Source: Elusimicrobiota bacterium (lineage in GTDB: Bacteria; Elusimicrobiota; Elusimicrobia; UBA1565; UBA9628). Taken from it: a DNA stretch of 35,541 nucleotides. How positions within the stretch are numbered: the first letter of the stretch is position 1; every line of letters starts with the position of its first letter. Position numbers and translations under genes: made by a program. This document shows positions 1-35,541 of this stretch, piece by piece. Below the pieces are notes generated by a model that was given only the letters and a program-made list of their open reading frames with translations, ran no database searches and was not told the origin of the DNA. Location of the stretch: the NCBI GenBank assembly GCA_026388095.1, contig JAPLKL010000033.1, forward strand, positions 1 through 35,541. Reading direction: 5' to 3'.

Positions 1-86
1 AACTTTTCAAACCGCCGGATGCGGACCCGCATGTCCGGTGGTGTGGGAGGGGACCGGCGAAGAAACTCGCCGGCCCCTATCCCGAT
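1..86 (+). mobile_element. 3' end of a group II intron (domains V and VI)
   Basis: Positions 11-42 fold as a domain V hairpin. A 9-bp lower helix (11-19 with 34-42) is followed by a two-base bulge (32-33) and a 4-bp upper helix (20-23 with 28-31). The triad position reads CGC (13-15), as known for group IIC introns. Positions 45-83 fold as domain VI: GGGA/TCCC and GGGG/CCCC helices leave A79 unpaired as the likely branch point, 7 nt before a proposed 3' end at AT (85-86). The intron body and any reverse transcriptase lie outside the window. The last 10 nt of the same intron reappear in inverse orientation at 35532-35541. The exact 3' splice site is inferred. Confidence 0.72.
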
Positions 87-443
87 CGACGATATTCCTC
101 TGTCGCGCCGACCCTATGAAGATTCTGAGTGCTGGGTCACTTTCCCATTTTTTGGATCTTCATGAAGTTGCGCGCGCAGGCGGAATGGGGCGCGCGCGGC
201 TCGCGGCGCCAAGCGCCGCGAGCGCACGAAGAGAGAGTAATGGGCCGAAGTCTCAGTGATCTGGATGGCGACCTGAAATGCTAATTATATTTATGAAATA
301 ACGATAAATTTAGCAATACCTCCAGCGCTGGAGGTGGAGGGGCTAGAAATGATGGAAAAATATGAAAAATTGGCACAACAAGCCGCCGTCTTTCGTCATA
401 GCACAAAAACTGCGTGCCGCTAAGTGACCGGCATTGGGGCTAG
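87..443 (-). repeat. 357-bp outward-facing repeat, left arm
   Basis: Read on the minus strand, this block begins at the TAG stop (442-440) of the flanking gene and runs to the intron end. The right arm at 35175-35531 is exactly as long. I count about 27 mismatches and no net indel, roughly 92% identity. Inside are a perfect 18-bp palindrome near 321-338 (centre AGCGCT), a perfect 11-bp hairpin around the centre GCGCTTGGCGC (about 206-230), and a GC-alternating hairpin with arms ending GCGCGCGC. Near its two ends the block carries TGCCGGTCACTT and, inverted, TGCTGGGTCACTT, which look like terminal inverted repeats of a short non-autonomous element. No gene is visible in it. Confidence 0.85.
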
Positions 444-2086
444 CGGGGGGGGCGCGACTCGAAGTCCAAGACCGCGGCCTCGATGTAGCGCAGCACGGCC
501 AAAGTCTCCTCGTCGCGGGAGAGGCGCTTCTGGCCGACCTTCTTGGCCACGCCGTTGAACACGTCGAGGGGCGGGGCCAGGAAGTCCTCGTAGGGGATGC
601 CGGGCATGCGGGCCTGGTCGAAATCCAGGGAGATGGACGAGGGCCGGCCGGCCAGGCCGGCGGACTCGGCCTTGGCCAAGTTCGGGGAGTCGCGGCGGAA
701 GAGGATGAGCACCGTGCCCATGCGGCCGATGAAGGGCTGGGGGTTGCGCGCGTCGAGCACCTCGTAGAGGTCGTGCTGCGAGCTCTGGAAGAAATAGACC
801 TTGTGGTTGGGGTCGCCGTGCATGGTGTACTGCAGGGCGATGTCTCCGACCGAGGCCCGGATGAGGCCGGCTTCCACGTACTGCCGGGCCTGGCCGCCGT
901 GCAGGTTGTAATGGAAGCCCACATTGGCGGTGCCGTGCGCCTCCTGGATGCGCTCGAGGACCTTGGACGCCTCCTCTCTGACGTAGGCTTGGGTCTGGTC
1001 CTTGGAGCCCAAGGCTCTGACCTTCGCCAACTCGGCGGCGAATCCCCCGCGCACCTTGCCCCAGTGGTCCTGGGCCGTGAAATTCTGATACTGGGCCAGG
1101 CGCTCGGCCTTGGCCGCGGCCTCAGGAGATTGGGCCGGGGCCTTGGCCTTCAAGGCGGCCTCGAACCGGGACACGAGGACCGGCCAGGCGGGGTCCTCGG
1201 GGTAGGCGTCGCGCTGTGCCGCCAGCCAGCCCAGCACGGTCTGCTTGGAGCCCTCGGTCATGTCCGAGAGCGGCACGTCCTTGACGGCCATGAAGTACTT
1301 GGGATAGTCCTTGGGCAGGTTGATGGGACCGCGGTCGCTGACCGGCACGGGCTGGTAGTGGCCCAGGACCAGCTTGTCCTCCAAGGCGGCCTTGGGGAAC
1401 TGGAGGACGAAGCCGGGCGAGCCGGTCTTGCGCGCCATGGAGCGGGCGTAGCCGCGCGGGAAGCTCGCCTCGTCGGCGTAGTAGGAGAGGGTCTGCTTCA
1501 TGCCGCCGCCGCTCTCCACTATGCCCTTGAGGTTCTCGAAGCTGGTGCCGTGGTAGTAGCCGGGGGCGCCGGCGTCGAACCTGGGCTCGACGACCTTGGG
1601 CCAGAGCCGGGCCGCGAAGCGCTTGAGCAGGCCGGCCTTGGGCGTCTGGGGGGCCGGCAGGGCCGAGACTTCAGGCAGGTCCGCCGCGGCCGCGGGCTTG
1701 GAGAGGCTGCCGTCGAAGAGGGCGGCGGCCTTGGCCGATCCTTCTTCGCCGCCGCTCTGGCCGGGCTGTTCCTCCTGGGCCTTCTGCTCGGGCGCGGCGA
1801 GAAGCATCGGGCCCAGGGGCGCGGCCGCGCCCTGCAGGACCGTGACGGGAACGTTGGGTGTTAGGCCGGGCGCGGGCGCCAAAGAGACGGGCTGGCTGAG
1901 CGAGGGCGCGACCAAGGAGGAAGGCGAGAGCGTCAGCGCAGGCGCGGAGAGGCTCCGGCTGACGCCGGAAAGGCCGCCGGTCTGCGGCGCGACGACCTGG
2001 ACTTCGGGCCCCGCGGCGACGCGGCTGTGCCCGGCCAGGCAGGGCGGACAGCCCAGGCCGAGGACGAGCGCCAGCAATAGCCTCAT
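440..2086 (-). CDS. Exported leader protein with two ADP-ribosyltransferase-like modules
   Basis: This is a 548-aa exported protein of unknown function. I start it at 2086 because the signal peptide MRLLLALVLGLGCPPCLAG begins there and a -10-like CATACT lies 7 nt upstream. Residues 20-130 are a low-complexity Pro/Ala/Leu leader containing LFDGS. A module starting about residue 175 reads YYHGTSFENLKGIVESGGG, followed by YADEASFPRGYARS and GFVLQFPKAAL. That order (HGT strand, 'YA' strand and helix, hydrophobic strand) resembles ADP-ribosyltransferase or RNA 2'-phosphotransferase folds. A second module near residue 390 repeats the layout (GFHYNLHGG, KVYFFQSS, GTVLILFRR). The fold is a weak inference from motif order and no catalytic Glu is identified. 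The stop codon lies inside the terminal repeat, so the repeat abuts or supplies the gene end. Confidence 0.8.
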   Translation of the reverse strand: MRLLLALVLGLGCPPCLAGHSRVAAGPEVQVVAPQTGGLSGVSRSLSAPALTLSPSSLVAPSLSQPVSLAPAPGLTPNVPVTVLQGAAAPLGPMLLAAPEQKAQEEQPGQSGGEEGSAKAAALFDGSLSKPAAAADLPEVSALPAPQTPKAGLLKRFAARLWPKVVEPRFDAGAPGYYHGTSFENLKGIVESGGGMKQTLSYYADEASFPRGYARSMARKTGSPGFVLQFPKAALEDKLVLGHYQPVPVSDRGPINLPKDYPKYFMAVKDVPLSDMTEGSKQTVLGWLAAQRDAYPEDPAWPVLVSRFEAALKAKAPAQSPEAAAKAERLAQYQNFTAQDHWGKVRGGFAAELAKVRALGSKDQTQAYVREEASKVLERIQEAHGTANVGFHYNLHGGQARQYVEAGLIRASVGDIALQYTMHGDPNHKVYFFQSSQHDLYEVLDARNPQPFIGRMGTVLILFRRDSPNLAKAESAGLAGRPSSISLDFDQARMPGIPYEDFLAPPLDVFNGVAKKVGQKRLSRDEETLAVLRYIEAAVLDFESRPPR

Positions 2087-2153
2087 GCCCCTAAGTATGA
2101 CTGAAAAGTCCCGTTTCATCCAGGGGGCATCCCCCAAATCCTATAATCACCCT
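2087..2153. promoter_or_regulatory. Divergent leaderless promoters
   Basis: A short divergent intergenic region. On the plus strand a perfect TATAAT (2142-2147) ends 6 nt before the ATG at 2154. On the minus strand CATACT (2099-2094) ends 7 nt before the ATG at 2086. Neither has a good -35. If these are the -10 boxes, transcription would start at or next to the start codon on both sides. Confidence 0.5.
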
Positions 2154-2483
2154 ATGGACAAGTGCCCTGACTGCGGGCAGTTCGGATCTATAGACGACAT
2201 CGCCTTGGCCAGCGGGCCTTTGAGCGAACTGCGGGCCCGAAGGTGCGACGCCTGCGGGCGCTTCTGGGTGAGCTGCGCGGAGATCGACGTCCTGGGCGAC
2301 GATGGACTCTTCGGCGCCTCGGCTCGGGGCGTGGCGACGCCCACGGAGCGCCGCTGCCGCGCCTGCGGCGGGATGTTGAAGGCCCTGCCCGAGCCGGCGG
2401 GCGTCTTCTCCTGCGAGGCCTGCCGGCTCCTCCTCATGGACGAGCGGAGCTACGACGAGCTGGAGCTCGAGAAGCCGGCGTAG
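2154..2483 (+). CDS. Small cytoplasmic zinc-ribbon protein
   Basis: A 109-aa protein without a signal peptide. It has four Cys pairs: CPDCG near the start, CDACG about residue 35, CRACG about residue 73 and CEAC about residue 92. These can form two treble-clef or zinc-ribbon zinc sites. The C terminus is acidic (DERSYDELELEKPA). Zinc ribbons of this sort are common in nucleic-acid-binding or adaptor proteins; no specific role can be assigned. The start is set by the first Cys-proximal Met and by TATAAT 6 nt upstream, with no Shine-Dalgarno. The next gene on the opposite strand ends 6 nt away, so the pair is convergent. Confidence 0.8.
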   Translation: MDKCPDCGQFGSIDDIALASGPLSELRARRCDACGRFWVSCAEIDVLGDDGLFGASARGVATPTERRCRACGGMLKALPEPAGVFSCEACRLLLMDERSYDELELEKPA

Positions 2484-2489
2484 GGCGGC

Positions 2490-3194
2490 CTATTTCTCCG
2501 GAGCGCCCGCGAGGCAGGGCTTGGAGAGCTCGGCTTCGTGCTCCTGCAGGCATTGGGCGATGCGGAACCCGTTCATGGGCAAATCCTTGCAGAATTTCTT
2601 GAAGTCGGACTGGCAGGCCGCGGCGACGAAGCGCGAGGGCTTGAGGGCCTTGTCGCGCAGGCTCTTGCAGGGGTCCACAAGCTCGGCTTCGTGCTCTTGG
2701 AGGCAGTTCAGGATGGCGTCGGCGAAGAGCGGGACGTAGCGGCAAGACTGCTCGATGACGGCCTTGCAGGAGGCGCGCAGGTCGCGCAGCTCCGCGCGGC
2801 GTGTCTGGCAGCCTTTGGAGAACTCGGCTTCATGCGAGTCCAGGCACCGCATGCGGATAGCCTGGGGTTGGTTGCCCGTGCAGAAGTTCTCCAGGTCGGA
2901 CCGGCAGGGGTCGCCATAAAGGACCTGCTTGGGCGGTCTCGGCGGCTGGGGCGGCGCGGGCGGCTGAGCCGCAGGAGCAGGCTGGACTGCGGGCTGGGCC
3001 TGGACCGTCTGGGTGGACTGGATCGGAGGCGCCGGCTGCTCCGGCTGGGCCGTCGGGGTCGATGCGGCCACCTGGGCCGGCTGGACCGTCTGGGTGGACT
3101 GGCTGGGGGGCGCGGGCTGGTCCGTCTGCGCGGAAGCCGCCGCGGCGAAGAGCCCGGCCATCACGGTTAAGACGTAGGTTGCGGGTCTTTTCAT
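2490..3194 (-). CDS. Exported protein with GLG1-type cysteine-rich repeats
   Basis: A 234-aa exported protein. The signal peptide (MKRPATYVLTVMAGLFAAAASAQ) is followed by about 80 residues rich in Pro/Gln/Thr in which QSTQTVQ recurs, probably a flexible linker. Three cysteine-rich repeats follow, each about 60 aa, with the pattern C-x3-D-x3-[FS]C ... [RLQ]CL-x2-HEAEL-x2-C. This matches the 'cysteine rich repeat' family (GLG1/ESL-1 type, also found in bacteria). Each repeat ends in a conserved HEAE motif. A periplasmic or surface binding role is a guess. I start at 3194; an earlier in-frame Met at 3215 overlaps the stop of the upstream gene and would precede the signal peptide. The gene lies 17 nt downstream of the DUF1684 gene, probably in one operon. 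Confidence 0.85.
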   Translation of the reverse strand: MKRPATYVLTVMAGLFAAAASAQTDQPAPPSQSTQTVQPAQVAASTPTAQPEQPAPPIQSTQTVQAQPAVQPAPAAQPPAPPQPPRPPKQVLYGDPCRSDLENFCTGNQPQAIRMRCLDSHEAEFSKGCQTRRAELRDLRASCKAVIEQSCRYVPLFADAILNCLQEHEAELVDPCKSLRDKALKPSRFVAAACQSDFKKFCKDLPMNGFRIAQCLQEHEAELSKPCLAGAPEK

Positions 3195-3211
3195 AGGGGT
3201 ATCATAGCATC

Positions 3212-4114
3212 TCAATGGTAGTGCGAGTCCTGCTCGCCGGCCCGGATCGCCACCGGCAGGGTGTTCTCCCGGGGCGGGATGGGACAGTTGAAGAATCTGC
3301 TGAAAGCGCAGGCCGGGTTGTAGGCCATATTGAAGTCAAGGATGTAAGTCCCGTCCGGGAGTCTTTTCGGCTCCACGTAGCGGCCGACCCGGTAGCTCTC
3401 CCGGCCGGTGGTCGCGTCCCGGAAGAGCACGCTCAGCGAGTCCGGCGCGCTGCCGGGCTCGAGCAGGCGGGTCGCGGCCAAGCGGCAGCGGGTCCGGCCG
3501 GCCATGAACTCGAACCAGCCCACGCGGGTCGCGCGCCGGTCCGCGCTGTGCGTGGAGCGGATCGCCACGGTCTCGGCCTTCGGGTCGCGGGTGAGCCTGA
3601 CCGCGTAGCGCAGGGACGGATCGATGGGGAAGTAGCGGATGCCGTGGTAGTCCTTCAACCGCGGGCTTTTCGGATCGAACACGATGATCGCCGGGTAGCC
3701 CTGGTGGGAGAGGCGCAGGGTGAAGCGCCCCACGCCCAGCTTCTCGGGCTCCAGCTCCGCCGCGCGGACGGGCTGGGTGCCCTTGCCCACCAGGAAGTCC
3801 GCGCCCGGGTCCACCGCCTCGACCCGGAAGCCCTGGTCGCGGGCGGAGACTCTCAGATGGTGCGGCCGCACGGTCGGCCCCGGCAAGCGCACGTCGTTGT
3901 CCTGGGCGGAGCCCACGGTCAGTGTTGTCAGCGGCCCGAAGTCCCGGCGCGCCACCGCGGCCAGGTACGAGGTGGGGTCCGACTTGAGCCAGGACCGCGT
4001 GTCCTTCCGGTCCTTCAGGATCTCTTGGCGCACCATCGCGGTCGCATCGGCCGGGGGCTGGGCGGATGCGCATGCCGGCAGGAGGGTCCAGGCCGCCAGG
4101 AGGAATAACCTCAT
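3212..4114 (-). CDS. Exported FHA-like plus DUF1684 protein
   Basis: A 300-aa protein with a signal peptide (MRLFLLAAWTLLPACASAQ; a Cys in the signal region leaves a lipoprotein possible). Residues about 60-120 read LTVGSAQDNDVRLPG ... VRPHHLRV, the GxxxDNDIxL ... SxxHxxI signature of an FHA-like beta-sandwich. The rest is DUF1684: YRVGRY, DGTYILDFNMAYNPACAF and CPIPPRENTLPVAIRAGE are the family's hallmark strings. DUF1684 proteins are conserved and uncharacterised. Canonical FHA domains bind phosphothreonine; this one has Pro-His-His where the usual Ser-x-x-His occurs and is predicted outside the cytoplasm, so phosphopeptide binding is doubtful. TAAACT ends 6 nt before the ATG, suggesting a leaderless start. 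Confidence 0.88.
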   Translation of the reverse strand: MRLFLLAAWTLLPACASAQPPADATAMVRQEILKDRKDTRSWLKSDPTSYLAAVARRDFGPLTTLTVGSAQDNDVRLPGPTVRPHHLRVSARDQGFRVEAVDPGADFLVGKGTQPVRAAELEPEKLGVGRFTLRLSHQGYPAIIVFDPKSPRLKDYHGIRYFPIDPSLRYAVRLTRDPKAETVAIRSTHSADRRATRVGWFEFMAGRTRCRLAATRLLEPGSAPDSLSVLFRDATTGRESYRVGRYVEPKRLPDGTYILDFNMAYNPACAFSRFFNCPIPPRENTLPVAIRAGEQDSHYH

Positions 4115-4178
4115 GGGGCCAGTTTAGCGCGAAACCGGCCTGGTTGACAACCGGGGCCCCGCATCCTATACTCCGTGC
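4115..4178. promoter_or_regulatory. Divergent promoter region; near-consensus sigma-70 promoter on plus strand
   Basis: On the plus strand a perfect TTGACA (4144-4149) is followed after exactly 17 nt by TATACT (4167-4172), 6 nt before the ATG at 4179. This is the best promoter in the window. It predicts transcription starting at the start codon. On the minus strand TAAACT (4126-4121) ends 6 nt before the ATG at 4114 and has no clear -35. Confidence 0.75.
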
Positions 4179-4982
4179 ATGGACAAGATCATCGCGGCCG
4201 TGCTGTTCTCCTGGGCGGGCAGCGCCACCGCCGCCGGGCATACCATGGATGTGCGGGTCTCGAACGGGAAGACCACATTTTCCCAGACGGTGAAGCTCTC
4301 CGACGGCCAGCAGGCCAACTTCGTGGGGCCCGTCGCTGGAGGCAAGTCCATGATCTTCAACGCGCTGTTGGTCACGGACCGCGGCCAGGCCGCCCCGTAC
4401 CACCTCCAGTACCAATTGGAGCTTTCGGGAGGCCAAGGCAGCCAGGCCCCCTCGCTTGAGGTCCAGAGCGCGCTGGACCTGCGGCCGGGGCTCAGCCTGA
4501 TTACAGCGGAGTGCGGCTCCTGGACCGCGGAGCTCAGCCTCGACGCGCCGGGCACGCTCGGCAAGAAGAAGGCGCCCGCGGCCTGGGACGACGCGGGCCT
4601 GGGCAATTACCGCCTTACCGTGGACGTGGTGCGCGGCTCCGCGCAGCAGCGCTGCGCCGTGACCGTCGCGCCGGGCGCGCAGGCCAACGTCATCGACCGC
4701 TTCACCCGGGAAGGGAAGAAGCACGGCTTCATCTTCAGCGTCCTGCCGGCGGCCCGGGCCGGCGGCGTCAACCTGCAGTATCAGCTCGAGTACACGCCGG
4801 TGGGGATGGAGCCCTTGCAGCTCCAGAATCAGGAGTCCCTGGCGTTCGGCCGGAAGAGCCAGACCCCGGGCCACGGCTACAAGCTCGGGCTCCTGGCCGA
4901 GGCCGCGCCGATCGCGCTTGAGGCTCCGGCGCGGACCCCGCCGGCCGATGCGGAAAGCAAGGGCGTGCCGCTGCTGCGCTGA
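4179..4982 (+). CDS. Exported protein with a duplicated beta-rich domain
   Basis: A 267-aa exported protein (signal peptide MDKIIAAVLFSWAGSATAAG). The mature part holds two related halves, about residues 25-105 and 160-245. Half one has 'TVKLSDGQQANFVGP ... YHLQYQLEL ... LEVQSALDLRPG'. Half two has 'AVTVAPGAQANVIDR ... VNLQYQLEY ... LQLQNQESLAFG'. Each is predicted to be beta-rich and centred on LQYQLE, so an internal duplication is likely. I recognise no family. A periplasmic or surface structural role fits but is unproven. The gene is convergent with the next one, 3 nt away, and has its own strong promoter. Confidence 0.82.
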   Translation: MDKIIAAVLFSWAGSATAAGHTMDVRVSNGKTTFSQTVKLSDGQQANFVGPVAGGKSMIFNALLVTDRGQAAPYHLQYQLELSGGQGSQAPSLEVQSALDLRPGLSLITAECGSWTAELSLDAPGTLGKKKAPAAWDDAGLGNYRLTVDVVRGSAQQRCAVTVAPGAQANVIDRFTREGKKHGFIFSVLPAARAGGVNLQYQLEYTPVGMEPLQLQNQESLAFGRKSQTPGHGYKLGLLAEAAPIALEAPARTPPADAESKGVPLLR

Positions 4983-4985
4983 GCC

Positions 4986-5525
4986 TCAGCGTTCCGGGGC
5001 CAAAGGCCGGAACGTCGCCAGGAAGCGTTTCCACTCCTCCAGGCCGCGGGGGCTTTCGAGGTACTCGCGCGAGGCGCTCTGCAGCTTGAGCGCCCAGAAG
5101 CCCTTGGAATCGGGCCTCAGCACGAACTCCTCGTAGATGTACTCGGTGACTTCCCCACCCTTCTGGCGGTGGCGCCGCTCCAGGCGCCGCTGGTAACGGG
5201 CGCAGTGGCGCTGCGCCACCTCGGTCATCCCGAGCTTGCTCACCGGGCCGCCCAAAGCCTCGGCGTCCTTGAGGAACGCCCCGGTCGTGGCGAAGCGCGC
5301 CTGGCGGCCCTCGTGGCGCACCGCGCTGATGCGCGCCAGCCCGTCCGTGAGCACGAAGCCTGTCGTCTCCGCCGTCAAAGGCTTGATGGTCCAATCCTTC
5401 GCGAGCTCGCAGTCGAAGAGCTTCTCCACGGTCTGCTTCCTCCAGGGCGAGTCCGGAGCCGCGCCCGCGGCGCAGGCCAGCAGCCCCAGCGCGGCCAGCG
5501 CGGCCCTAGCGAAGTTGCTGGGCAT
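4986..5525 (-). CDS. Exported protein of unknown function, coupled to upstream HExxH gene
   Basis: A 179-aa exported protein. The signal peptide MPSNFARAALAALGLLACAAGAA contains LLAC-A, so lipidation at that Cys is possible. The mature region is alpha/beta and ends in a helix with EEWKRFLATFRPL. Two Cys (FDCEL and QRHCARY) could form a disulfide. I do not recognise a family. Its start overlaps the 3' end of the upstream HExxH protein gene by 20 nt, so the two are almost certainly co-transcribed and translationally coupled. An accessory or inhibitor-like role for the protease is an inference from that coupling only. Confidence 0.8.
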   Translation of the reverse strand: MPSNFARAALAALGLLACAAGAAPDSPWRKQTVEKLFDCELAKDWTIKPLTAETTGFVLTDGLARISAVRHEGRQARFATTGAFLKDAEALGGPVSKLGMTEVAQRHCARYQRRLERRHRQKGGEVTEYIYEEFVLRPDSKGFWALKLQSASREYLESPRGLEEWKRFLATFRPLAPER

Positions 5526-7110
5526 GCTGTATGTCCCCTTTGACCAAGGCGTCGAGCCCTTCGGCGTCGATCTGGTCCGGCGTCTCCTGGCTCTTGGGCA
5601 GCGGGCTCTTGGCTTCCTCGCCGCGCAGCCTCTCCAGGTCCGCCTGTTCCTCCTGCCGCAGGGTCTGGTACTGCGGGTCGGCTACGGCGCGCTTGAGGAG
5701 CTTGGCGAGCTTGCGGCCTTCGGCGGTCTTGAGCTGGGCGAGCTTTCCCTGCACCTGCTTGATGGCCTCGTTGGCCTCCTTGATGTCATGCGGATAGGTC
5801 TTGATCTTCGCTTCGGTGAGGGCTTTGAGCTCCTTGAGGCCACCGCAGTAGTCCTGCTCGGTGTGCGCCTCGCAGAAATGCTTGATGCGCTTGAGGATCA
5901 GGGGCTGGCGCTTCTGGCCGACCTTGAGGTCCTGGAGGTAGGTCCTCAGGGCCTTGAGCCGGCTTTGGTAGGCGGCCGCCGGGGCCGCCATCTCCGAGAC
6001 GTCCAGGCTCACGGCATAGCCCGGGTTCCAGAGCTTCATGCGCTCGCGGTAGTCGTCGGCGTCGGCGAGCATGTCCCGGGCGTCCTCGGTGTCCACGTTG
6101 GCCTTGCCCCGGTGGGTCTGCGCGGCCACCAGTTGGCCTTTGAGCCGGGCGTCGTACTCGTCGCCGAGGTCCGCGTCGAAGACCTTGGCGTATTGCGGCA
6201 GCGTGCGCTGGACGCGCGCCGAGCGCCAGAGATGGGTCATCTCGTGGGCGGCCGTGCCCACCGTGTTGTCGATGGCCGACTGGCGGCTGCTGAACTTGGT
6301 GAGCGCCCGGTTGATATAGAGGGTGTGGTCTTCAGTATCCGCTTCGCCGTACACGCCGCCCTGGATGTCCTCGATGTCGCCCTTGCGCACGATCTGGGTG
6401 CCGGGATAGTCCTTGATGGTGACCTTGAAGGCGAGCTTGCCGGCCTGGCCTTCAGTCACGAGGCCGCTCAGTATGGCGCGGCCTTCGGAACAGTCCTGCA
6501 TGCGGTCGACCAACGCCTGGACGAAGGCCTGCTCGTCCTTGGAGAGCTTGGGGTCTGCGGCGACGAAGCCGCCCAAGGCCACCTTGGGCGCCGGCGCGGG
6601 CTTGGCCGCGGGGAGCTGCGCCAGCTGCTGCGTCGGTCCAGGCCCGGCCTCCAGGGCCGGCCTTGCGGCGGCGCCGGTGTAGAGCCCTTCGAGCGTGCCT
6701 GCGCCCAGTCCCGAGGCATGGAGCTTTTGCAGCCCCTCCGCGCCTGTGCTCTGGTAGCGTGCCTTCTGCTCCGGGCCGCCGGCCGGGGGGGATGTCTTCG
6801 CGGTCCGGAAGGCGCGCAGGTGGTCGCGGCCGGGGATGCCGCGGCCGCATTCCTGGGCCACGAGTCTTTCGTCGAGGCCCTGGAATTCATCCGTGCAGGC
6901 GCCGACGAATTCAGCCTGGACTCGGCTCAGGAAGTCGGCCGGGTCCAGGCCGTCGGCGCAGGCCTTGGCCCAGGACTCGGGCTGGAGTCCCCAGGTCTGC
7001 GCGGCTTGGGGCGGGAGGGGGGGACAATCGGCAGCTGAACCGGAGACGACGGGGAGGGCGCACCAAAGCGCCAAAGACAGGACGGCCGTGCCGCGGGAGC
7101 GGGGTTTCAT
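5506..7110 (-). CDS. Exported HExxH metalloprotease-like protein
   Basis: A 534-aa exported protein. I start at 7110, where the signal peptide MKPRSRGTAVLSLALWCALP begins after a GGGAG ribosome site; upstream in-frame Met codons precede it without purpose. The N-terminal 150 residues contain several Cys and a Pro/Ala linker. The core carries AAHEMTHLW (H289, E290, H293) and 25 residues later GDEYDARLKG, whose E318 is a candidate third zinc ligand as in gluzincins. The helix-rich C-terminal third (about 380-534) has long Lys/Glu-rich segments that may be coiled coil. The family is not recognised. The exact peptidase clan and activity are inferred from the motif alone. A promoter is visible 19-47 nt upstream. 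Confidence 0.85.
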   Translation of the reverse strand: MKPRSRGTAVLSLALWCALPVVSGSAADCPPLPPQAAQTWGLQPESWAKACADGLDPADFLSRVQAEFVGACTDEFQGLDERLVAQECGRGIPGRDHLRAFRTAKTSPPAGGPEQKARYQSTGAEGLQKLHASGLGAGTLEGLYTGAAARPALEAGPGPTQQLAQLPAAKPAPAPKVALGGFVAADPKLSKDEQAFVQALVDRMQDCSEGRAILSGLVTEGQAGKLAFKVTIKDYPGTQIVRKGDIEDIQGGVYGEADTEDHTLYINRALTKFSSRQSAIDNTVGTAAHEMTHLWRSARVQRTLPQYAKVFDADLGDEYDARLKGQLVAAQTHRGKANVDTEDARDMLADADDYRERMKLWNPGYAVSLDVSEMAAPAAAYQSRLKALRTYLQDLKVGQKRQPLILKRIKHFCEAHTEQDYCGGLKELKALTEAKIKTYPHDIKEANEAIKQVQGKLAQLKTAEGRKLAKLLKRAVADPQYQTLRQEEQADLERLRGEEAKSPLPKSQETPDQIDAEGLDALVKGDIQHAQQLR

Positions 7111-7128
7111 CGGGGTCTCCCTGTCGCA

Positions 7129-7157
7129 AGTGTAGCCCCGGCCGCGCCGTTTCGCAA
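7129..7157 (-). promoter_or_regulatory. Sigma-70-like promoter of the HExxH gene pair
   Basis: On the minus strand TTGCGA (7157-7152) and TACACT (7134-7129) are 17 nt apart, and a GGGAG ribosome site follows before the ATG at 7110. The -35 lies 2 nt from the target-site duplication of the inserted element, so the insertion stopped just short of the promoter. Confidence 0.55.
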
Positions 7158-7159
7158 GG

Positions 7160-7396
7160 GGTCCGGTCACTCGACTTTACCCACTTTTTTAGACCACAAA
7201 CAGCGGGTACCATGCCGTCCTGCCATTTCGACGAGCGAAGCGAGTCGAAATCCCGCGCACGCAGCGCGGAAGAGATTGTTTCTTGGACACTGTGTCCGGA
7301 CATAGTCGTCGGGCGCTGACCTCCGGTCAGCGCGGGTTTGGCGGCTGCGCCGCCAAACCTCCGAATCGGGAAGTGGGTGAGGTCGTGGTCCGGTCA
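7160..7396. mobile_element. MITE-like element with 10-bp target-site duplication
   Basis: The 10-mer GGTCCGGTCA occurs as a direct repeat at 7160-7169 and 7387-7396. The 217 bp between them (7170-7386) begin CGACTTTACCCACTT (from 7172) and end with its imperfect inverse; the reverse complement of the right end reads CGACCTCACCCACTT. Inside are three strong hairpins: CATTTCGAC/GTCGAAATC-type (about 7224-7252), GCGCTGACC/GGTCAGCGC (about 7313-7334) and GGTTTGGCGGC-TGC-GCCGCCAAACC (about 7337-7362). There is no coding capacity for a transposase, so it is non-autonomous. The right duplication contains the TGA stop of the MFS gene, and the inner hairpins may serve as that gene's terminator. This fills the 280-bp gap between genes. 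Confidence 0.78.
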
Positions 7397-8701
7397 GGCC
7401 GTCTGCGAGACGCCCGCGTCGAGCACGCCGCCCGAGCGCCGGTCCGAACGTCTCAGGAGCCAGGCGAACACTAGGCCCGCGACGCCCAGGCAGGAGAACA
7501 TCACCATGCTGGCCTTGTAGTCGTGCGTCATGTCGCGCAGTCTGCCGTTGAGCCAGGGGAAGAACGCCAAGCCTATGTTCTGCAGCATGGTCATGAGGCC
7601 GAAGGCCGTGCCCACCCGGTCTTTCTCGACCACTAAGGGCACGGCCGGCCACAGGGCGGCCGGGACCAGCACGAAGGCGGCGCCCAGCAGGAGCATCGCG
7701 ACGACCGGCGGGGTTTGGGTGAAGCCCAGGAGCAGGTAGCAGGGGATCATGAGCACCGAGCCCGCGATCAGCAGGCGGGAGCGCTGGCCATGGCGGTCCA
7801 CGTAGCTGCCCACGAAGGGGGCCAGCACCATGGAGGCGAAGATGATGATCGAGGAGTTCCCCGGCGCGGTGGAGAACATGTGCCGGAAGTCGGAGAACAC
7901 GGCGGCGAGGAAGCTGCCGCCTTCGTCCATGGTCAGGGGAAGGCCCCATTTCTCGTGGAAGAAGTCGGTGGACAAGGCCGTGAACGGGAAGACCGCCGAG
8001 TAGAAGGTGAAGCAGAGCAGGATGACCCAGAGATAGGAGGTCCCGAAGCGCTTGAGATCGGCCAGGACAATCTTGTCCGAGCCGCCTTCCTCCTTCTTGA
8101 GCCCCAGGGCGCTTTCCCCGTGCTTGTCCATCCAGCAGTAGACCAGGTTCGCCAGGAGGCTCAGGACGCAGAAGCCCGCGGCCGCCCACAGCGCGCCCTG
8201 CCAGCCGAAGCGGCTGGCGATGAGGGATTCCGAGTTGAAGCTGAAGAGCGTGCCCAGGCGCGAGATCGTGATGGTCACGCCGAAGGACATGGCCAGCTCG
8301 CGGTCGCGGAACCAGCGCGCGCAGATGGCGTTCTGGGCCACGGTGAGCGACTCCGAGCCCGCGCCGAAGATAAAGCGGCCGATGCAGGCGACCGTGACCG
8401 TGGGCGCGACCGCCACGATGCAGGCGCCGACCGCGATGAGCGCCGAGAAGAGCAGGCTCGCCCAGCGCGTGCCGATGCGGTCGGTGAGCATGCCGCCCAG
8501 GACCACGGAGAGTATCCCGGCGATGCTGTAGATCGTGTAAAGCCAGCCGATGGCCTCGCGGTCGGTGTGCCAGGCCTGCATGAGGGTCGGGGCCAGCGCG
8601 CCGATGCTGTCGTAGGCGAAGTAGCTGCCGTAGGTCAGCAGGCCCGCGATGAACAGGACCGTCAGGCGGAAGGGCAGCCGCGAGGGGTGGAAGAAGCCCA
8701 T
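7394..8701 (-). CDS. MFS transporter
   Basis: A 435-aa major facilitator superfamily protein with about 12 hydrophobic segments. The MFS motif between helices 2 and 3 is visible as GGMLTDRIGTRW. The N terminus (MGFFHPSRLPFRLTVLFIAG) sets the start at 8701; upstream in-frame codons lie inside the previous gene. It starts 4 nt after the Yip1-family gene and is probably in its operon. The C terminus ends in a short Arg/Ser-rich tail. A central loop rich in Lys/Glu/Gly (KHGESALGLKKEEGG) separates the two halves. The substrate cannot be told from sequence. The stop codon sits within the target duplication of the adjacent repeat element. Confidence 0.9.
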   Translation of the reverse strand: MGFFHPSRLPFRLTVLFIAGLLTYGSYFAYDSIGALAPTLMQAWHTDREAIGWLYTIYSIAGILSVVLGGMLTDRIGTRWASLLFSALIAVGACIVAVAPTVTVACIGRFIFGAGSESLTVAQNAICARWFRDRELAMSFGVTITISRLGTLFSFNSESLIASRFGWQGALWAAAGFCVLSLLANLVYCWMDKHGESALGLKKEEGGSDKIVLADLKRFGTSYLWVILLCFTFYSAVFPFTALSTDFFHEKWGLPLTMDEGGSFLAAVFSDFRHMFSTAPGNSSIIIFASMVLAPFVGSYVDRHGQRSRLLIAGSVLMIPCYLLLGFTQTPPVVAMLLLGAAFVLVPAALWPAVPLVVEKDRVGTAFGLMTMLQNIGLAFFPWLNGRLRDMTHDYKASMVMFSCLGVAGLVFAWLLRRSDRRSGGVLDAGVSQTA

Positions 8702-8705
8702 CGGC

Positions 8706-10232
8706 TCAGGGCGCCAGCCGGCCCAAGGCGTCGAGGTCGACGGAGTCCATGGCCGCGCGCAGGAGCTTCTGGTCCACGTTCTGGCCATTGACCCTGACCG
8801 CGAAGCGCTGGGCCGCGACGATCTGGAACGAGCCGCTGCGCGACTGCCGGTCGTACTGCTCCATGCCTGGGCAGGACTTGTAGGTGACCGCGCTCTGGCC
8901 CGGCATGGAGCCGGCCGCGTTCCAGGCCATGGAGAGCAGGCTGCTGTAGCTCCCCGCGTCGATGATCTGGATCGTGACCGCGCCGCCGTCCGCGGTCCGA
9001 TAAGTGCCCTCGGCCGCGGCCATCTCCATGGCGCCGAGCCTCTGCTTGCCGCTGTTGGCTCCGGCGCGCGCCAGGCCCGCGGCCTGGGCGGGCAGGAGGG
9101 CCTGGAGGCCCTGCGCGGCGACGGCCTTGACGCTGCTGTCGGCGCCGAGAGTCCCCAGAGCCGCGCTCATCGCCTGCATGGCTTGGGCCGGGGTGGGGGG
9201 CTGGCCCGGGGCCGCGCCGGCCGCCGCGCCTTGGGCCTGCAACTGCGCCAGCTGGCTCATGACCTGCTGCTGGAGGGCGGCGGGCGAGCCGGGCGGGAGC
9301 CGCAACGCCGGCTGGAACTGCCCGGCGGTCTGGCTGGCCTCTATGAGCGATTTCATGGCGCGCGCCTGAGGGGCCATGCGGCGCAGCTTCCACACGGCGA
9401 AAGTCGAGCCGAGCAGGGCCAGCAGGACCAGGCCGCCCAGGATCAGGACCGCGATGGTCGCTTTGTGCTTCTCCACCTCATGGACTTCGGTCGAGGCCGG
9501 CAGGAAGAGATAGATCCCGTAGAGAGACACCGGTATGGCCAGCCAGAGGCCTACGACCGGCAGGGACTGGACCACCGCTTGGACCGGCATGAGGGCGGCC
9601 ATGAAGGCGACGCAGCGGAAGGAGGTCTCGAAACCCTGCTTGGAGCCCAGGAGCATCCAGATGACGTGGGCGATCCCGGCTGCGATGACGGACGCGATCG
9701 GGACCGCGATCAGCGCGCCGAAGGCCGAGAGGAGCCCGGCGAAGAGCGCGGCCGTCGCCGCCGACATCCCCGATCCGAAAAGTCCGAAGGCGAGGCCCAG
9801 GACGAGACGCAAGAGCGAGTTGACCGCGGCCATGACGAGGAGGAAGACCAGAGGCTCCTTCCAGCCGCCGCTCCTGGGCATGGTCCGGAAGAAGCCCGTG
9901 GGATCGAGCAAGACGGAGCGCGCCCTGGGCAGCAGGCCCTGCGCCGGGGCCGGCTGGGCGGGCGCGGGCCGGGCCGGGGCCGGGCTCTGCGCCGGGGCGG
10001 CGGCGGCCGCAGCCGCGGCCGCCGGGAAGATCTCCGCGAAGGTCTTCGGGGAGGAGCGCCGCATGGGGGGAGCGGTGGCGGGGATCTCCGGCTGGGGCGT
10101 GGTGGCCAAGCGCGCGGCTTCCTCGACGTCGGCGGGGGACGCCCCCGCCTTCAGGAGCGCGGCCTTGAGCGCGTCCAGGGGATACTTGTCCTTGTTGGCG
10201 CGGATGTAGTCCACGCAGCGCGGGTCGACCAT
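8706..10232 (-). CDS. Yip1-family membrane protein with N-terminal helical and C-terminal soluble domains
   Basis: A 508-aa protein. Residues 1-43 form a small three-helix motif (DYIRANKDKYPLDALKAALLKAG ...), a UBA-like arrangement often found at the N terminus of prokaryotic membrane proteins. An Ala/Pro linker includes a run of Ala about residues 70-80. Residues about 105-270 match the Yip1 domain: LLDPTGFFRTMPRSGGWKEPLVF followed by about five transmembrane helices. One more hydrophobic segment (VLILGGLVLLALLG) precedes an Ala/Gln-rich stretch and a C-terminal domain of about 130 residues with 'YRTADGGAVTIQIIDAG' and 'FAVRVNGQNVD', predicted beta-rich. Bacterial Yip1 proteins are poorly characterised. 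An AAGGAGAT ribosome site supports the start. Confidence 0.85.
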   Translation of the reverse strand: MVDPRCVDYIRANKDKYPLDALKAALLKAGASPADVEEAARLATTPQPEIPATAPPMRRSSPKTFAEIFPAAAAAAAAAPAQSPAPARPAPAQPAPAQGLLPRARSVLLDPTGFFRTMPRSGGWKEPLVFLLVMAAVNSLLRLVLGLAFGLFGSGMSAATAALFAGLLSAFGALIAVPIASVIAAGIAHVIWMLLGSKQGFETSFRCVAFMAALMPVQAVVQSLPVVGLWLAIPVSLYGIYLFLPASTEVHEVEKHKATIAVLILGGLVLLALLGSTFAVWKLRRMAPQARAMKSLIEASQTAGQFQPALRLPPGSPAALQQQVMSQLAQLQAQGAAAGAAPGQPPTPAQAMQAMSAALGTLGADSSVKAVAAQGLQALLPAQAAGLARAGANSGKQRLGAMEMAAAEGTYRTADGGAVTIQIIDAGSYSSLLSMAWNAAGSMPGQSAVTYKSCPGMEQYDRQSRSGSFQIVAAQRFAVRVNGQNVDQKLLRAAMDSVDLDALGRLAP

Positions 10233-10553
10233 AGGGATCTCCTTGGCTTGGGCAGCTTGACCATTTTACACAATATGGTCCTGGTCCGGAATGGCCCTGC
10301 CCTGGGCTTGCCCGGACAGGCCGTATCTGTCCGGGCAAGCCGCGCGCGCCCTTTTCCTCGTGCGCGCGCAAGGCGATATGCGGAACCTGGAGTTGGCGGC
10401 GATACGGCCCCTCTCGCGGAGCTGACCGCTTGATTCGGGACTGGTTGAATCCGGGTGGCAATGGATTTCATTTCTCGACGATGGATTTGCAACCTTACAG
10501 CAAGAATATGGGTACTCGAAATCCTTGACAGTACTGGACTAGGTCGTGATAGA
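10233..10553. other. Non-coding structured gap
   Basis: No convincing gene lies here. It holds a possible minus-strand promoter for the Yip1 gene (TAAAAT on the minus strand near 10263-10268), the tandem hairpins at 10305-10371, then about 150 bp of less GC-rich sequence ending in the TTGACA at 10525. Confidence 0.5.
10305..10371. repeat. Tandem hairpins related to the terminal repeats
   Basis: A perfect 15-bp stem (10305-10319 with 10327-10341, loop GCCGTAT) is followed at once by a GC-alternating hairpin (about 10340-10350 with 10361-10370). The second hairpin, GCCGCGCGCGCCC ... TGCGCGCGCAA, closely matches the one in both terminal repeats, and in all three places it follows a strong GC-rich stem. 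The first stem differs in sequence but not in position. This looks like a diverged or partial relative of the same structured element. Confidence 0.6.
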
Positions 10554-10555
10554 AT
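10525..10555 (+). promoter_or_regulatory. Possible promoter of the PorV-like remnant
   Basis: TTGACA (10525-10530) and TAGAAT (10550-10555) are good hexamers but separated by 19 nt, longer than optimal. It could be a leftover promoter or chance. Confidence 0.3.
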
Positions 10556-11135
10556 GCCAGTGTCGTTGACTTCATGTGCGCCGGGAGCATGGGGTTCATC
10601 TGAAAACGCCGAATACCTCTTCGCCGAGGCCTTCTGTAGAAACAGCTCCGCTTTGCGGGGCGCGCTCAAGTACATCCAGGCCAAGATACTCAACACCGCG
10701 CAGACCGCGGCCGTGGACTTCGGCGTCCTGAGCCCCAGCTATCTCGACAAGCGGCTCGACCTGGCTTTGACCGTGACCAACTTGGGCGGCACGCTCAAGC
10801 ACGACCAGTCGGCGGAGAACCTGCCCTTGACCTTCAAGGCCGGGGCGGCCTTCAAGCTGACCCAGCGCTGGCTGGCCAGCCTGGACCTGAGCCTGCCCAG
10901 GGGCGACGAAGCCTATACCGCGGTCGGGACAGAGTACGTGTTCCCGGTCAAGGAGAGCTGGAGCGTCGCGGGCCGGCTGGGTTTCGACTCGCGGACCATG
11001 GGAGACGTCACTGGAGTCTCGGGCATATCCGTGGGCGCGGGCTTTGCCTCCAAGGCCCTGAGCCTGGACTACGCCTTCGTCCCTTACGGCGGGTTGGGCA
11101 TTACGAACAGGTTCTCGGTCTCGGCGCGTTTCTAA
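10554..11135 (+). pseudogene. C-terminal remnant of a PorV/PorQ-type outer-membrane protein
   Basis: The open frame to 11135 encodes the second half of a PorV/PorQ (UPF0164-type) barrel. Recognisable strands run from GALKYIQAKILNTAQTAAVDFG (about 10652 on) through LALTVTNLGGTLK, LPLTFKAGAAFKL and 'VGTEYVFPV' to the terminal GITNRFSVSARF. Full proteins of the family are about 300-400 aa and start with a signal peptide and several more strands. Here everything before about 10620 lacks similarity and lacks a signal peptide, so the N-terminal half is gone. Family members are outer-membrane barrels, some acting in type IX secretion. Whether a product is made from the in-frame ATG at 10554 is unknown. 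Confidence 0.7.
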
Positions 11136-11196
11136 GAAACGGAAAGAGGCCAGCCAGACGGGATCTGCCGGCCGGACACTGCGTTTCCGGCCGGTG

Positions 11197-11219
11197 GCGG
11201 GCGAGCAAAGCTCGCCCGC
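11197..11219. terminator. Hairpin between convergent genes
   Basis: A perfect 10-bp stem GCGGGCGAGC / GCTCGCCCGC with loop AAA sits between the PorV-like remnant and the convergent ATPase gene. No long T-run follows on either strand, so an intrinsic terminator is likely but not certain. A second GC-rich inverted repeat (CCGGCCGG ... CCGGCCGG) lies at about 11168-11194. Confidence 0.5.
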
Positions 11220-11243
11220 TCGAAAAGACGCTGATGGCGGGAA

Positions 11244-12386
11244 TCAACTGAAACGCCCGCCCCAGAGCTGCGTAAGGAACTCCTGCCAGGGGAGGATCCG
11301 TATGCCGTCTGCGACGCGGGCGGTTTTCTCTCCCGAAACCAGGACATAATGCTTGAGGCCGCCTTCTTCGCGCAGGGCCTGCAAGCCCCTGAGGTCCTGC
11401 GGCGACACCGTCTTGCCGGCCTTCACCTCGACGGCGGTCGCGTCTCCCAGGATGAAGTCGACCTCGAAGCCGGAGGTCGACCGCCAATAGCGGACCTCGC
11501 CGGCCCCGCGATAGCCGGCGTAGGTCAAGAGCTCATGGTATAAGAAGTGCTCGAACGCCTCCCCGAACTCGGGGGAGCCTGGATTGATGCGCCCGCGATG
11601 CTGGAGCACCCGGGCCACGCCGGGATCGAAGAGGTAGAACTTCGAGGTGGTGATGGGCTTGCGGCGCAGGGACTTGCGCCACGCCGGGACTTCGTGCGCG
11701 AGCAAGGTGTCCTTCAGGATGTGGAAGTACTCCTGCACGGTGCTGCGCGCCACCTGGGCGTCGTTGGCGATGTTGGCGAAATTGACCATCTTGCCGTTGC
11801 ACAGAGCGGCCACTTCCAGGAACCGGCTGAAGGCCGGGATGTTGCGGGTCAATCCCTCGGCGGCGATCTCCTCTTTGAGGTAGGTCCCCACGTAGGTCTT
11901 GAGATCCTCATCCGGATCGTCCGACAGGTAGATGGACGGCAGCAGGCCATGGTTGACGGCGCGCTCGAGATCGAAGGACTTCCCCAGCTCGGAGAAGCTG
12001 AGCGGGTGGAGCTGCCTGATCCTGGCCCGCCCTCCCAGCAGATTGACGCCGCCCCGGCGCAGCTTGCGGGCGCTGGAGCCGGTCAAGAGGAATCGGATGC
12101 CGCGCTCCTCGATGAGCAGATGGACTTCGTCGAGCAGGGAGGGGAGTTTTTGGACCTCGTCGATGACGACCAGGGAGTCCTGCGCCGTGCACTCTTCGCG
12201 TATGATGCTGTGGGAGCGGCTCAGGCGCAGGAAGGTGTCGTTGTCCAGCAGGTTGTAGGTCCGGATGCCCTTGAGGGTGTGCCGTATGAGCCAAGTCTTG
12301 CCCGTCTGCCTGGGACCGAAAAGGAAGCAGGACTTCTTCTTGAGCTCGGCTTGGATATCGAGACCGCGGATTACGTTCGTGAGCAT
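11244..12386 (-). CDS. AAA-family ATPase with DUF4143 domain
   Basis: A 380-aa protein of the widespread AAA_14/DUF4143 family. Residues 24-31 are a Walker A (GPRQTGKT), residues about 70-80 a Walker B (LVVIDEVQKLP), and 'FLLTGSSARKLRRGGVNLLGGRA' is the sensor/arginine region typical of the group. The C-terminal half carries a winged-helix-like stretch and the DUF4143 nuclease-like end 'EVDFILGDATAVEVKAGKTVS', with the Asp and Glu-x-Lys of a PD-(D/E)xK-type core. The cellular role of this family is not established. It stands alone with its own promoter. Base use is slightly more AT-rich upstream, compatible with later acquisition. Confidence 0.92.
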   Translation of the reverse strand: MLTNVIRGLDIQAELKKKSCFLFGPRQTGKTWLIRHTLKGIRTYNLLDNDTFLRLSRSHSIIREECTAQDSLVVIDEVQKLPSLLDEVHLLIEERGIRFLLTGSSARKLRRGGVNLLGGRARIRQLHPLSFSELGKSFDLERAVNHGLLPSIYLSDDPDEDLKTYVGTYLKEEIAAEGLTRNIPAFSRFLEVAALCNGKMVNFANIANDAQVARSTVQEYFHILKDTLLAHEVPAWRKSLRRKPITTSKFYLFDPGVARVLQHRGRINPGSPEFGEAFEHFLYHELLTYAGYRGAGEVRYWRSTSGFEVDFILGDATAVEVKAGKTVSPQDLRGLQALREEGGLKHYVLVSGEKTARVADGIRILPWQEFLTQLWGGRFS

Positions 12387-12412
12387 GAATGGCGCCTGTG
12401 ATCCTGGCGATT

Positions 12413-12441
12413 ATGATAATAAACGCCGCCATACATGTCAA
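12413..12441 (-). promoter_or_regulatory. Strong sigma-70-like promoter for the DUF4143 ATPase
   Basis: On the minus strand TTGACA (12441-12436) and TATCAT (12418-12413) are exactly 17 nt apart; the start codon is 26 nt further on. The surrounding 50 bp are markedly AT-rich for this window. Confidence 0.72.
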
Positions 12442-12528
12442 TTATAATGTCGGCGGACGCGGGTCAAGGGGTCGTCCAGGCCGCATATTCAGCGCACGGC
12501 CGAGCCCCCCGACCCTCGGCCATATTGA

Positions 12529-12534
12529 TATAAT
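12529..12534 (+). promoter_or_regulatory. -10 box of the PlsC-like gene, leaderless arrangement
   Basis: A perfect TATAAT ends 6 nt before the ATG at 12541. There is no recognisable -35 and no Shine-Dalgarno, as at several other genes here. Confidence 0.5.
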
Positions 12535-12540
12535 CCCCCG

Positions 12541-13404
12541 ATGGAAAAGCCTCAAACCCCGGCCGCAGAGTCCCAAGGAGCCGAGCCCGAGACGGACTCC
12601 GAGGAAAGGACGCTGCGGGAGTCCACGCTCCATCCCGAGCGCATCCCCTACCGGGGGCCGGTCTTCCATTTCTTCTGGCCCTTCACCCGCTACATCGTGA
12701 CCAGCCTTTCGGCGGTGGCTGCGGTGTTCTTCTTCAAGGTCCTCAACCGGACCATCGTCATCGGCAAGGAGAACGTGGGCGTGGAGCAGAACACGCTGCT
12801 CCTGCCCAACCATCAGAGCATGATCGACGGCTTCCTGGTGGGCGCGATGGTCTTCTTCCCGAGGAGCCTTCTCAAGCCCGAGCTCTTCCCATGGCTGCCG
12901 GCCGCATGGGAGAACTTCTTCGAGAACCCCGTCATGCGCTGGTTCTCCGACAACTGGCGCTGCATCCCGGTCAAGAAGGGGCGCAAGGACGTGGGCGCCA
13001 TGCTGCGCATGGAGGCCTGCCTGCGCGACGGCATCATGATCGTGTTCCCGGAGGGGACCCGCACCCGCGACGGGAAGCTCCTGCCGCCGCGCTCGGGCAT
13101 AGGCTACGTGATGCTCAAGACCCGGCCCAAGGCCATCCCGGTGTGCATGGACGGCATGAGCGGGCTCCAGCCCATCGGGCATTTCTGGCCGCGCGTGTTC
13201 CGAACCATCCTGATCTGCTACGGCAAGCCCGTGGACCTCGCGGAGTTCTATTCCCGGCCGGTCGGCCGGGAGGCGGCTCAGGACGCCATCGAGAAGGTGT
13301 TCGCCGAGGTCGGCCGCCTGCAGAAGGTCCTGGCCCGCTACCGGCGCGTCCGGCGCCGCCGGCTCGCCAAGCTGCCCTGGTTCTGCCGTCTTTACAAGCC
13401 CTGA
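12541..13404 (+). CDS. 1-acylglycerol-3-phosphate acyltransferase-like protein (PlsC family)
   Basis: A 287-aa LPLAT/PlsC-family acyltransferase, which would transfer an acyl group to lysophosphatidate or a related lysolipid at the inner membrane. The HX4D catalytic motif is NHQSMID (H91, D96). The FPEGTR substrate motif is at about residues 169-174. A membrane-anchoring stretch (RYIVTSLSAVAAVFFFKVL) precedes them at about 55-75. The C-terminal 50 residues are very basic, ending RRRRLAKLPWFCRLYKP. The first 35 residues are acidic and variable. PlsC itself is usually about 240-250 aa, so this is a slightly long paralogue and the true acceptor is uncertain. Confidence 0.88.
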   Translation: MEKPQTPAAESQGAEPETDSEERTLRESTLHPERIPYRGPVFHFFWPFTRYIVTSLSAVAAVFFFKVLNRTIVIGKENVGVEQNTLLLPNHQSMIDGFLVGAMVFFPRSLLKPELFPWLPAAWENFFENPVMRWFSDNWRCIPVKKGRKDVGAMLRMEACLRDGIMIVFPEGTRTRDGKLLPPRSGIGYVMLKTRPKAIPVCMDGMSGLQPIGHFWPRVFRTILICYGKPVDLAEFYSRPVGREAAQDAIEKVFAEVGRLQKVLARYRRVRRRRLAKLPWFCRLYKP

Positions 13405-13492
13405 CCGGTCCTAGGGGTTCCCCCTATAAACGTTAGTAGGCCGTAGAGCCCAGTGCGGTTGGGCCATTTAACACCCTCCCGTTGGGACCCCC

Positions 13493-13535
13493 GGCCCATG
13501 ATGGGTCCCTGGGCCTCTGTTACCATGATGCCAGG
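13493..13535 (+). promoter_or_regulatory. Palindromic upstream element shared with the GH77 gene
   Basis: This stretch reads GGCCCAtgATGGGtcccTGGGCC, then TGTTACC, then TGATGCCAGG. Nearly the same order of blocks occurs at 22787-22840 upstream of the secreted glucan enzyme. A weaker half copy (GCCCA ... TGGGCC) lies at about 13448-13467. Each block is self-complementary, as expected of a binding site for a dimeric regulator or an RNA stem. It lies 18 nt before the small gene at 13553. Confidence 0.45.
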
Positions 13536-13552
13536 CACAGGAGGACAGCATC

Positions 13553-13711
13553 ATGGACTGCCGCAATAACGAGATTGTCCGCAAGCACGGCGCCAAGGCC
13601 CTTTCTGCCTGGTCCGCGCGCCGTGTGACCACCAGCCTTTTTTTCGAGTCCGACAGCCGCAGCTACCTCTGGGTGACGGACCGCAGCGGCCGTTGCCTAG
13701 CCCGGAGATAA
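13553..13711 (+). CDS. Small 52-aa protein heading the barrel-protease operon
   Basis: An open frame of 52 aa (starting MDCRNNEIVRKHGAKALSAW, ending SGRCLARR) is preceded by a perfect AGGAGG (13539-13544), 8 nt from the ATG, the best ribosome site in the window. It is basic, has Cys3 and a second Cys five residues from its end, and has no signal peptide or membrane segment. It ends 16 nt before the barrel gene, so it is probably the first gene of that operon. A role as a leader peptide or small regulator is only a guess. No family is recognised. Confidence 0.55.
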   Translation: MDCRNNEIVRKHGAKALSAWSARRVTTSLFFESDSRSYLWVTDRSGRCLARR

Positions 13712-13727
13712 GAGCCCCGAGCGACCC

Positions 13728-14855
13728 ATGAAGAACGCGCTGCCCGCCGTCCTGAAGCCGACCGCCCTCGCGGCGGTCCTGGTCTTCGGGGCGACGAGGG
13801 GAGCGGCCGCCAACGCCAGCATATCCGACGATTTTACGGCAATGAGCGGCTGGCTGAGCAGCCAGCTCGCCCAAGGTTTGGCTTTCAACGCGGGCGAGAC
13901 CTTCGACCCGCCGCACGAGCTCAAGAGCCGCCGGGTCCAGCCGGACCTGAGCGTCGGTATCGGCAACATGCCTCTCAACCAGAAGAAATTCCCGCAGACT
14001 TCGGCCCTCACCCTCAACGGCGTCGACGCCGCGGGCTTCTTCCCGTCCTCCGTGCTCTTCCCCAACCTGTCCATGCACCTGCGCGCCGGCCTGCCCGGCC
14101 GCATGGACATGTCGGTCCGCTTCGACGACATGACCACCCCCTCCGGCTACCGCCTCTCGCCCACCATGACGGGCAAGGGCCAGAGCAACTCCATCGGGCT
14201 CGGCCTGCGCAAGCACTTCTTCGGCGGAGAGGGCCGGCCGATGCTGAGTCTGGGCGGCCATTTCAACCATGTCTACGGCTGGTTCAACCTGCACACCACC
14301 CGCGACATGATCATCATCACTGGCCCCGGCACGAGCATCGCCATCAACAACACCGTGGATGGCCAGCTGGCCTGGAACGTGTCCAGCTACGGCTTCAACG
14401 CGGTGCTCAGCGAGTCCTACCGCGGCTGGACCCCTTTCGTGGGCTGCGGCTACAACTACGTCACCGGCTCGGCGAGCGCGGCGCTGCAGATGGCGGCGAC
14501 CACGTTGACCACGCAGAGCCAGGGGGGGGGCAGCGATCACCCGGAGCAGAACCAGGCGCGGTTCATGGGCGGCGTCGAGTTCGACCGGCCCTGGATGCAC
14601 TTCTTCCTCAACGGCGAGATCAAGGCCGTCGGCGAGAACGCCGGGCATTCCTGGATCGCCATGCTGGGCGCGGCGCTGCCCTTCGAGATCGGCATGAACC
14701 TCATCCCCAAGCGCGCGGAACGCAATCCCGAACAGGCCGCGCCGGCCGTCGAGTACGGCGATTACGGCCTGCCGGTCGAGAAGTCGCCGGCCAAGAAGAA
14801 TATCCGCCTGCCGGCCTCGGACAAGGCTCGCCAGGGGATGGTCATCATCGAGTGA
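13728..14855 (+). CDS. Predicted outer-membrane beta-barrel protein
   Basis: A 375-aa exported protein (signal peptide MKNALPAVLKPTALAAVLVFG). The mature chain has alternating amphipathic strands with many aromatic and Gly residues, such as 'LSMHLRAGLPGRMDMSVRFDD', 'NSIGLGLRKHFF', 'WTPFVGCGYNYVTG' and 'FMGGVEFDRPWMHFFLNGEIK'. This is typical of a 10-14-strand outer-membrane barrel. A Lys/Pro tail of about 50 residues follows the last strand, so the barrel is not at the very C terminus. No specific family is recognised. Its stop is 1 nt before the first ATG of the 2323-aa protein, so the two are translationally coupled; the barrel could be its outer-membrane partner or anchor (inference). Confidence 0.82.
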   Translation: MKNALPAVLKPTALAAVLVFGATRGAAANASISDDFTAMSGWLSSQLAQGLAFNAGETFDPPHELKSRRVQPDLSVGIGNMPLNQKKFPQTSALTLNGVDAAGFFPSSVLFPNLSMHLRAGLPGRMDMSVRFDDMTTPSGYRLSPTMTGKGQSNSIGLGLRKHFFGGEGRPMLSLGGHFNHVYGWFNLHTTRDMIIITGPGTSIAINNTVDGQLAWNVSSYGFNAVLSESYRGWTPFVGCGYNYVTGSASAALQMAATTLTTQSQGGGSDHPEQNQARFMGGVEFDRPWMHFFLNGEIKAVGENAGHSWIAMLGAALPFEIGMNLIPKRAERNPEQAAPAVEYGDYGLPVEKSPAKKNIRLPASDKARQGMVIIE

Positions 14856-14856
14856 T

Positions 14857-17800
14857 ATGATGCGCAAGGCCATCGCCGTTCTGCTGAGCTTGGCCCTGGT
14901 GGGGCTCTCCGCCGGGCTGGAGCCCTTGCAGGCCATGGCCGCGGAGGTGGCCCCGGTGCGGGTCAACGGCTCCGGCAACGGCGCGCCGGTGGTCCCGAAC
15001 GCGGCGATAGGCGTCCAGCTCCAGCCGGCCGGCCTGAGCGTCTCTCCTTTGTCCGGACTGCAGGGGACCTTGGGCGCTCTTCCCTCAGCCCCCAAGGTGA
15101 CGGTCCAGGGGATGCCGGCTCCCGTCGCCGGGCTTCTCCAGGCCCTGCCCCCGGCCCTGCCGGGGGCTCTCCCTGCCCCGGCGGCCCAGGCGCAGGCTGA
15201 GGCGCCGCAGACCCCTTTCCAGCAGACCATGCAGCGCCTGCAGGCGCCGTCCATGGTTCAGGATTCCCCGGCCCAGGCCGGCAGCGAGACCTCGGCCGAC
15301 GCGGCCAACCGCGACTTCGCCCAGCGCCTGGGCGAGAAGGTCTCCGCGGCGGCGGATCTGGAAGGCCCGCTGGCGGTCCTCGGGCCTTCAGGCTTGGTGC
15401 CCGCCGCGCCAGGGAAGGTCTCCGCTGAGGATGTCCCTGTCTCTTTGCCCGCCCCAGTCCAGCCCGGCAAGCAGGCCAAGTCCCCGGTCTTCCCGGCCGT
15501 GGTCGCCGCGGTCGCGGCCTTGGTCTGGGAGGGCATCCGGGCCGCGGCTTCCTTGACCGGCGGGGCCGCCCTGCACGCCGCGGGCGCGGCTCCGCTCTAC
15601 ACGGTCCTGCAGGCTGCGGCCGGCGTCGCGGGCTTCACGGTGCTGGGCGTCGGCGCGGTCTTCGCCGCCGCAGCGCTGGCGGACATCGGCTCCTACGCCT
15701 ACGGGATGTGGCGGGGCCGGCAGGTCACGGACGCGGATTTCTGGGATTTCGTGCGCGGCGAGGTCATGGTCGGCCGCATGGACGCGGGCGTCGCCGAGAT
15801 GCTGCGGGTCCACCGGCCCGGCGGGATCTCCTGGAACATGGATTTCGGGTTCACGGCCAACGGCAGCATCCATATGCGGCCCGAGCTCGCGGCCACTCCG
15901 TGGCTCTTCCGCCAGGTCCTCAGCCATGAGCTCCGCCATCTGCGCGGCGGCCCCCAGCGCGGGCCCCCGGCCGGCCGCATCCGGGGCCTCTGGCGCCATT
16001 TCGTCTCCGAGCTCTCCGCCCGGGCGGGGGAGTTCAAGGCCGCCAAGCGGATCGCGCGCACCCGCATCCCGGTCCTGGAGCGGGCCCTGCGCCTGGCCCA
16101 GCTCTCCTTGGCCCTGGCCAAGCCCTACGACGTGCTGGTGGTCAACGCGGGCTCCGCGGAACTCGAGAACCCGGCCGTCTACCAGGCCCTCTCGGGCGGC
16201 CAGGCCCGCGTCTCGGTGGTCAAGGGCGCCGACCCCCAGGCGGTCCTGGGCGACGCCAAGAACGCGCGCCGTTTCCAGGCCGTGGTCCTGGACCAGTCCT
16301 CCGTCCTGCTGCCGGAGGAGAAGTCCGCGGATTCCCAGCGCCTGAGCCAGGCCCTGGAGCAGCTCGACGACCTCTTCGTGCTGGCCACGCGCCTGGTGCC
16401 GCAGACCGGGGCCTTCTCCGATAACGCCGCCCACGCCCAGCGCTACCAGAGCCTGGCCGCCGTGGCCCGGGGCCTCGACCCCCGCGACAAGAAGGCGCGG
16501 GACAAGTTCGAGAAGCTGGTGCGCGAGTTCTGGCAGGACATCGCCGCGACGCGCCTGAAGGGCATCAAGGCCGCCGACCTCATGGCCTCCCTTTATGACT
16601 CCATGCCCAACAAGGGCGTCGCCTTCCTGCCTTTCGGGCCCGAGGCCGCGGGCCTGCCGGTCTGGGAGAAGCTCCTGCGCTTCTGGGAGGCCAAGGACGG
16701 GGGCCAGTTCCGCCTCGTGCGCGTGGACCTGGAGAACGGCGGCCACATCCTCATCTTGCGCAAGATCGAGGCGCGGGTGGGGCTCTGGCTGCGGCCGCAG
16801 AAGGGCTTCCTCGCCGTCACCATCCCGGACGCGGACGCCTCCAGCGAGGCCCGCGAGTCGGCGCGCACGGCGCTCTCCGCCGCGGGGTTCTCCGACCAGC
16901 TCGCCAAGTTCGACGAGCTGGGAGTCGAGATCCGCCACGTCTTCGGCGCGGACGTGGGCCGCCAGGAGATCTACGTGACCGTGCCGCGGCGCAACGCCGG
17001 CGCGATCCGGCGCTTCGTCTCCGCCGCCGCCATGGACGTGGGAGCCTCGCAGGCCAACTTCGAGCCGCACCTCTTCGAGTCCGCGGAGCTGCACAAGGTC
17101 AAGCCGGTCTGGCAGGCGGGCATCACGGGCGCCGACGGCACCATCATGTGGATCGACACCGGGGCGGACAAGACCCACCCGGACTTCGAGGGGCGCCTGG
17201 ACGTGGTGGACATGGTCAACGAGGGCCCGGAGGATTGGATCGGGCACGGCACCCACGTGGCGGGGATCTCGATCTCGGGGGGGGCTGCCTACACCGGCAT
17301 GGCCAAGGCCGCCCACGGCATCATGGCCAAGGTCTTCTCCCGCGAGAACCCCGGCGCCTCGGACGGCGAGATCATGGGCGCGGCGGCCATCGGCATGCAG
17401 AAGGGCGTCGACGTCATCAACCTGAGCCTGGGCAGCAAGGGCTCCTCCAGCGACAACCTGGCCACCTTCTTCTCCCAGCTCACGCACCAGAAGAACGCCA
17501 ACGGGGAGTACCCCTTCGTGGCGGCCAGCGCGGGCAACTCCGGGCCCTTCGACCAGACCCTGAGCCAGCCCGCGGCGGGCGAGGACGTCTTCGCCACCGC
17601 GGCCGCGGCCGTGGGCGAGGATGACCACGCCCCGGAGATATCCTTCTTCAGCTCGGTCGGGCCGGACGTGGACAAGCGTTACGCGGTCAAGCGCGTGCGC
17701 CTCAAGCCCGACGCCACGACCAAGGGCGGCAACGTCACCACGGAGCCGGGCTCTCCCAACGTCTATCGCCTGGGCGTCTACTCCGCCAAGTCCAAGGACA

Positions 17801-20800
17801 TGCCCAAGAATCCCTCGGACACGGCGGACGGCAAGCACACGGCCATGTCCGGGACCTCCATGGCCTCGCCCATGCTGGCTGGCATCGCGCTGCTGGTCCG
17901 GCTGGCGCTGCGCGTGACCGGGGCCGAGACTCCCTTCGTCAAGGAGCACCTGCCCCTGGTCCTCAAGGCCGTGATCATGCGCACCGCCGACGACATGCGG
18001 GTGCCGGTCTGGTTCCAGGGCGCGGGCTTCGTCAACGCCTGGGCCGCCGTGAAGCTCGTGGCCGAGTCGGTGGGCTATGTCCTGGGAAACCGGGCGGCGC
18101 GGCTCTGGGCCACGGTCAAGGGCGCCCAGGCCCCACCGTCCGCCGACGCCTTCGAGTGGGTCGCGCGCTATGAGAAGGTCCTGGCGCTCGAGGACAAGGT
18201 CTACAGCGCCGCCGAGCTGGCCAAGACCGAGGCCAAGGCCCGCTTCGACGACGCCAGCCAGGGCGACGCGGAGGACGGCGAGACCGCGGTCGACTCCCGC
18301 AAAGCCTCGGGCGACGCCGTCGCGGCCGAGGTGAGCGCCAAATTCAACTCGGCCCGGGCCGAGGTCCTCGCCGACATCCTGGCCGCGCTTCAGGACCCGG
18401 TCTGGCTGGTGCGGCGGCAGGCGGCCATGGCGCTGCTGAACCTCAAGACCCCCGAGGCGGTCATGCCTCTGGCCGAGGCGGCCCTGCACGACGCGGACGG
18501 CCGCGTGCGGCAGATGGCTTTCCTGGCCCTGGCGGAGAACACCAGCCACGCCGCGGATGTCATGCTGCAGAAGGCCTCGCAGAGCCCGCTCTGGGACGTG
18601 GCGGTCTATGCGGCTTTCGCTTTGGCCCGGCACGGCGACCGGTCCGCGGTCGAGCGCATCAGCGCGCAACTGGCCAGCGCCGACAAGGCCGTGCGCTTCT
18701 CCGCGACGTGGCTCCTGGGCCAGCTGGGGGACAAGGCCTCGGCGGTCGAGGCCGAGGCCCTCGCAGCCTCGGTCAAGAACGCCTCCGAGCGGGGCAACAT
18801 CCGCCACGTGGCCGCCGCGGCCCTCTCCAACATGGCCGCGGACCAGCCGGCCGCGGTCAGCGACCCCGTCATCAAGGACCTCCTGGAGGCCTCCGGGCCC
18901 CAGAACCTCGCCTTGACCCGCACCGTGGCCAAGTTCTTCCCGATCGCCTTGCGCAACAAGGCCCTGGTGGCCCGGTTGCGGGCCGAGCCGCTCAGATCCG
19001 TGGTGGCCGATTTCGTGCTCAGGAACCGCGCCGCGGTGGGACGGCCGGGCGCGCTGGGCGACCTGGTCAGCCTCCTGGCGCGGGTGGTCAACATCCCCTT
19101 GGACATGCCCACGCCGGTGCCGGACCCCTCCGGCGCGGGCGTGGCCGGCGTGGATCCCGCCCTCGGAGACCTCGACGTCATCGTCGGCCTGCCTGAGGGC
19201 CGGGAGCTCTCCGCGTACCGCGGCAGCGCCGGAGCGGCCGAGTCTCTGGCCGAGGCGGGCCTGGCCCAGGACCTTCTGGGCAGGTTCAGCGCCAGCTTCC
19301 AGGCCGGCCTGCCCGTCTCGCGGGCCCTCTGGCTGAGCGTCCCGGCTCACAAGCTCTTCGCCCTGAGCCTGGAGCTGCGGCACGCGGGCTACTCCGTGAG
19401 CCTGTCCCAGCCCGAGCACAGCCTTTCCCGGACCGCGGCCTCCGAGGGCCTACCCTTGGTCGGCGCCCTGACGCTCGAACTCGGCGACGGCGCTCCGGCC
19501 ATCCCGCCCGGCGCGGACCTCGCCTTCGTGCGCGTCACGGCGGCGAAGGCCGTCTCCGAGGCCAAGGTCATGGCCGCTTTGGAGGCCATCCGTGCCCAGG
19601 CCGGCGACACTCTGCGCAAGCCCGTGGTGGTCTCGGTGAGCCTGGGCAGCCAGGCGGCTGCGGGCTCCGGGGCTCTGGCCGGGCTCATCGACCGCCTGCT
19701 GCTCGACAACGTGGGCGTGGTCCTGCCGGCGGGCAACGAAGGTCCGGCCGAAGGCACCGTCTCGGCGCTGGCCAAGGACAGCCTCGCCGTGGTCGTGGCC
19801 GCCGCCGGCAAGACCGAGGGCCTGGAGAGCTACTCCGCGCGAGGCTCGGCACAGGCTCCGGTCATCTCATGGGCCGACCTGGTCGATGACCTGGGCTCGG
19901 CCCTGCCCAGCTTGCAGGCGGCCGCGGTCTCGGCCGCGCGCGCCATCCTGGGTGAGGACCCGTCGCTGCCGGCCCAGTCGCTCATGCCCGCCGCGGTGGG
20001 GACCGGCGCGGCCGCCGAGAACACCGCGATCAAGCTCGCCCGCATGGCCCGCCGCATGGCCGAGACCTATTCGGAGCATGGCTCCACGCTGCCTTCCGGC
20101 TGGTTCTTCTATCTGGCCGACATCGTCCGGCGGACTTTGAGCCCGCTGCCCGGCCGCGGCTCTTTCGAGGCGGGCGGCGGGGTCTTCGACCATCCGGAGA
20201 AAGCGCTGGAGCTGCTGGAGACGCGGCTCCTCGACCCGGTGGCCGCGGAGCAGGAGGCGCTGTCCCTGTCCCGGGCGGCTCGGGCGCGGTACCATGCGAA
20301 CCGGGCGGCCGGCACCCCGGCCCAGGCCGCGCACAAGGCGGTCTTCAGCGCCGCCCAGGCGGTAGCCGGCCAGATCATGGCCCAGCCGCGGCTCATCGCC
20401 GCCGCCGCCGAACTGACCCGGCGCCTGGCCGGCCGCGACTTCCGGCCCGCGAGCGTCGTCCCTCAGGACGGCCTGGCCTACGTCCGGCAGCTCCGGGCGG
20501 TCCTGGCCGCGGGCAGGCAGACCGCCGGCGGCCCCATCAATCCCTTCGTCTTCCGCAAGACCTCGGGCGGCATGGTGGCGGCCCGGGCCGCGGGGCTGGA
20601 GGGCTTCCTCTACTCCAAGCTCGAGCTCTCCCGCGCCGGGACCTTGGACCTCCGCGAGCTCGACAACTATTTCCGCTACCTCGCAGACCTGCTGGCGGGG
20701 GACTCGTGGACCAAGGGCTTGCGCCGCGACCTCGATACGATCCGGACTTCCGACGCGGCCGCGGCCGAGAAGAACCGGCTCCTCGACGCGCGCCTGGCCG

Positions 20801-21828
20801 CCGCGGTCAGAGAGTATCAGACCGAGCTGCGGGCCGCGGACGCCTCCAACTGGTTCCGGGGCGCGGGCCTCTACGAGCTTTCAGCGAAGGACTACGGCTT
20901 CGCCGCGACCGAGAAGAAGTTCTTCGAACTCCTCGACGAGAGCGAGTTGCGGCGCATCCAGGCGTCAGCCCACGTGGACACGCTCCTGCTCAAGACCAGC
21001 TTCTCGGGAAGCTCCGAAGAGGCCTTCCGGCGGCTGGTGCGGCGGGTCCATTCCTTGGGCCTGAAGATCGCCGTGGAGTGGACGGGTGCGGAGCCTTTCG
21101 ACGACGTCCGGGCCGCGGACCTGGGCGTGGACGCCGTGCACCGGGGCGGGAGCTACTTTGTCGGCGGCCAGGAGCTGGGCCGGGACCGGGAGGCGCTGCC
21201 CGAGGCGCTGGCCAGCCGGGACGCGGACCGCGTCCGCGCCGCCCTGCGGGACGCGGCGTTCTCAGCCTGGCAGCGCGGCGGTCCGGCGGACATGAGCGTC
21301 ATCTCCTTGCGGCGCCTGGGGCGGCTCGGAAGGGGCTCCCTTTTGATGGCGATGCTGCTGCGGCCCGTGGTCCTCAAGACCGAGACCGATGAGGATTCGC
21401 TGCCCGCCGGGCCGGTCGCCGACCTCTTGCGCGAGTTCCTGCGCTTCGCGTCCGCCCGGTCTGCGGAGTACCGGGACCTCCTGGCGCGGGGGGCCATGGA
21501 GGTGCTCGACACCGATCCGGGCACGCCGGTCGTGGCCTACACCCTCAGCGCGGCTTCCGGGGCCAGGCGCAAGACCGTGCTCGCCGCGGCCAACTTGGCG
21601 GATCGGCGGGCCCACGGCTTGTTCCGGTTCAAGGCGGCGCAGTCGGGTTTGGACGAGTTCGCGCCGGCCGCCGACAAGACCTACACCCTGCGCGACCTGG
21701 CCAACGCTGACGCCGACGGGCAACCCGTGACCTACACCCGGTCCGGCCAGGAACTCCTGGAGAAGGGGCTCTACATCGAGCTCGACGGCGGCGGGGTGCA
21801 CCTCTTCGAGGTCGCGGAAGCTCCCTGA
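14857..21828 (+). CDS. 2323-aa chimera: leader, HExxH membrane module, subtilase, HEAT, pseudo-subtilase, GH13-like tail
   Basis: A giant exported protein. Residues 1-30 are a signal peptide and 30-170 an Ala/Pro/Leu leader. Residues 210-290 hold hydrophobic segments followed by a candidate zincin motif HELRH (H357-H361) with E385 as possible third ligand. An alpha/beta region (about 425-690) leads into an S8 subtilase (about 755-1070) with the full set: Asp767 (MWIDTGAD), His797 (GHGTHVAG), oxyanion Asn894 (SAGNSGP) and Ser1001 (GTSMASP). HEAT-like repeats follow (about 1165-1370). A second subtilase-like core (about 1440-1670) keeps VVVSVSLGS and the AGNEGP Asn (N1627) but shows no Asp/His/Ser triad. 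Residues about 1995-2323 resemble a shortened GH13 barrel (GAGLYELSAKDYG, VDTLLLK, HSLGLKIAVEW) plus a beta-sandwich ending. Proteolysis in or outside the periplasm is likely. The other modules' activities are inferred. Confidence 0.88.
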   Translation: MMRKAIAVLLSLALVGLSAGLEPLQAMAAEVAPVRVNGSGNGAPVVPNAAIGVQLQPAGLSVSPLSGLQGTLGALPSAPKVTVQGMPAPVAGLLQALPPALPGALPAPAAQAQAEAPQTPFQQTMQRLQAPSMVQDSPAQAGSETSADAANRDFAQRLGEKVSAAADLEGPLAVLGPSGLVPAAPGKVSAEDVPVSLPAPVQPGKQAKSPVFPAVVAAVAALVWEGIRAAASLTGGAALHAAGAAPLYTVLQAAAGVAGFTVLGVGAVFAAAALADIGSYAYGMWRGRQVTDADFWDFVRGEVMVGRMDAGVAEMLRVHRPGGISWNMDFGFTANGSIHMRPELAATPWLFRQVLSHELRHLRGGPQRGPPAGRIRGLWRHFVSELSARAGEFKAAKRIARTRIPVLERALRLAQLSLALAKPYDVLVVNAGSAELENPAVYQALSGGQARVSVVKGADPQAVLGDAKNARRFQAVVLDQSSVLLPEEKSADSQRLSQALEQLDDLFVLATRLVPQTGAFSDNAAHAQRYQSLAAVARGLDPRDKKARDKFEKLVREFWQDIAATRLKGIKAADLMASLYDSMPNKGVAFLPFGPEAAGLPVWEKLLRFWEAKDGGQFRLVRVDLENGGHILILRKIEARVGLWLRPQKGFLAVTIPDADASSEARESARTALSAAGFSDQLAKFDELGVEIRHVFGADVGRQEIYVTVPRRNAGAIRRFVSAAAMDVGASQANFEPHLFESAELHKVKPVWQAGITGADGTIMWIDTGADKTHPDFEGRLDVVDMVNEGPEDWIGHGTHVAGISISGGAAYTGMAKAAHGIMAKVFSRENPGASDGEIMGAAAIGMQKGVDVINLSLGSKGSSSDNLATFFSQLTHQKNANGEYPFVAASAGNSGPFDQTLSQPAAGEDVFATAAAAVGEDDHAPEISFFSSVGPDVDKRYAVKRVRLKPDATTKGGNVTTEPGSPNVYRLGVYSAKSKDMPKNPSDTADGKHTAMSGTSMASPMLAGIALLVRLALRVTGAETPFVKEHLPLVLKAVIMRTADDMRVPVWFQGAGFVNAWAAVKLVAESVGYVLGNRAARLWATVKGAQAPPSADAFEWVARYEKVLALEDKVYSAAELAKTEAKARFDDASQGDAEDGETAVDSRKASGDAVAAEVSAKFNSARAEVLADILAALQDPVWLVRRQAAMALLNLKTPEAVMPLAEAALHDADGRVRQMAFLALAENTSHAADVMLQKASQSPLWDVAVYAAFALARHGDRSAVERISAQLASADKAVRFSATWLLGQLGDKASAVEAEALAASVKNASERGNIRHVAAAALSNMAADQPAAVSDPVIKDLLEASGPQNLALTRTVAKFFPIALRNKALVARLRAEPLRSVVADFVLRNRAAVGRPGALGDLVSLLARVVNIPLDMPTPVPDPSGAGVAGVDPALGDLDVIVGLPEGRELSAYRGSAGAAESLAEAGLAQDLLGRFSASFQAGLPVSRALWLSVPAHKLFALSLELRHAGYSVSLSQPEHSLSRTAASEGLPLVGALTLELGDGAPAIPPGADLAFVRVTAAKAVSEAKVMAALEAIRAQAGDTLRKPVVVSVSLGSQAAAGSGALAGLIDRLLLDNVGVVLPAGNEGPAEGTVSALAKDSLAVVVAAAGKTEGLESYSARGSAQAPVISWADLVDDLGSALPSLQAAAVSAARAILGEDPSLPAQSLMPAAVGTGAAAENTAIKLARMARRMAETYSEHGSTLPSGWFFYLADIVRRTLSPLPGRGSFEAGGGVFDHPEKALELLETRLLDPVAAEQEALSLSRAARARYHANRAAGTPAQAAHKAVFSAAQAVAGQIMAQPRLIAAAAELTRRLAGRDFRPASVVPQDGLAYVRQLRAVLAAGRQTAGGPINPFVFRKTSGGMVAARAAGLEGFLYSKLELSRAGTLDLRELDNYFRYLADLLAGDSWTKGLRRDLDTIRTSDAAAAEKNRLLDARLAAAVREYQTELRAADASNWFRGAGLYELSAKDYGFAATEKKFFELLDESELRRIQASAHVDTLLLKTSFSGSSEEAFRRLVRRVHSLGLKIAVEWTGAEPFDDVRAADLGVDAVHRGGSYFVGGQELGRDREALPEALASRDADRVRAALRDAAFSAWQRGGPADMSVISLRRLGRLGRGSLLMAMLLRPVVLKTETDEDSLPAGPVADLLREFLRFASARSAEYRDLLARGAMEVLDTDPGTPVVAYTLSAASGARRKTVLAAANLADRRAHGLFRFKAAQSGLDEFAPAADKTYTLRDLANADADGQPVTYTRSGQELLEKGLYIELDGGGVHLFEVAEAP

Positions 21829-21864
21829 GCCGAGCCGGCGCTCAGCAGCCTCCGCCCGCGGGCG

Positions 21865-22233
21865 TCACTCCCCGCTCTTGACCTTCCGCTGTATCTCGTC
21901 GTAGTAGCGGTCCGCCTCCTCCAAGCTCGCGAAGTACTGCTCTTCGGGCACGATCTGGGCGATCTCGAAGACCCTCTGGACCGGCGGCTGCATGTTGCTG
22001 ACCATGAATACGCCCGACGCGAGGTCCTGCCTGGCCTTGAAGATCACGCGCAAGCCCATGCTGCTGATGTACTCCAGTCGGGCCAGGTCCAGGACCAAGC
22101 CCCGGACCGGCGCACCCCTGAGCGTGGCGAGCTTCTGCTCCAGCTGGGGCGCGGTCGCGGTGTCCAGCCTGCCCGTCAAAGACAGTTCGAAGAAACAGGG
22201 CTTGCGCTCCCGCATGACGATCTGAAGTGGCAT
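21865..22233 (-). CDS. STAS-domain anti-sigma factor antagonist
   Basis: A 122-aa stand-alone STAS protein of the SpoIIAA/RsbV type, acting by binding and releasing an anti-sigma kinase. The start at 22233 is fixed by an AGGAGG 7 nt upstream; a longer frame exists but lacks a site. The characteristic strand-loop-helix reads LVLDLARLEYISSMGLRVIF; Ser-Ser before Met-Gly-Leu marks the usual phosphoacceptor position. The C terminus extends into a charged helix (EEADRYYDEIQRKVKSGE). No anti-sigma kinase, phosphatase or sigma factor is nearby, so its partner is elsewhere. It is convergent with the giant protease gene. Confidence 0.92.
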   Translation of the reverse strand: MPLQIVMRERKPCFFELSLTGRLDTATAPQLEQKLATLRGAPVRGLVLDLARLEYISSMGLRVIFKARQDLASGVFMVSNMQPPVQRVFEIAQIVPEEQYFASLEEADRYYDEIQRKVKSGE

Positions 22234-22334
22234 CTTGGCATCCTCCTGGCGCAGATGTCCATCGCCCGGGCCGTGGATTCCAACACGGGAGATCCCATCC
22301 GCCTTTCGACTAAAGCCGTTATCTCTGGTCCGGC

Positions 22335-22604
22335 TCAGCCGCCGCAGCAACCATTCGATTGCGGCGTCTGGGGGACGCTGGTGGTGTTGTTGGTATTCTG
22401 GTTGACGTTGACGTTCACATTGGCGTTGGCATTCTGGTTGACGTTGGCGTTCACGTTGACGTTGACGTTGCTATTGTTATTGCTGTTGTTGTTGCCGTCA
22501 AGCTGTTTCGCATGGGCCTTCCCTGCCGAGAGGCCCATGATCCCCAGCGCAACGACAGAAAACACGATGACTGACAGCCGATAGAACCTTGCTTTCATTT
22601 TCAA
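22335..22604 (-). CDS. Secreted Asn/Val-repeat small protein
   Basis: An 89-aa exported protein. A signal peptide (MKMKARFYRLSVIVFSVVAL ... KAHA) is followed by a mature part of only about 55 residues. It is an Asn ladder: poly-Asn/Ser, then alternating N-V/N-A/N-Q dipeptides for about 25 residues, then Thr/Pro/Gln and a terminal GCCGG. Alternating Asn and small hydrophobic residues would give a strand with one polar and one apolar face, as in amyloid-like or beta-solenoid ladders. The vicinal Cys pair at the end could crosslink or bind metal. GGAG 8 nt upstream and TATACT on the minus strand (22639-22634) support expression. No family is recognised. Confidence 0.75.
   Translation of the reverse strand: MKMKARFYRLSVIVFSVVALGIMGLSAGKAHAKQLDGNNNSNNNSNVNVNVNANVNQNANANVNVNVNQNTNNTTSVPQTPQSNGCCGG
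22401..22496 (-). repeat. Hexanucleotide repeat array coding the Asn/Val ladder
   Basis: About 16 imperfect copies of a 6-bp unit (GTTGAC and variants GTTGGC, GTTCAC, ATTGGC, ATTCTG, GTTGTT on the plus strand). Each unit adds one N-x dipeptide without shifting frame, so slippage would change ladder length. Confidence 0.8.
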
Positions 22605-22684
22605 TCTCCAAGTCTTGCGAATTGAACCCCCTCAGTATAACTCCCGAAAGACACGCCATGCAAGAGACCGTTATCTCTCACCCC

Positions 22685-22713
22685 TTGCAGTAGGGCTTGG
22701 TCAGGTGTATGCT
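22685..22713 (+). promoter_or_regulatory. Likely promoter of the secreted glucan enzyme
   Basis: TTGCAG (22685-22690) and TATGCT (22708-22713) are 17 nt apart. Transcription from here would give an untranslated leader of about 175 nt that includes the palindromic element at 22787-22840. Confidence 0.45.
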
Positions 22714-22786
22714 ATTTTATCGAAATCACTGGAGTGAGGGGCGTGGCGACGGGCTCGAAGCGCAGGGGTATTTCTATACATCTTAA

Positions 22787-22840
22787 GGCCCAATATGGGC
22801 TGGGCCCATTAATGGTGTTACCGGACCTTGATGGCCCAGG
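22787..22840 (+). promoter_or_regulatory. Palindromic element, second copy
   Basis: The sequence runs GGCCCAATATGGGC, TGGGCCCA, TTAATGG, TGTTACC, then TTGATGGCCCAGG. The first two blocks are perfect or near-perfect palindromes. The order matches 13493-13535. It lies 57 nt before the start of the enzyme gene and may be an operator or an RNA stem in the leader. Confidence 0.45.
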
Positions 22841-22896
22841 TTGACTTGGCGGTCCCCGGCTACACTCCTAATAAGGATACGCGACCGGCAGAGAGT

Positions 22897-25800
22897 ATGT
22901 CCCAAAGCAACAGCCGAAACGGTCTCAGGAAAGCGCTGAGCGCGCTCATCATCAACGCCCTACTGTTCACCCAGCAGGGCTTCGCGCTCCAGGCCTTCGC
23001 CCAGACCAAGGTCGAGGCGGTCACAGCCGCCCCCGGGACCGGTTCCGTCGGCTCCGTCGGCACATCCTTGGGCTCGGCCTCTTCCCTCTCCGGCGCCAAC
23101 CTCGCCCCTGCCGCAATCCTGACTCTGTCCCAGCCCGGCCTCAGCGCCGTGCCCACGGTCATCCCCCAGGTCGCGAACCCCGCTCCGATCCTGAGCGCCG
23201 GGCCGGCTCCCGTCGCCGCGCCGGCGGCCTCCCCCGTCCCGGCCAAGGCGGCGACATCGGCGCGCCTGACCAAGGTCGCTGAGAGCCTCCAGCCCGAGCT
23301 CAAGACTCTGGCCGGCCCCGAGGCCCAGGCCGACCAGGCCCAAGGCGCGGGCGAGCGCGTCATGGCCAAGGCCCTCGGCCAGAGTACCCAGGACCTGCCC
23401 GAGCTGGCCGAGCCCGCCTCCGCCGCCGGGACTTCGTACTCCGGCGCCAAGGTCCACGCCGCTCTGCGCAAAGGCGCGCAAGGCCCGGCAGCCCGACAGG
23501 GCCGGGACGGCTCCTGGTGGAAAGACCCCGCCTCCCAGCATGTCGCGGTCACCGTCCCGCTCTACGCCCTGCGCCGCGCCGAGGGCGACCCGGGCATCGG
23601 CAAGTTCACGGACTTCGGCGCCTACTACCGCGACGTGCTCGCCGCGCAAGGCGTCGACACCATCCATCTCCTGCCCCATTTCGCGGTGCTCGACGAGAGC
23701 CCCTACGCGCCGGTGAGCCTCTACGCCTTGAACGAGAGCAACGTGGACTGGGCGGTCGTCGACGAGGTCAAAGGTGACCCGGCCCTGCTGGCCAAGCTCG
23801 CGGTGGCGGACCAGGCCGACCGGCAGGCGGTCAACTACAAGGCCCTCTGGAGCCGCGAGGAAGCGGTGGCGCAGGAGGCCTACCGCAATTTCCAGCGCGA
23901 CCACATGTCGCGCGGCACCTCCCGGTCCAAGGACTATCTGGCCTTCCTCAAGGAGAACGCCTACTGGCTCAACGACTACGCGGAGTTCATGACTTTGTCC
24001 CGGATCATCGGCAAGCCGTCCTTGCAGTGGACCAAGAACGAAGAGACCGGCGCCCGGCACGATCCGCGCTTCATCCTGCTCAAGAACACCCATTTCTATG
24101 CCCAATGGAACGCCTTCCGGCAGTTCGGCGACGCCATGGACACGATCCACCAGGCGGGCGGCCACGTGCTCTTCGACATCCCCATGTTCCGCGCCAAGAA
24201 CTCGGTGGACTCCTGGAAGCATCCCGAGTACTTCAAGGACCTCAAGACCCGCAACCCGGGGATCAAGAACCAGTGGATCAACGAGGACTGGCTGGACCTG
24301 GCCCTGTGGGATTGGACCAGGCTCAAGGGCGAGGGCTACCGGCCCATGCTCGAGCCGTTCCGCCACTGGCTCAACCTGGGCTTCGACGGCGCGCGGGTGG
24401 ACGCTCTGCATTTCGCCTACAATTTCGGCAACGGCCAACTGGCCAGCGGCGACGAGCCGGGAGACGATTACGTCTCCGCTTTGGGTGAGGTGCTCAAGGC
24501 CGGCGACGCCTTCCCCCTGGCCGAGGCTTTCGAGGGCAAGGCCGACAACGCGCAGCGCTACGGCTTCGTCACGGTGTACGGGGATTGGAAGAAGCTGAGC
24601 TCGCACGACGACCCCCGCAGCGAGGGCTTCATGGCGCGCCTGCTGGACCTGAGCCGGCAGGGCGGCTCCGGCAAGAACGGCCGATTCGTGGGCTACACCT
24701 TGGGCGACGAGTGGAACGACCCGGTCCCGGTGAAGGTGGTCAAGGACGGCAATTCCTACTGGCGCTACCGCATCCCCTTGCCTGCGGACCCCGACTACAA
24801 GAGCCGGGCGCGCGCCGACAACCGCGGACAGATGGGGGGCTGGAAGGCCATGCAGGAAGGCAACGTCTGGAAGGCCGCAGAATCGCTCTGGACCGCCTTC
24901 AAGGCCGCGGGCGACACGTTCGTGAAGCACTTCAACGGCTCCGTGCAGATCTGGGCCGCGAGCCTGGACTGGTTCCAAGAGGAATGGGGCCGCGACACCT
25001 TCATCTCCTTGCCGGGCCTGCTGCTCTCCACCGGCCGCTCCGCCGAGGCCAAGGAGAACATGCGCAACTTCGCCAGGTACGAGCACAACGGGCTGATCCC
25101 GAACCGCATCTGGGACGCTTCGCGCTGGTCGCCGGCCAAGCCCGACGGGGTGGAGTACAACACGGTGGACGGCTCCATGTGGTTCGTGCAGGCGGTCAAG
25201 AAGTACGCGGAGACCACCCAGGACGCCGCTTTCGTCGCGGAGATGCTGCCGGTCCTGCGGCGCGTGATGGAGCGCTACGCTTCGGGCACGGGCTACGACC
25301 GCTACGGCCGCTTCAACCGGATCTATATGGACACGGACGGGCTGATCGTGAGCCCGGCCCAGGCCACCTGGATGGACGCCGACCCGGAGGGACGCGACCA
25401 GCCCGTGACACCGCGCAACGGCAAGGCCGTGGAGATCAACGCCCTTTGGTACGCGAACCTGCGCTTCCTGGCCCGGCTGGAGCGCCAAGCCGGCCGCGAC
25501 GCCGCGGCCCGGGCCTTGGACTCCCGCGCGGACCTGGCCAAGAAGTCCTTCAACGAGAAATTCTGGTTCGCCACCGAGGACAACAAGAAGGCCTGGGGCG
25601 GCTCGGGCGGGGCTCTGGCCGACGTGGTGGAAGGCGACCCGCACGGGCAGGCGATCCGGCCGAACATGCTCTTCGCGGTGAGCGCCGGCGAGGACCTGCT
25701 CAGCCCGGAGCGGCAGGCGGCCGTGGTGCAGGCCGCGACCCGGGATTTGTTGACGCCTTACGGGATGCGCACCCTGTCTTACCGCGACAGCGGCTATCAC

Positions 25801-26211
25801 GCGACCTACGACACCTCGAAGCCTCCGCTCGAGAAGGACCAGGCCTACCACCAGGGCACGGTGTGGCCTTGGCTGCTGGGCTCCTACGTGGACGCCTTGG
25901 CGCGCGTGCGCCGGGCCCAGGGCTGGGACGAAGGCCGCATCCGCGAAGAAGTCGGCGGGATCATGACTCCCTTGGCCGAGTTCCTGGTGAGCCGGCCCGA
26001 GGGGTCATTGCCCGAGGTCTTCGACGGCGGCCGGCCGCAGGAAGCCCTGCAGCGCTTCTCCTTGGCCGACCCGCTGGGCCTGCGCGACGTCATCGTCAAG
26101 ATCCTGCGCGGCCAGAACCGGGGCGGCACGCGCGCGCAGGCCTGGAGCGTGGCCGAGGCCATCCGCGTGCTGGCGGAGTACGGCCTGGCCCCCATCGCCC
26201 CGCGGCCGTAG
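22897..26211 (+). CDS. Secreted GH77 4-alpha-glucanotransferase fused to glycogen-debranching (GDE_C) domain
   Basis: A 1104-aa exported enzyme for alpha-glucans. I start at 22897, where the signal peptide begins (MSQSNSRNGLRKALSALIIN); upstream codons add an unlikely hydrophilic stretch. A leader runs to about residue 195. Residues about 225-590 resemble GH77/MalQ: GIGKFTDFGAYYRDVLAAQG, SPYAPVSLYALN, YWLNDYAEFM, GHVLFDIPMF, and GARVDALHF with D502 as probable nucleophile. E543 (LAEAFEG) is a candidate acid/base and HDD about 570-572 the third acidic site. Residues about 680-1095 match amylo-alpha-1,6-glucosidase: EEWGRDTFISLPGLLLSTGR, EYNTVDGSMWFV, GKAVEINALWY and AYHQGTVWPWLLGSYVDA. The pairing would give transfer plus 1,6-hydrolysis in one chain, as in eukaryotic debranching enzyme, though that uses a GH13 domain. 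Confidence 0.9.
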   Translation: MSQSNSRNGLRKALSALIINALLFTQQGFALQAFAQTKVEAVTAAPGTGSVGSVGTSLGSASSLSGANLAPAAILTLSQPGLSAVPTVIPQVANPAPILSAGPAPVAAPAASPVPAKAATSARLTKVAESLQPELKTLAGPEAQADQAQGAGERVMAKALGQSTQDLPELAEPASAAGTSYSGAKVHAALRKGAQGPAARQGRDGSWWKDPASQHVAVTVPLYALRRAEGDPGIGKFTDFGAYYRDVLAAQGVDTIHLLPHFAVLDESPYAPVSLYALNESNVDWAVVDEVKGDPALLAKLAVADQADRQAVNYKALWSREEAVAQEAYRNFQRDHMSRGTSRSKDYLAFLKENAYWLNDYAEFMTLSRIIGKPSLQWTKNEETGARHDPRFILLKNTHFYAQWNAFRQFGDAMDTIHQAGGHVLFDIPMFRAKNSVDSWKHPEYFKDLKTRNPGIKNQWINEDWLDLALWDWTRLKGEGYRPMLEPFRHWLNLGFDGARVDALHFAYNFGNGQLASGDEPGDDYVSALGEVLKAGDAFPLAEAFEGKADNAQRYGFVTVYGDWKKLSSHDDPRSEGFMARLLDLSRQGGSGKNGRFVGYTLGDEWNDPVPVKVVKDGNSYWRYRIPLPADPDYKSRARADNRGQMGGWKAMQEGNVWKAAESLWTAFKAAGDTFVKHFNGSVQIWAASLDWFQEEWGRDTFISLPGLLLSTGRSAEAKENMRNFARYEHNGLIPNRIWDASRWSPAKPDGVEYNTVDGSMWFVQAVKKYAETTQDAAFVAEMLPVLRRVMERYASGTGYDRYGRFNRIYMDTDGLIVSPAQATWMDADPEGRDQPVTPRNGKAVEINALWYANLRFLARLERQAGRDAAARALDSRADLAKKSFNEKFWFATEDNKKAWGGSGGALADVVEGDPHGQAIRPNMLFAVSAGEDLLSPERQAAVVQAATRDLLTPYGMRTLSYRDSGYHATYDTSKPPLEKDQAYHQGTVWPWLLGSYVDALARVRRAQGWDEGRIREEVGGIMTPLAEFLVSRPEGSLPEVFDGGRPQEALQRFSLADPLGLRDVIVKILRGQNRGGTRAQAWSVAEAIRVLAEYGLAPIAPRP

Positions 26212-26213
26212 CC

Positions 26214-26579
26214 CTACGGCTCGCAGCAGAGCATCGTCCCCAGGTCGGGGAGGTCGAAGGGCTTGGGCATGAATGAGCCGAGCTTGGCTTTCCTGACCTT
26301 GGTCTCGTTGGCGGGCTCGCCGCTCATCATCACGACCTTGAGGGGGGGGTCCTGGTCCCGCAGGCGCCTGGCGACCTCGATGCCGTCGGGCCCGCCGCCC
26401 AGGTCCACGTCGGCCAGGAGCATGTGGAACTTGCCGACCTCGAAGGCCTCCAGGGCCGCCGCGCCGCTGCCGGCGGCGACCACCTCCCAGCCCAGCTTGG
26501 TTCTGAAGTAGAAGCTGAGCAGCTCCAGCAGCGAGGCCTCGTCCTCCACGATCAGGATGCGTTTGGGCTCCACGGCCAT
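26214..26579 (-). CDS. Stand-alone response-regulator receiver domain
   Basis: A 121-aa CheY-like receiver with no output domain. The acidic pair is E12-D13 (ILIVEDE), the phosphoacceptor D57 (LLADVDLGG), the switch Ser is in VVMMSGE, and the conserved Lys in MPKPFD. I start at 26579 (MAVEPKRILIV); 13 earlier in-frame residues would cover the promoter. It converges on the glucan enzyme gene with 2 nt between stops. No histidine kinase is in the window. A short inverted repeat surrounds its -10 box. Confidence 0.93.
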   Translation of the reverse strand: MAVEPKRILIVEDEASLLELLSFYFRTKLGWEVVAAGSGAAALEAFEVGKFHMLLADVDLGGGPDGIEVARRLRDQDPPLKVVMMSGEPANETKVRKAKLGSFMPKPFDLPDLGTMLCCEP

Positions 26580-26580
26580 A

Positions 26581-26605
26581 GGTCCGATAAGTATAGGGTC
26601 GGACC
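26581..26605 (-). promoter_or_regulatory. Inverted repeat flanking the -10 box of the receiver gene
   Basis: GGTCCGA (26581-26587) and TCGGACC (26599-26605) form a 7-bp inverted repeat around TATACT on the minus strand (26595-26590). The ATG is 10 nt downstream of that hexamer. A dimeric repressor bound here would block the promoter. Confidence 0.4.
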
Positions 26606-26645
26606 CGAGGAATTTCAAGGGGGGGCCCTAGGATTTGACCGGATT

Positions 26646-27368
26646 CTATTCGCGGCGCGGCTCGGCCCCGGGCTGCTCGAAGAGCTGCAGCAGGCAGAAG
26701 AGGACGCCCTTGTCGTGGGGCTTGTCCCCGATGCGCTCGGAGGCGAGCCGGCGCAGGCCGAGGCGCTCCACCCGCAGCCCGTAGTCCTCGCGCACGGCCA
26801 GATCCGCGGCGGTCCCGTAGCCGTGGGCGAGCAGGAGCCGGCCGCCCGGCTCCAGGCGGGAGAGCAGGCGCTTGAGGAACAGCTCGAAGGCCTTCTCATA
26901 CGAGGGCCCCTTGGTCGGGGCCGGCAGGTAGTAGAGCACCTCGGCCATCACCATGAGGTCGTAGGACTTCTCGGGCTGCCAGGTCCGCACGTTGGCCTGC
27001 ACCCACTCCACGTGCGGCGCCCCCACCAGCCGGCGCGCCCGGCCCAAAGCGGCCTCGGAGAGGTCGAGGGCGGTCACCTTGTCGCAGATCCCGGCCAAAG
27101 ACCTGGTGAAGTGCCCCTCGGCGCAGCCCACCTCCAGGGCGCTGCGGAAGCGCCGGCCCGCGAGCAGCCCGGCCATGCGCTCGAAGCGCGTCAGCTCGTA
27201 GGGGGAGGTGGCGTACTCGTAGGGGTCCGCACCCCGCCGGAACACGCGCCGTAGCTTGTCCCGGGCCGTGAAGTCATGGCGGGCCAGCATGAGGCGCTCA
27301 AGCAGCTTGAGGTCGTAGCGGGCGACCAGGCTCTGGACCCACCTGGCCTCGATGAGGCGCTTGAGCAT
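26646..27368 (-). CDS. Class I SAM-dependent methyltransferase
   Basis: A 240-aa methyltransferase. Motif I is ALEVGCAEGHFTRSLA (about residues 95-110), followed by the acidic end of strand 2 (VTALDLS), NVRTW, and the motif IV region YDLMVMAEVLYYLP. 'GRLLLAHGYG' is the next strand. The order resembles NodS-type small-molecule N-methyltransferases, but the acceptor is unknown. The N-terminal 75 residues are helical and basic. The start at 27368 is supported by TAGAAT (27381-27376, minus strand) ending 7 nt before the ATG, another leaderless arrangement. It ends 66 nt from the receiver gene, which has its own promoter. Confidence 0.9.
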   Translation of the reverse strand: MLKRLIEARWVQSLVARYDLKLLERLMLARHDFTARDKLRRVFRRGADPYEYATSPYELTRFERMAGLLAGRRFRSALEVGCAEGHFTRSLAGICDKVTALDLSEAALGRARRLVGAPHVEWVQANVRTWQPEKSYDLMVMAEVLYYLPAPTKGPSYEKAFELFLKRLLSRLEPGGRLLLAHGYGTAADLAVREDYGLRVERLGLRRLASERIGDKPHDKGVLFCLLQLFEQPGAEPRRE

Positions 27369-27416
27369 CCCCGGGATTCTAGCAATTATCGTCCGGCGCC
27401 GGTCCGGAGCTCCGCG

Positions 27417-28163
27417 CTACGGCTGCGCTTGCGGCGGCGCCTGCGGCGGCAGCTTCTTTCCCGGCGGCAGCTTCTGCCCCTGTGGCGGCGGCGGCAGCTT
27501 CTTTGCTGGCGGCAGCTTCTGCTCCTGCGGCGGCGGCGGCGCCTGCAAGGCTCCCTTGCAATCGATGACGGACTTCTTGAAATTCTCGCGATGCAGCGTC
27601 TCGCAGTCGGTGACGCTGTCGTTGAGGATGTTCTCGAGGAACTCCTTCTCGCTCCGGATCTTATCGACGGCCTCGGGTTGGGACGATTCGGCCGAGACGA
27701 GCTGGCCTGCGAGCGCCTTCTTGGCGGCCTTGAGGTAGGCGAGCTTGGCGGTCAGGCGCTTGAGCTTGACGACCATGGCCTTCTCACCGGCGGAGTCGAG
27801 GGTCTTGCCCGCCGCGTCATTGAGCTTGGACTTCCAGGCCTTGTCGATCGCGACCCTGTCGCCGACCTCCTTGAGCACTGCCTTGCCGGTCGTGGGATTC
27901 TTCATGTCCTCGGGATCGCAGGCGACGACCTTCCCGGCCTGCGCCTTGCAGGCCACCACGGTCTCGACCTTGCCTTCGACCTCGGGGCCTTCGACCTCCA
28001 CGCCGATGAGGACGTCTGGGCCCGCGCCCTTGGCGGCCTGGTCCTTGGCGGGGGGACCTTTCTGGGCTTGGTCGGAGCCCTGGGCTTTGTGGCCGGGCTC
28101 ATCGGCGCAGGCGGCCGGCGACGACAAGAACGCGGCGCAAAGGACGGCGAAGATGGTCTTCAT
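27417..28163 (-). CDS. Exported protein with Pro/Lys repeat tail
   Basis: A 248-aa exported protein (signal peptide MKTIFAVLCAAFLSSPAACA; the Cys near the end of the signal leaves a lipoprotein possible). The start at 28163 follows GGAGG; an upstream in-frame Met lacks one. The mature N terminus is a charged linker, then a region with four Cys (VVACKAQ, VVACDPED, TDCETLH, IDCKGAL) and a helical middle (LKRLTAKLAYLKAAKKALAG). The last 45 residues repeat PPPPQxQKLPPxKKL, a basic polyproline tail that could bind peptidoglycan or a partner. I recognise no family. Confidence 0.82.
   Translation of the reverse strand: MKTIFAVLCAAFLSSPAACADEPGHKAQGSDQAQKGPPAKDQAAKGAGPDVLIGVEVEGPEVEGKVETVVACKAQAGKVVACDPEDMKNPTTGKAVLKEVGDRVAIDKAWKSKLNDAAGKTLDSAGEKAMVVKLKRLTAKLAYLKAAKKALAGQLVSAESSQPEAVDKIRSEKEFLENILNDSVTDCETLHRENFKKSVIDCKGALQAPPPPQEQKLPPAKKLPPPPQGQKLPPGKKLPPQAPPQAQP
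27445..27534 (-). repeat. 45-bp tandem duplication coding the Pro/Lys tail
   Basis: Two adjacent 45-bp copies (27445-27489 and 27490-27534) differ at a few bases and encode the 15-residue unit PPPPQ[EG]QKLPP[AG]KKL. A partial third unit follows towards the C terminus. Confidence 0.75.
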
Positions 28164-28284
28164 TCGTTCCTCCGGTGCGGCAGCGATGCTCCCACCGGCC
28201 AACTATAGCAGAAAGGCGCAGACCTGGCAAACCGGGATCAGCCCCCCGGCTCCATCCTCAAGGCCGGCCGGTTAACCGAGATTT

Positions 28285-28313
28285 TATCCGGACTTTACCG
28301 GATATTTTGTTTT
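28285..28313 (+). terminator. Terminator- or attenuator-like hairpin upstream of receiver gene
   Basis: TATCCGG (28285-28291), loop ACTTTA, CCGGATA (28298-28304), followed by TTTTGTTTT. The T-run makes it work only on the plus strand, where no gene ends nearby. It could end readthrough transcripts or attenuate the receiver gene that starts 62 nt later. Confidence 0.5.
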
Positions 28314-28345
28314 CCGCAACAAATCCCTCGGCGCGAGGGCCTAAA

Positions 28346-28376
28346 ATATACCGCCGGACCTGGTCCGGCGGTATAT
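28346..28376 (+). promoter_or_regulatory. Perfect 31-nt palindrome overlapping the start codon
   Basis: Arms 28346-28360 and 28362-28376 (ATATACCGCCGGACC and its exact complement) are separated by one base. The right arm includes the first two bases of the ATG at 28375. As DNA it is an operator-like dyad; as RNA its stem would bury the start codon. TAAAAT at 28342-28347 touches its left edge. Confidence 0.65.
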
Positions 28377-28788
28377 GCGGAGACTGCTCCTCGTCGAAGA
28401 CGACGCCGATGCCTGCAGCTTCATCAAGTACGTGCTGGAGCAGGAGGAGTTCGACGTCCAGGTGGCGCGCACCGCGGGGGAGGCCCGCGCGGCTCTGGCG
28501 GGCAGCCCTGCGGACCTGGTCGTGATAGACCGCGGGCTGCCGGACGGCGACGGCATCGAGCTCTGCCGGGAGATGCGGGAGCGGCCCAACTTGGCGCGCA
28601 CCCGCGTCATGTTCCTGACCGCGAGCAAGACCCCCGCCGACATCGAGGACGGCTTCGCCGCGGGCGCCGACGACTACCTGAGCAAGCCCTTCAGCTTCAT
28701 CGAGTTCTTGGCCCGCATCAAGGCCCTGCTGCGGCGCGACCCCGGCTCCGGCGAGCTCCTGACCGAGCCCGACGGCGCGGCTTCCTGA
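28375..28788 (+). CDS. Stand-alone response-regulator receiver domain (OmpR-like)
   Basis: A 137-aa receiver without a DNA-binding domain. Acidic residues are E8-D10 (LLLVEDDAD), the phosphoacceptor is D52 (LVVIDRGLPDGDG), the switch Thr is in MFLTASK, and the Lys is in LSKPFSFIEFLARIKALLRR. The last stretch is the alpha5 helix typical of OmpR-family receivers. After it come only about 17 residues. The 3' end overlaps the end of aroQ on the other strand by 71 bp. There is no Shine-Dalgarno; a perfect palindrome covers the start codon, so expression is probably controlled there. Confidence 0.93.
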   Translation: MRRLLLVEDDADACSFIKYVLEQEEFDVQVARTAGEARAALAGSPADLVVIDRGLPDGDGIELCREMRERPNLARTRVMFLTASKTPADIEDGFAAGADDYLSKPFSFIEFLARIKALLRRDPGSGELLTEPDGAAS

Positions 28789-29215
28789 GACCCGGGCCGG
28801 CCAGCCGGTCGATGGCTTCCAGATAGGAGCCGATCCCTTTGCCGCTGATCGCGGCTAGGCAGGCCGGGGCGATGACCGAGCGGCGGCGGAAGGGCTCGCG
28901 TCTCTTGACGTCCGTCAGATGGACTTCGATGGTGGCGACGCCGATGGCGGCCACCGCGTCGCGCAGAGCGTAGGAGTAGTGCGCATAGGCGCCCGGGTTG
29001 AAGACCACGCCTTGGGCCCAGCGGCGGTTCTTGTGCAGCAGGTCGATCAAAGTCCCCTCGCAGTTGGACTGGTAGATGCGCAAGGTCGCTCTGCGTTTCC
29101 TGGCGTAGGCGCGCAGATGGGCGTTGAGCTGGGCCAAGGTCATGGTGCCGTAGACCTTGGGCTCGCGCTCTCCCAGCAGGTTCAGGTTGGGGCCGTGCAG
29201 GACCAATATCCTCAT
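28718..29215 (-). CDS. aroQ: 3-dehydroquinate dehydratase, type II
   Basis: A 165-aa type II dehydroquinase, which dehydrates 3-dehydroquinate to 3-dehydroshikimate. Family strings are clear: HGPNLNLLGEREPKVYG (with the catalytic Tyr), YQSNCEGTLIDLLH, FNPGAYAHYSYALRDA, and IEVHLTDVKRREPFRRRS with the catalytic His and binding Arg. The start at 29215 follows AGGAGG and overlaps the aroB stop as ATGA. The family is usually about 145 aa. Here an extra Arg-rich tail of about 25 residues (from LRKPRRRARSG) is encoded over the end of the convergent receiver gene, so the usual stop may have been lost. It is the last gene of the operon. Confidence 0.95.
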   Translation of the reverse strand: MRILVLHGPNLNLLGEREPKVYGTMTLAQLNAHLRAYARKRRATLRIYQSNCEGTLIDLLHKNRRWAQGVVFNPGAYAHYSYALRDAVAAIGVATIEVHLTDVKRREPFRRRSVIAPACLAAISGKGIGSYLEAIDRLAGPGLRKPRRRARSGARRSRGRAAAGP

Positions 29216-30201
29216 CTGAGTCCTCCTAGGATGAAGCGCACCGCCTCGCGCACTTCGCGCTCCGGCACGCGGTCGGTGACGTAGGGCCGGCCCACGGACT
29301 TGAGCAGCACGAAGCGTAGCCGCCCCCGGCGGGCCTTCTTGTCGCGGCGCAGGATCGCCATCACCGCCGATTCGCTCAGGCGCAGCCGGGGCACGGGGAA
29401 GGACTCGAGGCAGTCGGCCAGGCGCGAGAGCCGCAGCGCGGCGCGCATGCCGCAGACCACGGCCTCGCCGTGGCGCAGCCGGCCCGCGGCCGCCGTCTCC
29501 AGGGCGTGGCCGATCGTGTGCCCGAAATTGAGGACCTCGCGTATGCCCTTGGTCTCGCGCTCGTCCTTGGCGACGACGCGGAACTTGAGCGCCGCGCAAC
29601 GCCTGACCACCGGCTCGAGTCCGCGGGCCGGCCTCAGCAGCGCCGGGTCGCAGATCAGGCCGTATTTGAGGACCTCTCCGAGGCCCGAGGCCAGCTCCCG
29701 CAGGGGCAAGGTGTCCAGGAAGTCCGTGTCGCAGACCACGGCCCGGGGCTGGTGGAAGGCTCCCACGAGGTTCTTGCCCTCGGCCAGGTCGATGGCGGTC
29801 TTGCCGCCGATGCCGGCGTCCACCTGGCCCACGAGGGTCGTGGGCATGCCGATCCAGGCTATGCCGCGCATGTAGACCGCGGCGGCAAAGCCCGCAGCGT
29901 CGGTGACCGAGCCTCCGCCCAGGGCCAGGAGGACCGAGTCCCGGCCCAGGCCTTGGCGCAGCATGTGTTTCATGAGCTTTGCGACCGCGTCCCAGGTCTT
30001 GGCCTTTTCGCCTCCGGGCAGGAGGTGCAGGCTGGTCCGGGCCCCGGCGCGGCGCAGGGCCTTGGCGACCGGCGCACCGTGCAGGCGCCAGGCCTTGGGC
30101 TCGGAGACCAGCATGAGGCGTGTGCGGGGGGGGAGCCCCTTGAGCCAGCGCCGGGGCTGCTGGGCCAGACCGCGTCCGACGAGGATCATGGGGCTCATCA
30201 T
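29212..30201 (-). CDS. aroB: 3-dehydroquinate synthase
   Basis: A 329-aa enzyme converting DAHP to 3-dehydroquinate with NAD and a divalent metal. The NAD-binding GGGSVTDAAGF, the signature MPTTLVGQVDAGIGGKTAID and the metal ligands Glu (ASGLGEVLKYG) and His (NFGHTIGHALE, RHGEAV) are all present. The start at 30201 gives an ATGA overlap with the aroK stop; a second Met follows directly. It is slightly shorter than the usual 340-365 aa, mostly through a brief N terminus. It also overlaps aroQ by 4 nt. Confidence 0.95.
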   Translation of the reverse strand: MMSPMILVGRGLAQQPRRWLKGLPPRTRLMLVSEPKAWRLHGAPVAKALRRAGARTSLHLLPGGEKAKTWDAVAKLMKHMLRQGLGRDSVLLALGGGSVTDAAGFAAAVYMRGIAWIGMPTTLVGQVDAGIGGKTAIDLAEGKNLVGAFHQPRAVVCDTDFLDTLPLRELASGLGEVLKYGLICDPALLRPARGLEPVVRRCAALKFRVVAKDERETKGIREVLNFGHTIGHALETAAAGRLRHGEAVVCGMRAALRLSRLADCLESFPVPRLRLSESAVMAILRRDKKARRGRLRFVLLKSVGRPYVTDRVPEREVREAVRFILGGLR

Positions 30202-30701
30202 AGCAAACCCCCTATCTGCGCGGCGGCCTGGGCCGGGGTCCGACGAGTCGTCGAGACCACCCGGTCCGCGTCCCGGTAAAGCCCTCGTCTCCGGGCCAGA
30301 AGACGGCGCAGTCTCTCCCGCCGCCCCGCTCCTGCGCCCAAGAGGGGACGCTTGCCGTCGTCCGGGCGCAGGCGCGACCACAGCGCCGCCTCAGAGCAGC
30401 TCAGGCTCACCAGGAGGCCGGTCTTGCGGACCAGGAGCCGGTTGGAGCGCCGCAGGAGCGTGCCGCCGCCCAGAGCCACCACCGCCGCCTTGCGCGCCGC
30501 GGCGCGGCGCAGCGCGGCCGACTCCAGGCGGCGGAATGATCGCTCTCCCCTCTGGAAGAGCTCGCGGATGGGCCTTCCCGCGGCGCGCTCGACTTCGCTG
30601 TCGAGGTCCACGAAGGGCCGCCGCAGCCTGCGGGCGAGGCTGCGGCCGACCGAGGTCTTGCCCGCGCCCATGAAGCCGGTCAGGTAGATGAGGTCAGGCA
30701 T
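30198..30701 (-). CDS. aroK: Shikimate kinase
   Basis: A 167-aa P-loop kinase phosphorylating shikimate at the 3-hydroxyl. Walker A is GFMGAGKTS at residues 9-17. The shikimate-binding region has DLDSEVERAAGRPIRELFQRGERSFRRLE. GGG in VALGGGTLL and the lid Arg in KRPLL are present. Length is normal for AroK. It lies 9 nt after the aroC stop and overlaps aroB by 4 nt, with no separate promoter. The aroK/aroL choice follows the operon context. Confidence 0.95.
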   Translation of the reverse strand: MPDLIYLTGFMGAGKTSVGRSLARRLRRPFVDLDSEVERAAGRPIRELFQRGERSFRRLESAALRRAAARKAAVVALGGGTLLRRSNRLLVRKTGLLVSLSCSEAALWSRLRPDDGKRPLLGAGAGRRERLRRLLARRRGLYRDADRVVSTTRRTPAQAAAQIGGLL

Positions 30702-30710
30702 TTCCGGGGG

Positions 30711-31823
30711 TCACTTCCTGAGCGACCGCAGGCGCGGCAGGATCTCCCGCATGGAGTCGCCGCCTGTCTTATCGAGCAAGGCGTCGGCCAGGACCAAGGC
30801 GACCAAGGCCTCGGAGATGACGGCCGCCGCGGGCACGGCGCACACGTCCGAGCGCAGCACCGGCGCCGGGGCGGCCCGGCCGGTCCGGAGGTCCACGGAA
30901 GGCAGGGGCTTCATCAAGGTGGGGAGGGGCTTCATGGCCGCGCTCAGGAGCAGGGGCTCGCCCGTGGTCATGCCCCCGTCTATGCCTCCGGAGCGGTTGC
31001 TGCGATAGGCGGCCCGGCCCGCCTTCCAGTAGTAGGGGTCCAGAGCCCGGGAACCGGGGAGGGCCGCGGCCTCGAAGCCCAGGCCCACGGCCACGGCCTT
31101 GATGCCGTTGAGAGCCATGAGCGCCGCGGCCAGGCGCCCGTCGAGACGCCGGTCCCAATGGGCATAGCTGCCCAAACCCGGGGGCAGGCCGTCGGCCCAG
31201 ACCTCGAAGACGCCGCCCAGGGTGTCGCCGGCGCGGCCGGCGCGCTCGATGGCGCCGACCATGCGGCGCGAGGCCGTCGGGTCCGTGGCGCGCACCGGCG
31301 AGGCATCGGCCCGGGAATTGAGCCGCGAGACCGGGCCGGGCCGGGATGAGCGGTCGGCCTCCGGGCCGATGGACAGGACGCGGCTGGCCACGCAGATGCC
31401 GCAGGCTTCCAGGAAGCGCTTGGCCGCCGCGCCCAAGGCCGTGCGGGCCGCTGTCTCCCGCGCGCTGGCTCGCTCCATGACGTCGCGCAGGTCCGTGAAG
31501 CCGTACTTGCGGGCGCCTGCGAGGTCGGCATGTCCGGGCCGCGGGACCGTGAGGACGGGCTCCCGTCCGCCGCCGTGGTCGGAGTTGGGTATGCGTACCG
31601 CCAGGGGAGAGCCCAAGGTGCGGCCGCGCCGCACTCCGCCGAGCAGCTCCACGCGGTCGGCCTCGAGACCTTGGCGGGAACTGCGGCCGCAGCCGAGCTT
31701 GCGGCGGGCCAGTTCGGCCTGGATGTCCGCGGCCGAGAGCTCCAGCCCCGCGGGCAGGCCTTCGAGTATGCCCACCAGAGCGGGGCCGTGGGATTCTCCT
31801 GCGGTGAGGAATCTCAGGGGCAT
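30711..31823 (-). CDS. aroC: Chorismate synthase
   Basis: A 370-aa FMN-dependent enzyme converting EPSP to chorismate. The N-terminal signature TAGESHGPALVGILEGLPAG, the middle RPGHADLAGARKYG and the long motif DLRDVMERASARETAAR are diagnostic. The C terminus carries MTTGEPLLLSAAMKPLPT. Length is normal. The start overlaps the aroE stop by 10 nt, so translation is coupled. Its substrate-forming partner aroA (EPSP synthase) is not in the window. Confidence 0.96.
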   Translation of the reverse strand: MPLRFLTAGESHGPALVGILEGLPAGLELSAADIQAELARRKLGCGRSSRQGLEADRVELLGGVRRGRTLGSPLAVRIPNSDHGGGREPVLTVPRPGHADLAGARKYGFTDLRDVMERASARETAARTALGAAAKRFLEACGICVASRVLSIGPEADRSSRPGPVSRLNSRADASPVRATDPTASRRMVGAIERAGRAGDTLGGVFEVWADGLPPGLGSYAHWDRRLDGRLAAALMALNGIKAVAVGLGFEAAALPGSRALDPYYWKAGRAAYRSNRSGGIDGGMTTGEPLLLSAAMKPLPTLMKPLPSVDLRTGRAAPAPVLRSDVCAVPAAAVISEALVALVLADALLDKTGGDSMREILPRLRSLRK

Positions 31824-32644
31824 GATAGTCTCTCCAGGAGGCGGCCTTTCAGGGCGGCGCGCCGGGGGGCGCCCAGGGATCCGAACCAGAACTCCCAGGA
31901 GCGCAGGGCTTGGGACACGAGCATGCCGCTGCCTCCCAGCACGCTGGCGCCCAGGCGCCGGGCCTGGCGCTGGAAAGCGGTGCGGCGGCCGTAGACCAGG
32001 TCCAAGGCCAGGCCGCAGCCCGGCCAGTCGCCAGGAGCGGGCGAGCGGTCAGGGAACCCGGCCATGCCCAAGGGTGTGGCGTTGACGGCCAGGTCCGCGG
32101 CTCCGGCCCGGCCCGCGGCGAAGACGGTGCCCGGGAAGCTCGCGGCCAGCGCGCGGGCCAAGGCCCGGGCCGCTTCGGGCCGGCGCGCGGCGATGGTCAC
32201 GCGGCGGGCGCGCAGGCGGCCCAAAGCGCAGAGCACGGCCCGGGCCGCGCCGCCCGCGCCGAAGACCAGGGCATCGCGGCCCGCGGCCGAGAACCCCGAC
32301 TCCCGCAAGGCGTCCGCGAAGCCCGCGGCGTCCGTATTGTGGCCGATGAGGCGGCCTTGGCTGCAGCGCAGCGCGTTGACCGCGCCGGCCAGCCGGGCTT
32401 CCGGCGTGAGCGCGTCGAGCAGGGGAACGATGGCCACCTTGTGGGGCACCGTCACGTTGCCGCCCAGCATGCCGGACCAGCGCATGAGCTCCACGGCGCA
32501 GGCCAGCCTCTCGGGGAGGACGTCGCAGGCGCGGTAGAGCACCTTGCGCCGGGTCAGACCGCCGAGGCCGGCCATGAGGCGCGGAGACATGGAATGCGCG
32601 ACGGGGTGTCCCAGCAGGCAGAGCTTTACGGGTTCTTTGGGCAT
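31814..32644 (-). CDS. aroE: Shikimate dehydrogenase
   Basis: A 276-aa enzyme reducing 3-dehydroshikimate to shikimate with NADPH. Substrate-site Ser residues are in GHPVAHSMSPRLM, the catalytic Lys in NVTVPHK, and the Asp in GHNTDAAGFADAL. The dinucleotide fold shows VFGAGGAARAVLCAL, and the ending has GSGMLVSQALRSWEFW. I start at 32644 (MPKEPVKLCLLG); an in-frame ATG 9 codons upstream (MSGLGRTSF) is also possible and neither has a strong ribosome site. It is the first gene of the aro operon; the promoter must lie in 32645-32809. Confidence 0.95.
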   Translation of the reverse strand: MPKEPVKLCLLGHPVAHSMSPRLMAGLGGLTRRKVLYRACDVLPERLACAVELMRWSGMLGGNVTVPHKVAIVPLLDALTPEARLAGAVNALRCSQGRLIGHNTDAAGFADALRESGFSAAGRDALVFGAGGAARAVLCALGRLRARRVTIAARRPEAARALARALAASFPGTVFAAGRAGAADLAVNATPLGMAGFPDRSPAPGDWPGCGLALDLVYGRRTAFQRQARRLGASVLGGSGMLVSQALRSWEFWFGSLGAPRRAALKGRLLERLSCP

Positions 32645-32752
32645 GAACGAGGTCCGGCCAAGTCCCGACATTCTACCAATAACGAAGGGGGGTGGCCGGG
32701 CATTTCGCCTGAAAGCCATGTGACTGCCTGACAAATCCTGACAAAACACCTC

Positions 32753-32781
32753 TTGTGGAGAACGTCGGGTGCATCCATAAT
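32753..32781 (+). promoter_or_regulatory. Promoter of the TPR protein gene
   Basis: TTGTGG (32753-32758) and CATAAT (32776-32781) are 17 nt apart, with a GGAG ribosome site downstream (32801-32804). The direct repeat CCTGACAAA/TCCTGACAAAA just upstream (about 32727-32747) could be a regulator site shared with divergent aroE. Confidence 0.55.
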
Positions 32782-32809
32782 CTAAGTGCGGACCCTTGCT
32801 GGAGCCAGA

Positions 32810-33334
32810 ATGGATAGATGCCGATCGGCCTGCTTTTTGGCCGTTCTGACGATTTTCGCTTTTGAGCCTGGCGGCGCCCGCGCTTCCGCAGGGGCGGCGC
32901 CCCAGGCCAAGCGGTCTGCCGGGCTCTACCAGAAGGGGGCGCGGGCCTACGCTCAAGGGGACCTCGACGCTGCCTTGGCCGCCTACCGGGAGGTCCTGAA
33001 AGAAGACCCTGAAGACCCCACGGCCGAGCTCGCCGTCGGGCGCATCGAGATGGAGCTGGCGGCCCGGCGAGCGGCTGCCGCGAGAGCCGCTGCGGCCGGG
33101 GACCTGCATCGGCAAGCCGCGGACCTCGACAGCCTCGTCCTTGACCACCTCTACGACTGGTTCTTCTTCGAACGCACGCTGGGAGATGCCCAAGCCGACT
33201 TGGGGACCCTGCAAGCCCGCAGCGGGATGGTCGCCCAGTTCATGGCGGAGCGCAGGTTGGCGCTCAGCCGGGCCGGCCGATTCCCCAAGGAGCGGGAGCT
33301 GCGGGCTTTGGTCCGCAGGCTGCCTACCAGTTGA
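32810..33334 (+). CDS. Exported TPR-containing protein
   Basis: A 174-aa protein. The signal peptide is MDRCRSACFLAVLTIFAFEPGGARA. Residues about 40-80 are a TPR-like helix pair (SAGLYQKGARAYAQGDLDAALAAYREVLKEDPEDPTAELAVG). An Ala/Arg-rich helix follows, then a helical domain with HLYDWFFFERTLGDAQADLGTL. The start at 32810 follows GGAG; a GTG at 32786 would precede the signal peptide without a site. TPR proteins of this size usually serve as envelope assembly partners; no specific role is shown. Residues after the TPR pair match no family I know. Confidence 0.85.
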   Translation: MDRCRSACFLAVLTIFAFEPGGARASAGAAPQAKRSAGLYQKGARAYAQGDLDAALAAYREVLKEDPEDPTAELAVGRIEMELAARRAAAARAAAAGDLHRQAADLDSLVLDHLYDWFFFERTLGDAQADLGTLQARSGMVAQFMAERRLALSRAGRFPKERELRALVRRLPTS

Positions 33335-33408
33335 GCCGGCACGCCTCATAGGACTTTTGTCTCCGCCTTCTGGGTCTTCCGCTCCTCGTAAAACAGCGTT
33401 CCCAGCCG

Positions 33409-33414
33409 CATACT
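33409..33414 (+). promoter_or_regulatory. -10-like box of the metzincin gene, leaderless arrangement
   Basis: CATACT ends 6 nt before the ATG at 33421, the same layout as the outermost gene at the other end of the window (CATACT, 7 nt). No clear -35 is visible. Confidence 0.4.
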
Positions 33415-33420
33415 TTGGGT

Positions 33421-35178
33421 ATGGAGACAAGGCTCAAGTCCTTCTGGGTCGCGGCCCTGCTTTTCTTCTGCGGTTCCCTCCAAGCGGCCACCCTCCGCAT
33501 CGCCCCGGTCTCCGGCCCGGTCGCGCCCGTGATCCAGGTCCCCCTGGGCGCTGCTTTCCTCTCCTCCGGCCGGCTCGAAACGCATTCCCTTTCCCCGCAG
33601 GCGCTCGTCCCCGGTCTCCTGGCCCCCTCTGTCCCGGTCCCGCAGGTCCAGCCGCTCGCCGCAGCGCCCGCCTTGCTGCCGTCCCCAGCCCCGGCCGTCA
33701 CCTTCGCGCAGCGCCTGAACAAGGTGGACTCCCAACTCGCCGCCCCGCTGGCCGCAGCGGCGGACGAGAAGTCCGGGTCCGATTCCTCATACCAGGCCGG
33801 CCGGAAAATCGAAGAGGTGCTCACCGGCCAGGCCCCGGACCTGCCTCCGGCCGGGCCCGCCGCGGAGCTCAGCGAAACCCAGGAGTCCTGGCTGCGGGGC
33901 AACCTCGTGCAGGGGCCCGCGCCAATATTGACCGAGACCGGCTTCCAGGCCTTGGTTAACAACGACGCCGCCGCCATGGACCAGATCCTGCCCTGGCTCA
34001 AGGATACCCCCAACGCTCTGCCCACCATGCTCTCCTCCATCTACCAAGCCTTGAGCCGCGTGGTCTCAGCCGAGGGGATGAGCGGCTCCGAGCGCGCGGC
34101 CCTGGCTCAGGCCCTCGATGACCGCTTCGCCGCGGCGCTCGAGACTCTGAGCCGCAGCGCGGCCCTGAGCAACAGCCAGCGCGACGTCCTCTCCGAGGTC
34201 AACGGCCGGTTCCTGCGCAACTACGCCGCTTTGAACGAGCTCGCCCATCACCGGCAGGCCGCAGGCAGCTTCAGCGCCCTGCAGAAGAGCGCCCTCTCCT
34301 TGGTCGCCCCTTCCCAGCAGCAGACCTTCGCCGAGGATCGCTGGATGCTCCAGCCGCCCTTGCCCGTGGCGCAGCGCGGCGTGGGCGAGGACCGCGAGGA
34401 GCGCATCCTCCTGGGCACCACCGAGACGGAGCGCAACATCAAGGACTGGCAGTTCTACCTGGAGAAATACCTCTCCCGCTACCGCATCGCGCTGCGCGAG
34501 CCCCGCTTCTCCCAGCGCCTGCGCGACCAGATGACCCAGGTCCTGAGCACCTATCTGGGCCGCTTCTTCCAGACCCAGGGGGCCCTGCATTCCAATCTGG
34601 AGCGCATAACGGGCTTCTCCTTGCACACCAGCTTCACCAACCCGAAGTCCATCACGGCCCGGGCCCGCCGCGTGGTGTGGATTCCGGACAACGCCGATCT
34701 GCGCCTGGTCCCGGAGCCGGGCGGCTACCGGGTCGAGGCGGCCTTCGAGACCGACATCCAGGACGACGCGGTGCTCAAGACGGTGAAGGCCTCCATCGAG
34801 GAGTATTGGAACGGCCGCTTCGAGTTCGGCGGCCGGGAGTCCTCGTTCCGGGTCTCGGTCAGCATCAGGAAGCTGACCCCCGGCCAGGAATTCTCGGCGG
34901 GCAGCCTGCGCATACTCGACAGCCGCTCCGGGGTCAGCCACGCCACGCGCGACGCCATCGTGCTCGACCGCAACCTGCGCTACGACGTCCCGGCCCATGA
35001 GTTCGGGCACATCCTGGGGCTCGCCGACGAGTACCGGGAGGGCTACGATCCCGACCTGTCGGCCGCGGTCATGCTGCAGAACCACGCCAGCATCATGGGC
35101 TCGCCCAACGGCAAGGTCCTGCCCCGCCACCTCAAGACCGTCTACCAGCTCCTGCGGCGCCGCAGCCTGCGGCCCTAG
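33421..35178 (+). CDS. Exported leader protein with C-terminal metzincin protease domain
   Basis: A 585-aa exported protein. The signal peptide METRLKSFWVAALLFFCGSLQAA is followed by a Pro/Ala/Val leader (about 25-95) and a helix pair (QRLNKVDSQLAAPL ... AGRKIEEVLTGQAPDLPP, about 97-142) that resembles the one in the GH77 fusion. Residues 150-410 are mostly helical. The C-terminal domain is a metzincin: HEFGHILGLADEY gives H526, E527, H530, G533 and D536 (HExxHxxGxxD, Asp as third zinc ligand, as in snapalysin), and ASIMGS supplies the Met-turn (M559). It probably cleaves proteins outside the cytoplasm. The start is the ATG at 33421. The stop codon is the first codon of the terminal repeat. 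Confidence 0.88.
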   Translation: METRLKSFWVAALLFFCGSLQAATLRIAPVSGPVAPVIQVPLGAAFLSSGRLETHSLSPQALVPGLLAPSVPVPQVQPLAAAPALLPSPAPAVTFAQRLNKVDSQLAAPLAAAADEKSGSDSSYQAGRKIEEVLTGQAPDLPPAGPAAELSETQESWLRGNLVQGPAPILTETGFQALVNNDAAAMDQILPWLKDTPNALPTMLSSIYQALSRVVSAEGMSGSERAALAQALDDRFAAALETLSRSAALSNSQRDVLSEVNGRFLRNYAALNELAHHRQAAGSFSALQKSALSLVAPSQQQTFAEDRWMLQPPLPVAQRGVGEDREERILLGTTETERNIKDWQFYLEKYLSRYRIALREPRFSQRLRDQMTQVLSTYLGRFFQTQGALHSNLERITGFSLHTSFTNPKSITARARRVVWIPDNADLRLVPEPGGYRVEAAFETDIQDDAVLKTVKASIEEYWNGRFEFGGRESSFRVSVSIRKLTPGQEFSAGSLRILDSRSGVSHATRDAIVLDRNLRYDVPAHEFGHILGLADEYREGYDPDLSAAVMLQNHASIMGSPNGKVLPRHLKTVYQLLRRRSLRP

Positions 35179-35531
35179 CCCCAATGCCGGTCACTTAGTG
35201 GCACGAAGTTGTTGTGCCATGACGAAAGACGGCGACTTTATTTGCAAATTTGTCATATTTTTCAATCACTTCTAGCAAATCCACCGCCAGCGCTGGAGGT
35301 ATTGCTTAATTTATCGTTATTTCATAAATAGAATTAGCATTTCAGGTCGCCATCCAGATCACTGAGACTTCGGCCCAGTACTCTCTCTTCCTGCGCTCAC
35401 GGCGCTTGGCGCCGCGAGCCGCGCGCGCCCCATTCCGCCTGCGCGCGCAACTTCATGAAGATCCAAGGGATCGGGAAGTGACCCAGCACTCAGAATCCTC
35501 ATAGGGTCGGCGCGACAGAGGAATATCGTCG
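35175..35531 (+). repeat. 357-bp outward-facing repeat, right arm
   Basis: This is the inverted counterpart of 87-443. It starts CTAGCCCCAATG with the metzincin stop codon, carries the same hairpins (the stem near 35398-35422 has one mismatch here, and the central palindrome also one), and passes at 35532-35541 into the last 10 nt of the group II intron on the minus strand. The window ends there. Nothing coding is seen after 35178. Confidence 0.85.
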
Positions 35532-35541
35532 ATCGGGATAG

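Follow-up and report, generated by a model that had tools for sequence, protein, structure and literature searches.

Which processes lead a bacterium to join an intact subtilase to a second, degenerate one and to part of an alpha-amylase in a single exported protein, and what might such a protein do? This question is raised by a gene within a stretch of 35,541 nucleotides of Elusimicrobiota DNA (the window), which belongs to a 4.6-Mb genome assembled into 79 contigs. A first-pass annotation, made from the letters alone, had described the product as a 2323-aa chimera with a domain order matching no described family, and our searches of Pfam, NCBIfam, genomes and literature are consistent with that statement. 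Within the open-access literature no published description of this protease family was found, and papers on Elusimicrobia together with subtilisins, subtilases or debranching enzymes yielded nothing relevant. The features of the locus are listed in Table 1.

Table 1. Features of the protease locus, with window coordinates and the evidence for each.
Feature	Residues	Coordinates	Strand	Basis
Conserved exported 375-aa protein, probable outer-membrane barrel		13728..14855	+	weak DUF6588 match; barrel putative
Whole protease gene	2323 aa	14857..21828	+	ATG start
Signal peptide and Ala/Pro-rich leader	about 1-28, leader to 204	14857..15468	+	sequence, hydropathy
Hydrophobic helical hairpin, probable membrane anchor	211-286	15487..15714	+	hydropathy, predicted model
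HExxH (357-361) and downstream E385, possible zinc site	330-397	15844..16047	+	conservation
Rossmann-like domain, class I methyltransferase-like (tentative)	424-650	16126..16806	+	predicted model, fold search
First subtilase S8-1, full triad	765-1054	17149..18018	+	Pfam, alignment
HEAT repeats	1154-1340	18316..18876	+	Pfam, relatives
Degenerate second subtilase S8-2	1430-1800	19144..20256	+	alignment, profile, fold model
Truncated GH13 module without catalytic residues	1850-2323	20404..21825	+	relatives, profile, fold
Exported debranching enzyme GH77 + GDE_C (GH133)		22828..26211	+	Pfam, alignment; likely start ATG 22897

A genuine gene of one Elusimicrobiota order

The protease reading frame shows a clear coding bias, with a GC content by codon position of 0.72/0.51/0.94 (GC3 of 94%), the same pattern as in other genes of the window. 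A 1343-aa frame on the opposite strand overlaps it and was rejected as a shadow, since codon-position composition favours the plus frame. The same architecture, 2318-2327 aa long, is encoded in two independent MAGs of the same genus, L073 (80% identity) and L074 (77%), and therefore the gene is real and the chimera is indeed one reading frame, as the first pass had proposed. An assembly join of two genes, a danger which that annotation had itself named and which the draft state of this MAG and the separate GH13 genes of L034-L040 could suggest, is ruled out in practice by these full-length copies and opposed by comparable fusions, seen in at least six further genomes; its probability is practically nil.

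Some part of the protein finds a match in 34 of the 38 genomes searched, the window's own included, many of these being single domains. A search of 84,980 species genomes with the N-terminal region, which is specific to the family, gave 26 loci; those that carry a name all belong to the Elusimicrobia/Elusimicrobiota, and two are labelled only "bacterium". An even draw across the phylum gave the family in 5 of 150 genomes, all from the window's order, and one remote relative (L060) lies in another family of the same class. The protease family was thus found only in Elusimicrobiota and essentially in one order. In one complete genome (L092:9146-14718, CP096137.1) the protease reading frame breaks into two overlapping ones close to the N-terminal region, probably by a frameshift or a sequencing error.

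The first subtilase and the HEAT repeats

Pfam recognises only S8-1 (E 5e-34) and the HEAT repeats (HEAT_2, aa 1154-1226) in the window protein. The complete S8 set D767, H797, N894 and S1001 is present in S8 order at exactly the positions first reported, and is conserved in most relatives; the HEAT-like repeats behind it had been recognised correctly as well. Judged by these residues, S8-1 would be the sole working serine-protease centre of the protein. NCBIfam matches to SGO_0316 and dentilisin PrtP cover part of the S8 core only and score far below the cut-off, and both identities were rejected. Three relatives (L085, L087, L054) have lost the catalytic Asp of S8-1 by a change of the type DTG to GTG and keep Ser and His. 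Both S8 domains of these three proteins look inactive, and their GH13 is intact.

A pseudoprotease in second position

The first pass had read a dead S8-like core, keeping the strand and the Asn of AGNEGP, in the middle of the protein, and alignment, profile and fold model all bear this out. S8-2 retains the central strands and AGN(1627)EGP; the Asp and His segment is gone, and the "MSGTSMAAP" of intact copies reads "AAVGTGAAAE", with Ser replaced by Gly. Compared with the PDB as a single sequence, it gave marginal subtilisin matches (best E 0.016). A profile of aa 1425-2323 built with 19 relatives gave E values of 2e-19 against subtilisins and 3.5e-10 against alpha-amylases, and a predicted model of the same region (mean pLDDT 80) matched Tk-SP subtilisin at E 1e-9 in a Foldseek search of the PDB. 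Residues 1440-1670 and 1995-2323, where unrelated folds would have contradicted the first annotation, thus resemble S8 and GH13 folds, respectively.

Common descent with subtilisins is further supported by orthology to the intact S8-2 domains of two other families, f2 (L093-L096, L098) and f3 (L058/L059). These carry D in "YLDEGGD", H in "HGTHGMG", N in "GNEGP" and S in "MSGTSMAAP", and for L052 (the same gene as L095) the Pfam S8 match extends over both domains at E 1e-62 with its best stretch in the second. Throughout the aligned proteins of the window's own family, f1, that cover S8-2, the Asp loop and the His segment have shrunk or disappeared, and "SGTSMAAP" has become "GT(G/A)xAA", with the oxyanion Asn mostly kept; the pseudo-subtilase is therefore common to the whole bacterial family f1. 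L057 also carries a degenerate second S8. Judged by the lost residues, S8-2 is a pseudoprotease and not an S8 peptidase by activity. Since intact copies occur in two families, the state with two active S8 domains is probably ancestral, on a protease tree drawn without an outgroup. The intact ancestral forms of both dead domains had escaped the first pass.

A truncated GH13 module at the C-terminus

The shortened GH13-like tail proposed at first holds up through homologues, profile and fold. A PDB search with the window tail sequence alone found no amylase, and so orthologues were needed as a bridge: intact GH13 proteins that score above the Pfam cut-off are homologues of the tail, and the model of aa 1425-2323 matches isoamylase and the alpha-amylase TVA II in the PDB (E 3e-9 to 1e-8). 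Common descent with GH13 can thus be stated. Regions I, III and IV are deleted in the window protein and the Asp of region II is lost too, leaving none of the catalytic Asp/Glu/Asp. With about 474 aa, compared with about 690 in L066, the short form is about 215 aa shorter than intact copies; it is predicted to keep parts of the barrel and the C-terminal sandwich.

GH13 modules with the full catalytic Asp/Glu/Asp exist as separate genes (L034-L040, L070) and fused to the protease (L085, L087, L066, L053, L054, L058). Two loci of the window's own genus (L066, L041) have the catalytic residues intact, and the short form is restricted to the window, L073 and L074, which form one clade with full support. 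The remnant is thus a recent change in three species only; it may be a young domain without catalysis or one in slow decay, and the truncation may in part be decay rather than function. Another pairing of protease and glucanase was seen at L035:2634-7249, where a stand-alone GH13 gene begins 2 bp after a gene for an exported S41/PDZ protease and the two leaders resemble each other (40% over about 100 aa).

Neighbouring genes and exchange of C-terminal modules

Neither the neighbouring genes nor the exchange of C-terminal modules among relatives was noted in the first pass. The gene for the 375-aa protein, a probable outer-membrane barrel judged from its sequence, ends 1 bp before the protease gene. 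Of the 25 loci whose upstream sequence could be used, 22 have its counterpart within 100 bp of the protease gene, and a 4-bp overlap of the two genes is frequent. A PDB search with this protein gave no match. It also precedes the stand-alone GH13 gene in L070 and L072, where no protease of the family was seen nearby.

The next exported gene, about 1 kb downstream of the protease, encodes a GH77 + GDE_C protein that carries a signal peptide of its own; the D/E/D of its GH77-like part and its GDE_C motifs are both conserved. No second GDE_C gene was found in the genome, in which GH13 has 14 matches. At six loci (L076, L081-L084, L091) the protease itself continues into GH77 + GDE_C, and well-supported branches of the tree require at least three gains or losses of this fusion and at least two of the GH13 fusion. 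For f2, four loci were scanned for the next gene: it encodes an exported amidase in three and an FGE-sulfatase family (formylglycine-type) protein in one. The amidase of L093, L096 and L098, an N-acetylmuramoyl-L-alanine amidase, directly follows the protease gene and replaces the alpha-glucan enzymes.

Relation to described protein families

S8-1 has the full Asp/His/Asn/Ser set of peptidase family S8 (Tk-SP, 3afg) and S8-2 has its fold; however, S8-2 lacks Asp, His and Ser, and the surrounding domains lie outside any described S8 family that we found. The tail is homologous to the GH13 family (TVA II, isoamylase), with barrel parts and sandwich predicted, but differs from it in the missing regions I, III and IV and region II Asp. 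Similar to glycogen debranching enzymes, in which a glucanotransferase precedes GH133/GDE_C, the downstream protein and the six fused relatives have the same bifunctional order and the catalytic residues. Unlike those enzymes, the downstream protein is exported with a long leader and its relatives are fused to a subtilase at six loci, and unlike the eukaryotic hDGE_amylase type its glucanotransferase part is GH77-like.

The closest precedent for the active/dead pair is CspBA of Clostridioides difficile, a fusion of the active subtilase CspB with the pseudoprotease CspA, which selection maintains and which undergoes cleavage between the two domains (PMC6636752). Both proteins have an active and a dead subtilase in one chain, and in both the dead copy has intact relatives and is retained by selection. 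However, CspBA belongs to spore germination in Firmicutes and has neither HEAT repeats nor membrane hairpin nor glycoside hydrolase. The likeness is one of layout. Compared by sequence with what is described, the window protein combines domain families that are already known; two enzyme deaths are documented for it, and protease and glucanase have been fused repeatedly.

Proposed function and alternatives

The explanation that best fits the whole, to which we give a probability of about 0.55, is a protease anchored in the envelope, whose pseudo-S8 has a structural or regulatory part and which works beside exported alpha-glucan enzymes. Ancestrally, a signal peptide and membrane hairpin would have been followed by the HExxH/Rossmann-like region and then by S8, HEAT repeats and a second S8. 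S8-2 would later have lost its catalytic residues in the window's family and become a conserved pseudoprotease, and several lineages would have added a C-terminal alpha-glucan enzyme, either GH13 or GH77 + GH133. In the window's genus the attached GH13 would later have been truncated and its active site lost, with GH77 + GH133 kept as a separate downstream gene. Pseudo-S8 and HEAT repeats may serve S8-1 as a structural or regulatory partner in substrate docking, inhibition or positioning. The site would be periplasmic or at the surface, next to the debranching enzyme and the barrel protein, and external or envelope protein might be broken down there together with alpha-glucan.

The architecture, the intact versions of the dead domains, the swapping of modules, the neighbourhood and the purifying selection are all documented by comparison of genes and proteins. 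The intact S8-1 triad, the intact S8-2 of f2 and f3, dN/dS values well below 1 in all four domains, the GH13 or GH77 + GDE_C fusions elsewhere, the separate exported downstream gene and the tight linkage of the barrel gene argue for this explanation. Against it stand the f2 neighbours, an amidase or other enzyme and not a glucanase, which means that the alpha-glucan link is not universal, and the GH13 remnant, which is recent and has the weakest constraint of these domains. Proteolysis is not essential in every member, given the S8-1 Asp lost in three of them, and the distance to the debranching gene does not imply co-transcription. The first annotation had suggested that the dead modules bind substrate or act as scaffold, perhaps for glycoproteins or alpha-glucans; purifying selection, the alpha-glucan fusions and the neighbouring exported debranching enzyme lend this indirect support, which does not extend to the role itself.

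A more elaborate version, which we propose only tentatively, would be a lineage-specific envelope machine in which the barrel and a membrane-anchored S8-HEAT-S8 platform receive interchangeable hydrolases that S8-1 matures, with S8-2 as regulatory or docking pseudoprotease. Amidase, GH13 and GH77-GH133 would be its cassettes, present as neighbours or as fusions.

Alternatively, the protease could be a dedicated maturase that trims the leaders of co-exported hydrolases, the fused forms being self-cutting polyproteins. The debranching enzyme, GH13 and amidase do have long leaders before the enzyme domain, the C-terminal modules alternate between fused and separate states, and CspBA is cut between its domains (PMC6636752). 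But in L085 and L087 the S8-1 Asp is missing and S8-2 is degenerate, and these proteins are nevertheless fused to an intact GH13; we consider such a maturase rather unlikely.

Unlikely, too, is that both dead domains are neutral leftovers on their way to loss and that only S8-1 matters. Pairwise dN/dS among the three sister species (window, L073, L074) is 0.08-0.13 for S8-1, 0.21-0.32 for the HEAT repeats and 0.22-0.32 for S8-2, so the constraint on the dead subtilase about equals that on the HEAT repeats. Although dead across f1, it also keeps its full length, its Asn and the GTxAA frame. The GH13 barrel remnant, with large deletions and a relaxed dN/dS of 0.39-0.45, would fit neutral loss, as would several relatives that stop after S8-2 without any GH module; its C-terminal sandwich, at 0.24-0.28, does not. 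Both dead domains are still under purifying selection (dN/dS about 0.2-0.45), in agreement with the anchored protease with a retained pseudo-S8.

The N-terminal region

The signal peptide is of Sec type and is followed by an Ala/Pro-rich leader of about 175 aa, the fastest-evolving part of the protease (pairwise dN/dS 0.37-0.56 among the sister species). The hydrophobic hairpin behind it is present in most relatives and, after cleavage of the signal peptide, would as a two-pass anchor place all of the downstream protein outside the cytoplasm. Other proteins of these genomes have a similar signal peptide and long Ala/Pro-rich leader (L114:1307-3163 on the minus strand and L115:1473-4793 on the plus strand of one genome, and L077:17981-21238), among them an ATP-grasp protein and what looks by eye like a HAD-phosphatase/MFS-like membrane protein; in some of them a motif resembling SPGLxCY occurs. 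There may be an export leader common to the whole lineage; a search of the window's own genome for the leader as a shared sorting tag gave only weak matches.

A possible zinc site at HELRH had also been put forward. The motif stands and is widely conserved: H357, E358, H361 and E385 show no variation across 14 diverse rows of the alignment, and HExxH with a downstream Glu, as in gluzincins, occurs in most of the family; E385 is a putative metal ligand. By analogy with known metallopeptidases, the strand, the HExxH helix and the ExxAR helix would fit a gluzincin core. Assignment to a metallopeptidase did not follow: Pfam over 27 members, PDB profile and fold searches gave no significant match, a single member of the 27 had a weak M78 match (E 0.089), and the top fold matches include no metallopeptidase. 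We do not assign the region to M48/M56, which only the motif and helix layout would fit. Between this site and S8-1 lies the Rossmann-like domain, overlooked at first; it is modelled with good confidence and best matches class I methyltransferases (E 1e-4, TM 0.34 by target), and no GxGxG motif for SAM binding was seen in the alignment.

It is very unlikely that the main activity resides here, in a zinc metallopeptidase with a Rossmann partner to which the subtilases are accessories. The invariant residues and the compatible helix layout would suit this, but the searches speak against it, as do the HExxH-region residues, wholly or partly replaced or missing in L054, L066 and L092, and S8-1 as the most constrained domain.

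Implications for pseudoenzymes and glucan use in Elusimicrobiota

An extracytoplasmic link of proteolysis to alpha-glucan debranching was not found in the open-access literature searched. Within one bacterial order, the protease family provides a natural series in which two active protease domains in tandem give way to one active and one dead domain, and an intact attached glycoside hydrolase to a crippled one; it thus allows one to date and test how pseudoenzymes arise and are retained. It also links proteolysis to alpha-glucan debranching outside the cytoplasm in uncultured Elusimicrobiota, and repeated gene fusion supports this link.

Follow-up and report, generated by a model that had tools for sequence, protein, structure and literature searches.

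The window analysed here, a stretch of 35,541 nucleotides from an Elusimicrobiota bacterium, contains a gene for which a sequence-only reading had proposed a secreted bifunctional debranching enzyme, with a MalQ-like GH77 domain and a GDE_C domain joined in one chain behind a signal peptide. The locus thus raises the questions of whether both halves belong to the families named, whether the protein leaves the cytoplasm, and whether the two activities would be coupled on a branched alpha-glucan.

Gene structure and predicted export

The gene is a real open reading frame, from the ATG at 22897 to the stop codon at 26209-26211, encoding 1104 amino acids (Table 1). A same-genus homologue supports this start, as its signal sequence opens at the identical place, and the numbering of R500, D502, E543, H570 and D571 fits it. 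The N-terminus, MSQSNSRNGLRKALSALIINALLFTQQGFALQAFA, has the basic n-region, hydrophobic core and AFA site of a Sec/SPI-type signal, and residues 13-24 are the most hydrophobic 12-mer in the entire protein. Judged by these N-terminal features alone, the protein reads as putatively Sec-exported. The linker that follows falls outside the stretch alignable in most relatives, and no carbohydrate-binding module was found in the 1104 residues.

Table 1. Positions of the debranching gene, its partner and their features in the window
Feature	Position	Strand	Basis or location
CDS: signal, linker, GH77 and GH133 (GDE_C), 1104 aa	22897..26211	+	ORF, Pfam
Predicted Sec signal peptide, residues 1-35, cleavage after AFA	22897..23001	+	sequence; core residues 13-24; same-genus homologue
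Ala/Pro-rich low-complexity linker, residues 36-204 (about 170 residues)	23002..23508	+	sequence
GH77-type (beta/alpha) domain, residues 205-654	23509..24858	+	Pfam, alignment, model fold
R500/D502	24394-24402	+	GH77 domain
E543	24523-24525	+	GH77 domain
D571	24607-24609	+	GH77 domain
GH133 amylo-alpha-1,6-glucosidase (GDE_C) domain, residues 657-1104	24865..26208	+	Pfam, model fold, alignment
D827	25375-25377	+	GDE_C domain
E1040	26014-26016	+	GDE_C domain
Exported 2323-aa partner protein, signal-like N-terminus	14857..21828	+	preceding gene
HExxH motif, residues 357-361	15925-15939	+	partner
Peptidase_S8, triad intact	17149-18018	+	partner
HEAT repeats	about 18316-18534	+	partner
Second weak S8-like stretch	19486-19854	+	partner
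Predicted GH13 remnant	20377..21825	+	homology to intact GH13 chains
STAS-domain gene between partner and debranching gene	21868..22236	-	this genome

It might be argued instead that the enzyme debranches glycogen inside the cell, its hydrophobic N-terminal stretch serving as an anchor or reflecting a wrongly read start. The host genome has a separate MalQ, GlgP and many GH13 genes, and no other GDE_C was found in it at E<=0.001, so that an intracellular pathway would have this protein as its only GDE_C candidate. However, hydrophobic signal-like N-termini are also present in relatives encoded by separate genes, and in fused relatives they precede an extracellular-type subtilase; we consider an intracellular role quite improbable. 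As the host possesses its own MalQ, GlgP and GH13 genes, it seems likelier that the exported enzyme supplements them than that it replaces them. Elsewhere in the window, genes of aromatic amino acid synthesis (dehydroquinase II, DHQ synthase, chorismate synthase and shikimate dehydrogenase) occupy 28718-33430 on the minus strand.

The two catalytic halves

The first catalytic half matches Pfam Glyco_hydro_77 (E 3.6e-32, 112 bits against a cut-off of 25) over residues 220-502 and profile positions 1-279 of 465, and no GH13 family is among the Pfam matches of the protein. Because this match ends near the nucleophile, the remainder of the domain was tested by profile and structure. A profile made from 17 relatives and searched against the PDB gave GH77 at 7e-23 and the best GH13 at 0.013, and on this result together with the Pfam match an assignment of the first half to GH13 was ruled out. 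In the AlphaFold model of the fusion (pLDDT 84.6, pTM 0.83), residues 2-450 of the model align with residues 1-498 of Thermus aquaticus amylomaltase 1cwy (Z 29.2, rmsd 3.1 A, 406 aligned); the modelled GH77 fold is therefore complete from end to end. In a relative from Endomicrobia (L043), the Pfam GH77 profile itself is matched from 1 to 460.

The catalytic residues named by the sequence-only reading, D502, E543 and an HDD about 571, are present as numbered and lie in the catalytic columns of MalQ: R500, D502, E543 and D571 share columns with the R-x-D, E and HD of standalone MalQ wherever the MalQ rows reach, and D502 aligns with D293 of the Thermus amylomaltase. D502, E543 and D571 are invariant in the alignment of relatives (A2). 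Nearly every fused relative, down to about 35% identity, retains the catalytic residues of both halves, and two distant relatives (L042 and L044) have lost some of them. After the nucleophile, the barrel is shorter than in GH77, with reduced E-to-D spacing, and contains the GH13-like motifs GFDGxRxDA and HDDPR (here GFDGARVDALHF and HDDPR), a point on which the earlier reading needs correction. Given this deviant second part of the barrel, the GH77 half may hydrolyse its substrate or transfer with a different specificity.

The second half matches Pfam GDE_C over residues 681-1047 (E 2e-92, 310 bits against a cut-off of 21), so that the profile searches place both families in one chain and in the proposed order, far above their cut-offs. 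Residues 453-900 of the model superpose on the amylo-alpha-1,6-glucosidase of T. gammatolerans (7vma) with Z 27.4, and the top Foldseek match of the model is the glycogen debranching enzyme (GDE) of C. glabrata. D827 aligns with D1241 of that enzyme, which we take to be the catalytic acid, and E1040 is conserved in the family.

Distribution and origin of the fusion

A survey of 295 genomes from the phylum turned up full-length fused homologues in the genus, family and order to which the window belongs, as well as in one further family of its class. A scan of genome contigs identified carriers in Elusimicrobia/Elusimicrobiota, Endomicrobia, Omnitrophota and Goldiibacteriota; none of the 28 confirmed loci lies beyond Elusimicrobiota, Omnitrophota and Goldiibacteriota, in a scan based on two short family motifs that divergent fusions could escape. 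The possibility that the fusion is peculiar to this genome was thus rejected, as Elusimicrobiota and Omnitrophota have further cases and a single Goldiibacteriota genome has one. In Omnitrophota, 43 of 285 genomes match at 1e-30 and seven or so have both clade halves in one frame; such frames reach 8,679, 12,255 and 18,962 codons, and a further GDE_C match lies inside a frame of 38,661 codons. In Goldiibacteriota, the module occurs in one of the 45 genomes around the member (L082), with its halves in reversed order.

The Omnitrophota frames of 8,679 to 38,661 codons (L108, L109, L110, L111; G392:C8, G350:C5, G351:C7, G354:C6, G453:C8) carry GDE_C either alone or with GH77, and those scanned also carry domains that are usually intracellular, including GGDEF, sigma-70 region 4, glycosyltransferases, methyltransferase and HAD. 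Two Endomicrobia chains (L041 and L043) combine a phosphorylase/GT-like stretch with GH77 and GDE_C, possibly bringing an entire glycogen-breakdown line into one protein. A ChaN/Tiki-like domain precedes the GDE_C-bearing chain in L040, by a weak Pfam match, and in L044, by similar wording.

Separate trees were obtained for each half, with FastTree local supports and outgroups drawn almost wholly from the same phyla. The 33 fused GH77 domains constitute a single clade (0.93) that excludes 21 standalone MalQ of the same phyla, and 34 fused GDE_C domains form one clade with six unfused derivatives (1.0), apart from standalone GDE; the C. glabrata GDE_C sits outside this clade. The GDE_C domains of two Omnitrophota loci, L111 and L115, group with ordinary GDE enzymes, and these two may have been fused independently; in L115, from Omnitrophota, glucan water dikinase Ig-like and CBM53-like stretches precede GH77-GDE_C. 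With single clades for the fused GH77 domains and for nearly all of the fused GDE_C domains, the trees point to one old fusion followed by losses of GH77, with perhaps one or two additional fusions. The window protein is one member of an old family spread across candidate phyla, which corrects the sequence-only reading.

The subtilase-HEAT partner and the putative GH13 remnant

The partner gene is separated from the debranching gene by a 1.07 kb gap that holds the opposite-strand STAS gene. In six relatives (L033-L038), the S8-HEAT chain and GH77-GDE_C form one frame of 2,644-2,868 codons, and in two others (G163 and G165) the two genes adjoin at a distance of about 70-100 bp, the gap in G163 being about 100 bp. 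Among 44 genomes of the family, the S8-HEAT gene is present in 19 of 19 with the module versus 9 of 25 without it (Fisher 5e-6, uncorrected for kinship). The HExxH motif of the partner is conserved and lies outside every Pfam family match; the region around it is possibly a second protease domain. A role of the subtilase partner in processing or scaffolding may be envisaged.

Processing would be central if the fused relatives were polyproteins from which the S8 or HExxH part frees the module, with the two-gene state, as in the window, bypassing the cutting. The S8 triad is mostly intact in module-bearing genomes, the HExxH is kept, and both fused and split states exist, all of which fit such maturation; however, no cleavage site was identified, and big fusions without known processing are common in these phyla. 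We consider this explanation rather unlikely.

In five genomes (G097, G198, G209, G257 and G277), the S8-HEAT chain ends in a GH13-like domain, and the three intact GH13 domains tested (L168, L169 and L173) score with PF00128. Both GH13 flanks align with the C-terminus of the window partner, while about 205 amino acids including the catalytic motifs are missing; by this homology, the C-terminal piece is what is left of a GH13 amylase domain. Profile comparison gave no relation between this C-terminus and the GH77 domain. An identification by fold was set aside, since the model of this part has a pLDDT of 54, and the homology to the GH13 chains settled the matter.

The GH77-GDE_C module is absent from all five genomes with S8-HEAT-GH13 chains. 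Most simply, GH77-GDE_C would have displaced a GH13 enzyme associated with the exported protease-HEAT chain, or taken over its role. Such a history also argues for alpha-glucan as the substrate, whatever the two domains are called. A bolder version, which we regard as doubtful, makes the module a cassette against extracellular alpha-glucan that was passed as a unit, in both Elusimicrobiota and Omnitrophota, between exported protease-HEAT chains and giant proteins, replacing GH13 amylases. If so, the giant frames would act as multi-enzyme glucan machines directed at detritus or at other cells.

Proposed function

Taken as a whole, the evidence is best explained by a predicted exported bifunctional indirect debranching enzyme in which GH77 replaces the GH13-type transferase, a reading to which we assign a probability of roughly 0.68. 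The GH77 half, a 4-alpha-glucanotransferase, would detach a short malto-oligosaccharide stub from a branched alpha-glucan and pass it to another chain, which would expose a single alpha-1,6-linked glucose for hydrolysis by the GH133 half. The substrate is presumably a starch- or glycogen-like alpha-glucan, external or periplasmic, and both the activity and the coupling of the two sites are likewise predicted. The eukaryotic glycogen debranching enzyme follows the same reaction scheme with a GH13-type transferase. The convergent exported enzyme proposed from the sequence thus remains the best reading, with one chain, a predicted export signal and both catalytic sets in place; the subtilase-HEAT context and the giant frames of relatives had escaped the first reading.

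The same activities could also be present with no coupling between them, the two glucan enzymes being merely tethered: GH77 would disproportionate maltodextrins, GH133 would trim alpha-1,6-glucose, and the fusion would secure their co-export. This account overlaps the preferred one in all except coupling. The reversed domain order in the Goldiibacteriota member L082, together with the retention of GDE_C without GH77 in the derived L022 and L023, argues that a fixed geometry is not essential, whereas the GH77-GDE_C order is kept in nearly the whole clade. We give simple tethering somewhat less than an even chance.

Comparison with known systems

Among the closest parallels is the eukaryotic GDE (C. 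glabrata 5d06, human 8zeq), which likewise has a transferase and an amylo-1,6-glucosidase in one chain and in the same order, with a homologous GDE_C whose catalytic Asp is kept in the window protein. The eukaryotic transferase is of the GH13 type, whereas that of the window protein is GH77 and accompanied by an export signal. Neither hGDE_N nor the central domain of the eukaryotic enzyme was found in the window protein, and hDGE_amylase was not among its matches. With TIGR01531 it scores 105.8 bits against a cut-off of 1399.55, the best stretch being confined to the profile's C-terminal portion; the protein is not a eukaryotic GDE and resembles it only in how it would work.

With MalQ/DPE1, the bacterial and plant GH77 amylomaltases, the protein shares the full-length fold and the catalytic triad; it differs in being fused and, by prediction, exported, in belonging to a separate clade, and in its shorter, GH13-like part past the nucleophile. 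With the archaeal and bacterial GDE_N-GDE_C amylo-alpha-1,6-glucosidases (TIGR01561, 7vma) it shares GDE_C, while GH77 occupies the place of GDE_N, which was not found in the window protein; the gde_arch model TIGR01561 gives 217.7 bits, below its cut-off of 364.15, and covers profile positions 260-567 only.

To our knowledge, there is no case of indirect debranching outside the cytoplasm. Among open-licence papers, we found no description of a GH77-GH133 fusion in bacteria, and in a review of the alpha-glucan enzymes of prokaryotes the passages found deal with GH133 by itself. Giant genes are known in Omnitrophota and Elusimicrobia (PMC12057145, citing the West-Roberts 2023 preprint; Seymour 2023, PMC10066038), and the GH77-GDE_C module is unnamed in the available parts of these two papers. 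The module of the relatives sits in such frames, whereas in the window it is encoded by a compact gene of its own. GH77 and GDE_C are both known families. If the proposed function is correct, it would represent a second, independent build of the one-chain indirect debranching type, in which GH77 stands in for GH13 and which is apparently non-cytoplasmic. It would also provide a concrete and testable candidate enzymatic function for one part of the giant proteins found in Omnitrophota and relatives, in a protein of only 1,104 residues that is compact enough to express.
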